This document shows positions 1 through 64,000 of a stretch of DNA of 64,000 nt, piece by piece. The number at the start of each line of letters is the position of its first letter. Within the stretch, counting starts at the first letter, position 1. The translations under genes and the position numbers were made by a program. Source of the stretch: Paraprevotella xylaniphila YIT 11841 (lineage in GTDB: Bacteria; Bacteroidota; Bacteroidia; Bacteroidales; Bacteroidaceae). Under the pieces are notes generated by a model that saw only the letters and a list, made by a program, of their open reading frames with translations, searched no databases and was not told where the DNA came from. The stretch spans positions 62,001 to 126,000 of the forward strand of contig NZ_GL883887.1 in assembly GCF_000205165.1 (NCBI RefSeq), written 5' to 3'.

Positions 1-1363
1 ATACATTAAAGTTATCACCGCATATATTCTGGTATAAAAGAATATTCTCGCAGATAAGTACACTGTTAGAGGAATTTGCTTGTATATATGTACTAACTGT
101 TTTGGCCACCTTAAAACGCTCTTGATATTCGGTTTCTGACATCTTAAATCTGAGCGAATACGTATTATATAATGAAAAAGCCAATGCTATACACACTATG
201 AATTTAATAGGTTTAACGAGTTTACTTCTTAAAGGTAGGAACATAATCGGAAGTAAGTAAAAGAAGTTGTTGATGTATCTGTAAGTTTCAAATGAGGAAA
301 CATGTCCTTCTTTAATAAAGAAATAGCCCCTATAATGGGATGTATATAGCAGAAGATATGCAAAAAATAAGGTAAGAGGAAATACAATGTCTAATGACAT
401 TTTCTTATTATGGAAAAAGAAGTAAATAAGCCATGCAATAGTAGCTGTAAGCACTAAGGAAAATGCTTTAAAACTGAACATCGCTTTAATAAAAGCTGGG
501 AATAGTATCGACAAATAGCGAATTGAGAAAGTTGAATTTTCTATATCTTGGGATTCTATTTTTTCTATGTCAAAAACATTTTGAACGGATAGAAAATAGA
601 TACAGACGATAAGTAAAAGGGATGTATATTTCAATATTTCTCCAGTGTATTTTTTTATCTCACATCTATATTTCCACAAAACCAAATAAATAATTTCAAT
701 TGTAGGTAAAGTAAGCAATGCCAAATTTTCTCTTTTACACATAATCGCCACAAGAAAAGAAATAAGACATAGGACATAGTTATATATACTCTTTCTTCTA
801 AAATAAGTATATACGAATACCAAACAAATGAAACTTGAAAATATTTCTGATAAGAAACAGGTTGTAAACAAGTTTATTATAGGTGCACAACAATAGAGAA
901 CAGGAAGGATAAACCAATTCTCTTGATTCTTTGGAAGGATTGACAGTATGAGTAGAATAAAAAAAGCTATGCTTGTATTTGCTATGCTCAAAATGGTTGG
1001 AGACCATCCAAAAATGTTCGTAAAAAGAGACAGAAAGGTAGGATACATGATAAAATGCCCACCATAAGTAGAAGTAAGCATCGGTTCCGTAAGACTTCCA
1101 ACAGAAACGGCATCAATTAAAAAAGAAGTTGGAAATATGTCATACAAGAATTGCCTAGCACAAAAACTAAAAACATAAGCATCCTCATACTCCAATCCAT
1201 AAAAATGAGTACCATAATTGTATTTGAACAAAAGAGTTAGAACCAGACAAAGCAATATGCGCTTATATGGTCTTCGTATGGACTTATAATCATATATAAG
1301 TTCATGAATAAGCAGAATGAATAAAAATATGATTAGAACTACACACAGATAATATTGCCCCAT
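1..1363 (-). CDS. GT-C-type integral membrane glycosyltransferase (3' end cut off)
   Basis: The frame is open from an ATG at 1363 to the left edge, about 454 codons without a stop, so the C-terminus is missing. The protein is very hydrophobic with many predicted membrane helices separated by short polar loops. An acidic pair (YED, about residue 50) sits in the first large extracytoplasmic loop, as in GT-C enzymes of the dolichyl-phosphate-mannose mannosyltransferase type, which use polyprenyl-phosphate sugars outside the membrane. The gene upstream, 6 nt away, is a GT2 enzyme of the kind that makes such donors, which supports a two-gene donor/transferase unit. The family call rests on architecture, not on a diagnostic motif; a polymerase- or flippase-like membrane protein is possible. 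Confidence 0.75.
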   Translation of the reverse strand, partial: MGQYYLCVVLIIFLFILLIHELIYDYKSIRRPYKRILLCLVLTLLFKYNYGTHFYGLEYEDAYVFSFCARQFLYDIFPTSFLIDAVSVGSLTEPMLTSTYGGHFIMYPTFLSLFTNIFGWSPTILSIANTSIAFFILLILSILPKNQENWFILPVLYCCAPIINLFTTCFLSEIFSSFICLVFVYTYFRRKSIYNYVLCLISFLVAIMCKRENLALLTLPTIEIIYLVLWKYRCEIKKYTGEILKYTSLLLIVCIYFLSVQNVFDIEKIESQDIENSTFSIRYLSILFPAFIKAMFSFKAFSLVLTATIAWLIYFFFHNKKMSLDIVFPLTLFFAYLLLYTSHYRGYFFIKEGHVSSFETYRYINNFFYLLPIMFLPLRSKLVKPIKFIVCIALAFSLYNTYSLRFKMSETEYQERFKVAKTVSTYIQANSSNSVLICENILLYQNICGDNFNV

Positions 1364-1369
1364 TTTTCA

Positions 1370-2068
1370 CTACCCTTTCAAAATTTGCTTTATTGTATAA
1401 TATATTACTTGGCATCCATATTTCACTGAACGTAATAACCTTATAGATGATGAAAGATTGTCGTATCTCGCAGGGCAATATATTTCTTGTATTTCATACC
1501 CTTTTGAGAACGCTGCAATAATAATCTGATTGTCAAATATGAAATCATTTGAAAAATCATGATACATTATAGACTTAAGCACATCCTTTCTATAAGCCCT
1601 ATACCCTGTATGATATTCTGATAAATGTTTCTTGAAGCAGAAATTTTGGAATTTTGTAAGTACCCTATTACATAAATACTTGTATAGCGGCATACCATTT
1701 TTTACCGCTTCTAATCCTTTCATCATACGTGAGGCAAGAACAATATCTGCCCCTTGGAGAATCTTTTCTATAATAGCCGTTATCAATTTAGGGTCATATT
1801 GGTAATCAGGATGAAGCATTACTATTATATCAGCGTCCAATATTAACGCTGTATCATAACATGTTTTTTGATTAGCACCATATCCAAGATTTCTATCGTG
1901 TTTAATAATATGCCTGATGCAACATTCTTTGGCAACTTCTATGGTATCATCAGAACTAAAATCATCTACCAGCACAATTTCATTGACAACATCTTGAGGT
2001 ATTTCAGATATTGTCTTTTTTAGAGATTTCGCACAATTATAAGCAGGCAGAACTACAACAATTTTCAT
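1370..2068 (-). CDS. GT2 glycosyltransferase, polyprenyl-phosphate sugar transferase-like
   Basis: A 232-aa GT-A fold enzyme. The N-terminus VVVLPAYN is followed by LVDDFSSDDT and, near residue 80, LDADIIVM with a DxD-like metal/UDP site, then a conserved HPD triad (MLHPDYQYD). This layout matches DPM1/ArnC-like enzymes that transfer a hexose from a nucleotide sugar to undecaprenyl phosphate on the cytoplasmic face. There is no C-terminal membrane pair, so it resembles short DPM1 rather than GtrB. It lies 6 nt upstream of the GT-C gene and probably supplies its lipid-linked donor. It starts only about 25 nt after the hxs terminator, leaving little room for a promoter of its own. Sugar specificity cannot be read from the sequence. 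Confidence 0.88.
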   Translation of the reverse strand: MKIVVVLPAYNCAKSLKKTISEIPQDVVNEIVLVDDFSSDDTIEVAKECCIRHIIKHDRNLGYGANQKTCYDTALILDADIIVMLHPDYQYDPKLITAIIEKILQGADIVLASRMMKGLEAVKNGMPLYKYLCNRVLTKFQNFCFKKHLSEYHTGYRAYRKDVLKSIMYHDFSNDFIFDNQIIIAAFSKGYEIQEIYCPARYDNLSSSIRLLRSVKYGCQVIYYTIKQILKG

Positions 2069-2092
2069 ATTTCAATGCAGATGTCTTTAAGT

Positions 2093-2124
2093 TTAAAAAG
2101 TGCGCCCGATAAAATCAGGCGCAC
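2093..2124 (-). terminator. Rho-independent terminator of the hxs operon
   Basis: A perfect 7-bp stem GTGCGCC/GGCGCAC (2100-2106 with 2118-2124) extends inward by three more pairs after one mismatch. On the minus strand it is followed directly by a run of T. It lies 25 nt downstream of the hxsA stop and only about 25 nt before the start of the next gene. Confidence 0.8.
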
Positions 2125-2148
2125 CGGAAAATCATTTAGCTCTACAAC

Positions 2149-2397
2149 TCATCTGCTCGAATAATGAGAACTATGCGAACGATGCGAACTGTGAGAGCTA
2201 TGTGAGCTATGGGAACTGTGGCTTGCGAGTAGATTGAACTCGGCAGAGGACTGTTCCAGCACCAACGTCTGTTCTTGCTGCTGTTCGATTTGAGTGTCGC
2301 TGTTTGTCACTTTAGCGACAATCTTCTCTCCAACAGAAGTACAGTAGCTCGCTCCTGCAAGAATTGCAGAGACCGCAAAGAACAAGAGTTTCTTCAT
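2149..2397 (-). CDS. hxsA: His-Xaa-Ser repeat peptide HxsA (modification substrate)
   Basis: An 82-aa precursor-like protein. Residues 1-17 form a signal peptide (basic MKK, hydrophobic core, small residues near AGAS), so the product is probably exported. A Gln/Glu-rich middle follows. The last 23 residues contain seven consecutive H-x-S triplets: HSS four times, then HRS, HSS and HYS, before a terminal SR. His-Xaa-Ser repeats are the defining mark of the target of the HXS radical SAM system, as described in silico for hxsABCD loci. It is the last gene of the operon, 37 nt after hxsC, with a strong terminator behind it. It is short for an HxsA. The chemistry installed is not evident from sequence. 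The Cys at residue 19 follows Tyr, so a lipobox is unlikely. Confidence 0.88.
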   Translation of the reverse strand: MKKLLFFAVSAILAGASYCTSVGEKIVAKVTNSDTQIEQQQEQTLVLEQSSAEFNLLASHSSHSSHSSHSSHRSHSSHYSSR

Positions 2398-2434
2398 TGA
2401 TACCTCCTTCTTTTAATGTTAGACAATCAGTTAA

Positions 2435-3574
2435 TTAACACGATATATCAGATGATATATGTTCCACTTTCTTTATATGAGAACTATGGGTGTTCCTATT
2501 GGATTCAAAGAATCCTGCACATTGACCTCTCAACACACATCCATCACATTCATGAATGTATATGTCTTTCCAATCTGAAATAGACTGTTGGGCATAACAT
2601 CTTATGTCTTCAGGCAATATACATAACTGTGCATTGTAGATATAAGGTTTCATTCCTCTGTCCGCAAGCAATAAGACTGCCTCCCTTAATTCTGTGTTAT
2701 AGTCATAGGGGTCTATCCAAAGTTGGTCTAAATTTTCTTTTGCTAATCCAGTCGTTTCCATTTGCATAAAAGCGACTTGTGCAACAAAAGGAAAATTGTG
2801 GTAAATATAATCTGCAAATTGTGGTAATCGCCTATAGGTTTGCTTATGGACTACAATTCTAATCCCTATCCGTTGATGGAACAATGCAAGATTGTATAAG
2901 CCTTGTACGGTCTTATAAAAAGTCTTTGCACCTACAATACGGTTGTGTTCTTTTGCAATGTCTGAAAAAAGCGGAATGTCTATCTGTAAATCATGATGCC
3001 TGCATCTTGCCAGTTTCATTGCATACTCCTTGTCTGCAAACTTTACTCCATTTGAAAGAATACTGATTGCGGTTTTAGGAAGCTCTTTCTTGATGTGATT
3101 TATCAAGACAAACAAATTATCCCCGATAAGTGTAGGTTCACCTCCGGTTATACCGATTTCTTGGGTGCTTTTGTCAAACAGAGAAATCAATTTCAAATTG
3201 AACGCAGTTTTATCTTTTTCTTGCAGAATCGGAGGTTGCGGGCACATAATGCAGCGATGGTTGCATCGTTCCGTTGCCATAATTGCATTATGATTAGATT
3301 TAATTTCGTACACAAAAATTATTTCTCCTTGCTTATTGATAACTACAACATCGCCTTCATGAAATTCATCCACATTGTCAACTACGCAATAAGGTTTCCC
3401 TCTATCTGTAATAGTGTCCTTTGTCGTAATTGTTGCAGCATATCCAAACGCAGGACTTGATGCGTCTTTATTTACCCATATTTCATTGGAACGGTGAAAC
3501 ATTTTCTTTCTAAAAGTTATCCGCCCAACGACATCTTCTTCTATATTGAATGACTTACCTTGAAGCTGTTTCAT
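2435..3574 (-). CDS. hxsC: HXS system radical SAM maturase HxsC
   Basis: A 379-aa radical SAM protein. The cluster motif is CNHRCIMC at Cys104, Cys108 and Cys111, followed by PQPP, which I recognise as typical of HxsC. A further motif, ITGGEPTL, forms the SAM-binding GGE segment. About 100 residues of beta-rich sequence precede the radical SAM core. Near the C-terminus a short cysteine cluster (CDGCVLRGQC) could bind an auxiliary cluster. It lies 6 nt after hxsB and 37 nt before hxsA. The expected role is post-translational modification of the His-Xaa-Ser peptide by a 5'-deoxyadenosyl radical. The exact reaction is not inferred. All cluster cysteines are present, so the enzyme looks intact. 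Confidence 0.93.
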   Translation of the reverse strand: MKQLQGKSFNIEEDVVGRITFRKKMFHRSNEIWVNKDASSPAFGYAATITTKDTITDRGKPYCVVDNVDEFHEGDVVVINKQGEIIFVYEIKSNHNAIMATERCNHRCIMCPQPPILQEKDKTAFNLKLISLFDKSTQEIGITGGEPTLIGDNLFVLINHIKKELPKTAISILSNGVKFADKEYAMKLARCRHHDLQIDIPLFSDIAKEHNRIVGAKTFYKTVQGLYNLALFHQRIGIRIVVHKQTYRRLPQFADYIYHNFPFVAQVAFMQMETTGLAKENLDQLWIDPYDYNTELREAVLLLADRGMKPYIYNAQLCILPEDIRCYAQQSISDWKDIYIHECDGCVLRGQCAGFFESNRNTHSSHIKKVEHISSDISC

Positions 3575-3580
3575 AATCGT

Positions 3581-5005
3581 TCAATTTAACCAAGACCAAA
3601 AAATTCTATTTATCTCAGGGTCATGCCTGTGCAATAACTCGAACAAGTAATGTATGATTGACTTTGTCTTTTTACACATTTCATTTGTCGGTCTGAAACC
3701 TATCATATCTCCTTGTTCGGACATATTGCGCACAGGGTCTGCACCGCAATAGGGCTGGAACACACATTCGGAACATACAGGCAGACACTCTGTACAAGCA
3801 GAGGAAATGATATGGTGTAGAAGTTCACCATTGAACATTTCCTGATAACTATTCTCATTCACATTGCCCAACCTGAAATAATAGTTCTTGAAGCGTGCCA
3901 TCATTCGAGCTTCATCCGATACATATACGCTACCGTCATAATCATAGATAACTCCTGCAATGCCAACGCCTGCTGGAGATTGCAAATCAACAAAGCCCGT
4001 AGCAAACGGCGTAAGCATTCTTCTTAAAAGGAGCGCAGCAAATCCCTCTACAAAGAATGTCCCTTTCTTATTTAGTTCTATGATATAATCAAGTCCTTCT
4101 TTGTAATTCTCAATGAAATCTTCTATGGGATAAGCTATCTTTTCTTTGTACTGTTTTGCAAAACCGTATGGATTAAGAGACCGTAAAAATATGCTGTTGA
4201 ATCCCAAGCGTATATATTCGTCGATTATATCTTTGAAGCGCCCCAAACTATATTTTGAGGTTGTCATAAGAGCGGACGCACAATCATTGTTTCCCCATAT
4301 TTCCCGTATCATGGAGAGGTGCTTCTCAAAAATCGCATGATGGTCTAATTCCTTGTCTTGCAGCGGACGGTTTGTGTCGTGTAAATCTTTAGGACCGTCC
4401 AACGATGTAGAAATCATGCAGTTATGTTCCTTCAGGTATTTCACTATCTTTTCATTTAGCAAGGTCAGATTGGTACAAATAACGAAATCCAATTCTTTCT
4501 TCTTGAAAAGGTTTTGCCACTCTGCTTCCTCTATGATGTATTTCACCATCTCAAAATCAGTCGAGGGGTCGCCACCCTGAAATTCTATCTTGATGCACGG
4601 TGAAGGTGATTGGAAGATTGTTTTGACAATATTCTTAGCCGTCTGTTTTGTCATGTCGGCAGAGTGGTCATCCCGGTTTTTGCGTGCTACTTGACAATAT
4701 ATGCAACTGGAGTTACAACGCAAGGTCGGAACAACCATATGTAAAGAAGTGAAGTCACGAAGTATGCTTTTCTTTGTGCGGAATTTTGTTGCAAGCATTG
4801 AAACCACATCTTCGACCTTATCTGTCGTGGCAATTTGTTTTGATTCGATGTCATAAAACAAATCACTGTGTATATCCATTTCTCCATTTACAAAACGATG
4901 GAAGTCTTCGTTCTGCAAAAAGATATATTCCCCGACTTCGTTTGTGAGGAGATATTCTGTATCATTGAACCGTTCAAAACGGAATGGCAATAACTGATAA
5001 TCCAT
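3581..5005 (-). CDS. hxsB: HXS system radical SAM maturase HxsB
   Basis: A 474-aa radical SAM/SPASM-type protein. CNSSCIYC supplies the [4Fe-4S] ligands (Cys97, Cys101, Cys104), followed by FQGGDPS as the GGE-like motif. The C-terminal part carries about seven cysteines (CTEC, CSEC, CG, then a final C before KKTK), a SPASM-like arrangement for auxiliary clusters as in peptide maturases. The first 90 residues are a small leader domain. It follows hxsD by 4 nt and precedes hxsC by 6 nt, so the three are very likely co-translated. It should act with HxsC on HxsA. The assignment rests on the motifs plus the complete hxsDBCA neighbourhood. Confidence 0.93.
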   Translation of the reverse strand: MDYQLLPFRFERFNDTEYLLTNEVGEYIFLQNEDFHRFVNGEMDIHSDLFYDIESKQIATTDKVEDVVSMLATKFRTKKSILRDFTSLHMVVPTLRCNSSCIYCQVARKNRDDHSADMTKQTAKNIVKTIFQSPSPCIKIEFQGGDPSTDFEMVKYIIEEAEWQNLFKKKELDFVICTNLTLLNEKIVKYLKEHNCMISTSLDGPKDLHDTNRPLQDKELDHHAIFEKHLSMIREIWGNNDCASALMTTSKYSLGRFKDIIDEYIRLGFNSIFLRSLNPYGFAKQYKEKIAYPIEDFIENYKEGLDYIIELNKKGTFFVEGFAALLLRRMLTPFATGFVDLQSPAGVGIAGVIYDYDGSVYVSDEARMMARFKNYYFRLGNVNENSYQEMFNGELLHHIISSACTECLPVCSECVFQPYCGADPVRNMSEQGDMIGFRPTNEMCKKTKSIIHYLFELLHRHDPEINRIFWSWLN

Positions 5006-5009
5006 ATTC

Positions 5010-5342
5010 TTATTTTGAATTTACAGGTTTGAACGCTTCTTCAACTATCATATCACGAATGTGCCCAAATTGGGCATTAACGTCATGCCGCAGTTGTTGG
5101 TCTATCAATTCATTGCAAAATTGCTTGGGAATATCAACAGTAATGGCATTGTCATCTTTTGATTCAAAAATGACAAACACCAAATTAGGATTAGATTTAT
5201 CCGTCTGTTGATGTATGTAAAACAAATGTGAGAACTTATAGATTGCCGCCGTTATTACATCTTTGGAATACAGAGCTAAATCTACAATTACTTGAAACTT
5301 GTTATTGTCAAGTTCTACGACTGGGAATTGAATCTTTGCCAT
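5010..5342 (-). CDS. hxsD: HXS system protein HxsD
   Basis: A 110-aa soluble protein without cysteine clusters or membrane segments, apart from one Cys. The segment VDLALYSKDVITAAIYKF (about residues 20-37) matches the family pattern of a short strand followed by a helix with an AYKF-like core. It is the first gene of the operon, with 4 nt to hxsB. In HXS systems HxsD is always small and adjacent to the maturases, but its biochemical role is unknown; a recognition or chaperone role is only a guess. The start is the ATG at 5342, preceded by a leader of roughly 260 nt that contains a large inverted repeat. Confidence 0.88.
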   Translation of the reverse strand: MAKIQFPVVELDNNKFQVIVDLALYSKDVITAAIYKFSHLFYIHQQTDKSNPNLVFVIFESKDDNAITVDIPKQFCNELIDQQLRHDVNAQFGHIRDMIVEEAFKPVNSK

Positions 5343-5424
5343 ACCATTTTCAACGTCCTCCAGCCCCTCGAAGACCTCTTGTTATTATGCGCAGAAGCGT
5401 GGAACTGCAATGCTACCACATTCT

Positions 5425-5544
5425 GATTTGGAGGTCGTAGGAAAAACCTTTAGCACGGATATGGTAATAGCAGCCCACGCTATAGCGTGAGAACCACTAT
5501 GCCTTCCTTGTGCTAAATTTGAAAGTTTCCTACGTTTCCAAATC
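5425..5544. repeat. 120-nt nested inverted repeat upstream of hxsD
   Basis: Four coaxial elements are visible: GATTTGG/CCAAATC (5425-5431 with 5538-5544), CGTAGGAAA/TTTCCTACG (5436-5444 with 5526-5534), TTTAGCAC/GTGCTAAA (5449-5456 with 5510-5517), and a central palindrome CACGCTATAGCGTG (5476-5489). All arms are perfect, separated by small asymmetric loops. It could be a structured leader RNA of the hxs transcript, a MITE-like or REP-like dispersed repeat, or a single-strand recombination site. I do not recognise it as a known RNA family. Confidence 0.8.
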
Positions 5545-5609
5545 ACAAGATAAGCAAACGCTTCTTCTTTTTCTCGTATGTCTTGGAAAGAGTTGCCTCA
5601 ATCCAGTTA

Positions 5610-5617
5610 CAAAAGTA
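5610..5617 (-). promoter_or_regulatory. Bacteroidales -7 box, probable hxs operon promoter
   Basis: The minus strand reads TACTTTTG, a full match to TAnnTTTG. No good TTTG -33 box lies 19-21 nt upstream. The position implies a leader of about 260 nt that carries the nested inverted repeat. Confidence 0.5.
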
Positions 5618-5821
5618 GCTAAATTCTATGATAAACTCTTGCCTTTGAATGATTTTCTTTCCGATTAAACAAGAATTTATATAAATGCATAGCTAATATC
5701 TATGAATAAATACAACTCCATTGTCTTATATTGGTAAATTGAATAACTAAATTCATTCTTTTTAGTTCTAACAAATCACCATCATTAATAGATTAATATA
5801 TATTTATCTTGAAGAGGAAAA

Positions 5822-5864
5822 GAAAAGGCAGGAAGCAGCCCACCGGCTGAATCCTTGCCTTTTC
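5822..5864. terminator. Terminator-like hairpin in gene-free DNA
   Basis: GAAAAGGCA (5822-5830) pairs with TGCCTTTTC (5856-5864), with a further inner stem AGCC/GGCT. T-rich sequence follows on both strands, so it could end transcripts from either side. No intact gene ends next to it; it may be left from a lost gene. Confidence 0.55.
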
Positions 5865-5867
5865 GTT

Positions 5868-6738
5868 TTCCCTTATCCTGTCTAATACCTATTGCGGAGT
5901 ACCTTTTTAAGCTATCCGCTTCCACGCGCTAATTGGATAGTAAAATATTTAGTACTATTTTGTTACTTAACGCTTTGTAGAATACATTTATATTATTGAT
6001 TATAAATGAAATACAATTAGTATTAGATATAAGAGCCTAATACCCCACTCGCCTTTCGGTGGCGGGATGAGTGCCACTTAAAACAGCAAGCTGGGCACGA
6101 GAAAACCGGTGCCGAAATTGAACAGAGTACGAAAGATTCTATCTCTCGTATTGCCAACTATGTTTCGGCTCTACGCACACAGTTCCCACAGAAAACCGGT
6201 TAGGACCAAGTTGTGGTTTTGAGAAACTGTTGCTTTAGGAGCAAAAGCGCATCAAAAATACGCCATCGCAACCTAAGTGGAAAATCATCACCAAAGCATA
6301 TGGAACGATTCGGCAGAACATTGTACAGTTCAACTCCCTGACTGTTGGATATGATATTGATTTTGTCTCCCCTATTTTTAAATCTGGTTTGCCATGTCTA
6401 TCGTCAAATTCTCTATCGGAATCAAGTTGTGAAAATCCAATGCGCATACCACATCCACTCCTACTAAGATTGGCTCATGTTATGGCAGACTTCTATCATT
6501 GAGTCTGGCAAATTAGATTTCGCAAACTAGATAATCTTGCAATAAATGCACTTTGAGAATCCGGCAAACACTAAGACGGCATCTGGCAGAATTGGTTGAT
6601 GCATCTGCACAATATGTCCAAATTAACGATTCCAGAAACTTGTCCTAACAATCTGAATAAACTGGCAGCATATTAGGGGCAGATGAAAATATCAGATTAA
6701 ATCTGGTAATTTCATTATCAAAAAAAGTGTGAACTAGC
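5868..6738. other. Gene-free, decayed spacer
   Basis: About 870 bp of AT-rich DNA without an intact gene. A plus-strand frame is open at 6033-6203 (57 codons, no convincing start) and ends in a protein-like stretch (AEIEQSTKDSISRIANYVSA, then a stop about ten codons later). It looks like the 3' end of a lost gene. The region around 6040-6075 also holds a GC-rich hairpin that reminds me of conjugative-transposon DNA, but I cannot prove this. From 6370 to 6700 the motif TCTGGCA/TCTGG recurs several times without clear periodicity. I see no RNA gene here. Confidence 0.5.
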
Positions 6739-6772
6739 AACGACTCATAAGTTGGCCAACTTATAAGTCGTT
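6739..6772 (-). terminator. Dyad downstream of the Dnd operon, probable terminator
   Basis: Two 17-nt arms (6739-6755 and 6756-6772) are inverted copies with one mismatch and no spacer. On the minus strand a run of seven T follows about 12 nt later. It lies 34 nt after the stop of the last operon gene. Confidence 0.6.
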
Positions 6773-6805
6773 ACTTTAGTAGTTTGTACTCTCCAGCAAA
6801 ATCTA

Positions 6806-7999
6806 TTACTTAATAATGCCATTCAAAAAATCACGATCCTCTTTTGGTAAATCTGACTCCTTCATAAAGCCTAATTTATATTTTAGGATTCTCTTTAACT
6901 TCGTTTTACCGCCTCCTGACAAAGCAAAATAGCTACTGGAAAAATTAACATTACTAATTTTATTGATATAGGAATCATATGATTCTTGGACACCATCCTG
7001 TTCAAGAATATTTCTCAAGATGTCAAATAAAACGGATATTCCAATAGTCTTTAGGATTACGCTGTCTTTGGTTGCATTATTCCACAAGATTGTTTTGACT
7101 GAATAAAAATATTTTTCTAATATTGAATACAGTTCATCATCTTTTGATTCTATATATAAGTGTCGAAGTACCGGTTTCCCTTTATCGGTAAGCCCTTTAC
7201 GTGTTTTATCACTCCATATGCTATTTTTCTTCATTGCTAGCATATCACGGTCTTTCTGCGGATTACTAGAGATTAAACACATAATACCTTCAACCATGGC
7301 AGCGGTAGAAAGCAACCATTGATTCTTATCTACTAAGTCTTCCAGCTCAGAATACAAGGGAGCCAATTTAATTTTCTGATATAATGGAGAGCTCTTGCTA
7401 AAATTAAACTTTCTCGTCAGGTATACGGCTAACTTCTCTGGAGACCACGTATCCTGAGGCTCATTCTCAACATCATATCCAAATAATTCCAATGCCAGAC
7501 TCTTATCTACACGCTTTTGATTTCCGTTAATTGTTGCAAACAAATATGCTTGATAAGGGTTAGGAAGATCAATAAAAATGGAACAGACCAACTCTATTTC
7601 TTTGCAATCTGAATCCGCATAATTAAATGCGTTCAAACGATGTTGTCCGTCAATTATCAATGATGAAATATTGTCCGGCACAATCAAATCATAAACATCT
7701 GGCAGATTTGTTTTCTCAACATGCCATCGCTTTTCCTCATCTTCAATGATTACACCTTTATCGTTAATATTTGCAGCAACTAAGATTGAAGTCGGAAAAC
7801 TCATCTCATCAGACATAATAAACTTGGCAATAGCTTTTAATCGCTTTGAATCTAATGGGCGTTGATTACCAGTTAGATTGCCGTTTTTGTCATATCTTGC
7901 CACGGATGAGGTTGATATTCTCAACAAATCACCTGCCTTAATTTTTGCTATATAGAATTCACCTAATGGCTGAACAACTTTTATTGCTTTTATTTCCAT
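6806..7999 (-). CDS. dndB: DGQHR-domain protein, DndB-like
   Basis: A 397-aa protein with the signature IIDGQHRLNAF near residue 115, the hallmark of the DGQHR/DndB family. An N-terminal beta-rich part precedes it, including the QRPLDSKRLKAIAKFI segment, where these proteins describe an identity or set element. The C-terminal half is helical. Known family role: DndB proteins are tied to phosphorothioation loci and, where studied, repress dnd transcription; related DGQHR proteins occur in other modification systems. Here it is the tenth and last gene of the operon, 8 nt after the membrane protein gene, whereas dndB is more often first. I infer a regulatory or modification-tuning role. The symbol is assigned by motif and context. 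Confidence 0.8.
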   Translation of the reverse strand: MEIKAIKVVQPLGEFYIAKIKAGDLLRISTSSVARYDKNGNLTGNQRPLDSKRLKAIAKFIMSDEMSFPTSILVAANINDKGVIIEDEEKRWHVEKTNLPDVYDLIVPDNISSLIIDGQHRLNAFNYADSDCKEIELVCSIFIDLPNPYQAYLFATINGNQKRVDKSLALELFGYDVENEPQDTWSPEKLAVYLTRKFNFSKSSPLYQKIKLAPLYSELEDLVDKNQWLLSTAAMVEGIMCLISSNPQKDRDMLAMKKNSIWSDKTRKGLTDKGKPVLRHLYIESKDDELYSILEKYFYSVKTILWNNATKDSVILKTIGISVLFDILRNILEQDGVQESYDSYINKISNVNFSSSYFALSGGGKTKLKRILKYKLGFMKESDLPKEDRDFLNGIIK

Positions 8000-8007
8000 A
8001 ACACTAA

Positions 8008-8436
8008 TTAATCATTAAATTGCCCTAAACCGCCACCAAGAGCATTAGTACTCTCTTCTAAAACTTTATTATCACGATTCTGATACCACCATACAAACGG
8101 ATAACATACATATGCAACACCTGAAATAATTAGTGCACATAATCTATTACCTGTATTAATTTGAGCGATAACAATGAAACAAAGCACACAAGAGACGGTT
8201 GGAATAACATAGTTAACGAACACCTCAAATTTCTTATTACTACCCATCAACGATAGTATCCTCTCTGCACATGTAGGTGCTAATGAAGATATAACAATCG
8301 TAATTAATCCCAACGACGTTGCTTTCCAATCTAGAATACCAAACATTGCAGATAGCCAGATTGAGGATGTGCCTAAAACAATAATTATTAGAAGTTGTAA
8401 TAACTTCATTCTATTATGGTTAAAGAAATTTCGCAT
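8008..8436 (-). CDS. Small membrane protein of the Dnd operon
   Basis: A 142-aa protein of unrecognised family. Three or four hydrophobic segments are visible: about residues 12-31 (LQLLIIIVLGTSSIWLSAMF), 38-54, 72-90 and 98-118. The N-terminus (MRNFFNHNRMK) is basic and the C-terminal tail is polar and Gly-rich. Reading frames upstream and downstream are 2 and 8 nt away, so it is a fixed member of the operon. A membrane component inside a defence operon often acts as an effector or as an anchor, but nothing in this sequence identifies a pore or an enzyme. No catalytic motif is seen. Confidence 0.75.
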   Translation of the reverse strand: MRNFFNHNRMKLLQLLIIIVLGTSSIWLSAMFGILDWKATSLGLITIVISSLAPTCAERILSLMGSNKKFEVFVNYVIPTVSCVLCFIVIAQINTGNRLCALIISGVAYVCYPFVWWYQNRDNKVLEESTNALGGGLGQFND

Positions 8437-8438
8437 AA

Positions 8439-8864
8439 TTATCTCATAAATATTTCTTGTTTAACCCACTCTAAATCATTCGTGATATTCTTATCCTCCA
8501 TCATTCTCAGGATATAATAGAATCCACCATTTGCATATTCATTGATTAGATCAATAGCTTTCGATGGTTCCTTCATTATATCAAGAGAGCCAGCCTTTGC
8601 TATACACATACACAATAAGGCTTCTGCATCTTTCTCCCCACCACTATGATACATCGTATTCAAATTAAACGGACGATCTGCAATTGGTGATTGCAAAGGT
8701 CTCCGCTCATTATGTAAGAATCCGACTACAGCGGCCCATACGAAACACTGCCAATGATATGAGAAGACATTGTATGCTCCACCCTGTTTGTTTGAGAACT
8801 TAAGAATAACATTATCCTTAACATATTGCTCAAATGAAAACTTTATTTCGAATATATTATCCAT
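8439..8864 (-). CDS. Hypothetical 141-aa protein of the Dnd operon
   Basis: A soluble, mixed-charge protein that I do not recognise. It has an aromatic-rich middle (YHWQCFVWAAVVGFLHNERR, about residues 36-55) and an ALLCMCIAKAG helix, and it ends in KQEIFMR. No membrane helix, nucleotide-binding or nuclease motif is visible. It starts 7 nt after the Rad50-like ATPase gene and ends 2 nt before the membrane protein gene. This spacing suggests co-translation with both and possibly a shared complex. Its function cannot be deduced from sequence. Confidence 0.75.
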   Translation of the reverse strand: MDNIFEIKFSFEQYVKDNVILKFSNKQGGAYNVFSYHWQCFVWAAVVGFLHNERRPLQSPIADRPFNLNTMYHSGGEKDAEALLCMCIAKAGSLDIMKEPSKAIDLINEYANGGFYYILRMMEDKNITNDLEWVKQEIFMR

Positions 8865-8871
8865 ATCAGCC

Positions 8872-11025
8872 TTATTTTAATATCGTTACTCTTGTCGATA
8901 CTTCGTGCTGTCCTCGGTTTGCATCCCCACTGTATATTTCACTCTCCAGATTGAATATGCGAGAGACATTACTTTGGTTATAGAGGTCGGCATACTGCTC
9001 ACTATTCAAGTCCACATCTTTTGTTAAGATAATAGACTGGGCGAAAATGTCCTTAATGCCGAGCAGGTATTTATGTGTCGTTTCAAGGTCAAAGCTCGAT
9101 GTCGGAGCATCACTAATGAATGGATAATAAATACCCATGGCTTCCTGATTTAGAGACAACAAAGCGTTAATAATACTCATCTTCTTTCGGTCTTCATGGC
9201 TCGTATTGAGTCCTGCGTCAAATTCAATCGAGTAATCATCCCCAATTTTCACATCGCCCTTATATCCATTATCGTGCTCTGTAAATTTGGCATAGAAAAT
9301 ATTCGCACGCTCTTCAATCTTGCGAAGCAGCTCTTTTCTTGCAGACTCTTGAACTCTTTTACAAATATCCTCAAGGAATGTTGAGATATGTTTCCACTCC
9401 GTTTCCGGAACCTTGGCAATTGTGGTATCTTTTGCCCCCAATTTTTCAAGCTCCTTCTCCGTTGCTCGTAGTTCACTTTTATAATTGCCAAGCGTTTGCT
9501 TTGATATATCCAGATTACGTTGTAATCTTTCCAAATTACTTCGACTGGCTCGTATCTTAGAATCAATTACGCCGGCTGTCTCAGCTTGAGTTACAGGATT
9601 AACGCCATGCTTCTTCTTGATATCTTCAATCTGTTCATCAAGTTTTCGCTTTTCCTCTAACTTTTTACGCCGCAATGCCATATATTTTTCCAATTCATCT
9701 TCGCTATCTTTCCATTGTTTATCTATTCCGGATAGCGAAACAAGCAATGAATCAGGATAGTCTTGAATCTTACCTACGAACATATTAAACTGCTTCGAGA
9801 ATTGCATGTTATTCGTAAACTCCTCCATCTCCTTTAGATACTCTTCTTGCAGTCTCAAGCGTTCAACAATATACTGATACTGAACATCCTCCTCCGAGAA
9901 CTCAGTTCCACACACAAAACATTTTTTTTCTCGAAGGATCTCTTCCAACTTTGCACGGCTAGGATTATCCAGATACTTTCTTTCCGGAACTGTATACTCC
10001 TCGGCTTTATGTTTTTCGATGATTTCTTTGCACTGCTCAATCAGAGAGTCAATTCCACGTAATATCCATAATGAAGGAAGTTGAGTTCGTTGAAAATTAT
10101 CTATGTTTGTTGTTTTATCCAACAGCCTTTCAATTTCAGCCTCACAGTCTTTGTATTTCTTGACAAGCGTAGTATAGCTTGCAAGACCGGTTATTTTAGT
10201 CTCGCTATCAGCAAGTGCAATCTTAACAGTCTCGATATCAGCCTCTAGCTTCTTCTTATTATCTTCCTCTTTGTTAATCTTATAATTTAAGGTATCAATA
10301 ATCGAAATCAATCCCTTTACATTAGCATTATGCTTATTTACCTCTTTTAATTTACGACTCTCTATTCCGGTAATCTTTACTTTTGATTTGCTGATTATCT
10401 CTGAAAGTTTTTCATAATAAGGGAAATAGGAAATATGCTTTACGGCATCTTTTAATGTCTCTCTATCCCTAAAATTAATCAAGCTCTCCAACGACTCGCC
10501 TTGAAACCAGATATAGTTTCTGATACCATCAGGAAATAGCTCATTGATCTTGTCTTCAGCCATTATATCATTGAGGACACGGGTTCCTGTCGGAGAGTCA
10601 AAAGACACTTTTAAGATATTAGGACGAACTTGCCAAGCATCTTTGGAGTCCCACTCTTCTGAATCTAGCCTCAATGCACTGACAGAACGGTCAATAATAT
10701 AATTTACGCCTTTATCATCTTCCAATTCAATCTGCACGGAAGATGTTACCTCGTCATTAACACTAGCATTGTACAACGCTCGCTTATTAATAAACTCATA
10801 GCGTTGCATCGAGAACTTTGCCGATTGTGGCAGGCTGTCTGTTGTGCACCACCCAACACCTGTGACATATATTCTCCCGAATAACACCCAATAAAAGGCG
10901 TTAAAGAGTTTTGACTTTCCCTTTCCACCATTGCCAATAATGAGATTCAATCCATCGGAGAACTCCAATGTCTGAATCTCATAGTAAGACTGGAAGTTTT
11001 CAATCTTTATTTTTCTTATTCTCAT
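8872..11025 (-). CDS. Rad50/SMC-like AAA ATPase associated with the Dnd operon
   Basis: A 717-aa ABC-type ATPase. The N-terminal Walker A is IGNGGKGKSK (about residues 30-39) after an ENFQSY start typical of RecF/Rad50 proteins. Two long coiled coils (about 200-300 and 385-530) flank a CxxC zinc-hook-like motif, CFVCGTEF (Cys369, Cys372). The C-terminal part has ISDAPTSSFD as Walker B/D-loop. The usual LSGGE signature is replaced by a degenerate HEDRKKMS segment. It differs clearly from DndD in the same operon, which has a different hinge. A DNA-end or modified-DNA sensing motor partnering the PLD-helicase is plausible by analogy with Rad50/SbcC. It lies 13 nt downstream of the 67-aa gene. 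Confidence 0.82.
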   Translation of the reverse strand: MRIRKIKIENFQSYYEIQTLEFSDGLNLIIGNGGKGKSKLFNAFYWVLFGRIYVTGVGWCTTDSLPQSAKFSMQRYEFINKRALYNASVNDEVTSSVQIELEDDKGVNYIIDRSVSALRLDSEEWDSKDAWQVRPNILKVSFDSPTGTRVLNDIMAEDKINELFPDGIRNYIWFQGESLESLINFRDRETLKDAVKHISYFPYYEKLSEIISKSKVKITGIESRKLKEVNKHNANVKGLISIIDTLNYKINKEEDNKKKLEADIETVKIALADSETKITGLASYTTLVKKYKDCEAEIERLLDKTTNIDNFQRTQLPSLWILRGIDSLIEQCKEIIEKHKAEEYTVPERKYLDNPSRAKLEEILREKKCFVCGTEFSEEDVQYQYIVERLRLQEEYLKEMEEFTNNMQFSKQFNMFVGKIQDYPDSLLVSLSGIDKQWKDSEDELEKYMALRRKKLEEKRKLDEQIEDIKKKHGVNPVTQAETAGVIDSKIRASRSNLERLQRNLDISKQTLGNYKSELRATEKELEKLGAKDTTIAKVPETEWKHISTFLEDICKRVQESARKELLRKIEERANIFYAKFTEHDNGYKGDVKIGDDYSIEFDAGLNTSHEDRKKMSIINALLSLNQEAMGIYYPFISDAPTSSFDLETTHKYLLGIKDIFAQSIILTKDVDLNSEQYADLYNQSNVSRIFNLESEIYSGDANRGQHEVSTRVTILK

Positions 11026-11038
11026 AGCCTTACCTTAA

Positions 11039-11242
11039 TTAATCGTTACATATATTTTTAATGTTGGCAATATACTGATTGGTTAAAGAATCAGCATCTC
11101 CAGAATGGGTAGAGAGATCGGTAAGCATTTGCGCAACAGCTTTTGCTTTCTCCAGATTTACAGACACTTTTTCAGTCCCTGCCTCTAATGTTTGATCAAT
11201 CTCTTTTTCTATTGCTTTGAACATTTCGTCTTGAATAGCCAT
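11039..11242 (-). CDS. DNA modification system-associated small protein
   Basis: A 67-aa, largely helical acidic protein (MAIQDEMFKAIEKEIDQTLE, then KAKAVAQMLTDLS). I recall similar short proteins in Dnd and other DNA-modification operons under the name 'DNA modification system-associated small protein'. No catalytic motif is present. It sits between the PLD-helicase (6 nt upstream) and the Rad50-like ATPase (13 nt downstream), so it may bridge or regulate them. That role is inference from position only. Confidence 0.75.
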   Translation of the reverse strand: MAIQDEMFKAIEKEIDQTLEAGTEKVSVNLEKAKAVAQMLTDLSTHSGDADSLTNQYIANIKNICND

Positions 11243-11248
11243 AGTATC

Positions 11249-13447
11249 TTAATTATAATTATTATTTTCCATTTCAATCATTGCAAATACATCGATTCGT
11301 AAAGCCTCACAATAGGTTTGCAACTCTCCATATAGGATATCAATTTGATTATCTGCAAGAGCTGCAAAGTTCACTATTCGTCGAACCTCCCCAATAAACA
11401 TATTTCGCTCAACTCCAGTAGATTCATCCATTATATTGGGAGGTGTAACTATCAAATCCCATATTGTTGCTTTTTCTTTCCCTCTGCTTTTTCGGAGAAC
11501 ACGACCTCTCCGTTGAATAAATTGACGAGGATTGCCTGTACTTGAACAGAATATTGCATGTTCTGCACGAGGGATATCAACACCTTCATCCAAGCATTTC
11601 ATGGACAAGAGTATTTGTATATCCCCATCTGCAAAACTTTTCAATACACCAGCAGCATCGTCCAATCCGCTAATATACTTATGATAACGATACCCATGCT
11701 CCTTAAACATTTGGGCATACTCATCTATTATATGTATGTCTTCTTGTTCTATATCATAAGACTCATTAACGGAGTAGTCAGGCTCATATCCTTCTGGTAC
11801 AAAAACAAAAGTATAGTCTAAGTTACGATTTTGTTTTAAATTCGCCAATAATTGGGCTATTGCAGCCTTTTTATTTTCTGCTTTATGGATAATTCTTTTG
11901 CGTTTGAGCAACAACTTCTCGGCATCAGGCTTATACTTACCAGTATCCGAGTCAATATATTTCCTTAGCTGGACCGAAATTCGTTCATATTCTACCATCT
12001 CTGTCTCCGTTAACTCTATAAAGATCGGATAATAATCATAGTGGCATAATATTCCTTCTTCAATAGCCTGCCTCATCGTGTATCGATATGTATACTCGGG
12101 TGGTCTTGAATTAAAAAAGTTATACAGCTGCTCTGATCCATGATCATCATAAATTCTTTCGGGAGTAGCAGATAGGCCTATACGCCAATGAATCATCTCC
12201 GGCAAATGCCTCAGAGAACTTGTTGAACCAATATTATGAGCTTCATCTGCGATATAAAGGAAAGTGTCAATGCCTTTTACCTTTTTAAGGAATGATTGAA
12301 ACTCTTTTCTATTGAATGTTGCGTAGGTAGTAATAATTACAATATTCTTAGTTTGATCCAGCAGGCTTCTAGTTATATATCTATTTAATATTTCTTTCCA
12401 GTCTTTATCAGTATATGTAGAAACTATGTTATGAAAGCTGAAAGCCTCCACCTCTCGCCTCCATTGTATGGCTAACGCTTGCGTAGGAACAACAATGATC
12501 GCTTTATAAAACCCATTTTCTTTATATTGCTTGCGCAAACAGTTCAGTGCGGTTACTGTCTTACCGGAACCTGTGGCCATGGCAAAGATTCCCTTCTTGC
12601 CATTTTCAATCCAAGCATTATAAGCATCAATCTGAATCTTACGCTCTTCGGGGAATGGGAATCGAGGTTCCTGCTCTTTCAATTCCAATTTATCAAGGAG
12701 CCGTTGCGACAACGATGGAGGGTTCTCTCTTTCAGGATCAAAACTGTTTCTCAAACTTATGCTTGCATCAAGCAGTTCGGGTACAGTCATTTTAGGATAT
12801 GCCTCACTTAAAAAGGTCTTCACCTCGTTTATAGGAATATGAATTAAATGAGGAGTATCATTTCGCCATGATTGGTCGAATAAATTCTGATACTCAGTGA
12901 TTCTTTTGTCATCATCCGGTGAGGTGAATACTGTGATAGTCTCCCCATTAAGCTCTAAAGCCGATTGTGAGAAGTTGGCAGATCCAATAAAAGCAACCCT
13001 ATTTCCATCTTCATCAGTAAATATACCGTATTTGTCATGCCCCAGTCCCCCTTTCGTCGAAATAGTTGCAACAAATTCGATCCGATTGATAGAGATTAAG
13101 TAGGATAGGCAATGAAAGAAATGTTCATCTTCCCTTGAAAGAGTATTTGTCAGAGTCTTAATATCTGACAATATCCGACACTCAAATTCTTTGACTAAAT
13201 GTTTTTGTCCATTTTCGATAGCATCTTTATCCTCTTTGCTCAAAATATGGTTGATAACAACCCGCATTTTCCCTCCATTTGCAATAAACAGTGCGAATCC
13301 AAAAGCAAGACTTCTTATTCCACTTGAGGAAAAGAATCCAAGCCCTAAATCAAAAGTAGTACTTTCAATCAGAGCTTCTGTAAAAAACTCCTTTGGCTCA
13401 TCTAAACCAGAAGAATAACTATGCTTGAACTGAACATCACTTAACAT
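11249..13447 (-). CDS. PLD-nuclease / SF2 helicase fusion, candidate Dnd restriction effector
   Basis: A 732-aa two-domain protein. Residues 1-200 form a phospholipase-D-like nuclease domain with the HDK motif at 137-139 and GSANFS at 155-160. Residues 265-670 form an SF2 helicase with Walker A ATGSGKT (291-297), DEAH (401-404), GLSATP (424-429) and motif VI QRRGRVLR (645-652). All key residues are present, so it should be active. Its start overlaps the dndE stop by 7 nt. Such fusions occur in restriction and defence operons, where the helicase translocates and the PLD domain cuts. dptFGH is not present here, so this gene is the best candidate for cutting DNA that lacks phosphorothioates. Confidence 0.88.
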   Translation of the reverse strand: MLSDVQFKHSYSSGLDEPKEFFTEALIESTTFDLGLGFFSSSGIRSLAFGFALFIANGGKMRVVINHILSKEDKDAIENGQKHLVKEFECRILSDIKTLTNTLSREDEHFFHCLSYLISINRIEFVATISTKGGLGHDKYGIFTDEDGNRVAFIGSANFSQSALELNGETITVFTSPDDDKRITEYQNLFDQSWRNDTPHLIHIPINEVKTFLSEAYPKMTVPELLDASISLRNSFDPERENPPSLSQRLLDKLELKEQEPRFPFPEERKIQIDAYNAWIENGKKGIFAMATGSGKTVTALNCLRKQYKENGFYKAIIVVPTQALAIQWRREVEAFSFHNIVSTYTDKDWKEILNRYITRSLLDQTKNIVIITTYATFNRKEFQSFLKKVKGIDTFLYIADEAHNIGSTSSLRHLPEMIHWRIGLSATPERIYDDHGSEQLYNFFNSRPPEYTYRYTMRQAIEEGILCHYDYYPIFIELTETEMVEYERISVQLRKYIDSDTGKYKPDAEKLLLKRKRIIHKAENKKAAIAQLLANLKQNRNLDYTFVFVPEGYEPDYSVNESYDIEQEDIHIIDEYAQMFKEHGYRYHKYISGLDDAAGVLKSFADGDIQILLSMKCLDEGVDIPRAEHAIFCSSTGNPRQFIQRRGRVLRKSRGKEKATIWDLIVTPPNIMDESTGVERNMFIGEVRRIVNFAALADNQIDILYGELQTYCEALRIDVFAMIEMENNNYN

Positions 13448-13839
13448 ATTATATCCTCCAATCCATGCGTGATTTTATCAATCAGATAATCGTAACCATT
13501 CAGATTGGGATTGCTGCGCAACTCTTTGTTCATAAGTTGTAATCCATCATCAATATGCATCTTGACATATTTAGGGATATCCTTATCGGTTTTATAGATC
13601 CCATATTTTACACATATAAGACCTATATAGTAGGATGAATTGTTGCCAAACAAGACATTCTTACTATACTCCTTACCCTGAGAATCAGCAATATCAGTCA
13701 GCGACAACAGCCGATCTTGAGACAGTGAATATGCTAAAGCGATACGAGCTATGATATTTTCTGCACCCAAATTGAATTTACGGCTCAATTCGGTCACAAC
13801 AATTTTATTCTCCTTCGATGTTTTTATACTATTGAACAT
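13441..13839 (-). CDS. dndE: DNA sulfur modification protein DndE
   Basis: A 132-aa helical protein. The segment ELSRKFNLGAENIIARIALAY near residues 18-38 matches the start of the DndE ribbon-like helical fold, and the length agrees with the family. DndE binds nicked DNA in studied systems and acts with DndC and DndD in phosphorothioate insertion. It lies 2 nt after dndD and overlaps the helicase gene by 7 nt. The N-terminal MFNSIKTSKENK and the order dndC-dndD-dndE support the call. Confidence 0.88.
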   Translation of the reverse strand: MFNSIKTSKENKIVVTELSRKFNLGAENIIARIALAYSLSQDRLLSLTDIADSQGKEYSKNVLFGNNSSYYIGLICVKYGIYKTDKDIPKYVKMHIDDGLQLMNKELRSNPNLNGYDYLIDKITHGLEDIIC

Positions 13840-13841
13840 AT

Positions 13842-15983
13842 CTATGCAAGCGTTTTAAACAATTTATTGGGTATAACCTTTTTGAACGATGAACATCCAT
13901 CTGCGTTCTCAATAACATATACTTTATTCACACTTGGAAGTAATGCGGAATACTCAGTCTCCGACAGCTCTTTTCCTAATAATGGGAAAATAACAACCTG
14001 TTTTGACACCGACGGGTAGAACTTAGTAATGATATTATGGGAATGTATGCTATCAAACTTTTGAAGTGGACTATCAATGAATACAGGAAAGTCTATCCCG
14101 GATTCTTCGACAAGAGCCTTAAGGATTGCCGTAGCATAAAGTTGCTGCTCCCCTTTTGACAACTTCTCCTTATTGATAATCTCGCCTGCTTTATCAAGCA
14201 ATTCGATTTCAATAATATCATCTTGCAGATCAATCCGAACACTATGAATAAAGTCCGCCTTATGCATCAGCATATCAATGCTTGCAATAATCTTTTGTTC
14301 CAACGAGAATCGACGCTTCGTCTTTAATTCAAGTAAGAACGTGGTAAGCTCTGATATCAGACGCTCGGCGATAACATCCTTCTCTTTATCAGACTTATCA
14401 ACTCGAATATATTTTGTAACCTCTGATAGCTGTTTCTTTAAAACTGCAAGGTCTTTATTGTGTGTACCTATCTGTTCCGACAGCTGACGCGACTTCGCTT
14501 CCAGCCTATTTAGCATATCATCAATCTCGGCCTTATGTGTTCTAATGGCCTTGATATCCGCATTTCCATCATCATACTCAGCAGCAGCAATCTTCTTTTG
14601 AGTTTTAGCCAAGAATATGGCATTATTCTTAATTTCTTTAACTAGCTGCTTAAAGATTGTGCTATACGAGTATCTGATGTTGTCATATAACGCCTGAAAC
14701 TCATTCACCTCATTATCGGTATAATCTAACAATACTTTAAAGTTTACAGGCAAATCCCCTTGCGACTCAACAACATTGGATGCGAAAGCATCAGATATTA
14801 CATGCTCTAGCATTTTACGTTGAGAATCTGACAAACAAAGATCACTGAAGCGCTGCTTTATCTGCATATGTACGGATGACAATGCCTCGTTAATAGCTGT
14901 ACAATTGGCTTCTGTAACCCGAATATTCTTTTCGGCATCAACCTGATTCTTCAAGAGAGCAAACAGCCTACCTGAGATTGCAAATGGAGCAATATCAAGC
15001 ATATCACGCAACTGACTCTTTAGCTTCGAGTCCTTGTCTTTCAATACAGCCAACAGTTCCTTCTGCTTGTTTAGCTCTTCAATGCTGATGGCATTACCCT
15101 CTCGAATCAATCGTTCCTGAAGCTGAGTGGATTCAACTCTGTATTGCTGAATCTGAGCATCTATCTGACTTCGTTCTTCTTCTGCATGCTTAATCTTCGA
15201 TTCAATATCCGAAACGCTATTTGCCAACTTATCCAGCTTGGATTTGCTTACAGTGGACCCGGCATTCTTTCTGAATTTAAGTCGCAGATTCTCAAGATTC
15301 CTCTTGACATCCTCATACTTTTTAATGCCCAAAACCTCGCTGTACGCAGTGCTTAGCCTACGTTTCTCATCCATCGATTTCACTTCGGCTATATTGACAA
15401 TCTTCTCTGCATCGAAAAAGAAGAACTTTGCAATGTCTTTGGATAAAATAAAATCATTGATGAATATATCATATCCAACCTCCTTCGCCAATTCATTGAC
15501 TTGACCATCAATCAAGACATCAACCGATTCAACATCCAGAAAATAGTCATACGTTCTCCTAATCGTTATTATACTACAAGGTATGGAGGGTATAAATACA
15601 TCGGAGAGTACTATTTCCACATAATATTGAGCATCTTCTTTGATATACTCATTTTCTACAGAATATCCATGCCTAGCAATCTGTTTACGCTCTTCTGGTG
15701 TAATTTCATATAAATCCACGGCATGGACTAATGTCTTATGCAGGCTTTGACGTGCATAATTCTTATAGCCTTGGGCATCATTAATATCTCGTCTAAATTT
15801 CTCATCAACATCAGCCATCAACTTGCCATAAAGACACCAAACAAGAGAGGTGAGAAAAGTCGTCTTGCCAAAACCGTTATTTCCAGCAATTAAAAAGATG
15901 TTTTTCGAGTCTGGCTGAAACGAGACTTTGTTATGACCCCTATAGGCTCTATAATTGTGTAATATGATAGATTTTATAAACAT
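13842..15983 (-). CDS. dndD: DNA sulfur modification ATPase DndD
   Basis: A 713-aa SMC-like ATPase. Walker A is AGNNGFGKTT (33-42). Long coiled coils fill about 210-320 and 450-560. The C-terminal lobe holds the ABC signature LSKGEQQL and Walker B VFIDSPLQKFD. It shares its start with the dndC stop (TAATG) and sits 2 nt before dndE, the conserved dndCDE order. DndD provides the ATPase activity thought to open or nick DNA for sulfur insertion. It is a little longer than many DndD proteins but shows no break or missing motif. Confidence 0.93.
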   Translation of the reverse strand: MFIKSIILHNYRAYRGHNKVSFQPDSKNIFLIAGNNGFGKTTFLTSLVWCLYGKLMADVDEKFRRDINDAQGYKNYARQSLHKTLVHAVDLYEITPEERKQIARHGYSVENEYIKEDAQYYVEIVLSDVFIPSIPCSIITIRRTYDYFLDVESVDVLIDGQVNELAKEVGYDIFINDFILSKDIAKFFFFDAEKIVNIAEVKSMDEKRRLSTAYSEVLGIKKYEDVKRNLENLRLKFRKNAGSTVSKSKLDKLANSVSDIESKIKHAEEERSQIDAQIQQYRVESTQLQERLIREGNAISIEELNKQKELLAVLKDKDSKLKSQLRDMLDIAPFAISGRLFALLKNQVDAEKNIRVTEANCTAINEALSSVHMQIKQRFSDLCLSDSQRKMLEHVISDAFASNVVESQGDLPVNFKVLLDYTDNEVNEFQALYDNIRYSYSTIFKQLVKEIKNNAIFLAKTQKKIAAAEYDDGNADIKAIRTHKAEIDDMLNRLEAKSRQLSEQIGTHNKDLAVLKKQLSEVTKYIRVDKSDKEKDVIAERLISELTTFLLELKTKRRFSLEQKIIASIDMLMHKADFIHSVRIDLQDDIIEIELLDKAGEIINKEKLSKGEQQLYATAILKALVEESGIDFPVFIDSPLQKFDSIHSHNIITKFYPSVSKQVVIFPLLGKELSETEYSALLPSVNKVYVIENADGCSSFKKVIPNKLFKTLA

Positions 15984-17317
15984 TACTGACGCGGGTTAAG
16001 ATAGTTATCCAATCGCTTCTCAATATCGCCTTGCAGACCATTGTTATTCATCAAAATAGTCTTACTTCGCTGCAATGAAACCAAATCATTGATCAGCTGA
16101 TAGTCTTCCGGATGTTCTGCACACACTCTCTCAAGAATTAAACGTTCTTGATATTGCATATTTTCTAAAGGCATATTCCGTTGATAGACCTCATTATAAA
16201 TATCAGTAACTTTTGGAGAAAAGCAGCCGTCTCTATACCAATTTATTTGTATAGCAACTAGTTCCTGGTTGGATATCAGTTCCATATGCGGTTTTACCCG
16301 CTGCATGTTACGCTGTAATTCCAATAATTTACGCAACATTATACAGCGATACTCAAAAGTATAATTACCCAAATTATGACCATCTGCATCTACGGCTAAT
16401 TGCCCATTTCTGCGCGTAGCATAGCGGTTCTCCGAGATATTGCGACCTTCAACCATTTCATCCCGAAATTTAAGTAAAGGACTCATCCACTCATTGCCGT
16501 TATTAATTAGAGCTTTCATGGATTTATCCTCCTTAACAACTGTACATACCCAACACCCGAAGCGACTTTGCCCACAAGAGGGTTGAGTTTTATCTGTTAT
16601 TACAGTAGGGCATTCATAGTCGTCTGCATTAGCATTGACATAAATCTGTGTAATTTTTTGATTGTCGTATCCCCACGGAGAGGGAATCTCTCTTAAGATA
16701 TACCACACTTCCTCCAGATACAAATCTTTAATCGGAGAGTAAGTGTATGTATTGGGATTCAATGGGTGCTTGGTTAGTCGCTTCCCCTTTATCTCGTGAC
16801 GCCGAATGGATTTTGCTCGAGTTGCACTTTCCGTCAGGCGCGTACCAATAAGCACAATAGCCTCTCCCATTGTATCGACTTTATCCAAAATAAATTGGGT
16901 CGTAGGTTTAATCTTTAGACGATCAGTGCACCAGCGGAATGTATTGTTGGGAACAGGATACCCTTTGCCAAGAAAGCTGATCCAGAAACTATCCTCCAAC
17001 TTAGGCACTGTAGTTTGTACCGTAATGGGAAGCTTCTGTTCAGAGGCGGCTGTACGAATACAATCTAGTACTTCCACAATATAATCTGTAATAATTGGAT
17101 TTTCGACAAGCGTATCGTTATTAACCACATATATCTGTCTAGCCAGTGCTGCATCCCCAAACTCCTTTCGAATAGATAATAGGGCCTTCCAAACTAAAGT
17201 TAGGACAACAGTGCTATCCTTCCCTCCACTAAATCCGATAATCCAAGGTATATTATTATCATTTTCAAGATACTGTTCCTTGATATCATCTATTATATAA
17301 TCAATACGTTTTAACAT
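15983..17317 (-). CDS. dndC: DNA phosphorothioation sulfurtransferase DndC
   Basis: A 444-aa PAPS-reductase-like protein. The PP-loop SGGKDS (30-35) binds ATP. FRWCTDRLK (around Cys130) and CGQSRFGCWVC (Cys248, Cys255, Cys258) are typical of DndC and include candidate ligands for its [4Fe-4S] cluster. Known role: it activates DNA and transfers sulfur from a cysteine desulfurase to the backbone. No dndA is encoded nearby, so a housekeeping IscS/SufS probably serves as sulfur donor, as in other dndA-less loci. It is the second gene of the operon, 6 nt after the XRE gene, and its stop overlaps the start of dndD. Confidence 0.95.
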   Translation of the reverse strand: MLKRIDYIIDDIKEQYLENDNNIPWIIGFSGGKDSTVVLTLVWKALLSIRKEFGDAALARQIYVVNNDTLVENPIITDYIVEVLDCIRTAASEQKLPITVQTTVPKLEDSFWISFLGKGYPVPNNTFRWCTDRLKIKPTTQFILDKVDTMGEAIVLIGTRLTESATRAKSIRRHEIKGKRLTKHPLNPNTYTYSPIKDLYLEEVWYILREIPSPWGYDNQKITQIYVNANADDYECPTVITDKTQPSCGQSRFGCWVCTVVKEDKSMKALINNGNEWMSPLLKFRDEMVEGRNISENRYATRRNGQLAVDADGHNLGNYTFEYRCIMLRKLLELQRNMQRVKPHMELISNQELVAIQINWYRDGCFSPKVTDIYNEVYQRNMPLENMQYQERLILERVCAEHPEDYQLINDLVSLQRSKTILMNNNGLQGDIEKRLDNYLNPRQ

Positions 17318-17323
17318 TACAAA

Positions 17324-17548
17324 TTACTCTTTCTGTGATTTTAATAATACACGAACATCAACATCTAACAAGTTTGCAATCTCTTGTAATTGCACAATAG
17401 ATGGTTGCGATTTATTTGAACACCATCTTGAAATTGTATTCTCAGATTTGCACATTTGCTCTGCCAACCACCTATTGGTTCTTCGCTTTTCCGCAAGTAC
17501 CGCCTTTATTCTATTCACCACGATTTGTTGATTATTCGACATAGGCAT
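17324..17548 (-). CDS. XRE-family HTH regulator of the Dnd operon
   Basis: A 74-aa protein consisting almost only of a Cro/CI-type helix-turn-helix: IKAVLAEKRRTNRWLAEQM, then CKSENTISRWCSNKSQPS as the recognition part. The tail is LLDVDVRVLL. It is the first gene of the ten-gene operon with 6 nt to dndC, so it very likely binds its own promoter and sets dnd expression. An in-frame ATG two codons downstream (17542) is an alternative start. Confidence 0.88.
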   Translation of the reverse strand: MPMSNNQQIVVNRIKAVLAEKRRTNRWLAEQMCKSENTISRWCSNKSQPSIVQLQEIANLLDVDVRVLLKSQKE

Positions 17549-17574
17549 TTAAACTATACTCATTAAATTGCAAA

Positions 17575-17605
17575 CAAAAATACACCTAATTTCTAATATA
17601 GCCAA
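17575..17605 (-). promoter_or_regulatory. Promoter of the XRE-dnd operon
   Basis: The minus strand has TATTTTTG (-7, at 17575-17582) and CTTG/TTG (-33, at 17603-17605) separated by 20 nt, the usual Bacteroidales spacing. The implied leader is about 20-25 nt. Confidence 0.6.
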
Positions 17606-17732
17606 GTACACAAGCAACAAAACATCATTTATAAGGGAATTGCTACTATTGCACAAAACTATGTAAAAGCTATATTTTGCCTCAATATCAACTATATGTG
17701 ACAAACATCATTCATGTTAATTTTTTAATTAC

Positions 17733-18347
17733 TCATTCTGTCTCCTCAAATTCTTCCGAGGCATTTGCCACTAACGCCTTTCCTATTTCCAACTGCAAGA
17801 ATTTAGGCAACTGAAGCAGCTTTGCCATAAGTTGGCTATAAGTAAACCCAACCTTGGTATCCAGTATTGGTTCCTCTTCAATGTCCGTGTCAATCCTTTC
17901 TACAGACTCTGAACCTTCAATGAAATCGGAATAGTCCGGATTCTCAGGCCAATTTTCTATCGTACCGTCACTATTGATCTTTAAACGGATATAGTCACCG
18001 CAGTCATCTGAATTCGGAATCAGACCGTTTGGCACATAACCGGCTATCTTGCATATCACTTTTTTATCTTTATCGAGCAGGAAATATGTTCCGCTGTCGC
18101 ATATCTTGGCCTGCAGGTACAGATCCCCATATTCAGGCTTCCAATTCAGCAGTTTATGTGTTTTCAAATTGATTATTCCCGACCACATACCTTTAGAAAC
18201 TAACGGATATTTGTTCTCGTATAGTTCTCCCATCCAAGCGTTCGTATAGCTGCACATTTCCTCGTTATATGGGAAATATATCATAAGATAGTGCGTAATC
18301 TCAGTTAATTCCTGCTCCTTAATGCCAATCAAAATCTGTTTCGCCAT
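17733..18347 (-). CDS. Unrecognised third gene of the AbiE operon
   Basis: A 204-aa acidic, soluble protein of unknown family. The centre reads like a beta-rich fold (ICKIAGYVPNGLIPNSDDCG, followed by DYIRLKINSDGTIENW), a style I associate with Bacteroidales immunity-type proteins, but only loosely. The C-terminus is a helix ending in a Glu-rich tail (EEFEETE). It starts 23 nt after the AbiEii toxin stop, on the same strand, so it is probably co-transcribed with the pair. It may be a passenger, a modulator or an unrelated cargo gene. No catalytic motif is visible. Confidence 0.7.
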   Translation of the reverse strand: MAKQILIGIKEQELTEITHYLMIYFPYNEEMCSYTNAWMGELYENKYPLVSKGMWSGIINLKTHKLLNWKPEYGDLYLQAKICDSGTYFLLDKDKKVICKIAGYVPNGLIPNSDDCGDYIRLKINSDGTIENWPENPDYSDFIEGSESVERIDTDIEEEPILDTKVGFTYSQLMAKLLQLPKFLQLEIGKALVANASEEFEETE

Positions 18348-18370
18348 AATCAGTAAAAATTAATAGTAAC

Positions 18371-19198
18371 TTATTCAAACTTCATCATATCCGCCAACTG
18401 GACAAAATAATCGTTTGACCAGATATCGAGTTCCTTGGGGTTCCTGACAAACGGAAGGACATCGTTCTTTACCTGGTTGATATTAGCCGAAGCTAATCTG
18501 TCTTTCAACTGAGCCATGAATGTCTCCTGCCCGATTTCTTCATTGTTAAACTGGCGGATACGCTCTGCGAGATGGGCAAAATCAAGAGGAACATTGTGCC
18601 GGACATACCATTCAAAATCATACCAGTCACGACCTTTCACCCTGTTTTTCCAACCCCTGTACACCAATGCGTGCATCTTCCCGGCAAACAAATCAGGCAA
18701 AGTGAAACAGCGTGTCATGAAGGAGTGAGGCTGTAGAAGCAGCTTTTGCTCAGTCCTGAAATTCAACGGTGGCTGGGTATCAACTTCAATTTTGATTTTT
18801 ATGGATTTATCGGTCTGGAAAGACACATCATATACATCCGTATTGTCTTTCAGGAAAGCGGATTCCACCTTACCAAAACTCTTTTTGTCTTTCTTTTTAA
18901 TCTCCACTTCACGACCGACAATGGCAAATTCATCTATTATCGGCTGGAAGTATTTCGTAAAATCGAACTTGTCATCGGGAACCAAGAGGGAAAAATCCAT
19001 ATCCTCGCTGAAGCGTTGAAGACCATGAAAAATTCTGAGGCAGGTACCGCCATAGAAAGCGGCCACATCGAAGAAACCGCCATTATAGAGCCCGGCAAGT
19101 ATCACCTGCTGATTCACTTCAAATATGGCATTACGCCTTTCTTGTTCCGTTGTTGCACCATATGCAGAGAGCATATTGTCATAAATCTCATTCTTCAT
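18371..19198 (-). CDS. AbiEii-type nucleotidyltransferase toxin
   Basis: A 275-aa protein of the nucleotidyltransferase AbiEii/AbiGii toxin family. The motif FYGGTCLRIFHGLQRFSEDM followed by DF carries the GG/T, the conserved Arg and the metal-binding ExD pair. Later GRDWYDFEWYVRHNVP and LPDLFAGKMHAL match the family's second conserved blocks. Its ATG overlaps the stop of the upstream antitoxin gene by 4 nt, the standard antitoxin-first order. In type IV systems the toxin modifies its target by nucleotide transfer and can abort phage infection. All catalytic residues appear intact. Confidence 0.92.
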   Translation of the reverse strand: MKNEIYDNMLSAYGATTEQERRNAIFEVNQQVILAGLYNGGFFDVAAFYGGTCLRIFHGLQRFSEDMDFSLLVPDDKFDFTKYFQPIIDEFAIVGREVEIKKKDKKSFGKVESAFLKDNTDVYDVSFQTDKSIKIKIEVDTQPPLNFRTEQKLLLQPHSFMTRCFTLPDLFAGKMHALVYRGWKNRVKGRDWYDFEWYVRHNVPLDFAHLAERIRQFNNEEIGQETFMAQLKDRLASANINQVKNDVLPFVRNPKELDIWSNDYFVQLADMMKFE

Positions 19199-19821
19199 TT
19201 TTTCAGCAATTTAAGTAAAGTACGGATTGAATCTGCCTTTTTGCCAACCTTGATATATTCCTCAAACAACCGGGCATCCATCTGCATAAAATCCTCCCAT
19301 TCCATCCGGATATCCTCTTCCAGATAAATTTCGGCATCTTTCAGATAACGCAAATTTACTTTTGAAGAATTGGCAATCAGATCACACAGAGCCTTTTCCG
19401 GCGTAGCCATCACAAACGCGTAGCCATCTTTCTTGATGCTTGTCAGCCCAACAGAGAATGCGGCCTTCGAGATATGCGTATATTCAAACCGTCCAAATGG
19501 CGTGTCAAAGTTCTTGGCATACTTCAAAGTCATGGACTGCTTGATGTAAACCTCTTCCGGTATCAGCCCATAATAGCGCAGAGCCGATGACATGGAAACA
19601 TACGAAGGGGCATACAGATGATTGGCTATCAATTCTGTCGAAAGGGTTTTCCCCGTTATTTCCGGACTACACACATAAAGTCCCTTCTTGAGACGTATTA
19701 TCTGTTTGTCACGCTCAAGCAACCTAAGCTTCTGGCTTCCACCCCTGATATGAGGAAACAGGGACTCCAATACGGAAGCTGTAACAGGGATATTTCCTAA
19801 TTGTCGCAATGGATTGTTCAT
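19195..19821 (-). CDS. AbiEi-type antitoxin/transcriptional regulator
   Basis: A 208-aa protein. The N-terminal 60 residues form a winged-helix DNA-binding domain (HIRGGSQKLRLLERDKQIIR, then LKKGLYV), and the rest is the antitoxin domain with YVSMSSALRYYGLIPE and ATPEKALCDLI, both typical of AbiEi proteins. It should repress its own promoter and neutralise the downstream toxin. The start ATG at 19821 lies only 4 nt after the -7 box at 19826-19833, so the transcript may have almost no leader. Confidence 0.9.
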   Translation of the reverse strand: MNNPLRQLGNIPVTASVLESLFPHIRGGSQKLRLLERDKQIIRLKKGLYVCSPEITGKTLSTELIANHLYAPSYVSMSSALRYYGLIPEEVYIKQSMTLKYAKNFDTPFGRFEYTHISKAAFSVGLTSIKKDGYAFVMATPEKALCDLIANSSKVNLRYLKDAEIYLEEDIRMEWEDFMQMDARLFEEYIKVGKKADSIRTLLKLLKK

Positions 19822-19825
19822 AGCA

Positions 19826-19853
19826 CAAAGATAGCTATTATTTTAATATCAAA
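19826..19853 (-). promoter_or_regulatory. Promoter of the AbiE operon
   Basis: The minus strand has TATCTTTG (19826-19833), a perfect -7 box, and TTTG (19850-19853) 16 nt upstream, shorter than the usual 19-21 nt. The remaining spacer up to 20108 is AT-rich and holds a short direct repeat AGATATGGG; no gene was seen in it. Confidence 0.6.
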
Positions 19854-20108
19854 GTATATTCAATATATTTTTCTACTTAAAATATTACTATATTGCAACC
19901 ATGATTTTTAGTGGCGCGAGATATGGGCAGAATCTTGCAGATATGGGTTCCGCATATACCTTCCTTGAAGTATAGATCCATCGCTTTCTCATGATAAAGC
20001 TCCCGTTTGAGTGAATGTTTGATTCGTATTTGTTTTTTGATTTTGCGAGTCAACTTTTTTCAGGGAATGACACATACTATTTTTGCAGTGCTTATATTTT
20101 CTTGTGAT

Positions 20109-21371
20109 TTATATCGACAAGTTTTGCCTATTAAAGACAGAAGAAAAACGTTCCTGATCGCTTTTCGCAATTCCCAATTTTGTGGCTAATGCTCTCCATT
20201 CCTTGACGGCATTCAGTACTTCACCAATGATTTGCTGAGCAATATGCTTCTGTAGCATATATTCCTCACACGAATTTAACAATTCATTCAAATCAGATTT
20301 ATTGGTATAGCTGTTGATTAACAGACTCTGATACTCATTCAGCGTTGGATTCATATCGTAAGCCGGAGCCAAAGTCCATCCCTGGGATGTCAGAAGGAAA
20401 CCATGATTACGAAAATGGTCATCCGTATTACCAATGCAGATATTGAATGCAACTCTGCGATACAGTTCTTGCAGATTATCCTCCACGTTGGTACAGTTCT
20501 GAAGTATGAAATCGACAATATCCAGATAGCCATGGCCGGTATTGGCATTATCACCATCATTTAAGCCCAAAAGAGTCATGGCTGAAGCAAAGTGTATGCG
20601 TTTACCGTCTTCCTTTCTGTCAAATCGTCGGGAAAGCAATGTATGGTATTTGTCGTTTGTGAAGATTACTCTTGTCTCTGCTGCGTGTATGCCGGCCTTC
20701 TTTGCCAATAGGTGTGAGAAATGTTCCCAAAGCCCAGTATCATAATCATCTTTGCGTGACGGGAACTTTGCTATATGCAGGATTTTGTTCTCGTCAATTA
20801 CGCTTGCCTTTGGACGCGCCCCGCCAAGGGATGAACCCGGTTGTACAAGCTGCTCGATCCAGCGTCTTTCAGGCAGTTGGTTCTCCTCTTCACTTTTTTC
20901 GATCTCAGAACTGGCAGCAATCAGTTCACGGATATCGGTTAGCGGTGGTATCCTTAGAACTTCACTTGCATTGATATATTCTCCGTCCAAGGAGTCCTTA
21001 AAACGGAGCCCACCCATGCGGGAGTAGTCTTCGATTCCGACAAGATAGTCAAAGGATGAAAGACGGCGAACAGGACGCTTCTCCTCTTTCGCCAGAATCT
21101 GTTCCCTGCGATTTATCAATGTGCGTCCCCATCTGTCTGGAAGGGCATCAGAAAAACATCCGAAAATATCCTTGCCAGGAGCTGTATATTGCTGCCCTGG
21201 ATAGTTGTTCAAGTCATCACTAAGAAACAAGTTGCCATAGTCCCTTAGCCAGTCATCACTATAGCAAAATCCATAACTGTCTGAGCCACGAAGTGATTCA
21301 TAGCTCAGTTCTCCGATCAGCCTTGGTTCTTTAAGCCAATCAAAGTCAGCAAACACATATAGTCGTTTCAT
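20109..21371 (-). CDS. hipA: HipA-family serine/threonine kinase toxin
   Basis: A 420-aa HipA-like kinase in one piece. The N-terminal lobe has FSDALPDRWGR; SSLGGARPKA is the ATP/P-loop region; the catalytic core reads ICIGNTDDHFRNHGF with the Asp and Asn of the kinase site, followed by LAPAYDMNPT as the DFG-like metal motif. HipA proteins phosphorylate aminoacyl-tRNA synthetases or related targets and slow growth. The gene begins 3 nt after the hipB stop. No motif is missing, so it should be active. Confidence 0.93.
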   Translation of the reverse strand: MKRLYVFADFDWLKEPRLIGELSYESLRGSDSYGFCYSDDWLRDYGNLFLSDDLNNYPGQQYTAPGKDIFGCFSDALPDRWGRTLINRREQILAKEEKRPVRRLSSFDYLVGIEDYSRMGGLRFKDSLDGEYINASEVLRIPPLTDIRELIAASSEIEKSEEENQLPERRWIEQLVQPGSSLGGARPKASVIDENKILHIAKFPSRKDDYDTGLWEHFSHLLAKKAGIHAAETRVIFTNDKYHTLLSRRFDRKEDGKRIHFASAMTLLGLNDGDNANTGHGYLDIVDFILQNCTNVEDNLQELYRRVAFNICIGNTDDHFRNHGFLLTSQGWTLAPAYDMNPTLNEYQSLLINSYTNKSDLNELLNSCEEYMLQKHIAQQIIGEVLNAVKEWRALATKLGIAKSDQERFSSVFNRQNLSI

Positions 21372-21374
21372 AGC

Positions 21375-21695
21375 TTATTCTTTTTTGGATGCTCTCTCTC
21401 GCTTTTTCAAACTCAAATCCTGTAAAGCCTTTCCCATCGCGTCTTCTTTGGCAAGCAGAAGTATATCATCATCCAGTTGAAGCGCATAGAGAACTCTGAG
21501 ATAAATACCGATAGCGACTGTCGGTACACCCTTTTCAATCCGGCCAACCGTAAGCGGTGAGCAGGTTGCGCGTTCGGCAACCTGGGCCATGCTGAGATTC
21601 CTGCGCAGTCTAGCCAGTTTGATCTGCTCACCCACTATCTGCATCTTCTGCTCCAGTTTTCTTGGCAACTTGGTGCCCATTGTATTCTTTGCCAT
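21375..21695 (-). CDS. hipB: HipB-like XRE antitoxin
   Basis: A 106-aa helix-turn-helix protein (IKLARLRRNLSMAQVAERAT, then CSPLTVGRIEKG). A basic tail (LKKRERASKKE) follows. I chose the ATG at 21695; an upstream in-frame TTG at 21701 would add two residues but lies inside the probable operator. As the antitoxin it should bind the promoter dyad and, with HipA, autorepress the pair. Gap to hipA is 3 nt. Confidence 0.9.
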   Translation of the reverse strand: MAKNTMGTKLPRKLEQKMQIVGEQIKLARLRRNLSMAQVAERATCSPLTVGRIEKGVPTVAIGIYLRVLYALQLDDDILLLAKEDAMGKALQDLSLKKRERASKKE

Positions 21696-21725
21696 ATTCA
21701 ATATATCATATAATATGCAAATATA
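21693..21725 (-). promoter_or_regulatory. hipBA promoter and overlapping operator dyad
   Basis: The minus strand has TATATTTG (21718-21725) as -7 box, with no clear -33. Immediately downstream, CATATT...AATATG half-sites (21693-21717) form a dyad that reaches the hipB start codon and is a likely HipB site. Confidence 0.5.
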
Positions 21726-21798
21726 CTACTTTTTATCTATTTAATGATGTATTATAGGTGAAAAACCGCAAGAATAGAAGATATGGTATTTAAGCGGG

Positions 21799-21850
21799 TC
21801 TACACTTTTCCATCAAAATTGAGGCTTAAAATCTACACTTTTCCATGAAA
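21799..21850. repeat. Two direct copies of an 18-bp motif, possible IS end remnant
   Basis: TCTACACTTTTCCAT followed by an A-rich end occurs at 21799-21818 and 21832-21850, 33 bp apart. Repeated terminal motifs of this kind are known for IS21-family ends, but no transposase gene is present, so this is at most a scar. Confidence 0.4.
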
Positions 21851-22265
21851 TCAGCACCTTTACTTTATCCCCGTATTCATATATACGCCAATTAAAGTAA
21901 AGTCAAAACAGAGGGAAGAAAAGAGATGGCTCCGCCAAACAGACCAGCCGATTTGCCGAAGTCTACCAATGATACAGCCTGTTTTTTCTTTTGGCTGCAA
22001 AATCTTCGTGACTGCATCTTGCTTTTAGTTGACATCAGTTGGTGAAAATCCCACTTATTTTCGTACCTTCGCAACGGATAGAAAACAGGTGGACTTCGGA
22101 CGGGAAAAGGGAATTTTTCCGTTGGTTCTGATTCAAGTGAAAGGTGCGGCAAAACGGACGGTTTTTGGCCTGAAAAACAAGCGAGAAAAGGCTTTTCTAC
22201 CGTTTAAAACGCAACTCTTTCACATTCAGGTTGTTCGGTATGCTGCATCGGAAAGGGGATTTTTA
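21851..22265. other. Gene-free spacer between hipBA and the symporter gene
   Basis: No convincing gene. Weak open frames exist on both strands (21892-22152 minus, 22029-22397 plus) with no recognisable protein. On the plus strand TACCTTCG (22064-22071) resembles a -7 box with a TTGG element upstream, but no gene follows it. Base composition becomes visibly GC-richer from here on. Confidence 0.5.
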
Positions 22266-23726
22266 CTACCGTTTATCCATATCCGGAGAATAAGCCTTGG
22301 AAAACGCATACAACCCCACGAACGTGAACAATCCGTTCAACATCAGCAATTCGTATCCGAAACGATAACCATAGGCCGAAACGGTCCAGGCGTCTAACAA
22401 GTAGCACCCCATGGGTGCCGCGACACAAATCCACGGGACAGCCGCAAGCCAGAGTTTGCGCCGGGTAAACATGCCGAAAGCAAACAAGCCCAACAACGGC
22501 CCGTAAGTGTAAGAAGCCACCACATAAATGGCATCGATGACACTGGAATCGTTTACGGCCTCAAAACACAAGATAAAACCGACAAAGAGCAAAGCTATTA
22601 CTCCGTGTACCTTCTTTCTTACTGCTTCCGGACGGGTAAACCTCCGCTCCACGTCCAGAATGTCCACACAAAAACTGGTGGTCAAGGCCGTCAGTGCGGA
22701 ATCCGCACTGCTGAACGCCGCAGCGATAATACCGATAGTAAACAGTACCAACACTCCATTCCCTAAATGGCCTTCCGCACAAAACAAGGGCAAAATGTCA
22801 TCTCCCTTCACGGGCAAGTCTATACCCTCGCGCGATGCCAAAGCCAACAGCAGGACGCCCACTCCCAGAAACAGCATATTCAAGGGTATGAACGAAAAGC
22901 CGTACGAGCACATGTCTTTCTGCGCATCATGCAGGTTCTTGCACGTAAGATTCTTCTGCATCATATCCTGATCCAACCCCGTCATGACAATCACAATAAA
23001 AATGCCGCTCAGGAACTGCTTCACGAAATGTTGCCGTGAAGTCCAATCGTCCCATTCTATCCAACGACCGTAAGGACTTTCCACCACATGCCGCACTGCC
23101 TCAACCACCGTAAAATCGTTCAAACGGCACAGTTGGTACAAAATCAACACCAGTGCCGTTACCAGACATAAAGTTTGCAAAGCGTCGGTCCACACCAACG
23201 ATTTTATGCCTCCCCTGAAGGTGTATAGCCAAATCAGGAAAACCGTTCCGGACGCCGTGACCTCGAACGGAACCCCCAAGCTTCCGAACACGTAATTCTG
23301 CAAAATCAGGCACACTAAATACAACCGCGCGGCTGCCCCCAACATTTTAGATAACAAGAAAAAAGAAGCTCCGGTCCGATAGGCCGCCTTGCCGAACCGG
23401 ACATCCAAATAAGCATAAATGGAGGTCAGGTTCAGCTTATAATACAAAGGCAACAATACAAAAGCCACTACGAGATACCCAAAAAAGAAACCTACACACA
23501 TCTGCATGTAGGTCATATCCGCGTCCCTTACCATCCCCGGCACCGACACGAAACTCACTCCAGACAAGGAAGCCCCTATCATGCCGAACGCCACCGCCCA
23601 CCATGGCGACCGTCTGCCTCCCCGGAAAAACGTATCGTTGTCCCCCGTCCCACCGGCCTTACGGGAGACGGCAAACAGCAGAAGGAAATAAAGAACCGTT
23701 GTCAGTATGATATAAAATGCACTCAT
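22266..23726 (-). CDS. Sodium:solute symporter (SSS family)
   Basis: A 486-aa membrane protein with about 13 hydrophobic helices. The first segment is followed by FFRGGRRSPWWAVAFGMIGA and SLSGVSFVSVPG, the conserved TM1/TM2 region of SSS transporters; YLDVRFGK and GGIKSLVWTDALQ are further family marks. Na+-driven uptake of a small organic solute is expected; the substrate is not evident. It lies 54 nt after the PurF-like gene on the same strand, so the two may be co-transcribed. Confidence 0.9.
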   Translation of the reverse strand: MSAFYIILTTVLYFLLLFAVSRKAGGTGDNDTFFRGGRRSPWWAVAFGMIGASLSGVSFVSVPGMVRDADMTYMQMCVGFFFGYLVVAFVLLPLYYKLNLTSIYAYLDVRFGKAAYRTGASFFLLSKMLGAAARLYLVCLILQNYVFGSLGVPFEVTASGTVFLIWLYTFRGGIKSLVWTDALQTLCLVTALVLILYQLCRLNDFTVVEAVRHVVESPYGRWIEWDDWTSRQHFVKQFLSGIFIVIVMTGLDQDMMQKNLTCKNLHDAQKDMCSYGFSFIPLNMLFLGVGVLLLALASREGIDLPVKGDDILPLFCAEGHLGNGVLVLFTIGIIAAAFSSADSALTALTTSFCVDILDVERRFTRPEAVRKKVHGVIALLFVGFILCFEAVNDSSVIDAIYVVASYTYGPLLGLFAFGMFTRRKLWLAAVPWICVAAPMGCYLLDAWTVSAYGYRFGYELLMLNGLFTFVGLYAFSKAYSPDMDKR

Positions 23727-23780
23727 ACGGCTCTTCTGCTTACGGTGCCAGGTTCATCCGTCGGTCCCGGAGGGCAAGTG

Positions 23781-25214
23781 CTATTCATCCGTATTATCCT
23801 CTTCCAAGGTAAAACGGCTGCTCCCGTCGAAACAATGCGTACATACCTGACATTTAGGCAAGCCTATGGCTTCTATAAGGTCTTCCAGCGTGTTGAACTT
23901 CAAGGAGGAGAGGTTCAGGCGTTCGGCTATCGTATCCACCATACGTTGGTATTCCGGCGACCCCGTCTGCGCGTATTTCTCCAAGTTCTTGTTCTCATCC
24001 CCCTCGAACTCCTTAATCAGCCGACGCGTAATCAACTCCATATCGCTTTTCGATGACGTGAAATTGATAAACGGGCAACCGTAAATCAACGGAGGGCAAG
24101 CAATACGCATGTGCACCTCTTTGGCCCCATAGTCGAATAAGATTTTCGTATTGTCGCGCAGTTGCGTTCCCCTCACGATGGAATCATCGCAGAAAAGTAC
24201 ACGCTTATCTTTCAGCATGTCGCGGTTGGCTATCAGCTTCATCTTGGCCACCAAGGAACGCATCTCCTGATTGCTCGGAGTGAAGCTCCGGGGCCATGTA
24301 GGAGTGTACTTGGAAATGGCACGTTGGTAGGGCACTCCCTTTCCTGCCGCATACCCCAAAGCCATGCCGATACCGGAATCCGGTATGCCACAGGCACAAT
24401 CCACTTCGGCCTGGTCCCTCTCCCCCATCTTCTTGCCGCAAGCAAAGCGGAACTCTTCCACGTTCTTACCCTCATAGCAGGAAGTAGGGAAACCGTAATA
24501 CACCCAAAGGAAGGAACAGACTTGCATGCGCTTATGCGGACGGCGCAAACACTCCATCCCCTCGGCCTGCAACCGGACAATCTCACCGGGACCGAGGTAA
24601 TACACGGTCTCGTAATCCAGATTGGGAAATGCCGTAGACTCCCCGGTTACGGCATACGCTCCTTCTTTCTTACCTACTACGACTGGTGTACGTCCCCAAC
24701 TGTCTCTTGCAGCTATAATGCCATCTTCCGTCAGCAACAACAAGGAACAAGACCCTTTGATTTCCTTATACATGTGTTCGATACCTTCCACAAAAGTCTG
24801 TCCTTGGTTAATAAGCAAAGCTATCAGTTCGGTAGGGTTTATCTTACCTGAGCTGAACTCTGAGAAATGCATGCCCTGCTCCAGAAGCTTTGCGGCCAAG
24901 TCTTCCGCATTATTGATTTTCGCTACCGTCACGATCGCAAAACGTCCCAAATGCGAATTCATCAACAAAGGCTGTGCATCCGTATCACTGATGATACCGA
25001 CACCGGCATTCCCTTTAAACTGCCCCAACTCGTCCTCAAACTTCGTCCGGAAATAAGTACTCTCCAAATTATGTATCGAGCGGATAAAACCATGCTCTTT
25101 ACTATAAGTGGCCAACCCGCCACGCCGTGTACCTAAATGAGAATTATAATCTGTGCCGTAAAACAAATCGGCCACGCACTGCGTCTTTGAGATGACGCCG
25201 AAAAAACCTCCCAT
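23781..25214 (-). CDS. Amidophosphoribosyltransferase-like protein without N-terminal Cys
   Basis: A 477-aa PurF homologue. The N-terminus is MGGFFGV, whereas PurF needs Cys as first residue after Met removal for its glutaminase site; that Cys is absent here. HLGTRRGG, ISDTDAQP and RDSWGRTPVVVGK still show the glutaminase fold. The phosphoribosyltransferase domain keeps the PRPP loop CDDSIVRGTQ (about residues 340-349). The C-terminal CQVCTHC may bind a metal or an Fe-S cluster. I recall this paralogue as conserved in Bacteroidales. It may use free ammonia or serve another reaction. I chose ATG 25214 because sequence upstream of it is not protein-like and contains the promoter. Confidence 0.85.
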   Translation of the reverse strand: MGGFFGVISKTQCVADLFYGTDYNSHLGTRRGGLATYSKEHGFIRSIHNLESTYFRTKFEDELGQFKGNAGVGIISDTDAQPLLMNSHLGRFAIVTVAKINNAEDLAAKLLEQGMHFSEFSSGKINPTELIALLINQGQTFVEGIEHMYKEIKGSCSLLLLTEDGIIAARDSWGRTPVVVGKKEGAYAVTGESTAFPNLDYETVYYLGPGEIVRLQAEGMECLRRPHKRMQVCSFLWVYYGFPTSCYEGKNVEEFRFACGKKMGERDQAEVDCACGIPDSGIGMALGYAAGKGVPYQRAISKYTPTWPRSFTPSNQEMRSLVAKMKLIANRDMLKDKRVLFCDDSIVRGTQLRDNTKILFDYGAKEVHMRIACPPLIYGCPFINFTSSKSDMELITRRLIKEFEGDENKNLEKYAQTGSPEYQRMVDTIAERLNLSSLKFNTLEDLIEAIGLPKCQVCTHCFDGSSRFTLEEDNTDE

Positions 25215-25240
25215 AAATATCGTGTATGTGAATTTGGGCA

Positions 25241-25248
25241 CAAAATTA
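25241..25248 (-). promoter_or_regulatory. -7 box for the PurF-like gene
   Basis: The minus strand reads TAATTTTG, 26 nt before the chosen ATG. It lies inside the frame of a possible upstream start, which supports the shorter protein. No clear -33 box. Confidence 0.5.
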
Positions 25249-25285
25249 AGAAAAAACAACGATACACTATATCCATTTTTATTAT

Positions 25286-25293
25286 TATCTTTG
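25286..25293 (+). promoter_or_regulatory. -7 box for the DUF5686 gene
   Basis: TATCTTTGC is a perfect -7 match, divergent from the PurF-like promoter and about 95 nt before the chosen GTG start. No TTTG at the expected -33 position. Confidence 0.5.
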
Positions 25294-25387
25294 CCTGCGT
25301 CACTCTGAAAATCGCGATTAAGCAAGAGCAGAGCCGAGCTTGCTCGGGCCATACCGAGCCGGGGCGATTCATTTAAAACCGATAAAC

Positions 25388-27568
25388 GTGAGTTTCATAC
25401 GATATATATTGTGGGGATGCATGTTGTCCTTTCCACTGGTGATGCAAGCGCGCTTGGAAGCCGCCGACTCTATCATCAGCCGGATGCACCATGCCGCTTC
25501 ACAATATATGGACTTCATCCACGAATACCGCGCAGAGCTATACATCAAAGCCCAACTGGATATCATCAAGAAAAACCGGGGATTCCGTTTCATTCCGGGA
25601 TTGTTCAGAACCCCAAAAGACGCCAACCGCTTTATCGTAGAGACATACAGCGACCTACACTACACCGCTCCCAACATATACGACCAGAAAATCAAGGCTT
25701 ATACCGGAACGTTGGGCGAAGCCCGTGAAATACCGGGCATTACGGATTATTTCAATGTCAACATCTATGCCCCTTACCTGATGGGGCAACGCCTGCTCTC
25801 CCCTTTGGCTCCCAACAGCAACAAATACTACCGCTATACTATCGACTCCGTGTCGTGCGACCGGCAACAACGTATCGAATACCACATCCGATTTATCCCT
25901 CGCAACAAAAGCTTCCAGTTATTGGACGGAAAAATGACGATTACGGAAGGGGCATGGAGCGTGCGCGAGATTTCATTCAAAGGGCAAGCCGATTTGTTGC
26001 TTTTCGATTGCCGCATCATCATGGGAGACATCGGCACCGACACGGAATACCTGCCGGTGAAAAACGACATCAACGCATCGTTTGCCTTTGCTTTCAATAT
26101 CATGGAAGGATATTACGAATCTAGCCTGACTTATAAGGAAATACATCACCGTCGTAATACACCGGAAGACAGCATTTCCAAACCGAACTACAACCTTACC
26201 GCATCTTTTTCCCTGCAATGCGACCGGCAGGCCTATACAAAGGACTTTGCCCGTTTCGACTCCCTGCGGCCTACTCCTTTGGACAACTCCGAACTGTATA
26301 TATATAAAAGGTATAAGGCACGGACGGATTCCATGAATTATATACAAAAGGAAACGACCAAGCCTTTCAAGAAAAACATCTGGGGCTCGGTGGGCGACTT
26401 TTTTCTGACCGATAGCGACTGGAAACTAAGCAACAATGCCACGTTGCAAAACTCTCCCTTCATCAATCCGCTGATGTTCAGTTACAGCAAAACGACCGGT
26501 ATCGCCTACCGGCAAGATTTGAATTTCAACACCACATTCCGAAACAGCCAGTCCCTTCACGTCGGGACACGCTTGGGATATAACTTCACCCATAACGAAT
26601 TCTATTGGAATGCAGGGGCCGAATACCAATATTGGCCGGAACACATGGGAACGGTAAGAGTCAACGTCGGGAACGGCAACCGCATCGGGAACAGCCGCAT
26701 TATTGATGAACTCAAAAAGATTCCATCAGACAGCATCATCGACTTCGACAAACTGAACCTGGACCTTTTCAAAGACTTGAATTTCGAAATCAGCAACCAC
26801 CTCGAAATCACCAACGGCCTGTCCGTAGGACTGGGATTCATGTTCCACCGCCGTACACCGGCCGAACATCCTGAAGAAAGTTTCCGGCAAGTGGAACTTC
26901 CGGAAAACGTAACCGAAGGATTGAAGGCCAACATACGCCCGCAGTATAACAGTTTCGCTCCGCGCATCCGGGTAGAATGGACTCCCGGCCAATACTATTA
27001 CATGAACGGCCGACAGAAAATCAACCTGAAGTCCCGTTTCCCGACTTTCATCGTGGACTACGAGCGCGGTCTCAGGAACATATTCAAAAGTACAGGCGTT
27101 TATGAACGTATTGAGTTCGACATGCAGCACCACATCCGTACGGGTCTACTCTCCGACCTGTATTACCGCATCGGAATGGGACTGTTCACCAATCAGGAAG
27201 AAACTTATTTCGTAGACTTCGTCAACTTCCGCAAAAGCAACCTCCCCGAAGGATGGAACGACGAAATCGGAGGAGTGTTTCAGGCTTTAAATGGCCGATG
27301 GTATAACGCATCTCCCTACTACGTCAGAGGACATATCTCTTACGAAGCCCCGTTTCTTGTGCTACGCCACCTTATCAAATACACCAACCATATACAGAAC
27401 GAACGCCTATACCTCAATATGCTCACCATGGACCATTTAGGACCTTATTTCGAATTGGGTTACGGCATAGGGACCTTCGTGTTCGACATGGGACTGTTCC
27501 TTTCTTTGGAAAACTTCAAGCAAATCGGCTTTGGGTATAAGTTCACCTTTGAGTTGTTCAGCAAATAA
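25388..27568 (+). CDS. DUF5686-family outer-membrane protein
   Basis: A 726-aa exported protein. It begins with a signal peptide (SFIRYILWGCMLSFPLVMQA) when read from the GTG at 25388; an in-frame ATG at about 25421 is another option. DUF5686 features are visible: FRFIPGLFRTPKD, the YSDLHYTAP region, and a long C-terminal half with alternating aromatic/polar strands ending in GFGYKFTFELFSK, a beta-barrel-like terminal Phe strand. Members usually carry an N-terminal carboxypeptidase-regulatory domain, which is missing here. Function is unknown; an outer-membrane assembly or stress role is only a guess. It runs convergent to the next gene. Confidence 0.82.
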   Translation: MSFIRYILWGCMLSFPLVMQARLEAADSIISRMHHAASQYMDFIHEYRAELYIKAQLDIIKKNRGFRFIPGLFRTPKDANRFIVETYSDLHYTAPNIYDQKIKAYTGTLGEAREIPGITDYFNVNIYAPYLMGQRLLSPLAPNSNKYYRYTIDSVSCDRQQRIEYHIRFIPRNKSFQLLDGKMTITEGAWSVREISFKGQADLLLFDCRIIMGDIGTDTEYLPVKNDINASFAFAFNIMEGYYESSLTYKEIHHRRNTPEDSISKPNYNLTASFSLQCDRQAYTKDFARFDSLRPTPLDNSELYIYKRYKARTDSMNYIQKETTKPFKKNIWGSVGDFFLTDSDWKLSNNATLQNSPFINPLMFSYSKTTGIAYRQDLNFNTTFRNSQSLHVGTRLGYNFTHNEFYWNAGAEYQYWPEHMGTVRVNVGNGNRIGNSRIIDELKKIPSDSIIDFDKLNLDLFKDLNFEISNHLEITNGLSVGLGFMFHRRTPAEHPEESFRQVELPENVTEGLKANIRPQYNSFAPRIRVEWTPGQYYYMNGRQKINLKSRFPTFIVDYERGLRNIFKSTGVYERIEFDMQHHIRTGLLSDLYYRIGMGLFTNQEETYFVDFVNFRKSNLPEGWNDEIGGVFQALNGRWYNASPYYVRGHISYEAPFLVLRHLIKYTNHIQNERLYLNMLTMDHLGPYFELGYGIGTFVFDMGLFLSLENFKQIGFGYKFTFELFSK

Positions 27569-27587
27569 TAAGTGGATTTTCCTTTTT

Positions 27588-29201
27588 CTACTTTTTCATC
27601 ATCTTTCCGTATGGAATGATATACAACCCTTTAGGCCATTCTTCCGGAATACCTTCACCGGGCAATATTTCTCCTCTCTTTACACCGTCCGGCCCATAAA
27701 CAGGCAAAGGATGCCCGTCCGTCCTAAACTTTATCCAGTCCACCTCGTCCGGTGAGTCTTTTTCAATCAAACGCAAGGTATGAGAACCGGTTCCAGTGTA
27801 CACCAAATACCCCCTACCGGGTGCCATCCAACTTCCCGCCGCAGCACGCACAAACCGTGTGCCGCTATCATCCAGAAGAAAAACATTTTCCTTCTCATTT
27901 TCAATATCATACCGGCTGAATATTGTATAAAATCCATCTGTTTCCTTTAAGCTATTTTCCTGGGCCTGCACGACCGTCCCGTCTCCATAAAAGCAGACTA
28001 CGGATTCACGGGATTCTGTCGCTTTCCACAAATAGGGAACACAGGCTTTCCAAGCCTCATCGGTTTCCATTCGGTGGAATACCACACCCTCGCCGGTTAT
28101 TTTTTCAAAACAAAGACGTTCCGATGCTACGGTTTCTCCATCTGGACTTTCCCAAGTAACTTTCTCCACGGCATACGGCAAACCTACAGTCAACCATCCT
28201 TCGTCATCCTCAGTTTTCCGGTACCACACAATTCCAGTTCCCGACGGTACCGTAAACGAGTACTTAGGCCCTAAAGTACAGCTGTCACAACCCACCATCC
28301 GAGTCACGGCCCTTCCTTGTACATCCTCATCCTTCCGGTCTATTTCAACCACATTGGGCCATCCTTCCGGCAAACGCCCGGACTCTCCCTTACGCACGTA
28401 TGTCCAGACATATCCTTTGGGCATCTTCCCGCCACCCGCCATACCTTTTCCTTGTGGCAGGGATATTTCGGTAAAATCAATCCGCCGGGCTTGAGCATAA
28501 TCCAGTGCAAACAAAGAGTCTGCCAACCAGTCCCCTTTGAAGATCCAGTCGCCGTCTTCTCTTCCTGCCAATACAGGCGGTTGCACTTCCTTATATATAA
28601 ATAAGGAATCGCCTACATCCTGTTCGCATAACTTAAAAGAAATACCCCCGACCGGCATCAGACCAAATTGTTTTTTAGAAGAAACAGACGTAAAAACATC
28701 CTCTTTCGTATACAAAGATGTCTTTGACAAGCGAGCTGAGGCTAACGATATGATTTCAAACTTATTACTATACTTGTTTTTAGGATTTACAGAACTGGCC
28801 AATTCCTCGTCTGTCAAAGTCAATAAAGAAGTATACTCTTGTACACGCCCGTTAGAATACGCCAACCACGCATCCAAAGCCATGTCACGAAACGCATAAG
28901 CCTTCCCTTCCACCTGCAATTCAAAAATAGCCGTTCCGCCGTCATGTATATGTATTCTCCCGTTTTTATCCAAGGGAAGCTTGCGGGCAGCACGGTTTTT
29001 CTTCCCCGTACCGGTTTTATCCTGCGATGCCATCACGTACAACGAGTCTGGATGTGCCGCACAATACCCGGCCAATACACAATGCATACCGTCCTCCAGT
29101 TCACGGACATTCCTTACACGCCTGAAAGTTTGTGCTGAAACTACTTCTCCCCATAAACCCAACAGGAGAATACAACTATATAAAAAACATCTGGCATCCA
29201 T
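27588..29201 (-). CDS. Secreted protein of unknown function
   Basis: A 537-aa protein with a signal peptide (MDARCFLYSCILLLGLWGEV, cleavage near VSAQ). I do not recognise the family. The mature part is beta-rich with repeated WY/GW motifs, DxDG-type loops and a C-terminal stretch resembling short Bacteroidales tail domains (LPVYGPDGVKRGEIL). I chose ATG 29201 because an upstream TTG at 29240 would overlap the preceding gene and hide the signal peptide. It lies 7 nt after a DUF6359 lipoprotein gene, so both probably act at the cell surface. Confidence 0.78.
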   Translation of the reverse strand: MDARCFLYSCILLLGLWGEVVSAQTFRRVRNVRELEDGMHCVLAGYCAAHPDSLYVMASQDKTGTGKKNRAARKLPLDKNGRIHIHDGGTAIFELQVEGKAYAFRDMALDAWLAYSNGRVQEYTSLLTLTDEELASSVNPKNKYSNKFEIISLASARLSKTSLYTKEDVFTSVSSKKQFGLMPVGGISFKLCEQDVGDSLFIYKEVQPPVLAGREDGDWIFKGDWLADSLFALDYAQARRIDFTEISLPQGKGMAGGGKMPKGYVWTYVRKGESGRLPEGWPNVVEIDRKDEDVQGRAVTRMVGCDSCTLGPKYSFTVPSGTGIVWYRKTEDDEGWLTVGLPYAVEKVTWESPDGETVASERLCFEKITGEGVVFHRMETDEAWKACVPYLWKATESRESVVCFYGDGTVVQAQENSLKETDGFYTIFSRYDIENEKENVFLLDDSGTRFVRAAAGSWMAPGRGYLVYTGTGSHTLRLIEKDSPDEVDWIKFRTDGHPLPVYGPDGVKRGEILPGEGIPEEWPKGLYIIPYGKMMKK

Positions 29202-29208
29202 GGTATTT

Positions 29209-29979
29209 TCATTTAGTTCTAATCGACCGGCCACCTTCAATATGTCCCGGCTTCAAGTCTATTATTATCGTATCTTTTTGAACCGGTCCCGGTTCAGGAT
29301 CTTCCGGTTCCTCCGGCTTCCCTGGATTTTCCGGCTCTTCGGGTTCTTCGGGCTCTTCAGGTTCTTCCGGCTCCGGCTCTTCCACATCCCCGCCATTCGT
29401 CAGCCACTCATGATACGCCACGTTTTTCAATCCGACCACGTTAAAATAAGTCTTCACCAATCCCAACAAGCCAATCCGGCATCCCAGTACCTCCGGATGA
29501 TCCACAAGATTGGCTTCATCCCTCACATCCGTACCCTTTTTAAGCTCTACTGGCATGCAACGCGAAGCATCCCTTTCATCTTTTGAATCCGCTATCAGAA
29601 GGTTCGTGCTTACGCCAGCAGCCCGTATCTCATCAGCCGTGAACAGGGCATTTTTCATCGTCCTGTCACACGCCCCCACTATATACCCCACGACCATTTC
29701 CTCATAATCCTCATCCAAGTCTACCCCTTCATACTCCGACAATATCCCGGTTACAGTCCAAGCACCCTCATATTCAGGCGGCAAAGGCACCTCTTCTTCC
29801 GTTCCGCCAGTCCCTCCCGCCCCATGGCCTCCGCCTTCCGGCTTATCGCCCGTTTGCCCGGGCTGTTCCGTGTCTTCCCCTTCTTCCGAAGGTAAATCCA
29901 CTTTTTGGCAGGTTGCAAATCCTCCGACCAGATACAACCCGAACAGCATCTTCACGAGAAATTTATATCCAGACCGCAT
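29209..29979 (-). CDS. DUF6359-type lipoprotein with Pro-Glu repeats
   Basis: A 256-aa protein. A hydrophobic leader ends in GGFATC, a plausible lipobox. A Gly/Glu/Pro-rich linker (about 28-65) leads to a domain at about 70-190 with VVGYIVGACDRTM, STNLLIADS and GLLGLVKTYFNVVGL, which matches DUF6359 (OB-like). Then follows a run of EEP/EPE repeats (about 200-235) encoded by a 9-bp-like tandem repeat, and a basic C-terminus. It lies 6 nt after the small membrane protein gene and 7 nt before the secreted protein gene. The repeat tail probably extends the domain from the envelope. Function is unknown. Confidence 0.78.
   Translation of the reverse strand: MRSGYKFLVKMLFGLYLVGGFATCQKVDLPSEEGEDTEQPGQTGDKPEGGGHGAGGTGGTEEEVPLPPEYEGAWTVTGILSEYEGVDLDEDYEEMVVGYIVGACDRTMKNALFTADEIRAAGVSTNLLIADSKDERDASRCMPVELKKGTDVRDEANLVDHPEVLGCRIGLLGLVKTYFNVVGLKNVAYHEWLTNGGDVEEPEPEEPEEPEEPEEPENPGKPEEPEDPEPGPVQKDTIIIDLKPGHIEGGRSIRTK
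29293..29382. repeat. Short tandem repeat coding for the Pro-Glu tail
   Basis: Degenerate 9-bp units (TTCTTCGGG/CTCTTCAGG-like on the plus strand) repeat through this interval and encode EEP on the minus strand. Copy number may vary between strains. Confidence 0.65.
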
Positions 29980-29985
29980 ATCATT

Positions 29986-30129
29986 CTATTCTTCTGTCAA
30001 CGTCTCTTTCAGACGTTTGAACTTATTTTTCATATCATGGGAATAATATAAATCATCCCACCACGCCCATACAAACACCAGCAAGTCAAAAACCAACCAA
30101 CCGGCCAAAATCCAATGACAAGTCTCCAT
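29986..30129 (-). CDS. Small membrane protein (47 aa)
   Basis: A short protein with one hydrophobic segment (WILAGWLVFDLLVFVWAWW, about residues 6-24) and a basic tail (MKNKFKRLKETL). I chose the ATG at 30129 because the -7 box lies at 30161-30168, inside the frame of a longer reading. Function is unknown. It is the first gene of the unit with the DUF6359 lipoprotein, 6 nt away. Confidence 0.6.
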   Translation of the reverse strand: METCHWILAGWLVFDLLVFVWAWWDDLYYSHDMKNKFKRLKETLTEE

Positions 30130-30160
30130 GATGCAATCATTTAAATATTTTTCATCCTTG

Positions 30161-30168
30161 CAAATATA
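30161..30168 (-). promoter_or_regulatory. -7 box for the small membrane protein/lipoprotein unit
   Basis: TATATTTG on the minus strand, 31 nt before the ATG; it favours the 47-aa reading of the first gene. No clear -33 box. Confidence 0.55.
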
Positions 30169-30209
30169 CGATTTTATCCTAAAGCCCGCTACCTTTCGAT
30201 AAAAAAAAC

Positions 30210-30217
30210 TATCTTTG
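30210..30217 (+). promoter_or_regulatory. -7 box for rfbC-rfbB
   Basis: TATCTTTGC, 25 nt before the rfbC ATG and divergent from the box at 30161-30168. An A-tract lies just upstream; no TTTG -33. Confidence 0.6.
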
Positions 30218-30242
30218 CACATAATAAAGTTTACTATTTATT

Positions 30243-30815
30243 ATGGAAGTCATTCAAACCGCCATCGAAGGCGTAGTGATTATCGAACCTCGGTTGTTCA
30301 ACGATGCAAGAGGCTATTTTTTCGAATCTTTCTCACAACGGGATTTCGACCGGTTGGTCCGCACCGTACATTTCGTGCAAGACAATGAAAGCAAGAGCAG
30401 TTACGGCGTACTGCGCGGTCTTCATTTTCAAAAACCGCCATACGCACAAAGCAAGTTAGTACGCGTCATCAAAGGCGCCGTATTAGACGTGGCCGTGGAT
30501 ATCCGGAAAGGGTCGCCTACTTTCGGTCAACATGTAGCTGTAGAGCTGACAGAAGAAAACCATCGTCAATTCTTCATCCCCCGCGGTTTTGCCCACGGCT
30601 TCAGCGTGCTCACGCCGGAAGTTATATTCCAGTATAAATGCGACAACTTTTATGCACCGCAAAGCGAGGGGGCATTGGCATGGGACGACCCGGACCTCGG
30701 CATCAACTGGCACATTCCTTCTGACAAAATCCTCCTATCGGAAAAGGACAAGCGTCATCCTCGCCTGAAAGATGCCGAATGGTTGTTTGATTACTCAGAA
30801 GATTTATACCAATAA
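30243..30815 (+). CDS. rfbC: dTDP-4-dehydrorhamnose 3,5-epimerase
   Basis: A 190-aa cupin of the RmlC family. FNDARGYFFESFSQRDFD at the N-terminus, LRGLHFQKPPYAQSKLVRV with the catalytic His, VLDVAVDIRKGSPTFG and FIPRGFAHGF are all present. It epimerises C3 and C5 of dTDP-4-keto-6-deoxyglucose on the way to dTDP-L-rhamnose. It is followed after 11 nt by rfbB. rfbA lies 23 kb away at 54027 and rfbD is not in this window. Confidence 0.96.
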   Translation: MEVIQTAIEGVVIIEPRLFNDARGYFFESFSQRDFDRLVRTVHFVQDNESKSSYGVLRGLHFQKPPYAQSKLVRVIKGAVLDVAVDIRKGSPTFGQHVAVELTEENHRQFFIPRGFAHGFSVLTPEVIFQYKCDNFYAPQSEGALAWDDPDLGINWHIPSDKILLSEKDKRHPRLKDAEWLFDYSEDLYQ

Positions 30816-30826
30816 TACAGCACATC

Positions 30827-31969
30827 ATGGATTTTAAAAGAAATATCATCATTACCGGAGGAGCCGGTTTCATCGGCAGCCACGTCGTACGCCTCTTCGT
30901 CAACCAATATCCGGACTACCACATTATCAATCTGGACAAGCTGACCTACGCCGGAAACTTGGCCAACCTGAAAGACATCGAAAACCAACCGAATTACACT
31001 TTCGTCAAAGCGGACATTTGCGATTTCGACAAGATGAGCGAACTCTTCCGGCAATACCATGTGGACGGCATTATCCATCTGGCTGCCGAAAGCCACGTGG
31101 ACCGCAGTATCAAAGACCCGTTCACTTTCGCACGCACCAATGTCATGGGAACGCTCAGCCTGCTCCAAGCAGCCAAAGAGTATTGGGAATCCCTGCCGGA
31201 AGGCTACGAGGGCAAACGTTTCTACCATATTTCGACCGACGAAGTGTACGGGGCATTGGAGCTGACTCACCCCGAAGGCATCGAACCTCCTTTCACCACC
31301 ACGGCCTCATCTTCGGAACATCACCTGGCATACGGTGAGGCTTTCTTCCTGGAAACCACGAAATACAATCCGCACAGCCCCTACTCCGCTTCCAAAGCCA
31401 GTAGCGACCACTTCGTCCGTGCTTTCCACGACACCTACGGCATGCCGACCATCGTAACCAACTGTTCCAACAACTACGGGCCTTACCAGTTCCCGGAAAA
31501 GTTGATTCCGCTGTTCATCAACAATATCCGCCACCGCAAGCCCCTCCCGGTCTACGGCAAAGGGGAAAACGTGCGCGACTGGCTTTACGTCATCGACCAC
31601 GCCCGTGCCATCGACGTAATATTCCACAAGGGAAAGGCGGCAGAGACGTACAACATCGGCGGCTTCAACGAATGGAAGAACATTGACATCATCAAAGTCG
31701 TCATCCGTACGGTAGACCGGTTGCTCGGCAACCCGGAAGGCTATTCGCTCGACCTGATTACTTACGTGACCGACCGCAAGGGACATGACTTGCGTTATGC
31801 CATCGACTCTACCAAATTGAAAAACGAATTGGGATGGGAACCTAGCCTGCAATTTGAAGAAGGCATCGAGAAAACCGTCCGTTGGTATCTCGACAACCAG
31901 GAATGGATGGACAACGTGACAAGCGGAGACTACCAGAAATATTACGAAAACATGTACAAGGACCGGTAA
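30827..31969 (+). CDS. rfbB: dTDP-glucose 4,6-dehydratase
   Basis: A 380-aa extended SDR enzyme. ITGGAGFIGSHV binds NAD; STDEVYGAL and YSASKAS give the catalytic Thr/Asp-Glu and Tyr-xxx-Lys. The insert between STDEVYG and YSASK is longer than in many RmlB proteins (about 40 residues, with a GEAFFLETTKYNPHSP piece). It converts dTDP-glucose to the 4-keto-6-deoxy sugar that rfbC acts on. A strong terminator follows at once. Confidence 0.96.
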   Translation: MDFKRNIIITGGAGFIGSHVVRLFVNQYPDYHIINLDKLTYAGNLANLKDIENQPNYTFVKADICDFDKMSELFRQYHVDGIIHLAAESHVDRSIKDPFTFARTNVMGTLSLLQAAKEYWESLPEGYEGKRFYHISTDEVYGALELTHPEGIEPPFTTTASSSEHHLAYGEAFFLETTKYNPHSPYSASKASSDHFVRAFHDTYGMPTIVTNCSNNYGPYQFPEKLIPLFINNIRHRKPLPVYGKGENVRDWLYVIDHARAIDVIFHKGKAAETYNIGGFNEWKNIDIIKVVIRTVDRLLGNPEGYSLDLITYVTDRKGHDLRYAIDSTKLKNELGWEPSLQFEEGIEKTVRWYLDNQEWMDNVTSGDYQKYYENMYKDR

Positions 31970-31995
31970 TCCGCCATCCTGTCCACGAAGACACA

Positions 31996-32037
31996 CGCCC
32001 CCGGAAACCTTTGTTGTTTCCGGGGGCGCACGTTTTT
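31996..32037 (+). terminator. Rho-independent terminator of rfbC-rfbB
   Basis: A perfect 13-bp GC-rich stem (31996-32008 with 32016-32028), 7-nt loop, then CACG and five T. It is symmetric enough to stop the convergent fkp transcript as well. Confidence 0.9.
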
Positions 32038-32064
32038 CTATCGGCAAGAAAGAAAGGATAAAGC

Positions 32065-34908
32065 TTAGCTGCGGCTCACTTCCAACCCCTTTTCCGACAA
32101 ACTCATCTCTACAAAACGGGCACGGTCGTTCACAGCCTCCTGTACCAAGATTTTCCGGATACGGGCTGCCGCCTCTTCGTCCTTGGCCATCATGTAAAGG
32201 AAGCCACCGCCACCCGCACCGGGCAACTTATACCCTAAACACAAGTCATCTATTTTCCCGATAATCACACGGACAGCCGTCGGATTCGTCCCCTCGTCCA
32301 AACGGCAATTCTGCATCCATGACCTCCTGACCAAACGGCCGGTCTCCTCAAAACTGTTCCGCTGTATGGCATCGTACATGTCCAAGGCATGTGCCTTCAT
32401 CCGCCCCAATAACTCCAAACGGCCGGTCTCGTTCAGGAACATCCCTTTCACGATTTCCGCCAAGATGCTCTTGGCCGTACGCGTAATGCCGGTATAATAC
32501 AACAAATGGCATTCCCGGTACTCAGGTGCGGTAAACACGTGGTCGGGCAGCCAACGTACCAAAGGCTGTTGACAAGCCCCCGGTTGGGTCTGGAGCAATT
32601 TCACGCCTTGCAGGATGCCGCCGTATTGGTCTTGCCATCCTCCGCCCGTGGTCAGCAACTGCTCCAACACGAGCGTACGGTTGCCCACCTCATAACGGTC
32701 CCATCCCAACCCGCAGAAGTCATTGACGGCTCCCAACACGGTAGAAGCCAGAATAGAACTTGTCCCGAGTCCGGAACCGGCCGGAATGGCAGACAGCAAT
32801 GTGATTTCGATACCCGCACCGAAAGCCTCCAACTGCGCCTCTAACGACGCATGGGCTTCCGCACTGAAGTCAGGGTGGAAACCGGCCAGTACCAACGCCG
32901 CCTTCGGAATGGAAAAAGGAGAGCCGACCTTATTGAAGGCCGCAAGTTCGTCGTATGTCCGCACCACCTCCATCGCGCCCAAGTCAATGGAACGCATCAC
33001 GATATGACGTTCCCGGCAAGGCTTCACGTACACCTGCAACGGGGGCTGCCCGTTCAGTTCGATGGAGAGGTTCACCACATTCCCTCCCTCCATCAGGCTG
33101 TAGGGCGGCGTGTCCGTCCATCCTCCGGCCAAGTCGATACGCACCGGACTGCGCCCCCACACGATCTGGTCTGCATAAACCGACAAGCGAGGCGACTTCC
33201 GGACCGCACAGGCCGTGCCGGTCAGCATCTTACGCATCAGTCCGAAAGCCTGTTCTTCATATTTCCGTCCGTCTTCACCTTTCAGGCCGGCCACACGGGC
33301 ACGGAACATCGCATCGCTGATACGTGTCAACCCATCCGCCATCTCCGGCAATGCGTCCGGTAAAGGCAAATCCTCCTCCGCATATTCATGGGCCACGTCA
33401 TCCAAGTTCAACTGGTAGAACACGCTACGTTCGTAATGGGCTGCCAATAAAGGCAGGTTCTTCGTCCGGAACGCCTCACGTTGGCACGTCAGGCGGTGCA
33501 GGTTGGCGTATGCCGACAATTCATCGGCCGACATTTTGCGGGCCGAGAACCATACCTTACGTCCATCCTCCAATTCAGGCTCGGTCGTCATCCAACGCAT
33601 AGCCAATCCCAAGTCCTCCACATTGCCGCACAAAGGAAACAAACGGGCCGCCTGCAAATCATGGTTCTCCTCTATGTCTTCCGGTTTCAGGCCGCGCTCG
33701 GCCAACCACTCCGTCACAGGCATGCCCTGATACAGGACCGCCCTGTCCGACAGGCAGCCCTTGAAGGCATCGTTGAAACCGTAAGGACGGGCGGCAAAAG
33801 CCTCCTCGCCCACCGGCACCACGTCGATGCACAAACCGGCGGCCAACTTCAGCGGCCAACGGTTTTCAGGCACCCCTGTAATGATGTTGCGGCACGCCAA
33901 TGTCCAGTCGCGCCCCACGAAGCTGTTCTCTATCCAAAGTTCAGAGTTCGCGGCCTCCAACGCCACTTCCACTTCGGCATTCTGCACGAACATGGCCGGA
34001 TGGGGCTTAGCCTTGCGGTGCATGATTTCCCGTTGGTCCGTCACGATGTTCTGCACGGCCAACGTGGAAGAAATCATCTCGCGGCTCGTCCCGTAATGGT
34101 AGAAGTTCCCCCCTTCCAAAGGCAAGATGGCCACCGTCAGGCTGTTCAACTCCGGGTCGTCCAACGTAGGACGGTCTCCCAGTGCCAGACCGAACTCGGA
34201 GTACATGTCGTAAAACGACAACTGCCCGTCACGGTAAGAACGCTTCACCATCAGTTCCACCGCCCGGTCGCTCAGCAACCAAATCCCGATGTCCATCAGG
34301 AATAAATGCTTGCTCATCAGTGCGCCCAACTCGGCCACACTGGGTTTCTGCAACATGAAAGCCAACCTCTCCGGCGACCGGCGGTCCGATACGAACACCC
34401 CATGGTTTTGAGCCAGGCTCGGGTCTACCCACAGCCCGTAGCACACCACGTCGGCCTCGGGGATGTCCTGCAAAGGCCGGTCGGTACGGATATACACGTC
34501 GCCACTGGCCACCAACGTGTGCAACGACTGCGGCGCACGCTCCATAACCTGCTCGTAAAGGGGCAACTGAAGCGACAAAAGGTTTTGATCCAGACACTGT
34601 CCCCGCTTCCACCGGAACACCGGTACCGGAGTCAGTATTTTCCCCGAAGGCGCGTAAGCCGGCAAACGCCGGCTCTGCCCTCCGGCATGCAGCAGGATGC
34701 GTTTCTCACGCGACAGCCATGCAGCAAATGTTTCTCCTTCATCCGTCTCGGACGCCTTGCAGGCCTGCAACAGCCACGCCGTTCCTCCCCCCGAACCTAA
34801 CTTATGCCCGATGGGGTCGGACGTACAAAACCACTCTTTCCGGTCGGCTCGCTCTACCTCGTGGAAACACTCCACCAGATTCGGCGGAAGCGACAACAAC
34901 TTTTTCAT
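32065..34908 (-). CDS. fkp: Bifunctional fucokinase / GDP-fucose pyrophosphorylase
   Basis: A 947-aa fusion matching Bacteroides Fkp in length and order. The N-terminal half is the guanylyltransferase: LLHAGGQSRRLPAYAPSGK. The C-terminal half is a GHMP kinase: RIDLAGGWTDTPPY, PAGSGLGTSS (about 708-717) and KLPGAGGGGFLY. Together they turn free L-fucose into GDP-L-fucose. It ends the gmd-fcl-fkp unit, 22 nt after fcl, so de novo and salvage routes to GDP-fucose are encoded side by side. GDP-fucose feeds capsule and surface glycoprotein fucosylation in these bacteria. Confidence 0.97.
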   Translation of the reverse strand: MKKLLSLPPNLVECFHEVERADRKEWFCTSDPIGHKLGSGGGTAWLLQACKASETDEGETFAAWLSREKRILLHAGGQSRRLPAYAPSGKILTPVPVFRWKRGQCLDQNLLSLQLPLYEQVMERAPQSLHTLVASGDVYIRTDRPLQDIPEADVVCYGLWVDPSLAQNHGVFVSDRRSPERLAFMLQKPSVAELGALMSKHLFLMDIGIWLLSDRAVELMVKRSYRDGQLSFYDMYSEFGLALGDRPTLDDPELNSLTVAILPLEGGNFYHYGTSREMISSTLAVQNIVTDQREIMHRKAKPHPAMFVQNAEVEVALEAANSELWIENSFVGRDWTLACRNIITGVPENRWPLKLAAGLCIDVVPVGEEAFAARPYGFNDAFKGCLSDRAVLYQGMPVTEWLAERGLKPEDIEENHDLQAARLFPLCGNVEDLGLAMRWMTTEPELEDGRKVWFSARKMSADELSAYANLHRLTCQREAFRTKNLPLLAAHYERSVFYQLNLDDVAHEYAEEDLPLPDALPEMADGLTRISDAMFRARVAGLKGEDGRKYEEQAFGLMRKMLTGTACAVRKSPRLSVYADQIVWGRSPVRIDLAGGWTDTPPYSLMEGGNVVNLSIELNGQPPLQVYVKPCRERHIVMRSIDLGAMEVVRTYDELAAFNKVGSPFSIPKAALVLAGFHPDFSAEAHASLEAQLEAFGAGIEITLLSAIPAGSGLGTSSILASTVLGAVNDFCGLGWDRYEVGNRTLVLEQLLTTGGGWQDQYGGILQGVKLLQTQPGACQQPLVRWLPDHVFTAPEYRECHLLYYTGITRTAKSILAEIVKGMFLNETGRLELLGRMKAHALDMYDAIQRNSFEETGRLVRRSWMQNCRLDEGTNPTAVRVIIGKIDDLCLGYKLPGAGGGGFLYMMAKDEEAAARIRKILVQEAVNDRARFVEMSLSEKGLEVSRS

Positions 34909-34930
34909 ATCCTATACCTTATTATATATA

Positions 34931-36055
34931 TTAGTGTCCCTGATGATTGATACAGATTCCTTTCAGGTACCATTCATACAAACGGTGCACCCCTTCGTCT
35001 ATCTCCACCGTGTGGTGCCAACCGAGGCGGTGGAGCTTCGTCACGTCCGTCAGCTTGCGCATCGTGCCGTCCGGCTTGGAGGCATCCCAACGCAACTCAC
35101 CCTTGAAACCGATTTCGGCCATAATCTTCTCTGCCACTTCGCGGATGGTCAGTTCCTTGCCCGTCCCCACGTTGATGTGGCAGTTGCGGATGTCCCGTTC
35201 GCCCGGCGCATACGTGTCCTTGAAATCCACATTCAACAGCACGTGCACGCTAGCATCCGCCATCTCTTCGCTCCAAAGGAATTCGCGCAACGGTTTGCCG
35301 GTGCCCCACAACGTCACGGCCTCCGGCGTGATGCCATAATGCGCCAACACGTCGAGGATATCCGCTTCTGTGGAAGCGGCATCCACCACTCGCTTCACAC
35401 CGTCGCGCACCACGCTCACGGGACGCAGGCCGATGTCCTTGCGCACAGCCTCCCAGTCCCCTTCGTTCAGGCACTTGGCCAAATGGACCTTACGGATCAT
35501 GGCCGGCAACACATGGCTGTTCTCCAAATGGAAATTGTCGTTCGGCCCGTAAAGGTTTGTCGGCATCACGGCGATGTAGTTCGTCCCGTATTGCAGGTTG
35601 AAACTCTCACACATCTTCAGCCCCGCTATCTTGGCGATGGCATACGGCTCATTGGTATATTCCAACGGCGACGTGAGCAACACCTCTTCTTTCATCGGCT
35701 GCGGAGCCTCACGCGGATAAATGCACGTGCTGCCCAAAAAGAGCAACTTCTTCACCCCGTGGCGGAAACTCTCGCCGATGACGTTCTGCTGTATCTGCAA
35801 GTTCTGGTAGATGAAATCCGCACGATATTGCAAATTGGCCATGATGCCTCCCACGTGGGCGGCTGCCAACACCACGGCGTCCGGCTGTTCTTCGTCGAAA
35901 AAAGCCTTCACAGCCGCTCCGTCCAACAAATCCAATTCCCGGTGCGAACGGCCCACCAGATTGGTGTAGCCTCTCTGCTTCAGGTTATTCCAAATGGCGG
36001 AACCCACCAATCCGTGATGTCCCGCCACATATATCTTAGCATTCTTGTCCAACAT
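34931..36055 (-). CDS. fcl: GDP-L-fucose synthase
   Basis: A 374-aa extended SDR epimerase/reductase. VAGHHGLVGSAIW binds NADP; LGSTCIYPREAPQP and YAIAKIAGLKMCE give the Ser/Tyr/Lys site; YGPNDNFH is conserved in the family. It performs the last two steps from GDP-4-keto-6-deoxymannose to GDP-L-fucose. The middle is somewhat longer than E. coli WcaG, with an insert near 160-220. It lies 7 nt after gmd. Confidence 0.96.
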   Translation of the reverse strand: MLDKNAKIYVAGHHGLVGSAIWNNLKQRGYTNLVGRSHRELDLLDGAAVKAFFDEEQPDAVVLAAAHVGGIMANLQYRADFIYQNLQIQQNVIGESFRHGVKKLLFLGSTCIYPREAPQPMKEEVLLTSPLEYTNEPYAIAKIAGLKMCESFNLQYGTNYIAVMPTNLYGPNDNFHLENSHVLPAMIRKVHLAKCLNEGDWEAVRKDIGLRPVSVVRDGVKRVVDAASTEADILDVLAHYGITPEAVTLWGTGKPLREFLWSEEMADASVHVLLNVDFKDTYAPGERDIRNCHINVGTGKELTIREVAEKIMAEIGFKGELRWDASKPDGTMRKLTDVTKLHRLGWHHTVEIDEGVHRLYEWYLKGICINHQGH

Positions 36056-36062
36056 AGCCGTC

Positions 36063-37148
36063 TTATTCTTTATCCAACTGAGCTTTCAAGTGCAGTTTCT
36101 TCACGAACTTCATGTCGTGCTCCACCATGATGCGTACCAGTTCGGGGAATGTCGTCTTCGTGGGATTCCAACCCAAAAGGGTCTTGGCCTTCGTCGGGTC
36201 GCCGAGGAGCTGTTCCACCTCGCACGGACGGAAATATTTCGGGTCGACTTCCACGAGCACCTTGCCCGTAGCTGCATCGATACCTTTTTCGTCCACGCCG
36301 CTGCCTTCCCATTTCAGTTCCACACCCAAGTTCTGGAACGCCAACGTACAGAACTCGCGCACGGTGTGCATCTCGCCTGTGGCGATGACGAAATCTTCCG
36401 GTGTCTCATGTTGCAGAATCAGCCACATGCACTCCACATAATCTTTGGCATATCCCCAGTCGCGGCGCGCATCCAGATTACCCAAATACAGTTTGTCCTG
36501 GAAACCCTGTACGATACGGGCAGCAGCCAACGTAATCTTGCGCGTTACGAAAGTCTCGCCCCGACGTTCGCTCTCATGGTTGAACAAGATACCGTTCACG
36601 GCAAACATGCCGTAGCTCTCGCGGTAGTTTTTCGTAATCCAGAAACCGTATTGCTTGGCCACGCCATAGGGAGAACGCGGATAGAAAGGCGTGGTTTCCC
36701 GTTGCGGCACTTCCTGCACCTTACCGAAGAGTTCCGAAGTAGAAGCCTGATAGATACGGCAAGTCTTCTCTAACCCGCAGATGCGCACGGCCTCCAAGAG
36801 GCGGAGCGTGCCCACGGCATCAGCCTCGGCCGTGTATTCCGGCACGTCGAACGACACCTTCACGTGGCTCTGCGCGGCCAGGTTGTAAATCTCCGTCGGA
36901 TGGATGTCGCTGATAATCCGAATCAGCGAACTGCTGTCCGTCATGTCGCCCCAATGCAGGTTCACCAGACGGCTCTTCTTCATGTCGCGCACCCATTCGT
37001 CCAGATACAGATGTTCGATACGTGCGGTGTTAAAGGAAGAAGAACGGCGCATGATGCCATGCACTTCATATCCCTTTTCAATCAGAAACTCGGCCAAATA
37101 GGAGCCGTCCTGCCCCGTGATACCGGTAATCAATGCTACTTTTCTCAT
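36063..37148 (-). CDS. gmd: GDP-mannose 4,6-dehydratase
   Basis: A 361-aa [43 protein letters not shown] and [15 protein letters not shown] carry cofactor and catalytic residues. It makes GDP-4-keto-6-deoxymannose from GDP-mannose, the entry to GDP-fucose. It is the first gene of the gmd-fcl-fkp unit, with a -7 box 40 nt upstream. Confidence 0.96.
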
Positions 37149-37188
37149 GATAATTCAAATAATGTTATAGTGTTTAGTGTGAATGTTG

Positions 37189-37196
37189 CAAAGTTA
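37189..37196 (-). promoter_or_regulatory. -7 box for gmd-fcl-fkp
   Basis: TAACTTTG on the minus strand, with a TTG element 16 nt upstream. The leader to the gmd ATG is about 35 nt. Confidence 0.55.
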
Positions 37197-37289
37197 TAAA
37201 AAAATCAAGTACCAACATACGAAAAATCAAAAAAAACAAGAATGGAAATGCCTGATAACAAACAGTTAAACAATCCCCTCAAAATGAAA

Positions 37290-37355
37290 AATCAATCTGC
37301 GCCAAACGAAAAATCGTTCGCCTGAGATTGATTTTTCGTTTGGCGCAGATTGATT
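37290..37355 (-). terminator. Perfect 26-bp inverted repeat, probable terminator of the manA-OPX unit
   Basis: Arms at 37290-37315 and 37330-37355 are perfect inverted copies over 26 bp with a 14-nt loop. On the minus strand the hairpin follows the OPX gene by 62 nt and is trailed by TTTTCATTTT. It is unusually long for a terminator, and the whole block lies between this gene and the gmd promoter. Confidence 0.7.
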
Positions 37356-37417
37356 CACAGTTCTGCACAGATTAAAAAACGGACTTTAGAGTGTCCGAAT
37401 TTTATCCTAACATAAGG

Positions 37418-38224
37418 CTATCGCAAAATATTGGTCACCAACGAGGCGATAGACACCAAGATACTGATGGAGCTTACCCAATAGCTCGTGCTCGAACCAA
37501 TATCGGAGTTCTTGGCTTTCGTCTTATTGGGCGTCACATACAAAACGTCGTTCTGCTGCAAATAGAAGTACGGTGACTTGATGATATTGGCATCGTTCAA
37601 ATCCAACTCATGGATGGTCTTCTTGCCCGTGGCATCCTCGCGGATGAGTTTCACATTGTCGCGGCGTCCGTAAACGGTCATGTCCTTGGCCAAGGCCAAA
37701 GCTCCGTAAATCGAAACCTTCTCGGAAGGCACGGTGTAAGTACCCGGACTGGTCACTTCACCCAATACCGAAATCTTGTAATTGCTCAACCGCACCGTCA
37801 CCACCGGCCGGGTCTTCAGATAAGTACCCTCGATTTTGGAAGCAATCAGGTCTTCCACCTGGTTCACCGTCATACCCCCAACTTTCAGGGTACCGAGGAT
37901 AGGATAGTTGATAGTACCGTCATTAGTCACCAAGAAAGTCTGCAAAGTCGGTTGGGAAGTCAACGTCCCGCGTCCCTGTCCCACAGCCGGCGTAGCCGTC
38001 AGGTTAAAAGGAATGACCGCTTCAGCGTCTTCCGGACAATTCACCGTGATAGTCAGTTCGTCCTTAGGCATGACACGCGCCTCATAAAGCACGGCACTCG
38101 AATCGAGGTCGGCCTCCGCACTGTTGATCATGTAAGGCACGGTCTTATAAGAAGTACAAGATGTGGCAAGCCATACCACCGCCACGGCCCACACCGTGAA
38201 AATTTTCATGCTGATTTTATTCAT
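37418..38224 (-). CDS. Polysaccharide export outer-membrane lipoprotein (OPX/Wza family)
   Basis: A 268-aa lipoprotein. The signal ends in WLATSC, a good lipobox. Then follow the polysaccharide-export domain (MPKDELTITVNCPED, about 45-60) and an SLBB-like region (ISVLGEVTSPGTYTVPSEKV). A C-terminal hydrophobic helix (YWVSSISILVSIASLVTNIL) could cross the outer membrane, as in Wza. It probably forms the export channel partnered by the Wzc-like kinase encoded at 49888. I chose ATG 38224; longer readings would overlap manA. It follows manA by 22 nt. Confidence 0.88.
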   Translation of the reverse strand: MNKISMKIFTVWAVAVVWLATSCTSYKTVPYMINSAEADLDSSAVLYEARVMPKDELTITVNCPEDAEAVIPFNLTATPAVGQGRGTLTSQPTLQTFLVTNDGTINYPILGTLKVGGMTVNQVEDLIASKIEGTYLKTRPVVTVRLSNYKISVLGEVTSPGTYTVPSEKVSIYGALALAKDMTVYGRRDNVKLIREDATGKKTIHELDLNDANIIKSPYFYLQQNDVLYVTPNKTKAKNSDIGSSTSYWVSSISILVSIASLVTNILR

Positions 38225-38246
38225 ATAAGATAGAAATGGTTTTGAA

Positions 38247-39215
38247 TTACACGTATGATTCCAATATCGTAGCCTCGCCTTCAGGCTCAAGCGTCACACT
38301 CTCCGCTTCGGCCGACACCAAAAGCGTATGCCCGGCCGCGAGTTTCACTTCTTCTTCACCGCAGGCCACACGGCAGGCTCCCTCCGTACAAATCAAGATG
38401 ACAAAACTGTCCAAGTCGGCGTAATCGCACGTCATCGGTTCGGTCAACCGGTAAGCACCGGTCGTGAAAAACGGGCTTCTTACCAGTTCGGCCGGCACAT
38501 TGGCTTCTATTTCGCGGCGCGCCTCAGGCTCCGTCACGACATAGTCTATCGCTTCTTTGGCTTCTTCCACATGAAGTTGGCGCGGCCGTCCTTCGCTGTC
38601 CACACGTCCGAAATCATAAATCCGGTAAGTCACGTCGCTGCTTTGCTGTATCTCGCAGATAAAACAGCCCGTACCGATACTGTGTACCCGCCCGGCCGGC
38701 AGATAATACACGTCTCCCGGACGCACGTCATAGCGCCGGAGCACTTCGGGCAAGGTCTGGTCGGCCACCCTCGCGGCGTATTCGTCTGCTGTCACCTGCC
38801 GGCTGAACCCATCCAACAGGTAAGCTCCCGGTGCCCCGTCCACCACATACCACATCTCCGTCTTACCCGGACAGCCGTGGCGACGCTGCGCCAACTCGTC
38901 ATCCGGATGCACCTGCACGGAAAGGGGTTGGGCCGCATCTATAAATTTGACGAGCAAGGGAAAACGTGTGCCGAAACGCTTGAAGTTCTCCTCGCCCAAC
39001 AAAGCGCTCCCGCCTCTTTCGGCCAACTGCGTAAGGGTCAACCCGCCGTACGCACCTCCTGCCACCACCGACTCGTTCCCCGGAATGCCGGACAGTTCCC
39101 AACTCTCTCCTATCAGCCGTCCATCGGCCTCCAAGCCCTTGAACGGGAGTATGCGATGCCCTCCCCACAAGGTTTCCTTGAATATATCCGTAAAACGGAA
39201 CAATTTATTTTCCAT
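38247..39215 (-). CDS. manA: Mannose-6-phosphate isomerase (type I)
   Basis: A 322-aa cupin enzyme. LWGGHRIL, SVQVHPDDELAQ (metal-binding His and Asp), KTEMWYVVDG and YYLPAGRVHSIGTG match type I phosphomannose isomerases. It interconverts fructose-6-P and mannose-6-P and so supplies GDP-mannose for the neighbouring gmd. It starts a unit with the OPX gene and has a well-formed promoter. Confidence 0.93.
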   Translation of the reverse strand: MENKLFRFTDIFKETLWGGHRILPFKGLEADGRLIGESWELSGIPGNESVVAGGAYGGLTLTQLAERGGSALLGEENFKRFGTRFPLLVKFIDAAQPLSVQVHPDDELAQRRHGCPGKTEMWYVVDGAPGAYLLDGFSRQVTADEYAARVADQTLPEVLRRYDVRPGDVYYLPAGRVHSIGTGCFICEIQQSSDVTYRIYDFGRVDSEGRPRQLHVEEAKEAIDYVVTEPEARREIEANVPAELVRSPFFTTGAYRLTEPMTCDYADLDSFVILICTEGACRVACGEEEVKLAAGHTLLVSAEAESVTLEPEGEATILESYV

Positions 39216-39237
39216 GCCTTAACTGTAAAAAATCGTC

Positions 39238-39269
39238 CAAAATTACGAAATTCACACAACACGAGCAAA
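39238..39269 (-). promoter_or_regulatory. manA promoter
   Basis: The minus strand has TTTG (39266-39269) and TAATTTTG (39238-39245) separated by 20 nt, a full Bacteroidales consensus. Confidence 0.75.
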
Positions 39270-39338
39270 TAAAAAGGAATATTTAAAATTCAGCCTTGCG
39301 TACTGGCAAGTGACACATTAACCGGAAACATGAAATAC

Positions 39339-39362
39339 ATCCGGCCTCCCAAGCCGGATTTT
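39339..39362 (+). terminator. Small GC-rich hairpin before the DUF4248 gene
   Basis: ATCCGGC/GCCGGAT (39339-39345 with 39353-39359), 7-nt loop, then TTT. It lies 37 nt before the DUF4248 start with no gene upstream on this strand, so it may be an attenuator rather than an operon end. Confidence 0.5.
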
Positions 39363-39398
39363 ACAACCATTTTATTAACTAACAAATACAAATGTATC

Positions 39399-39647
39399 AT
39401 GAAAAAGAATTTGTACGACGTGACGAGACTGGCAACTTTGTATTTTCCCGACTCCACCGAACGGAACGCGAGACGGAGGTTGTTCAAAGTATTACGGGCC
39501 GAACGCGACCTGTGGGCACGCCTCACGGCACTGCACTTCGGTGTCTGGCAACGGAGCTTTACACCCCGCCAATACGAAATGGTCATCGACATCCTCGGCA
39601 AACCGGAGGAGACGGACGACGACTTCCGCGAGTGGCCGCACGAATAG
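39399..39647 (+). CDS. DUF4248 domain protein
   Basis: An 82-aa protein. VTRLATLYFPDSTERNARRR, then LWARLTALHF and FTPRQYEMVIDILGKPEET match the DUF4248 pattern, small Bacteroidales proteins with a helix-turn-helix flavour. The start is the ATG at 39399; readings further upstream would include the hairpin. It precedes an HU-like gene, a P5-like gene and a smalltalk gene, a set I know from Bacteroides genomes near polysaccharide loci. Function is unknown; DNA binding is a guess. Confidence 0.8.
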   Translation: MKKNLYDVTRLATLYFPDSTERNARRRLFKVLRAERDLWARLTALHFGVWQRSFTPRQYEMVIDILGKPEETDDDFREWPHE

Positions 39648-39768
39648 GCCGGCCATCCATAGGCAGGAAGCACCTTGGAAAACAGGAGAAAATGCACATT
39701 TTCAAGCGGAAACCGACGGAAACGTGCACGAACGTGCAATAATGCACACCCCTGTTTTCGGAGATACC

Positions 39769-39795
39769 TACCTTTGCATTGTCATCCGGATGACA
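39769..39795 (+). promoter_or_regulatory. Promoter and palindrome upstream of the HU-like gene
   Basis: TACCTTTG (39769-39776) is a perfect -7 box. TGTCATCCGGATGACA (39780-39795), a 16-bp perfect palindrome, follows at about the transcription start and may be an operator. Upstream, four TGCA cores recur between 39690 and 39750. Confidence 0.6.
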
Positions 39796-39841
39796 AGAGA
39801 GTTACAAAATCAAAAAACAAACTTTTAAAAACAAAAACATT

Positions 39842-40273
39842 ATGAATTACAAGGTCATCGAACGCAAAGACCCGCGCAACCCGGAAGCACCGGGCAAGTA
39901 TTACGGTTTCATCGTCAACCTCTCCAAAATCGGAATCGAGGAGATTGCCACACGCATCAGCAGCTCCTGTACCGTCACGCGGCACGATTGCCTGGCCGTA
40001 CTGTCGGCCTTGCAGGAACAAATCATCTATGCCTTGCAAGAAGGCAAGCGTGTCCATTTGGGCGACATCGGCAGCTTCCGTACCGTGGCCAACGGTTTGG
40101 GTAGCGACACAGCTGAAAAGTACGACTCGGCCTATATTACCAAGCTCCGCGTCTGCTTCACGCCTAACGCCAAGCTCAAAAAAGCCATGTCGCTCGACAA
40201 CAAGGCTTTCACGCTCGAACGGGTGGACTTCGCGACCGAAGAGGACAGCGACGAGGAAGAAGGCGGAATCTAA
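39842..40273 (+). CDS. HU/histone-like DNA-binding protein
   Basis: A 143-aa HU-family protein. It has the Bacteroidales N-terminal extension (YKVIERKDPRNPEAPGKYYG), then the HU fold: SCTVTRHDCLAVLSALQEQI and VHLGDIGSFRTV with the conserved G-x-F/G-D loop. It ends in an acidic tail (EEDSDEEEGG). HU proteins bend DNA; this subgroup is of unknown specific role. The acidic tail is typical of the subgroup. It lies 12 nt before the P5-like gene. Confidence 0.88.
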   Translation: MNYKVIERKDPRNPEAPGKYYGFIVNLSKIGIEEIATRISSSCTVTRHDCLAVLSALQEQIIYALQEGKRVHLGDIGSFRTVANGLGSDTAEKYDSAYITKLRVCFTPNAKLKKAMSLDNKAFTLERVDFATEEDSDEEEGGI

Positions 40274-40285
40274 ATCCGTAAAGGA

Positions 40286-40711
40286 ATGGAAAAGCTGAAC
40301 AAGCAAAGAGGGTTGCGCAACTGCAACCCTCTCAATATCCGACGCACGGCAGACCTGTGGCAAGGCCTGGCCGAACGGCAACCCGACCCGGAGTTCTTCA
40401 CGTTCAGGAGCATGCCGTGGGGATACCGCGCGGCCTTCATCGTGCTGCGCACCTATTGCCACAAATACGGCCTGCGCACGGTACGCGACATCATTGCCCG
40501 ATGGGCACCGCCCGAAGACGGTAACGACACAGAAAACTACGCCCGTAAGGTATGTGCGCTGACCGGCTTCCCTCCGGACAAATGCCTCAATCCGTACGAC
40601 CCTTCGCACATGGCACCGTTGGTGGCGGCCATGAGCCGGGTGGAATGCGGGGTGAAGCCCTCCATGAGCCAGATAAAAGAAGGTTGGTCGCTCTATATGG
40701 GCACGGACTGA
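40286..40711 (+). CDS. P5-like protein (lysozyme/transglycosylase-like)
   Basis: A 141-aa protein starting with RGLRNCNPLNIRR, the G-x-R-N-x-N-P-x-N-I motif of phage-derived murein-degrading or virion proteins, annotated in Bacteroides as 'structural protein P5'. WAPPEDGNDTENYARKVC and HMAPLVAAMSRVE are further family blocks. It has no signal peptide. The role is unknown; it is always small and next to HU and smalltalk genes. Possible domesticated phage gene. Confidence 0.75.
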   Translation: MEKLNKQRGLRNCNPLNIRRTADLWQGLAERQPDPEFFTFRSMPWGYRAAFIVLRTYCHKYGLRTVRDIIARWAPPEDGNDTENYARKVCALTGFPPDKCLNPYDPSHMAPLVAAMSRVECGVKPSMSQIKEGWSLYMGTD

Positions 40712-40745
40712 CCGCAATAGTTTAACTTCTAAAACATCAATGCCT

Positions 40746-40835
40746 ATGAACAAAACAGTTTGGAACACCTTGCTTAATGTAATCATTGCCGTGGCCAGTG
40801 CCATCCTTGGCGCCATCGGCGGGTCGGCGATGTAA
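40746..40835 (+). CDS. Smalltalk protein
   Basis: A 29-residue peptide: MNKTVWNTLLNVIIAVASAI followed by LGAIGGSAM. It has a basic N-terminus and one hydrophobic helix, as in the Bacteroidales 'smalltalk' family, which occurs after the DUF4248-HU-P5 genes. It probably inserts in the membrane; the function is unknown. It is 34 nt after the P5-like gene. Confidence 0.75.
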   Translation: MNKTVWNTLLNVIIAVASAILGAIGGSAM

Positions 40836-40853
40836 CGTACAGCCTGAATGACC

Positions 40854-40887
40854 AAAAAGGGAAGACGAAATCACTTCGTCCTCCCTT
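40854..40887 (-). terminator. Terminator between smalltalk and the giant secreted protein gene
   Basis: AAGGGA+GACGAA pairs with TTCGTC+TCCCTT across a 5-nt loop with two small bulges (40857-40887). On the minus strand a TTTTT run follows, so it mainly ends the minus-strand gene. Confidence 0.75.
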
Positions 40888-40935
40888 CCAATCTAATCTA
40901 TGAACCTATTTTTATTGATATATCATAACGGTGGT

Positions 40936-43900
40936 TTAACGCACCATTACTTTCAAGGACCTAGTCGTGCCGTCGCTCATCTTGTCCTGACGGATGTAGA
41001 TGCCGCGCTGCTTCGGCTCAGCCACACGCACACCGTTGATGGTGTACCATGCGGAACTTACCACGGTTGCCTTGCCGTCGGCCACGGTCTCTTCTACAGA
41101 AGATACGAAATCGTCCGGCTTGTTGGCGTCGCCATCACCATAGTACAACAACTTGAAATTGTCGAAAATCATCCAGTCCGCCGGAATCATTTTCTCCTTA
41201 TGTGCACCCAACACGACAGGCTGCCCGGATTCGGACACATAGAACGAAAAATCGCTTTCGTACTTACCGTCTTCAAAAGCAAGCTTCGTACCCGCCACAT
41301 TATTCACAATGATATTGTACAAGGCATTGCTGCCGGGGAAAAGGCTGTCTGCCAGCACCACGTCTTTCGCGTCATACTTGAACTCGGCCATGTCGTCGAA
41401 AATGGAATGCAACGTCTCCTCCCACTGTCCTTCACCTGCTTTCACGTAAACGGAACCATTGATTTCCTCCGTACCGTCGCGATGCGCAAGGGCAGCCGTC
41501 AGACTATTCCCGGCACGGTAGAAGCCATTGAAGGACAAGCGGTAATATCCTTTCGGCAATCCATAAATCGTTTGGTGTATGTCAGCATTTTCCTTTTCGT
41601 AAAACTCATAATTCAACCCACTTGTGGCATTGGAAATGCCATTGGTCACCACCCAACCTTGAATGGAAGCCACATCTTTCGCGCCTTCTGCATCCCATTC
41701 CGAGAAGTTCGGGGTCTGGATCATGGATGTCACATCTGCCGGAGTTTGCAGTGAAGCCTTGGACACATCCAAGACAGCAGCCACCATCTTGGAATACGCC
41801 TCAGTGATTTGTGCCGTATATTGCTCTATTTGAGCCATGCTTTCAAGCACTTCCACCTTGTCCAACATCTCGACAATCACTCCTTCGAAGGCATCGAACT
41901 CCTCAGTATCACCATATAGTTCCGTATAGCTGTTCTCGTCCGTAGCCCTGAACTTGTTATCGTGGTAAACCACCAAAGCCTCAAATTTAGAGGCAGCCTC
42001 CTCTGCCTTTCCGGCAGCCGTTATTGCCTCATTCAACACTTCAACCTGAGCGACGTATTCTTCCAACGTCAAGCCATCGGAAACGGCTTCATTGGCACCC
42101 GTTATCGCCTTGTTCAAAGTCTCCTTGGACTCGGCCGTAGTCAGTGCTTCACGGTCGCGCATGCCGACAGCCTCCGCAATCAATGCGTTCAATGCCGATT
42201 CGGCACCGCTCATGTCATCCGCACCCAAGTAAGTCACCTGGAAATTATCCATGACCACCCAAGAAGCATCCCAATCAATATTCTTGCCATCCAACTTGAT
42301 TCCTATGCGGAGTTTACCGTCTTCGCCCACATAGCAGGTGGTTTCGTTCAATTGGAAAGTCGGATCGGCACTCATCATGCTGCTTGCCGCCTCCAGGCTG
42401 CGGGTCCAATACATACCGGCCATGCTATCGTCCCAAGTGATGGCCTCGAAGTTACCGGCAAGCCCCTCTTTCTCTGCTTCCGAAATAGGCCTGTCCATCG
42501 GATGGTGAAGCTTCACTGTGGCATCGTTGGCCACGAGGTAACCATGGATGTTGTTGGAAGTGTCGCCATCCTGCCCCCAATTCTCTTTCCAACTGTTCTT
42601 GTTCTGCGAACTCGGGCAATAATATCCTTGCATGGTAACCTTGTAGGAGCCTTTGGGCAGCCCTTCCAAATCCTGGTAAATCACGACTTCTCCACCTTTG
42701 GCATTCCACAATTCAGCGGACGCATGGGCATGCTTGAAGTCACCGGTATCGGCTCCGCCTTTCGTCCAGCCCGTCAAGACATTGTCGAAGTTCGGGTTTA
42801 CAAACAACCCTGTCACCTCACGCGTGCCACCTTCCTCGCTCAAAGACTTGACCACAGCCGCACGGAGCGCACGTTCAGAATAAACGTCGATGCTGTCGAT
42901 TTCGGACGGATCGAATGTCTTGCCTTGCTTAGCTGCGTCGAGGTCGTCCAAGAATTTTTCATAATCAATCAAACCTACCTCCTCATAAGACTCCGCATAT
43001 GCATTGTTCAACTCTTCGATTTTAACCCCCAGTTTCTTATATGCAGCGATATCCATGGCCAAGGAATCCATACGGAGCTGCACGGTCGTAATAAGCCCCT
43101 TCAACTCTTCATCACCCACGCTTTCGTTAGCCGCAGCTTCTTTGGCCACCCGGATGGTCTCTTCGTACTTCTGTTGGCCCATATTGCTGAAGGTTTCATT
43201 GGCATCTACATATTCTTTATATTTTTCTTCGGCAGACTTGATGTTGTTTTCCAACAAGGTACGATAAGTCACCGCACCGGACTTGCCCAAATAGTTCAAT
43301 GTGAAGTTGTCCACCGCAGTCCAATTGGAATTTGCATTCTCCACCACCATACCGATTGTGGCTGTACCGCCTATCACGGAAAACTCTACCGTATAAGGAG
43401 CAAAATACCCATTGGCCTTGTCCGGATTTTCCACCGCTTGCACATTGGCTTCTGTACGTGCTTCGCCCACCAAAGTCTTGGCATAAAGGAAACGACCTTT
43501 CGGAGCTTCGTTCACATTATTCGTCATGATATACGCGCCCAACCGATACTTGCCGTCCGGCAAATCCTTCAAATCCTGAAGGATGGACCAATTGGGTTGG
43601 TTTCCGGAACTTGAAGGAATCCAATATTCAAAGAAGGCCTCGCATTCCGTTCCGTCACTGGCCACCATCTTGTCGCCTGTTTTACGGACAAAATTCCCGG
43701 TAGTCCCCTCGCGCTTGGTCACCCAACCGTCCGTACTTTCCTTAAATGAGGGTTGTGAAATCAAATCCGTCACGTCCATCGGCTGTAACTCAGTGGCCGA
43801 ATTGTACTTGAAATCCAATATTTCCGATTTCAAGTTGACGGTCGCCTCTTCCAAAGCTTCCACCTTGGCATTAGCATCGTTATACAAATCCGCATACGCG

Positions 43901-44607
43901 GCGTAATCCTTATAACCGGCAGCATCCGCCGCTTCCAACTGCACCTTCAGCTTCTTTTTAGCTTGATACACGTCGTAAACGTCCGGTGCCACAAATTTCC
44001 AGTCATACCCGGGATTATCAACGCCTGCCGCACCGTCACGAATCAAAGGCGTCACGCCAGACTCGCCTTCAATCACCCCAATGTAATCGTTGGCATACTC
44101 TGATGTTGCACCATATATCGGATCCGAATCGGAAATCTTAATCCGATAAGTTTTGTCGGATTGTTTCACGATTTTCCACAACATATGCCCCTGCTTGTCG
44201 TGGTCCACACACAATTGAAGCCCTGCCGGTATGTATATTTCATGCAAACCACTATTCGTTTTGCCTTCTTTCATGGACAAACGCCACCCGAAAGCCGCAT
44301 TATATTCTGCATCAGTTTGAGGCCGACGGCTAAGCTCATAATCTTGCCCCCAACTCAAAGTGATTTTCTTCCCTTGGTCTGCCACAATTAATTCTGTGCC
44401 TCCCCAATCAGTATGATGGAAAACACCATTGTTCATAAATTTCTGCGTAGCCACATGGTACACATAATACACTCCACCACCTTCGACATTTTCGGTCAAA
44501 TTGGGGTTCACAAAATCCAATTCAGGATCATCCCATGCAGCCCACAAGGGCATGGTAGACGACGTAGCACTGCAAAGTGCCATCAAAGCAAGTAATCTTG
44601 TCTTCAT
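40936..44607 (-). CDS. Giant modular secreted protein, paralogue A
   Basis: A 1223-aa exported protein. The signal peptide is followed by MPLWAA. Residues 25-230 hold a ricin-like/beta-trefoil-style block (YYVYHVATQKFM, HMLWKIVKQSDKTYRIK). Then three copies of a carbohydrate-binding-like module recur (near 300-440, 610-790, 960-1150), each with a W-rich strand, LPxGxYRL/YKV and a DNF/DNFQV strand. Helical linkers separate them. It ends in an AWYTINGVRVAEPKQRGIYI tail, similar to Bacteroidales C-terminal sorting domains. It is 36-50% identical by eye to the 1217-aa paralogue upstream. Binding of a host or plant glycan is likely; no catalytic site is recognised. Confidence 0.85.
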   Translation of the reverse strand: MKTRLLALMALCSATSSTMPLWAAWDDPELDFVNPNLTENVEGGGVYYVYHVATQKFMNNGVFHHTDWGGTELIVADQGKKITLSWGQDYELSRRPQTDAEYNAAFGWRLSMKEGKTNSGLHEIYIPAGLQLCVDHDKQGHMLWKIVKQSDKTYRIKISDSDPIYGATSEYANDYIGVIEGESGVTPLIRDGAAGVDNPGYDWKFVAPDVYDVYQAKKKLKVQLEAADAAGYKDYAAYADLYNDANAKVEALEEATVNLKSEILDFKYNSATELQPMDVTDLISQPSFKESTDGWVTKREGTTGNFVRKTGDKMVASDGTECEAFFEYWIPSSSGNQPNWSILQDLKDLPDGKYRLGAYIMTNNVNEAPKGRFLYAKTLVGEARTEANVQAVENPDKANGYFAPYTVEFSVIGGTATIGMVVENANSNWTAVDNFTLNYLGKSGAVTYRTLLENNIKSAEEKYKEYVDANETFSNMGQQKYEETIRVAKEAAANESVGDEELKGLITTVQLRMDSLAMDIAAYKKLGVKIEELNNAYAESYEEVGLIDYEKFLDDLDAAKQGKTFDPSEIDSIDVYSERALRAAVVKSLSEEGGTREVTGLFVNPNFDNVLTGWTKGGADTGDFKHAHASAELWNAKGGEVVIYQDLEGLPKGSYKVTMQGYYCPSSQNKNSWKENWGQDGDTSNNIHGYLVANDATVKLHHPMDRPISEAEKEGLAGNFEAITWDDSMAGMYWTRSLEAASSMMSADPTFQLNETTCYVGEDGKLRIGIKLDGKNIDWDASWVVMDNFQVTYLGADDMSGAESALNALIAEAVGMRDREALTTAESKETLNKAITGANEAVSDGLTLEEYVAQVEVLNEAITAAGKAEEAASKFEALVVYHDNKFRATDENSYTELYGDTEEFDAFEGVIVEMLDKVEVLESMAQIEQYTAQITEAYSKMVAAVLDVSKASLQTPADVTSMIQTPNFSEWDAEGAKDVASIQGWVVTNGISNATSGLNYEFYEKENADIHQTIYGLPKGYYRLSFNGFYRAGNSLTAALAHRDGTEEINGSVYVKAGEGQWEETLHSIFDDMAEFKYDAKDVVLADSLFPGSNALYNIIVNNVAGTKLAFEDGKYESDFSFYVSESGQPVVLGAHKEKMIPADWMIFDNFKLLYYGDGDANKPDDFVSSVEETVADGKATVVSSAWYTINGVRVAEPKQRGIYIRQDKMSDGTTRSLKVMVR

Positions 44608-44621
44608 TTTTACAATTCAAA

Positions 44622-45308
44622 TTAATATATTGTACAAGGATGTAAATCTAAACTTTTATATTGACTGTGAAGTATTATTCCCCAGTCCAAATTCATCAAA
44701 TCGACTCGACGAGGGTAAAACCTTTTATAATAGCCATAACCGGCAGGTATATAATTCGACGCAATCTCTACATATAAACAATTTTTCTTGTCCGAAAAAT
44801 AAGGTGGAATACTTCGTATTGAATATTTTCCAGCATCTCTATCAAAATACAAAGAGCCATAAGTTAAACCAGAACCAATACCAAATAAAATACTCAAATC
44901 AAAGTAACACGACAAATAACTCTCACAAGCACGAGAAACCAAACAAACACGATCTTCACTTGAACCTGTTATATATAAATTAAACCCACAAGTAAGACCA
45001 TCGTCACCTATTACCAACCCCATTTGGCCATCACTAACACGACGGTTCATATCTACTTCCTCACCATAAACTGTTAGAGCAACAATCTGTTTTTTAGCCA
45101 TCAAATTCATGATAGAGACTAAAGATGTGTCAAGTGCCTCCGTTATATCTATCTTTATATGCCAATCATTATCATTTGGCTCAACGTTTTTTGTACAAAT
45201 TGTACTCGGAGTGACAAATTCATCCATTTCTACATCTTCATTTTGATTACAAGAAATGAAGAGGCACAAAAAACCACATAAAATAAAATAAGACTTAAGA
45301 GTATTCAT
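44622..45308 (-). CDS. Lipoprotein of unknown function
   Basis: A 228-aa protein. The signal peptide ends in CLFISC, a lipobox. The mature part is beta-rich with few repeats; I do not recognise the family. It starts at ATG 45308, just inside a short frame left from a third copy of the giant-protein gene, and ends 14 nt before paralogue A. Its DNA is AT-richer than both paralogues, which suggests insertion or replacement between them. Confidence 0.75.
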   Translation of the reverse strand: MNTLKSYFILCGFLCLFISCNQNEDVEMDEFVTPSTICTKNVEPNDNDWHIKIDITEALDTSLVSIMNLMAKKQIVALTVYGEEVDMNRRVSDGQMGLVIGDDGLTCGFNLYITGSSEDRVCLVSRACESYLSCYFDLSILFGIGSGLTYGSLYFDRDAGKYSIRSIPPYFSDKKNCLYVEIASNYIPAGYGYYKRFYPRRVDLMNLDWGIILHSQYKSLDLHPCTIY

Positions 45309-45312
45309 AATA

Positions 45313-45378
45313 CTAATTTTTAAAAGGGGTAAAAGCACAAATAATATCACGCATCAAAGCAAGTAATTTGTTTTTCAT
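45313..45378 (-). pseudogene. Truncated 5' end of a third giant-protein copy
   Basis: ATG at 45378 opens a 21-codon frame MKNKLLALM, then DIICAFTPFKN and a stop. The first nine residues match the starts of the two paralogues (MKTRLLALM and MKNRILAAM) at protein and DNA level; identity ends abruptly at residue 9, just before the lipoprotein gene. This looks like a recombination scar. Confidence 0.7.
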
Positions 45379-45430
45379 GCTTCTCGAAAATTAAGTTAAT
45401 TATAATGTTTTGCTATACTTATTACGACAG

Positions 45431-45438
45431 CAAAATTA
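45431..45438 (-). promoter_or_regulatory. -7 box upstream of the truncated copy and the lipoprotein gene
   Basis: TAATTTTG on the minus strand, 53 nt before the truncated ATG. It probably drives the lipoprotein and paralogue A. No clear -33. Confidence 0.5.
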
Positions 45439-45568
45439 CAAGAAGTATTTAATTAAAAAAATAATTCAGGAAGAAAAAAGCAGAAAAGCTCCATTTTTTA
45501 ACAGTTTTGTGTCCCCACACAGCCCAAAAATGTGCGGGGACACAAATAAAGCATCCTATTGATTCAAA

Positions 45569-48500
45569 TCACTTCATCATGACCTTCACGGCCTTTACTG
45601 TTCCGTCGCTCATCTTGTCCCGACGGATATAAATGCCGCGCTGCTTCGGTTCGGCTACACGCACCCCGTTGACGGTGTACCATGCGGAAGCAACCACCGT
45701 AGCCGTTCCACCAACAAGTACCTCACCAATATTATCCACGAAATCGTCCGGTCTATTGCCATCACCGTCACCCAGATATTCAAGGGAAAAGTCGTCGATG
45801 CAAACCCAGTCTGCCGCTACCCCTTCATCCTTGCGCACACCGATGTTCACTGATTCTCCCTCTTTCACATAGAAAGGCTTATCCGCATCGTAATATCCCC
45901 ATGTCATGGCAGCACGCATACCCAATCGGTCATTGGCCACACAATGGTATGTACGTTCGGAACCGGGGAACAAAGAATCAGGCAGCACTGCATCATTGGG
46001 AGAAAGCAAACCGTCATGCACGCACTCCATGAAACTTGGAAGAACGCCTTTAAAATCCGCACTTTCCGTTTGGACATAAACATAAGCCAGTAAATTCTCC
46101 GTTCCGTCCCTATGAGCCGTCGCGGCCTGAATATTATCCCCGTAACGATAACACCCTTTGAGACGAATGCGGTAATAGCCCTGCTTCATATTATACAAGC
46201 CCTGATGGATATCGGCTTTCGTGGAATTGAAGAATTCAAAGACCGAGTCGGCAGCTGTAGTAACCTCTGCATCCGACTCCACGTCCCAACCGTCGTAATT
46301 GAACACCACGTTCCCTTCTTCATCTTCCTGTTGGAAAGATGGGTTCTCCAACAGTACGGTGACATCCAACGGTTCGTCCTTGGAAGCGGCAGAAAAGTCG
46401 ATGGCACTCTGTTTCATCTTGCCGTAAGCATTGTTCATATCTGCAATGTATTGCTCAACCACCCCCACGCTCTCGAATGAACCGCCGTCGATGACGTCCA
46501 TGACTTCATAAACAACATTCAAAAGCGCGTCTACATCATCCTGGCCATACGAATCATAAGAACCTTCATTATATGCCTGATCATGCCGGACCACTTGATG
46601 GTCTATTTCCTTCAGCAATTCAATGGATGTGCGGCCTTGTTCTATGGCGGCTGACAACGCAGCCATGGTTTCCTTGAACAACCGGGCTGAAACTTCACCC
46701 TTAACCACTTCTTCCGCTTCCAAAACAGTAACCTGCAGAAGTTCCCGAACATCCAACGGTATCAGGCTCCCGTCAGCCCCCACCTGCTTGGCTTCATTGA
46801 TTTTCGCCTGCAAGGCTGCCACTGCGCCTTCCTGATTGTCCAACCCCTGATAAATGACCTGGAAGTTATCGAAAGCCACCCACGACTCATTGCGTGTCAC
46901 TCCGGCAAGCTTCATGCCGACACGGAGCTTTCCGTCCTCGCCCACGTAACAAGTCACGGTGTTGAGATAATTCCCCGGATCGGATTTAAACACTTCCTGC
47001 GATGACGCCTTGTCTGTGGGAAGCCATTTCCCGTTCAGGTTTTCGTCCGCCGTACCGGAAACCTGCTCCCAACCTCCTTCTGTCATTTTGTCGTTACGCG
47101 GGAAGTCGGCGATATGATGGACCGGGGCAGAGGCTTCGTTTCCAAACACGGAGGCCATCACCTTGTTCACTTCGTCTCCTTCAAGTCCCCAGGTCTCATG
47201 CCATACGGACGTGGTCGGAGAACTCGGGCTATAGAATCCTTGCACGGTGATTTTATAGAAACCTTCGGGCAAACCGGCCACGTCCTGATAAACTTCCCAA
47301 TCCCGGCCATTCCAAACTTCGGTAATTTCCGTACCTTCGTTCTTAAAGTCGCCGTTCCCGGTCTTAATCCATCCGTCATTGCTCTTTGCAAAGCTCGGGT
47401 TGACCAACAGACCTGTCACATTGTCAGTAGCCCCGCTCTCCATCATGTCGGCCACGTCCTGCCTAAACAGTTCTTCGGCGTATGCCTCTGCCCCGTTTAT
47501 CTCTGCCGGTGTCATCGAACCGTCATCATAAGCCCGATAGAGTTTGTCCAAGTAACCCTCATAAGAAGGCAAGCCGACCTCACTGTAAGGACTGTCGACA
47601 AGTTTGTTTTCCAACGCCGGAATCACCACGTCGTTCAATTTCTTATAAGTGGCAATATCTGCAGCCAACGAATCCTTCCGGGCATTCACCATCCGGATTG
47701 CGGCAGCCCAATCGTCATCCGTCAGTCCTGCATTGCCTGCAGCTTCCTTGGCGCAGGCCAAGACTTCTTCATACTTCGCCTTGCCCGATGCCGAGAAGTG
47801 CGCATTTGCTTCTATCTGCCCTTGCAAATAAGTTTCGGCATTTTTTACCGTACGGTTCAATTCGGCCGCCAAACCGCCTTCGTTACCCATATATTCGAGC
47901 TTCACATTGTCTATACCAAACCAGTTACAATTAGTGTTTTCGGTCATAAAGCCAAGCGTCAAATCGCCGCCCCGGGAATAAAACTCCAATACGACCTTAC
48001 GCGGTGCAGGCACGTCGGCACCGCCCGGCGTACCATTCTTTATACCATAAAATTTCACCGTATGCGCCTCGGCCCTGAACTTCTCGTCATATTTCGACGC
48101 ATCAGCAAAGAGATACAGCCCCCGGGGGATATCGTTCAAATTACTTTGATTGTAACCCAAAGTCACGGCCGACAAACGGTAACGGCCGGAAGGCATGTTC
48201 CCAAACTTCTGATAAAGATGTATGGCACTGGTTCCTCCCGGTTTGGTCCACTTCTCGCAGAACTGATCCATTACCACAGATTCATCATCCGGGTCCTGGT
48301 ATTTGTCATTCTTCTGATGCCCTAATGCCGGAGAACCACCATCCTCAATCCAACCTCCATTGCCCGCATCAAACGAAGGATTGGCCAGCAAATCCGTAAA
48401 CTTGGGATTCTCTTCGGAAGCCCCGGCCCCCAACCGGTCGGTCACGGCCTGTTGCAGTTCATCCGCCGCACTTTCCAACTCTTCAGCCGTGGCATCTGTC

Positions 48501-49222
48501 TTTTCGTAAAGCGCCACATATCCTGCCACATCCGTATAACCGTTCTCGCCGGCAAACTCCAATTGGGCCTGCAAAGCCTTTTTAGCCTGATAAACAAAAT
48601 AAGCTTCGGGCGTAACAAACGCCCAATCGGTCTCTACCTTATCAAAACCGCCCTGTTCCTTATCGGCAAAAGGATACACCACCGTGCTGCCGGAATTCAC
48701 GCCCCACACGCCGTTCATCGTCACCGCATTGCCGGAAACCGTCCCGAAATCGGGATCCTGGTCCACAATCTTTATCGCATAATAACCATTTTCCTGCTTT
48801 CGGATTTGCCACAAGGTATGGCCGTCCGACCCGCAATCCACGTATGCACTTGCAGTACCGGTCACATAAATCTCATGAAAACGGTTGCCATTGGACGGCC
48901 CGTCCAGCATGTTAAAAATCCAACCTTTGCCCGGCACCTTCGGTTCCTGTACCAATAACGGAGGACGTTCTTCCCCGTAAGCCATGGTTATTTCCTGCCC
49001 GATGGAATCCACGCTCAGCTGCGTACCGGAAGCATTACCGGCTGCAATAAACTTCCGGGTAGCCACATGATAGATGTAATACTTTCCCCCTCCCGTCCCG
49101 TCGGTTGCAAGATTGGGTTCCACTGTCACAATCGTGGGGTCGCCATACTCGGCGGCCCACAGAGGCATCGTTGAAGAAGTAGCGCAGCACAATGCCATGG
49201 CTGCAAGGATTCTGTTCTTCAT
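45569..49222 (-). CDS. Giant modular secreted protein, paralogue B
   Basis: A 1217-aa exported protein with the same plan as paralogue A: signal peptide ending MPLWAA, a trefoil-like N-terminal block (KYYIYHVATRKFI), three carbohydrate-binding-like modules with LPEGFYKITVQGFYSPSS-type cores, helical spacers, and the C-terminal AWYTVNGVRVAEPKQRGIYI tail. The last 45 residues are almost identical to paralogue A, the middle is much more diverged. This pattern fits tandem duplication followed by divergence of the binding modules. No enzyme motif is visible. Surface display or secretion with glycan binding is inferred. Confidence 0.85.
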   Translation of the reverse strand: MKNRILAAMALCCATSSTMPLWAAEYGDPTIVTVEPNLATDGTGGGKYYIYHVATRKFIAAGNASGTQLSVDSIGQEITMAYGEERPPLLVQEPKVPGKGWIFNMLDGPSNGNRFHEIYVTGTASAYVDCGSDGHTLWQIRKQENGYYAIKIVDQDPDFGTVSGNAVTMNGVWGVNSGSTVVYPFADKEQGGFDKVETDWAFVTPEAYFVYQAKKALQAQLEFAGENGYTDVAGYVALYEKTDATAEELESAADELQQAVTDRLGAGASEENPKFTDLLANPSFDAGNGGWIEDGGSPALGHQKNDKYQDPDDESVVMDQFCEKWTKPGGTSAIHLYQKFGNMPSGRYRLSAVTLGYNQSNLNDIPRGLYLFADASKYDEKFRAEAHTVKFYGIKNGTPGGADVPAPRKVVLEFYSRGGDLTLGFMTENTNCNWFGIDNVKLEYMGNEGGLAAELNRTVKNAETYLQGQIEANAHFSASGKAKYEEVLACAKEAAGNAGLTDDDWAAAIRMVNARKDSLAADIATYKKLNDVVIPALENKLVDSPYSEVGLPSYEGYLDKLYRAYDDGSMTPAEINGAEAYAEELFRQDVADMMESGATDNVTGLLVNPSFAKSNDGWIKTGNGDFKNEGTEITEVWNGRDWEVYQDVAGLPEGFYKITVQGFYSPSSPTTSVWHETWGLEGDEVNKVMASVFGNEASAPVHHIADFPRNDKMTEGGWEQVSGTADENLNGKWLPTDKASSQEVFKSDPGNYLNTVTCYVGEDGKLRVGMKLAGVTRNESWVAFDNFQVIYQGLDNQEGAVAALQAKINEAKQVGADGSLIPLDVRELLQVTVLEAEEVVKGEVSARLFKETMAALSAAIEQGRTSIELLKEIDHQVVRHDQAYNEGSYDSYGQDDVDALLNVVYEVMDVIDGGSFESVGVVEQYIADMNNAYGKMKQSAIDFSAASKDEPLDVTVLLENPSFQQEDEEGNVVFNYDGWDVESDAEVTTAADSVFEFFNSTKADIHQGLYNMKQGYYRIRLKGCYRYGDNIQAATAHRDGTENLLAYVYVQTESADFKGVLPSFMECVHDGLLSPNDAVLPDSLFPGSERTYHCVANDRLGMRAAMTWGYYDADKPFYVKEGESVNIGVRKDEGVAADWVCIDDFSLEYLGDGDGNRPDDFVDNIGEVLVGGTATVVASAWYTVNGVRVAEPKQRGIYIRRDKMSDGTVKAVKVMMK

Positions 49223-49382
49223 TTCTCTACGTTTTTAAAGATTAATGTATAGTCTTCCTTTGACTCTTTACACGGTTTACGAACAAAGGCGCGAAAAAGC
49301 ACAAAGGGAAGAAACTTTTTTTCGTTTTAACTCAAAAAAAAATGTTTTTCCCCAAAAAAGGAATAAAAGAAAGGTGATTTTG

Positions 49383-49390
49383 TATCTTTG
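49383..49390 (+). promoter_or_regulatory. -7 box for the HAD gene
   Basis: TATCTTTG, 30 nt before the ATG at 49420. No clear TTTG -33. On the other strand, no convincing box was found for paralogue B. Confidence 0.6.
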
Positions 49391-49419
49391 TATGATAAAC
49401 AAAAACTAATTTGACGAAT

Positions 49420-49845
49420 ATGATCATAGCCGTAGACTTCGACGGAACCATCGTAGAACACCGTTACCCTGAAATCGGACGTGAGATTCCCTTTGCAGTA
49501 GAAACATTGAAAAAGCTCATCGAAGACCGCCACCAACTCATCTTATGGAGCGTACGGGAAGGGCGTTTGTTGGACGAGGCCGTAGAATGGTGCCGCCAAA
49601 GAGGAGTAGAGTTTTATGCCGTAAACAAGGACTTTCCGGAAGAGGACACCGACAAAAACCGACATTACAGCCGCAAGCTGAAAGCAGACTTGTTCATCGA
49701 CGACCGCAACTTGGGCGGACTTCCGGACTGGGGTACCATCTACCGGATGATTAAAGAAAAGAAAAGCATGGCACAACTGTTACAGGAAGAATGGGAAGAA
49801 GACCAACCCGTGGCACAAAAGAAAAAAAAGAGATGGTGGTTTTAA
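49420..49845 (+). CDS. HAD-like hydrolase, small
   Basis: A 141-aa HAD-superfamily protein. Motif I is VDFDGTIVEH; LILWSVREGR gives motif II; KADLFIDDRNLGG holds the motif IV acidic pair. No cap domain is present, so it likely acts on a large or exposed phosphate substrate. A basic C-terminal tail (KKKKRWWF) is odd. Similar small HAD proteins are common in Bacteroides and of unknown function. The ATG at 49420 is used; an upstream in-frame TTG is unlikely. Confidence 0.85.
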   Translation: MIIAVDFDGTIVEHRYPEIGREIPFAVETLKKLIEDRHQLILWSVREGRLLDEAVEWCRQRGVEFYAVNKDFPEEDTDKNRHYSRKLKADLFIDDRNLGGLPDWGTIYRMIKEKKSMAQLLQEEWEEDQPVAQKKKKRWWF

Positions 49846-49887
49846 CCCCCCATCCCTTTTCCTTTCCGTATCCTATATATAAAGGTA

Positions 49888-52395
49888 TCAATCCTTATCT
49901 TCAAAATCTTCCTCATGGAGATAACTACCGCCTTCGCGCGGAGATTTTGATTTACCGGAGCGCGCCTCTTTACCATAGCCCCCATAATTACCATAACCGC
50001 CATAGCTGCCATAAGAACCGTAACGGCCGTAACGGCCATAATTACCGTAACCGTAGTAATAACCATACTTGCGCTGTTGCAAGTCTACCCCGTTAAGCAC
50101 CAAGTTCATCTTCGGCAATTTTCCTTCCTGATGAATCGTATTCACGATATTGAAATTACGTTTGAGAGAATAATCACACCGGCACACAATAAGAGTTGCA
50201 TCAGCCAAACGCCCTAACAATAAGGTATCGCTCACCAGACCGACAGGCGGAGTATCGACAATCACCATGTCATACCATTCGCGGAAACGTGCAAAAGCAC
50301 CATCCAAACGTTCCGAAGTAATCAGTTCACCGGGATTAGGCGGAATCAAACCCGCAGGCAATACGTCCAGATTGGCATGCATGCCGGAATTGAATATCTG
50401 CTCACGCAAAAATCCGTCCGAACTGTCTTCCCCGGCCAAATAAGTCGTCAGCCCATGATGCCCCGTGACCAGACCGAACAACTTGGCCAATCGCGGCTTA
50501 CGGACATCTAATCCGACCACCAAGACTTTGCGCCCCATCAAAGCCATACTCATGGCCAGATTGGTTGACACGAAAGTCTTTCCTTCACTGGGTATCACCG
50601 ACGTGCACAAGAGCACCTTTTCGCTCTTCTTCATGACAAAGCCTAAATTGGTACGCAGGCTACGGAACGTTTCCTCCATTATATCATTAGAATTCTCCCG
50701 GACGACAATCGCCCTTTTGCCGTCCTTCAAATCCCCGGCCACGAAAATATCGCTCAAGACGGCCAAATCGGTCAATTTTTCAATATCATTACGTCCTTCG
50801 ATGCGATAACGCAACAAGTTCAGCAAGTATATCAGTCCGGCCGGAATGGCTACTCCCAAGACCAAAGCGATAAGCGCCACCATTTTTTTCTTCGGTGAAA
50901 TGGGACGGATTGTGCTTTCGGGAGCATCGATGACCTGAGCCTTGTCTACTGTAGAAGCCAAAGAAATGGCATTTTCCTCGCGCTTCTGCAACAAAATTTG
51001 ATATAGTGCCGCCTTTACAGACTGCTGACGTCCTATGTCGGTGAGGACACGTTCCTGCGTTGGTGCATCGGAAAGACGTCCGATGAAGAGGTCGTATTGC
51101 TCGTCCACATGCCGCTTCTGCACGCGCATATTATCATATACCGTAGAAAGCGAATGACGGATGCCCGGATAAAGGGAAGAAATGGCATTGGTAATCGACA
51201 CCACCACGGGGGAAGACTCGGGAGCCGTCTTCAACAAGCGTTTACGCTCCACCACTTTTGCATTGTAACCTGCAATCATGGAATTCAAACTTTCGTCCGT
51301 CAACCCGAGATTGGCAGGAATGATTTCCATGTAGTTGGCCGGATTGTCCACATATTCCTTCAAGGATTTCACCAAAAGCATCTGGGTCTGCAACTCTATC
51401 TGTTGCGTCTGGTAATTCTCCAAACCCTTATATGCCGCTTCTGCGTCTGACATCAAGTCCACCAACTGATTTCTTTTCTTATATAACTCCAAGTCCGACT
51501 CTGTCGTGCCTAATTCCGCGTCAATGATTTTGATACGTTTGTTGACAAAGGCTTCCGTCTTGAGAGCCACCTCGTTTTTCACCTCGTTGGCATCCTCATT
51601 ATACACGCGAATCAACTCGTTCATATAATCTTCCGCACGTTGGCGCTGCGTATCACTCATGGTAATACGGGCTATCGTTGTCATCTTGCTAATAGGCTCA
51701 ATGGAAGTGGCACCCAAAAAAGCTTCGGCCATGATTGCAGGACGGAAAATGCCTATCCTCAAAGTCCGTCCATCGGATGCACCGGCAAAATTGGGATTCG
51801 GGCGCAATGTCACCCAACCGGACAAGGTCTTTACCCTTACCGGGAAACCCTTGACATTGGACTCGAAACGTTCCCGCAACGCCTCCCCCTCTATATGATA
51901 GCCTCCTTCTTGCAAAGGCGTGATTACCAAAGACACCGGCATGGACAAAGTATCCAAGTCCACAGGTGACATGTCGGCTACAATCGGCGACGTACGGTAG
52001 AGTTCCTCATCACGCAACATTCCGTCGAATGAATAACGGACATACAACTTAAGATTGGTCACGGCACGCCGCGCCAAAGTCTTGCTGCCCAAGATTTCCA
52101 CCTCATTGTCAAAACCGTTGCTGTTCGTCAAAACGCCCAATTGCGTAAAGTCGGCCAATCCCCCCCCCGACATTCTTCTTTTATAGGGGTCATCCTCCTT
52201 TATCAGGACTTCGGCCCACGTGGAATAAACCGGAGATTTACACCTAAGATATAAAAAGGCAACGAAAAGGCAACCGATAATGGATATGGCAAACCAATGC
52301 CAATGCAAGATGACCGCATCCAATATTTCACGATAGTTAAAACCGGAATCCTGTTCCTCAACAACGTCGTTGGTTTGAAAAGTTTTTTGGGGCAT
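49888..52395 (-). CDS. Polysaccharide co-polymerase / BY-kinase (Wzc-like)
   Basis: An 835-aa protein. Wzz-type N-terminus with a membrane helix (about 30-50) and a second helix near 520 (VALIALVLGVAIPAGLIYLL); a long periplasmic coiled coil between. The C-terminal kinase has Walker A PSEGKTFVSTN (about residue 600), a Walker A' VGLDVRKPRL, where the first Asp of the usual DxD is Gly, and Walker B IVDTPP. The tail (about 775-806) is a Tyr/Gly repeat, the substrate for autophosphorylation. It controls chain length and works with the OPX channel. The start is ATG 52395 rather than an upstream TTG. Confidence 0.93.
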   Translation of the reverse strand: MPQKTFQTNDVVEEQDSGFNYREILDAVILHWHWFAISIIGCLFVAFLYLRCKSPVYSTWAEVLIKEDDPYKRRMSGGGLADFTQLGVLTNSNGFDNEVEILGSKTLARRAVTNLKLYVRYSFDGMLRDEELYRTSPIVADMSPVDLDTLSMPVSLVITPLQEGGYHIEGEALRERFESNVKGFPVRVKTLSGWVTLRPNPNFAGASDGRTLRIGIFRPAIMAEAFLGATSIEPISKMTTIARITMSDTQRQRAEDYMNELIRVYNEDANEVKNEVALKTEAFVNKRIKIIDAELGTTESDLELYKKRNQLVDLMSDAEAAYKGLENYQTQQIELQTQMLLVKSLKEYVDNPANYMEIIPANLGLTDESLNSMIAGYNAKVVERKRLLKTAPESSPVVVSITNAISSLYPGIRHSLSTVYDNMRVQKRHVDEQYDLFIGRLSDAPTQERVLTDIGRQQSVKAALYQILLQKREENAISLASTVDKAQVIDAPESTIRPISPKKKMVALIALVLGVAIPAGLIYLLNLLRYRIEGRNDIEKLTDLAVLSDIFVAGDLKDGKRAIVVRENSNDIMEETFRSLRTNLGFVMKKSEKVLLCTSVIPSEGKTFVSTNLAMSMALMGRKVLVVGLDVRKPRLAKLFGLVTGHHGLTTYLAGEDSSDGFLREQIFNSGMHANLDVLPAGLIPPNPGELITSERLDGAFARFREWYDMVIVDTPPVGLVSDTLLLGRLADATLIVCRCDYSLKRNFNIVNTIHQEGKLPKMNLVLNGVDLQQRKYGYYYGYGNYGRYGRYGSYGSYGGYGNYGGYGKEARSGKSKSPREGGSYLHEEDFEDKD
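49975..50070. repeat. Tandem repeat coding for the Tyr/Gly tail
   Basis: Repeated ACCGTAACGGCC/ACCATAACCGCC-like units encode YG/RYG/NYG on the minus strand. Length may vary between strains and change the number of Tyr sites. Confidence 0.7.
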
Positions 52396-52435
52396 ATTAT
52401 TCTTAATTATTCTCTGATTATTTCCATTCAAGCCA

Positions 52436-52467
52436 CAAAATTAGAAATCTTTGACATACATTCCAAA
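52436..52467 (-). promoter_or_regulatory. Promoter of the Wzc-like gene
   Basis: TTTG (52464-52467) and TAATTTTG (52436-52443) on the minus strand, 20 nt apart, a full consensus. Confidence 0.75.
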
Positions 52468-52534
52468 TAAATAGACGAAATAGTTCTTTATTTCGAGCTT
52501 TTTTAATTTTCAATCAATTTAAAACAATATATTA

Positions 52535-52565
52535 TTGTAGGATTCCATAAAAATATATACATTCG
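52535..52565 (+). promoter_or_regulatory. Promoter of the WcaJ-like gene
   Basis: TTG (52535-52537) and TACATTCG (52558-52565) spaced 20 nt; the -7 has C instead of T in TTTG. Confidence 0.5.
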
Positions 52566-52599
52566 CAGTCACGTAACCAACCTTTCGAAAAGATAAAAT

Positions 52600-54006
52600 A
52601 TGAAAATTAAGAATCTGGAAGAATCCGGCATTGTTAAATCCGCCATCATCTGCAACGATATCATATTGCTGATGGCCAGTTATTGGTTAGCCTTTGCGCT
52701 GACCCACAGCTTCGCACTGGCTTTCAGCTTTCCATACGCCCTGAAAACGGAACTGCTCATCGGCGCACTGACCATTTTCCCTACTTTTTACATAGCCCCA
52801 CCCGTATTCCTGAAACACATGGTGTACGGCAATGACATCTTGGGACGTTCAGTTTACACCGTATGCCTGCAAACGCTGTTCATGATAGCGGCTATCAGTC
52901 TGATACGGCGGATGAACGTGGCCGGCGAAGAACTCCTCATAGGGGCTTCTTTTTTCTTCTGCCTGCTGTATGCAGAGCGGACTATCGTGCACAATATCCT
53001 GAAACACAGCCGTTCGAAAGGGCATAACTTACGCTACGTCGTATTGGTGGGACATCCGTGGAACTTAGAGGACATTTACCATACACTGAACGACCATAGT
53101 CTTGGATTCAAGATTTTAGGTATCTTCACCCGTAAAGAACTTCCGGAAGACATGCACCTGAAAAATTTGGGAGACCGGCGGATGGTAATGAGTTACTTGC
53201 GCCAACACCAAGAAGTGACAGACTTATACATGGTGCCCGACACCGACTATACGGCAGAAACGGACGAGATATTCCGTTACTGCGAAGACCACATGATTCG
53301 TTTCTACGCCCTGCCCGTATTCATGGAGTTCCTGACCAAACGTATGGAATTGTCGCACTTAGGCAGCACCATGCTACTGAGCGTGCGAAACGAGCCGCTG
53401 CAAGACCCGGTGAACCGTGGAGTGAAACGGCTTTTTGATATTTTGACGTCCGGGGTATTCCTATTTACCGTCTTCCCTATTGTGTACCTCATTGCGGGTA
53501 TCATCATCAAAATACAAAGCCCGGGGCCTATTTTCTTCAAACAAAAACGGAACGGACTGGACGGAAAGGAGTTCTATTGCCTGAAGTTCAGAAGCATGCA
53601 CGTCAACAAAGACAGCGACCGCCTACAAGCCACCAAGGACGACCCACGCAAATTCAAATTCGGTAACCTGATGCGCAAAACCAACATCGACGAGTTGCCG
53701 CAATTCATCAATGTGTTCAAAGGCGACATGAGCCTCGTAGGACCGCGCCCGCACATGCTGCTCCACACGCAGGAGTACTCGCGCCTGATCCGACGTTACA
53801 TGGTGCGCCATTTAGTGAAACCCGGCATCACGGGATGGGCGCAAGTGCAAGGTTTCCGTGGCGAAACGAAGACATTGGACCAGATGGAGAACCGGGTGAA
53901 AGCTGACATCTGGTACGTGGAAAACTGGAGTTTCGGCCTCGACCTGCGCATCATGTGGCGCACGCTCGTGAACATGTTGAAGCACAATGAGGAAAATGCT
54001 TATTAA
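52600..54006 (+). CDS. Undecaprenyl-phosphate sugar phosphotransferase (WcaJ-like)
   Basis: A 468-aa polyprenyl glycosyl-phosphotransferase. Four N-terminal membrane helices, a Rossmann-like middle ([14 protein letters not shown]), one more membrane segment near 285, then the catalytic domain with [29 protein letters not shown] and [10 protein letters not shown] followed by [10 protein letters not shown]. It transfers the first sugar phosphate onto undecaprenyl phosphate and so starts the repeat unit of the capsule. rfbA follows after 20 nt. Confidence 0.94.
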
Positions 54007-54026
54007 TCACATATACATATAATATT

Positions 54027-54917
54027 ATGAAAGGTATCGTATTAGCCGGCGGGTCGGGCACACGCCTCTACCCCATCACAAAAGGCGTAAGCAAACAAAT
54101 GCTTCCCATTTTCGACAAACCGATGATTTATTATCCCGTATCGGTCTTGATGTTGGCCGGCATCCGCGACATATTGATCATATCCACACCTCACGACCTG
54201 CCGGGATTCCGTCGGCTGTTGGGAGACGGCAGCGACTTTGGCGTACGCTTCGAGTATGCAGAACAGCCCTCTCCCGACGGACTGGCTCAGGCTTTCCTCA
54301 TCGGCCGCGAGTTCATCGGAAGCGACAGTGTCTGCCTGGTATTGGGTGACAATATTTTCCATGGAGCGGGATTCACCGGTATGCTGCGTGAAGCCGTGGC
54401 CAATGCCGAACGCGAAGGAAAAGCCACCGTATTCGGTTATTGGGTAAACGACCCGGAACGCTACGGCGTGGCCGAATTCGACAAGGCCGGCAACTGTCTG
54501 AGCATAGAGGAAAAACCGGATTTGCCGAAGAGCAACTATGCCGTGGTGGGCTTGTATTTCTACCCCAACAGTGTGGTGGACGTAGCGGCACATATCAAAC
54601 CATCGGCCCGGGGCGAACTGGAAATCACCACGGTGAACCAAGTCTACCTGAATGAAAGGAAACTGAAAGTAAAAACCCTCGGAAGGGGATTCGCCTGGTT
54701 GGACACCGGCACACACGACAGCCTCTCCGAAGCCTCTACTTTCATCGAAGTCATCGAGAAGCGGCAAGGGCTGAAAGTGGCCTGCCTGGAAGGTATCGCC
54801 TACCGTCAGGGTTGGATCAGCGCGGAGAAATTGCGTGAAGTGGCACAGCCCATGCTGAAGAACCAATACGGACAATACCTTATGCGACTGAGCGAGGAGG
54901 TTTTCGAGCAAGAATAA
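54027..54917 (+). CDS. rfbA: Glucose-1-phosphate thymidylyltransferase
   Basis: A 296-aa RmlA enzyme. [20 protein letters not shown] binds the nucleotide; [20 protein letters not shown] and [19 protein letters not shown] are family marks. It makes dTDP-glucose for the rfbB-rfbC steps encoded 23 kb upstream. It follows the WcaJ-like gene by 20 nt, likely one operon. Confidence 0.97.
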
Positions 54918-54967
54918 ACTGATGACAGAAAACTGAGTTTTCGCTTGCCTCTGCACCTACCTTTTTG

Positions 54968-54975
54968 TATATTTG
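54968..54975 (+). promoter_or_regulatory. -7 box for the 55006-57940 gene group
   Basis: TATATTTG, 30 nt before the ATG at 55006, with a TTG element about 20 nt upstream. Confidence 0.6.
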
Positions 54976-55005
54976 TACCCTGAATTTAACCGAATAAAAA
55001 ATACA

Positions 55006-55641
55006 ATGGGTATAATAGCAAAATTATTGGGCAAAGCTCCCCAAGAAGAAACCGCGCGAGTGGGAGGAATGGAGGACTTCATGACCCTCATCCGTGTATA
55101 TTACCAAGCCGTAATGGCCATGCAAATGGGAATCAGCAATCTGGCCGTACTACCGGACCTGCGCATCTTTAAACAAACGCTGCACGTCCCCACGGTAAAC
55201 AACAAGCTAGGCATCGGCGAGAGGAAACGTTGCCGCACCATGCTGATGGATGTCTACGGCATGGAAGAAAACTTTTTCAAGGAGATAGATGCCAGCATCA
55301 AGCGTAACTGCCGCAATGTGAACGACATCAAGAACTATCTGCTTATGTTCCAGGGATTCAGCCAAGACCTGATGATGCTCATGGGCAACCTGATGCAATG
55401 GAAATTCCGCATGCCTTCGATGTTCCACAAGGCACTGCGAGGCATGACAGCCAAAACCGTACATCAGATTATGACCAAGAACGACTGGCGCGATGACAAC
55501 ATACGACGCACTTGCGTCAACATCCGCCAATACCAAATGCGTTTAGGGTACAGCGAAGCATGGATGACCGAATATGTCCACCGCATCGTCCTTTTGGCCA
55601 AGAAAGAGCCTAAACCCAAAGACATGGACGAGAAAAAATAA
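55006..55641 (+). CDS. Conserved hypothetical protein near zapA-rny
   Basis: A 211-aa helical protein without signal peptide, membrane helix or known motif. Met-rich stretches (MLMDVYGMEENFF, DLMMLMGNLMQW) stand out. I chose ATG 55006; an earlier in-frame start lies inside the promoter region. It precedes the ZapB-like and zapA genes and I recall it as conserved at this place in Bacteroidales. A cell-envelope or division role is a guess. Confidence 0.75.
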   Translation: MGIIAKLLGKAPQEETARVGGMEDFMTLIRVYYQAVMAMQMGISNLAVLPDLRIFKQTLHVPTVNNKLGIGERKRCRTMLMDVYGMEENFFKEIDASIKRNCRNVNDIKNYLLMFQGFSQDLMMLMGNLMQWKFRMPSMFHKALRGMTAKTVHQIMTKNDWRDDNIRRTCVNIRQYQMRLGYSEAWMTEYVHRIVLLAKKEPKPKDMDEKK

Positions 55642-55695
55642 AAAACGCTTGGGACGTTAAACGTTTTTTCTTAATTTTGTAACGAGAAGGCAGAA

Positions 55696-55989
55696 ATGAC
55701 AGCAGAAGAAGATGCATTATTACGGACATTAGAGGCTCGCGTCACTCAAATGGCGTTGGAATACAAAGCCTTGAAAGATCGTTATGCCGCGTTGTCGCGC
55801 ATCATGGAAGAAAAAAACGCCACCATAGCCGCGCTACATTCGCAAGTCGACCGCCTGCAAACAGATTATGCCAACTTGAAAACGGCCAAGATGATCGACA
55901 TCAGTAGCGAAGACATGAAAAACGCTAAGTCGAGATTATCAAAGTTAGTGCGTGAAGTAGACAAGTGTATCGCACTTTTAAATGTGTAA
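55696..55989 (+). CDS. ZapB-like coiled-coil protein
   Basis: A 97-aa protein that is mostly one coiled coil (about residues 5-65), followed by ISSEDMKNAKSRLSKLVREV. It sits 6 nt before zapA. Small coiled-coil partners of ZapA are known in division complexes; this is inferred from position and shape, not from sequence identity. Confidence 0.7.
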   Translation: MTAEEDALLRTLEARVTQMALEYKALKDRYAALSRIMEEKNATIAALHSQVDRLQTDYANLKTAKMIDISSEDMKNAKSRLSKLVREVDKCIALLNV

Positions 55990-55995
55990 AACATC

Positions 55996-56298
55996 ATGGA
56001 AGTAAGCGAGGACTTTACCATAACCCTGAGATTAGGACAGCAACCTTTGTCCATCACCATACGGCGGAAAGACGAGGAAGCCTACCGGGCAGCCGAAAAG
56101 CTGATTAACCAACGATACAACAGCTACGCAGCCCAGTATCCGGATCAGGGCAATGAAATTTATTTGTGCATGGCAGCGTTGAGCATTGCGCTCTCGTTGA
56201 AAAAAAACGAATTCCGTAACGATACACAGCCATTCGTCGACAGCATGAAACGCATGTTGGACACTTTGGATGAAACCTTAGGGACGAAAGCACAATAA
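55996..56298 (+). CDS. zapA: Cell division protein ZapA
   Basis: A 100-aa ZapA. The N-terminal beta region (FTITLRLGQQPLSITIRRKD) is followed by AAEKLINQRYNSYAAQYPD and the LCMAALSIALSL helix, then a coiled tail. ZapA crosslinks FtsZ filaments. The gene precedes rny after a 112-nt spacer. Confidence 0.88.
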   Translation: MEVSEDFTITLRLGQQPLSITIRRKDEEAYRAAEKLINQRYNSYAAQYPDQGNEIYLCMAALSIALSLKKNEFRNDTQPFVDSMKRMLDTLDETLGTKAQ

Positions 56299-56345
56299 AA
56301 ACATTCATTCTACAGGAAAAACCACACGCACTGTTTCCCTTTCTC

Positions 56346-56382
56346 CGCACCATGCGGACGGGGTGAGCGGTGCGTGATTTTT
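56346..56382 (+). terminator. Weak hairpin with T-run between zapA and rny
   Basis: CGCACC (56346-56351) pairs with GGTGCG (56369-56374), then TGATTTTTA. A competing smaller hairpin CCGCA/TGCGG overlaps. It may end part of the zapA transcript or lead into rny. No RNA gene could be assigned in this spacer. Confidence 0.45.
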
Positions 56383-56410
56383 ATATTATTCATTATAAAC
56401 AAAAAAAGAT

Positions 56411-57940
56411 ATGGTATTTATAATCTCCGTAGCTTGCCTCATCGTCGGATGTATAGCAGGATTCGCTTTGTTCCGCTATGTGGCAACGGGTAAATATCGG
56501 CAAATCATCGAAGAAGCGAGCAAAGAAGCCGAAGTCATCAAAGAGAAAAAACTGCTCGAAGTGAAAGAAAAGTTCCTGAACAAGAAGTCGGAACTGGAAA
56601 AGGAAGTGCAGCAACGCAACCAACAAATACAGCAGCACGAAAACCGCCTGAAACAACGTGAACTGAGCCTGAACCAACGCCAGGACGACCTGAACCGCAA
56701 AAAAGGCGAAATAGAAACTGACCGCAAACGGTTGGAAAACCAACAGCAAGGACTGGCCCGCCGCGAAGAAGAATTGAAAGAACTGGAAGCTAAAGAGCGC
56801 GAGAAACTGGAAGCCATCAGCGGCCTGAGTGCCGATGAAGCCCGTGAACGATTAGTGGAATCCCTGAAAGACGAGGCCAAGACCAACGCGGCAAGCTACA
56901 TCAATGAAATCATGGACGAAGCCAAGTTGACAGCCAACAAGGAAGCCAAACGCATCGTCATACAAAGCATACAGCGCGTAGCGACGGAAACGGCCATCGA
57001 AAACAGCGTGACCGTATTCCACATTGACAACGACGAAGTGAAAGGACGTATCATCGGCCGTGAAGGACGCAACATCCGTGCATTGGAGGCTGCCACAGGC
57101 GTGGAGATTGTCGTGGATGACACTCCCGAAGCCATTGTCATTTCTGCATTCGACCCCGTACGCCGGGAAATTTGCCGCCTGGCCCTGCATCAGCTCGTAG
57201 CCGACGGACGTATCCATCCGGCACGTATCGAAGAAGTGGTAGCCAAAGTGACCAAGCAAGTGGAAGAAGAAATCATCGAAACGGGAAAACGTACGGCCAT
57301 CGACTTGGGTATCCACGGCCTGCATCCGGAACTGGTACGTATCGTGGGTAAGATGAAATACCGCAGCAGCTACGGACAGAACCTGTTGCAGCATGCCCGT
57401 GAAACAGCCAATCTCTGTGCCGTAATGGCTTCGGAACTGGGTCTGAATCCGAAAAAGGCCAAACGCGCCGGCCTGTTGCACGACATCGGCAAGGTGCCCG
57501 ACGAGGAACCGGAATTGCCGCACGCCATCTACGGTGCCAAGTTGGCCGAGAAATATAAAGAGAAACCAGATATCTGCAACGCCATCGGTGCCCACCACGA
57601 CGAAATGGAAATGACTTCATTGCTCGCTCCCATCGTGCAAGTGTGCGATGCCATCAGTGGAGCACGCCCGGGAGCACGCCGCGAAATCGTGGAAGCCTAC
57701 ATCAAGCGGCTGAACGACCTTGAAAACATCGCCATGAGTTATCCGGGTGTCACGAAAACCTACGCTATCCAAGCCGGGCGCGAGTTGCGCGTCATAGTGG
57801 GTGCGGACAAGATTGACGACAAGCAAACGGAAAGCCTGAGCGGAGAGATTGCCAAGAAAATCCAAGATGAAATGACCTATCCGGGACAGGTAAAGATCAC
57901 GGTTATCCGAGAAACCCGCTCGGTAAGTTATGCGAAATAA
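56411..57940 (+). CDS. rny: Ribonuclease Y
   Basis: A 509-aa protein: N-terminal membrane helix ([19 protein letters not shown]), a Lys/Glu-rich coiled coil (about 30-170), a KH domain ([20 protein letters not shown]) and an HD domain (LLHDIGKV, His357-Asp358). It starts mRNA decay at the membrane. Length and order match the family. Confidence 0.96.
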
Positions 57941-57960
57941 GAGAATATTTCATGAACATG

Positions 57961-57993
57961 ATGCCTTTCCTTTCACCACGAGGGGAAAGGCAT
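57961..57993 (+). terminator. Terminator-like hairpin after rny
   Basis: ATGCCTTTCC (57961-57970) pairs perfectly with GGAAAGGCAT (57984-57993) across 13 nt, then ATTTATT. It lies 20 nt after the rny stop and inside the first codons of a longer reading of the next gene. Confidence 0.65.
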
Positions 57994-58011
57994 ATTTATT
58001 CAAAGCCGGAC

Positions 58012-58914
58012 ATGGAAAAATATATAAAGGCCATAAGCCAATGGATTGACGGAATCCCTTATGAAAAGGCTTTTTGGAACAATGTGTATCGTTGGAAACA
58101 GACATTCAACGGAATGATGCAATGGTCAAACTATGGCGGAATCATCGATTTGGAATGTTTTGACGCAAACCGTTTCCTCTCATCCTGCACTTCCTGCAAA
58201 CCTAAAGTTTTGGACGTGGGATGCGGATTAAGCTATGCAACCGGTAACTATATAGAGATTAATGGTACTAAAACGGCACTTGACCTCCATTACGTAGACC
58301 CATTGGCGGATGTGTTCAATGACATTAAGAAAAGGTACCACCGTAACCTGCCGGACATAGAATTCGGCATGGTGGAATACTTGTCGGACTTCTTTCCCCG
58401 CCACGACGCAGACCTGATTATCATCCAAAATGCACTCGACCACTCTGCCATGCCCATAAAAGGCATACAGGAAGCCTTCTCCACACTGAAGACCGGGGGC
58501 ATATTATATCTCAACCATCATCCTAACGAAGCTGAAACGGAACAATATAAAGTTTTTCACCAGTATAACATTGACGAAGAGAATGGAAAACTCATCATCT
58601 GGAACAAAACGGAAAGGTCTATCATTCAAGGTTTACTTGGTGCACACGCAGACATAACCGTAACCCGCCACGAAAACGGACATATAATAGCCATAATAAA
58701 AAAACTATCCGAAATACCATCGGAAGAATATCTTTCAGGTCATGACCGCATGCAAATATGCCACGCACTCATGGAAGTGGCCGGTAAATTAAAAATAAGC
58801 TATACTTTGAAATCTTCGTTAAAATATACTTTTTATAATTCCGTACAATTCATTGTACAAGCCCTACCTTGGGAAGCGAAGATGAGAATAAAGAAACTTA
58901 TCAAACAGGCATGA
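58012..58914 (+). CDS. SAM-dependent methyltransferase
   Basis: A 300-aa class I methyltransferase. VLDVGCGLSYATG binds SAM; DADLIIIQNALDHSAMP and LKTGGILYLNHHP are motifs typical of glycan- or small-molecule methylases. I chose ATG 58012; the ATG at 57952 would put the rny terminator hairpin inside the coding sequence. A short N-terminal domain precedes the Rossmann core. It is followed after 10 nt by an acyltransferase gene, both probably decorating the surface polysaccharide. Confidence 0.85.
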   Translation: MEKYIKAISQWIDGIPYEKAFWNNVYRWKQTFNGMMQWSNYGGIIDLECFDANRFLSSCTSCKPKVLDVGCGLSYATGNYIEINGTKTALDLHYVDPLADVFNDIKKRYHRNLPDIEFGMVEYLSDFFPRHDADLIIIQNALDHSAMPIKGIQEAFSTLKTGGILYLNHHPNEAETEQYKVFHQYNIDEENGKLIIWNKTERSIIQGLLGAHADITVTRHENGHIIAIIKKLSEIPSEEYLSGHDRMQICHALMEVAGKLKISYTLKSSLKYTFYNSVQFIVQALPWEAKMRIKKLIKQA

Positions 58915-58924
58915 ATTTAAAAGG

Positions 58925-59965
58925 ATGCAAAGCAAAAATATCAAATGGATCAATACAGCCCGCGCACTCTGCATGATTTCCGTTTACTTGCTCCATAGTG
59001 AATTCTACTATGGAGATGCAGGTTTTTCATACGGTTATGCTCTGACACCGTTCTATGTCAACACATTCTTTTTTATTAGCGGCTACCTGCTTTTCAAAAA
59101 ATATATGAAAGTTCCCGAAACAATCTGTTTTCCAAAAAAGGAATATCATAAGCTGATAGCCAACGTGATTTTCAGGTTAGTCATCCCCACCCTCGTCTTT
59201 TCGACCTTAATCTACATCCCCAAAATGATATTCCACGGGAATCCCCTATCTTTCGGGCAATACCTTCATGATGTATGGGGAGGAACCAGTTATTGGTTTA
59301 CTTCCGCTTTATCCGTCGCACAAATCTTATTGGCAGTTTTGTTACTGAGCCAACGCAGTCATATGGCGTTCTATGTAGTCGCATGCACTCTTTTGTCCCT
59401 TTTGGGAATACACCTCCGAGGTATCTTCCCCTCCTCTTTTCCTTGGTACTATCAAACAGGAATGGCTTCTACCTTATTGATGAGCTTGGGCGGTATATAT
59501 TTGAGATACGAATCCCGAATTAACAAAATAATATCAAAACCCTACGTTTTCGGAGTAGCAGCTTTCGTATACCTTTACAGTATCATGATTACAAATCCCG
59601 CACAGCTTCAAAAAACAATACCGGACATCTACATGCATTTATGGGAATATCTGACCATCCTATGCAGTATTATTTGTATCATTACCCTCTCACACCTGCT
59701 CCCTCAGGTAAAATGGTTGGAATACATTGGAAAGAACTCCATTATATTTTACTTCTTCTCCGGAGTAATGCCAGCTTTATTCGGCAGCATCATTTCGCTA
59801 TTCGCTCCCAATGCCTCATACGCCCTTACTTTAACCGTAACTTCCATTGCCCTACTGGCTGCAACAGGGATAAACTTGATTATCCAACAATATTTTCCCT
59901 ACCTTACCGATTTGCGGAAAATCCTATTTCCCAACCAACAAGCTTTGCATAAGAAATCAAATTAA
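58925..59965 (+). CDS. Acyltransferase family 3 membrane protein
   Basis: A 346-aa integral membrane protein with about ten helices. WINTARALCMISVYLLHSEF holds the conserved Arg and His of acyltransferase-3 proteins, and FFFISGYLLFKKYM follows. It likely acetylates or acylates a sugar of the polysaccharide. Its 3' end overlaps the convergent GT2 gene by 9 nt, inside a 16-bp inverted repeat. Confidence 0.88.
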   Translation: MQSKNIKWINTARALCMISVYLLHSEFYYGDAGFSYGYALTPFYVNTFFFISGYLLFKKYMKVPETICFPKKEYHKLIANVIFRLVIPTLVFSTLIYIPKMIFHGNPLSFGQYLHDVWGGTSYWFTSALSVAQILLAVLLLSQRSHMAFYVVACTLLSLLGIHLRGIFPSSFPWYYQTGMASTLLMSLGGIYLRYESRINKIISKPYVFGVAAFVYLYSIMITNPAQLQKTIPDIYMHLWEYLTILCSIICIITLSHLLPQVKWLEYIGKNSIIFYFFSGVMPALFGSIISLFAPNASYALTLTVTSIALLAATGINLIIQQYFPYLTDLRKILFPNQQALHKKSN

Positions 59966-59980
59966 TTTCTTATGCAAAGC
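59942..59980. terminator. Perfect 16-bp inverted repeat at a convergent gene junction
   Basis: GCTTTGCATAAGAAAT (59942-59957) pairs perfectly with 59965-59980 around a 7-nt loop. Both arms encode the C-terminal residues of the two convergent genes. No T-run follows on either side; it may still act as a bidirectional terminator. Confidence 0.6.
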
Positions 59981-60712
59981 CCTACATGCATAATTAATAT
60001 AATAATATGCAGACTTTATAATCCCTATTTTTTCCACATTCATATAAATATTCCATTGCCAAGAGAGCACGGCTAACTTCCGTGAAGACACGGAAGCTTT
60101 CCGCACACGGTATAAAGCGGTTACCGTATTCGTATTACGAGCTATAAAGCCTTTCTTTAAAATAGATAACCATAAAGCGTAGTCTTCATGATGAATCGGC
60201 CTGAACAGCACCTTCCCCACTTTCGCAACATCATAAATACCTGTCAGGTTTCCAATCACATTACCTTTAAGCAAACATTCATAAGAAGCCGTATCCGGAG
60301 CCTTTATAATTCGACCTGCCCGAAACCCCTCTTCATTCATCTTTTCATAATTAGAAAAAACAATGGCCGTTTTTTTATGATTAAACAACCGAACCTGTTG
60401 CTCCAATTTAGTAGGGAACCAAATATCATCACTATCCAAAAAAGCGATGAAGCGTCCCTTAGCCTGCTGTATTCCTATATTCCTTGGAATAGCAGGAATG
60501 CCTAAAGGCTTATAGTTCTGCAACAGATGTATACGGGAGTCCTTTTTCACATATTGTTCTACAATATCTTTGGAATTATCTGTTGAACCATCATCCACGA
60601 CAATCAATTCCCAACACGAATAAGTCTGTGAAATCACAGAAAGTATAGAATCTTCTATAAAACGCCCGGAATTATAAACCGGCATGATTACAGATACCAT
60701 ATCCATCGCCAT
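59957..60712 (-). CDS. GT2 glycosyltransferase
   Basis: A 251-aa GT-A enzyme: VSVIMPVYNSGRFI, LIVVDDGSTDNS and AFLDSDDIW give the nucleotide-sugar and DxD sites. I chose the ATG at 60712 rather than a GTG at 60718. Specificity is unknown. It lies 7 nt after the radical SAM gene. Confidence 0.92.
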   Translation of the reverse strand: MAMDMVSVIMPVYNSGRFIEDSILSVISQTYSCWELIVVDDGSTDNSKDIVEQYVKKDSRIHLLQNYKPLGIPAIPRNIGIQQAKGRFIAFLDSDDIWFPTKLEQQVRLFNHKKTAIVFSNYEKMNEEGFRAGRIIKAPDTASYECLLKGNVIGNLTGIYDVAKVGKVLFRPIHHEDYALWLSILKKGFIARNTNTVTALYRVRKASVSSRKLAVLSWQWNIYMNVEKIGIIKSAYYYINYACRALHKKLI

Positions 60713-60719
60713 AGACACG

Positions 60720-62180
60720 TTACTTAGAAAACAAGTAATGTTTTAACTTACCAAATGCTTTTATAGACCTCTTCAAATCAGAAGGATACGCCAACCCGAC
60801 CCTCAACCTATGAAGGATATAGCTAAAGCGCAAATAATATTTCTTACGAGCCTTGTTACAGAAATCCACCATGTCTTGTGCCGAAAGTCCCGGCAAAGAA
60901 AGCACTGTATTATGGGTTCCATCTGCTAAACAATATTTTGCATAGTCCAACTCTATATAACCATTTGATTTAGCCCATGTATATGCCTCTGTTCCCGGAT
61001 AAGGTATTAAAGGAAAAAACTGTGCCGTATCCGTATTCAATTTCAAAGCCAAATTCAAAGTCTCGTTCATCGTTTCTCTCGTTTCTCCGCAATTACCCAC
61101 CATGTAACAAGCATGAATAAGCAGACCTGCCTTTTTTGCATCAGAAACATAGCGATAGAATTGCTCCACTTTCGTTCCCTTCTTTATATTGTCTAATATT
61201 TGCTGACTCCCGGATTCGATTCCGGGAATAATCAACCGACAACCCGCCTTTTTCATCGCACACATGGTTTCATAGTCCAAATTTACCCGTGCATTGCAAA
61301 GCCACTTCAAACGTTTATTAAGCCCTTTGTTTATCAATAAATTACAGATTTCCAGAACCCGTTTTTTATTAACCGTGAAAGTATCATCCTCTATCACGAC
61401 TTCTTTGACATCCGGAAAATTCTCCGCAATATACTCAAACTCATTCACTACATTCTCTGCAGAACGTGCCCTGAATATATGTCCATGCATGGTTTGCGGA
61501 TACACACAAAAATTACAATGGAACGGACATCCCCTTCCCGTAAAAATCTGGATAGAAGGATAAGTAGCCGCCGCAAAGAAATAATCCCTTTCGTTCAGGT
61601 TGTTTTTAATAAAAGTGGAAGCAAACGGGATTTCATCCAAATTCTTTATGGAAGGCATAATCCCCGTACGTATAAAAGTCTCCCCTTGCCTCAAGCACAA
61701 TCCCCTTACTTGCAGAAGCTCTTCCCGGTTCTCAATGGCGTCAGCCAATTCTTTTATAGTTTCATCATACTCTCCTATCGCCACCGCATCTACCGCCTTG
61801 GAATATCCTAATGTTTCCTCCGCACATGCAGAAGGATGGGTTCCAACCAGAACAAGAAAGGAATGTGGATACATTTGCTTGATACGTCCTGCAAAACTCA
61901 CGTCACTTTTTATGGAAGGTGTACTGGTATCTAAGACAAACAAAGTATTATCATCCGCCTTATTCGCAAGCAAAGTCAACGTTACTTCCTCATTTAAAGG
62001 TTTTGCCGGTGCATCCAAAAAATATACTTCATGCCCATTCTTCTCTACATAAGCAGCAGCGTATATCAGCCATAACGGATAATATAAAGCACCACTTTTT
62101 GTTATTGCCGGACTTCTAGATTCCCTTGAGAATTTACCATATTCTGCCTTAAAAGGCGGGTTTATAAAATAAACTTTCAT
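60720..62180 (-). CDS. B12-binding-type radical SAM protein
   Basis: A 486-aa protein. Residues about 1-140 look like a B12-binding Rossmann domain (FINPPFKAEYG, LVLVGTHPSACAEETL). The radical SAM core has RGCPFHCNFCVYP (CxxxCxxC) and later IPGIESGSQQIL. The usual DxHxxG of B12-binding is not clear, so the cofactor is uncertain. Such enzymes methylate or rearrange substrates; in a glycan locus a sugar or lipid carrier modification is likely. It lies 7 nt before one GT2 gene and 24 nt after another. Confidence 0.85.
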   Translation of the reverse strand: MKVYFINPPFKAEYGKFSRESRSPAITKSGALYYPLWLIYAAAYVEKNGHEVYFLDAPAKPLNEEVTLTLLANKADDNTLFVLDTSTPSIKSDVSFAGRIKQMYPHSFLVLVGTHPSACAEETLGYSKAVDAVAIGEYDETIKELADAIENREELLQVRGLCLRQGETFIRTGIMPSIKNLDEIPFASTFIKNNLNERDYFFAAATYPSIQIFTGRGCPFHCNFCVYPQTMHGHIFRARSAENVVNEFEYIAENFPDVKEVVIEDDTFTVNKKRVLEICNLLINKGLNKRLKWLCNARVNLDYETMCAMKKAGCRLIIPGIESGSQQILDNIKKGTKVEQFYRYVSDAKKAGLLIHACYMVGNCGETRETMNETLNLALKLNTDTAQFFPLIPYPGTEAYTWAKSNGYIELDYAKYCLADGTHNTVLSLPGLSAQDMVDFCNKARKKYYLRFSYILHRLRVGLAYPSDLKRSIKAFGKLKHYLFSK

Positions 62181-62204
62181 ACTTAATCATTCATAAATAC
62201 ACAC

Positions 62205-62999
62205 TTACCCCTTATTTGTTTTGGCGTAATGCATGCGTTTCAGCATATCTATGCCAAAGATACAAATAATTAATCTTTTTACGCAATCAAAAGCCCAAAA
62301 ATAAAAATAACAGAACTTGGCTAACCACCTTCCTCCCCCATTATTCAACACAATGTGCTCAATATCATATCTCTTTGCAGATATAGGAGCCACTGAGACT
62401 CCTCCCAATCTAAATTCTGCCAAATCAGCCGGAATGTATTTAAAACGTGCCCCTCCCTGATAAGCCCGTGTTAAAAAATCATGATCCATCATATAACGGA
62501 ATTTCAAATCGTATCCTCCCCAACGGCGATAAGCTGCAGCCGTTACAAAAGTACCCTGATGGTCTACATTCACAAAAAACGGCATTAACGGGAACTTCAT
62601 AGAGGGGATGTCACGCCCGGTAAATCCCGTATCTTTGTTGCGGATAATCACGTTTCCCCTGTAAACATCCACATCCGGTTCATAAAACTTTGCAACCACC
62701 TCCAATGCATTAGGCAGCAAAATATCATCACTATTAATGATTACAATCAAATCTCCTTTAGCATGAAAGATACCTTTATTGAACGCATCACTTATGCCTT
62801 TGTCTGGCTCGGAACAGAAATACCCCAAATGTTCTTTGTACTGTTCTATAATATCCAAAGTCCCATCTGTTGACCCTCCATCTATAATTACATAATCTAT
62901 ATATGGGTACTTCTGCTCCACCACACTCTTTATCGTTTCCTCCAAAGTATTCACACTATTATAACATATAGTAACGACAGAAATCACAGGATATTTCAT
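62205..62999 (-). CDS. GT2 glycosyltransferase
   Basis: A 264-aa GT-A enzyme: ISVVTICYNSVNTLEETIKS, VIIDGGSTDGT and VIINSDDIL, a group often annotated as WcaA/colanic-acid-type transferases. MDHDFLTRAYQGG resembles the acceptor-side ED motif. Specificity is unknown. It lies 11 nt after the next GT2 gene. Confidence 0.93.
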   Translation of the reverse strand: MKYPVISVVTICYNSVNTLEETIKSVVEQKYPYIDYVIIDGGSTDGTLDIIEQYKEHLGYFCSEPDKGISDAFNKGIFHAKGDLIVIINSDDILLPNALEVVAKFYEPDVDVYRGNVIIRNKDTGFTGRDIPSMKFPLMPFFVNVDHQGTFVTAAAYRRWGGYDLKFRYMMDHDFLTRAYQGGARFKYIPADLAEFRLGGVSVAPISAKRYDIEHIVLNNGGGRWLAKFCYFYFWAFDCVKRLIICIFGIDMLKRMHYAKTNKG

Positions 63000-63010
63000 A
63001 ATTTAAATTT

Positions 63011-63904
63011 TCAAAATAAATTAAAAAGAATAGACAATCTCCCAAAAATGGACACAAAATGGTTTGCACAATCAAGTTCATGTCCGCAAATCAAAGAAAC
63101 TTTGTTGAAACATTTTTTATAGTTTATCACCTTAAACGTTAACTCCTTGTGTTCTTCCACCATCAATTCAGCATAACCATTCCATAATTCTCTGGCAATA
63201 GAAGAACGTATCCTTTCATTTTTCCGTAACCTTCCAATTCTTTCTCTCCACCGGAATAATGAAGAGTTCACTTGTCCAACCGCATTTCGAGAATGTTGGC
63301 GATATAGGATATAAGGCTTATCATCAAAACAAACCCATGCACCCAATGCCATTGCAACATCATAAATCCATACATCGTGCATTCTCATATAGCGAGGAGT
63401 ATACTTCAGTAACTCATTTCTAAGTTTATCGTTAAATACCATCGTACACCCTCCTACGAACTGATACATGAGTGCTTCACCATAAGTCAACAAAGGATGA
63501 ATCTTTACACTATCCATTGGACACAAATTTTCATCAACCAACTGAGTTTGTCCAAAATACAAAGCAGGTCTGTCCACACAATTTCCAAATTGTTCTAATG
63601 CGGCCTTCAATTTATCTTCATGCCATACATCATCTTGATCCGAAAAGGCATACCATTCACATTTGGGAGCATTTAACAACAAATCCCAAAAACTCCGTGC
63701 CGGCCCTACATTTCGCCCTTCATACCATCGTAAGTTACCGTTCTTTTCCTCTTCAGCCAAGATCTGTTTTGTGCAATCCGAAGACCCGTCATCGCGTACC
63801 AACAAAGTACAATCTACTCCTTTTTGAGCATAAATAGAAACCAATTGCTCCTTCAAATACATTTGTCCATTATAAGTAGACATTAAAACCAATACCTTTT
63901 TCAT
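63011..63904 (-). CDS. GT2 glycosyltransferase, rhamnosyltransferase-like
   Basis: A 297-aa GT-A enzyme: VLMSTYNGQMYLKEQL, LLVRDDGSSDCT and FSDQDDVWHEDKL, the pattern of rhamnosyl- or alpha-1,3-transferases. YDVAMALGAWV follows. dTDP-rhamnose from rfbABC could be its donor; this is inference. The rest of the operon lies beyond the right edge. Confidence 0.92.
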   Translation of the reverse strand: MKKVLVLMSTYNGQMYLKEQLVSIYAQKGVDCTLLVRDDGSSDCTKQILAEEEKNGNLRWYEGRNVGPARSFWDLLLNAPKCEWYAFSDQDDVWHEDKLKAALEQFGNCVDRPALYFGQTQLVDENLCPMDSVKIHPLLTYGEALMYQFVGGCTMVFNDKLRNELLKYTPRYMRMHDVWIYDVAMALGAWVCFDDKPYILYRQHSRNAVGQVNSSLFRWRERIGRLRKNERIRSSIARELWNGYAELMVEEHKELTFKVINYKKCFNKVSLICGHELDCANHFVSIFGRLSILFNLF

Positions 63905-64000
63905 TTCCCCTTTTTAATTGGCTCTATTACCGTCATCCAAACAACAATATCCACACTATTTTCTTCAGACATTACAAATCATTTCAGTATACGTTTTACA

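Follow-up and report, generated by a model that had tools for sequence, protein, structure and literature searches.

The window analysed here, a stretch of 64,000 nucleotides from Paraprevotella xylaniphila YIT 11841, carries ten consecutive, uninterrupted open reading frames on its minus strand between positions 6806 and 17548 (Table 1), exactly as the initial annotation of a ten-gene dnd operon had listed them. The distances between neighbouring genes range from -7 to +13 nt, and the ten genes are therefore likely to form a single transcription unit. They had been described as fused in one operon, which holds for their operon-level linkage, but no ORF is fused to another. A promoter and terminator scan of positions 5300-7000 gave signals that did not exceed those of shuffled sequence, and a megablast comparison of the operon DNA with plasmids returned no near match.

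Table 1. Genes of the operon, listed from its head to its 3' end, with the basis of each assignment
Gene or product	Position	Strand	Basis
HTH protein, small, Cro/C1 type, operon head	17324..17548	-	Pfam HTH_3 35.6 bits
dndC, PAPS-reductase-like sulfurtransferase	15983..17317	-	TIGR03183 417 bits, cut-off 290
dndD, ABC ATPase	13842..15983	-	TIGR03185 228 bits, slightly below cut-off 246
dndE	13441..13839	-	Pfam DndE 87 bits, cut-off 25; TIGR03184 53 bits, below cut-off 72
pbeA, PLD and SF2 helicase	11249..13447	-	PADLOC PbeA 795 bits; Pfam PLDc_2, ResIII, Helicase_C
pbeB, 67 aa	11039..11242	-	place and size only; no family match over cut-off
pbeC, Rad50-like ABC ATPase with CxxC	8872..11025	-	AAA_23; PADLOC PbeC 130 bits
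pbeD, 141 aa	8439..8864	-	position; blastp matches to PbeD of other loci; TIGR04062 28.9 bits, cut-off 74 not reached
TM protein, 142 aa, four predicted TM segments, DGQHR partner	8008..8436	-	TM prediction; AF2; TM profile
DGQHR protein, candidate ParB/Srx-fold NTPase	6806..7999	-	TIGR04172 487 bits, cut-off 450

Proteins of the DndC, DndD and DndE families place sulfur into the DNA backbone. The three genes lie together in the operon, with DndD just under its TIGR03185 cut-off and DndE below that of TIGR03184 but above that of Pfam. The window DndE is 52% identical to DndE of two other loci (L039 and L041) and 18-19% identical to two E. coli DndE proteins. DndD gave 275 bits with the PADLOC DndD model versus 439 bits with one PbeC model, and neither a CxxC nor a CxC motif was found in its sequence. 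The operon contains no dndA; the genome of the window has eight matches to Aminotran_5, the cysteine-desulfurase superfamily. DndA is reported in 32% of dnd-bearing taxa (PMC10853773), and by this count dndA within the operon appears to be a trait of the archaeal type locus only. The HTH gene, presumably an autoregulator, has similar counterparts immediately before dndC in three further loci (L048, L049 and L052).

The PLD-helicase, the 67-aa protein, the Rad50-like CxxC ATPase and the 141-aa protein encoded after dndE match pbeA, pbeB, pbeC and pbeD in order and size, and the core of the operon is therefore almost certainly DndCDE-PbeABCD. PbeABCD was published in 2019 as a phosphorothioate-dependent antiviral partner of DndCDE, and the archaeal form has been shown to stop the replication of invading DNA that lacks the mark (PMC6459918). 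The PbeA protein of the window combines PLD, ResIII and helicase C domains, with the HxK motif of PLD at 137 and GSxN downstream, and reached 406 bits with TIGR04095, below the cut-off of 600. The published PbeB is 66 aa long (PMC6459918), and ORFs at this position measure 67-79 aa in seven other pbe loci; the two most distant loci have longer ones, of 92 and 103 aa. In PbeC, C369 and C372 are invariant in all eight aligned proteins. PbeD matches its counterparts in three loci (L037, L038 and L041) with blastp E-values of 5e-12 to 6e-16, calculated on small per-locus sets. The published designation of PbeD as a DndE cognate was not reproduced: a comparison of PbeD and DndE profiles, built from small alignments, gave no match (probability 0.7%).

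DptF- and DptG-type genes are absent from the window's genome. The models TIGR03238 and TIGR03236, which match DptF-sized and DptG-sized ORFs, respectively, found nothing there and gave strong matches in two control genomes. The initial annotation was thus right that the standard dpt set is missing, as far as these two families go genome-wide, and right to see a phosphorothioate-linked module distinct from DptFGH. Its proposal of a separate type of phosphorothioate defence fails on the publication of pbeABCD in 2019 (PMC6459918), and its grouping of all six accessory genes into one restriction module had to be abandoned, because the last two, encoding the TM and DGQHR proteins, also occur without pbe and without dnd, and pbeABCD and TM-DGQHR are found apart in other loci. 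In a first survey of ten PbeA loci, the window included, TM-DGQHR was present in two and dndCDE alongside in three, so that pbe requires neither.

The restriction module of the operon is already known, and what remains is the TM-DGQHR pair at its 3' end. The DGQHR protein yielded a confident AF2 model (pLDDT 92.7), for which Foldseek returned weak matches to ParB-N, PadC and BrxU, none reaching E 0.001; a sequence-profile search of the PDB gave nothing at E 1, and Pfam at E 0.1 detected neither an HNH nor a nuclease domain. The AF2 model of the TM protein (pLDDT 79) consists of four long helices and had no Foldseek match at E 0.001; a likeness to GLIC channel helices was rejected as not significant (best E 0.89). 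No Pfam, NCBIfam or PADLOC model matched the window TM protein over its cut-off, nor did any in Pfam or PADLOC for five other TM proteins, while 28 aligned TM proteins hit two NCBIfam models with a single member each (E 1e-4 and 9e-4). With Pfam AgrB, one TM protein, that of E. coli 55989, reached 24.0 bits, one bit over the cut-off of 23, and the TM family may therefore be distantly related to AgrB membrane proteins. The window TM protein scored 56.5 bits with a profile built from 29 TM proteins of other loci, itself left out, and 3.9 bits with the profile of the later TM group; the two groups are barely alike (4/48 and 2/29 cross-group matches at E<1e-3). No description of the TM partner was found in the searched literature, which comprised main-text passages of openly available papers.

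Loci for the pairing survey were fetched with the DGQHR protein alone, and the best 80 of at least 429 relatives gave 77 readable loci. In every one of these, the gene directly upstream of the DGQHR gene is co-directional and encodes predicted TM segments, with a gap of -74 to +15 nt. At least two TM segments are predicted in 75 of these 77 upstream genes; in the background set of 550 other ORFs, 110-330 aa long, 46 have as many. The order pbeD-TM-DGQHR recurs in L041, L055 and L066. Among the 19 matches of the first survey besides the window, a TM gene lay ahead in L006-L009, the four matches covering the family model, and in one partial, pbe-adjacent match (L010). Other DGQHR genes behave differently: a neighbouring gene in the same direction with two or more TM segments was seen in 0/13 readable loci (L011-L024), in 0/16 within 100 nt and in 0/22 of a further set. 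IMG/VR contained 30 DGQHR relatives, eight of them full length with 25-30% identity; all eight are paired with a TM gene and six lie alongside a D12-type methyltransferase. A phage origin was rejected on these IMG/VR results and on the lack of any match to the window DGQHR protein in 50,697 INPHARED records at E 1e-5. A chance neighbourhood of the TM gene was rejected on the complete pairing in the 77 readable loci (best 80 of at least 429 relatives), the eight IMG/VR pairs and the zero counts for other DGQHR genes. The pairing is established, and TM and DGQHR very probably form a functional pair, the function of which we infer.

The readable loci (best 80 of at least 429 relatives) fall into mutually exclusive contexts, with dnd/pbe genes in 33, a D12-type adenine methyltransferase in 34, neither in 10 and both in none. 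In a quick tree, the window falls into a group of 31 rows (29 dnd, two neither, no methyltransferase), and two further dnd groups (L085/L088 and L080/L083/L118) sit among methyltransferase-linked rows, so that the two contexts were switched at least twice. Relatives adjoin D12-type adenine methyltransferases; the pair is thus not specific to phosphorothioates, and the self mark looks exchangeable. Three methyltransferase loci (L105, L120 and L126) also encode a DpnII nuclease. Four methyltransferase cassettes were searched for neighbours on both sides, and two of them have possible defence genes alongside, SIR2-like and nucleotidyltransferase genes in L110 and an antitoxin-like gene in L115. 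The other two have no nuclease among the searched neighbours: L093 is flanked by ThiC ahead and by an unknown and a fasciclin gene behind, and L125 by GuaA ahead and by a 69-aa ORF and a pseudouridine synthase behind. Longer DGQHR proteins carry a PD-(D/E)XK-like N-terminus, and four of them adjoin a similar methyltransferase.

We consider it probable that the operon encodes a DndCDE-PbeABCD phosphorothioate defence equipped with a swappable, membrane-anchored TM-DGQHR sensor/effector pair, and we infer each biochemical step. DndC, DndD and DndE, aided by a housekeeping cysteine desulfurase that takes the role of DndA, would sulfurate the backbone of self-DNA, and PbeABCD, judging from its archaeal counterpart, would block unmarked invading DNA by stopping its replication. 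In analogy to DndI, the putative ParB/Srx-fold NTPase DGQHR may read the state of modification or an infection, and it would work with, and probably gate, its four-helix TM partner. The output could be membrane depolarisation or arrest, or the TM protein might tether the sensor at the site of DNA entry; a gated membrane effector is a plausible if tentative assignment. It is tempting to speculate, with somewhat more reserve, that TM-DGQHR is a self-contained, mark-independent defence in which a modification-reading ParB/Srx NTPase switches a four-helix membrane effector whatever the self mark, be it phosphorothioate with dptFGH, pbeABCD or a DndE-HerA/FtsK fusion, or N6-methyladenine with or without DpnII. 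If so, methyltransferase-TM-DGQHR would be its smallest form, a three-gene restriction-like system with a membrane output and no nuclease.

The pair might instead constitute a membrane-tethered surveillance or nuclease complex in which TM is only an anchor and DGQHR nicks or holds unmarked incoming DNA. The two methyltransferase loci without a nuclease in their searched flanks (L093 and L125), the nicking credited to ParB/Srx proteins (PMC12839542) and the PD-(D/E)XK-like N-termini of longer DGQHR proteins, four of which adjoin a methyltransferase of similar type, would all suit such a complex. However, the short DGQHR protein lacks a Pfam nuclease domain and found nothing significant in Foldseek, and a separate DpnII accompanies the pair in three loci; we regard this explanation as rather unlikely. 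It is less probable still that DGQHR regulates the dnd/pbe operon in the manner of DndB, with TM as an incidental companion. DndB itself represses dnd and belongs to the DGQHR superfamily (PMC10853773), the window protein exceeds the Pfam DndB cut-off (54.6 bits), and the operon contains no other dndB. Against this, the protein scores only 17 bits with TIGR03233, the DndB model with a cut-off of 328, the operon carries its own HTH gene, further dnd loci contain DGQH genes of 361-371 aa, and a TM gene stands before DGQHR in 77/77 readable loci (best 80 of at least 429 relatives). Both E. coli ET490 and 55989 have an annotated dndB in addition to TM-DGQHR, and the DGQHR gene as a dndB replacement was rejected.

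An addiction or guard element, in which TM is a toxin under the control of DGQHR that kills on loss of modification and so stabilises the marking genes rather than acting against phages, would agree with the pairing and with the link to a marking gene in 67/77 loci (best 80 of at least 429 relatives), but we judge it quite improbable. Scarcely credible is a separate, undescribed type of phosphorothioate-dependent defence made up of all ten genes. The absence of DptF- and DptG-type families would accord with it, but four of the six accessory genes are pbeABCD in order and size, a published locus contradicts it (PMC6459918), and three families, TIGR04095, TIGR04062 and TIGR04172, already stand in a 2011 list of phosphorothioation satellites (PMC3226654).

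The preferred reading, a swappable TM-DGQHR pair attached to DndCDE-PbeABCD, bears on a family that has been placed beside phosphorothioation genes since 2011 (PMC3226654), with no role stated in the searched literature. The constant membrane partner offers a concrete handle on it and makes testable the question of whether a modification-based defence can act through the membrane, and the three-gene cassette makes the pair separable from the large dnd and pbe machinery for study.

Compared with the DndCDEA-PbeABCD locus described for Haloterrigena jeotgali A29 (PMC6459918), the order of dndC, D and E, PLD-helicase, small protein (66/67 aa), Rad50-like ATPase and last protein (152/141 aa) is kept, whereas the window operon is bacterial, lacks dndA and has an HTH gene ahead and TM and DGQHR genes behind. 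The CxC ABC-ATPase-DndE systems are the same module under another name, with the cysteine pair present here as CxxC in PbeC; the main text of that report uses "transmembrane" a single time, in the title of a reference, and "membrane" a single time, with regard to phages (PMC10853773). DndI of Salmonella Cerro 87, a DGQQR ATPase stimulated by phosphorothioate DNA, is likewise a ParB-like NTPase with a DGQ-R motif within a phosphorothioate defence, but it is a single protein with an HNH nickase domain (PMC11662687), whereas the window protein has no HNH domain and a separate TM partner. The type IV enzymes GmrSD and BrxU share the QR, DG-Q-R and FxxxN motifs of the ParB/Srx fold (PMC4619093); the window protein lacks their HNH half and has no known glucosylated-base target. 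The window protein also exceeds the cut-off of TIGR04172 (DGQHR_dnd_1). As a "DPT satellite" this family was presented as a single gene occurring alongside phosphorothioation genes (PMC3226654), whereas here it is paired with a TM gene in all readable loci (best 80 of at least 429 relatives), and its more distant relatives adjoin D12-type methyltransferases rather than phosphorothioation genes.

The ten ORFs of the operon follow one another at −7 to +13 nt. In order of transcription they encode an HTH protein, DndC, DndD, DndE, a PLD-helicase, a 67-aa protein, a Rad50-like ATPase, a 141-aa protein, a membrane protein (TM) and a DGQHR protein of the TIGR04172 family, and profile searches bore out the named domains. 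The statement of the initial annotation that dptFGH is missing was confirmed for dptF and dptG: DptF- and DptG-type families gave no match in the entire genome, while two control genomes were positive. The dndD gene fell slightly short of the TIGRFAM cut-off (228 against 246 bits), and one PADLOC PbeC model (439 bits) outscored the best PADLOC DndD model (275 bits); we assigned it as DndD because it is placed between dndC and dndE and lacks any CxxC or CxC. Given eight Aminotran_5 matches in the genome, the desulfurase supplying sulfur is likely encoded elsewhere. A His-Xaa-Ser peptide (RiPP) cluster lies downstream of the operon, a type IV toxin-antitoxin-like pair (AbiEii/AbiEi-like) adjoins it, and a second toxin-antitoxin-like pair (HipA-like/HTH) is found nearby.

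Coordinates of the operon, of neighbouring features and of two features at other loci
Feature	Sequence	Position	Strand	Remark
His-Xaa-Ser peptide cluster	window	2149-5342	-	
HxsA2 repeat peptide	window	2149-2397	-	over NCBIfam cut-off
HxsC	window	2435-3574	-	over NCBIfam cut-off
HxsB	window	3581-5005	-	over NCBIfam cut-off
HxsD	window	5010-5342	-	over NCBIfam cut-off
Ten-gene operon	window	6806-17548	-	
DGQHR gene	window	6806-7999	-	
TM gene	window	8008-8436	-	
AbiEii toxin domain, AbiEi-like gene in front	window	18371-19821	-	Pfam 117 bits; NCBIfam 42.7 bits, under cut-off 150
HipA-like gene, small HTH gene in front	window	20109-21701	-	HipB-like match under cut-off
SIR2-like and nucleotidyltransferase genes	locus L110	11393-12720	+	directly behind cassette
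DGQHR and TM genes	locus L134 (E. coli 55989)	8135-9814		DGQHR gene annotated as two consecutive CDS, TM gene as an AgrB-family protein

The operon had been put forward as a possibly separate type of phosphorothioate (PT)-dependent defence. This reading did not hold, as the four genes behind dndE fit the published pbeABCD in order and size, and the core of the operon is an already known system. According to the available parts of PMC6459918 (2019), pbeABCD is located after dndCDEA, PbeA carries PLD, ResIII and helicase domains, PbeB has 66 aa, PbeC contains an AAA domain and PbeD has 152 aa; resistance was impaired by loss of each of the four genes, least by that of pbeA, and the block was PT-dependent, with no cleavage of viral DNA seen. 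The accessible text of PMC10853773 (2024) reinterprets two of the proteins, taking PbeC to be a CxC ABC ATPase and PbeD a cognate of DndE; it gives 936 as the number of bacterial taxa with tandem DndD- and CxC-centred systems, and it argues that DNA is cleaved by PbeA. The Cys pair of PbeC was invariant in all eight PbeC proteins aligned, and the PbeD-DndE likeness stated there was not reproduced in our own comparison. TIGR04095, TIGR04062 and TIGR04172 were already named as phosphorothioation-dependent families in an excerpt of PMC3226654 (2011). PbeA was present in 10 of 395 genomes of the same phylum, with TM-DGQHR behind it in 2 of the 10 loci (window included). Co-occurrence of the accessory genes with dndCDE was seen in part: dndCDE adjoined PbeA in three of these loci, the window among them, and not in the other seven. 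In PMC6459918, as available, dndCD adjoin 42.1% of 553 PbeAC. Five loci (L035, L036, L038, L042 and L043) carry pbeABCD-like cassettes without dndCDE, near proteins of 976-1187 aa and near a gene with distant likeness to PAPS reductases (blastp to DndC, E 2e-3 to 9e-7, small sets); these are possibly another marking system.

We then considered the TM and DGQHR genes. TIGR04172 matches occurred in 20 of 395 genomes. Among the 19 besides the window, the four in L006-L009 extend across the family model, and a fifth, which adjoins pbe (L010, genome G184), covers positions 41-246; all five have a 165-210 aa ORF with three to four predicted transmembrane segments directly in front. Such a gene was found in none of the 13 readable loci among the remaining 14 shorter matches. 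A wider scan of genome contigs, using an alignment of the DGQHR proteins of the window and L006-L010, yielded the best 80 of at least 429 relatives; leaving out L067 (not parsed) and L073 and L075 (at contig ends) gave 77 readable loci. In all 77, within these best 80 of at least 429, the upstream gene is co-directional, encodes 117-310 aa and lies −74 to +15 nt from DGQHR, and in 75 it has at least two transmembrane segments (one in L066 and L117), as opposed to a background of 46 of 550 other 110-330 aa ORFs of the same loci, by a hydropathy count (19 residues, 1.6) rather than a trained predictor. With DGQHR proteins as the sole query, loci were not selected by the TM gene; all six seeds carried one and many loci are related, hence the 77 are not independent cases. 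Among 30 relatives in IMG/VR, the TM gene accompanied all eight full-length and none of the 22 partial ones. None of 16 further DGQH-motif genes within the 77 loci had a TM-type neighbour within 100 nt; for one, in L077, an 84-aa ORF with two segments lies 383 nt away. Among the loci read, the TM-DGQHR pairing is limited to one DGQHR subfamily. We did not find the pairing, this restriction or the two exclusive contexts described below in print in the literature searched.

Within 10 kb on each side (less at contig ends), contexts were called by blastp against the window genes and the 289-aa methyltransferase of locus L044, which, like both further ones searched, matches Pfam MethyltransfD12. 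Among the 77 readable loci (from the best 80 of at least 429), dnd/pbe genes were present in 33 and a D12-type adenine methyltransferase in 34, never the two together, and 10 had neither; in 21 of its 34 loci the methyltransferase gene immediately precedes the TM gene. Ten neighbours searched comprised four housekeeping genes in front of the methyltransferase, namely ThiC (L093), GltX (L110), urocanase (L115) and GuaA (L125), and further two DpnII (L120, L126), two of no family, one AstE/AspA-like and one long DGQHR protein; L105 has a third DpnII. Behind the same four cassettes we found a gene of no family and fasciclin (L093), a gene of no family and a pseudouridine synthase (L125), an antitoxin-like gene and one of no family (L115), and the L110 genes in the table. 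L093 and L125 therefore look like plain methyltransferase-TM-DGQHR cassettes, and in L110 and L115 further defence genes may follow the cassette; the L110 pair is possibly a neighbouring defence system. Among the dnd contexts, dptFGH-TM-DGQHR faces dndEDCB in E. coli ET490, pbeD-TM-DGQHR occurs in L041, L055 and L066, and in L049 a DndE-HerA/FtsK fusion precedes TM. Acinetobacter plasmid pTR3_1 carries, in this order, a BglII/BstYI-type nuclease, HTH (other strand), adenine methylase, TM (three segments) and DGQHR. A tree of the quick kind, built from 79 DGQHR proteins, placed that of the window with Prevotella (66-68% identity), among 31 proteins of which 29 have dnd contexts, two neither and none a methyltransferase. 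Two small dnd groups lie among methyltransferase-linked proteins, and the fewest possible context changes is two; L041 has a very long branch and an unsure position.

A profile of 29 TM proteins from readable loci numbered up to L079, window excluded, matched the window TM protein with 56.5 bits (E 1.4e-15 for 10,000 sequences) and none of 46 other transmembrane ORFs at E 0.01. The later 48 TM proteins resemble this group faintly: E<1e-3 was reached by 4 of 48 and by 2 of 29 across groups, and the window protein scored 3.9 bits against the later-group profile. Alignment A3 comprises the window protein and 27 of the 29, without L060 and L072; it has a first helix rich in G, WW close to the last helix in most sequences and a single C-terminal Gly that is invariant (28 of 28). 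Proteins of this group have a short tail at the end, with an LGG-like motif in many. The AlphaFold model of the window protein has four long helices (pLDDT 79). This protein and five others matched no named family over cut-off, and NCBIfam gave two weak one-member matches only. The E. coli 55989 protein (four segments) exceeded the Pfam AgrB cut-off by one bit, which agrees with its RefSeq annotation as 'accessory gene regulator B family protein'; the annotation of the E. coli ET490 gene is 'hypothetical protein'. A DNA match to a Salmonella TM-DGQHR stretch occurs in 143 of 5,426 E. coli genomes, and falls within a DGQHR gene in the 15 matches listed.

Nine longer DGQHR proteins of 758-799 aa (L152, L155, L156, L161, L089, L099, L107, L012 and L013) have a PD-(D/E)XK-like stretch ahead of the DGQHR part, with an ECK/ECR motif in six, and behind it, in eight, an RxxxxH motif as in HEPN RNases; Pfam HEPN matched five, each below cut-off. 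In L152, L155, L156 and L161 the long gene neighbours a similar D12-type methyltransferase and no TM gene precedes it; in L089 and L107 it stands before a TM-DGQHR pair. Such PD-(D/E)XK-like and HEPN-like ends hint at a 'sensor plus changeable output'. In the window operon, DndCDE would mark self DNA, PbeABCD would block DNA without the mark, and DGQHR might read the mark or infection, acting through its TM partner.

The DGQHR structure model (pLDDT 92.7) gave no Foldseek match to the PDB passing E 0.001; the top three were a ParB-N domain (E 0.021, probability 0.92), PadC (E 0.65) and BrxU (E 0.68, probability 0.06), DndI ranked 38th and last (E 9.9), and the majority of the others were unrelated. 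The proposed ParB/Srx fold is thus based on motifs and ranking. In the available text of the respective papers, a DndB-like protein binds ATP and GTP (PMC12704722), and DndI is a DGQQR ATPase with HNH, stimulated by PT DNA (PMC11662687). In an alignment of 61 DGQHR proteins, the window and 60 of the 77 loci (from the best 80 of at least 429), the invariant residues are D117, G118, H120, R121, R47 and N158, with Q119 and Q46 almost invariant; these are the same QR, DG-Q-R and FxxxN motifs that the accessible part of PMC4619093 describes for DGQHR domains and GmrS.
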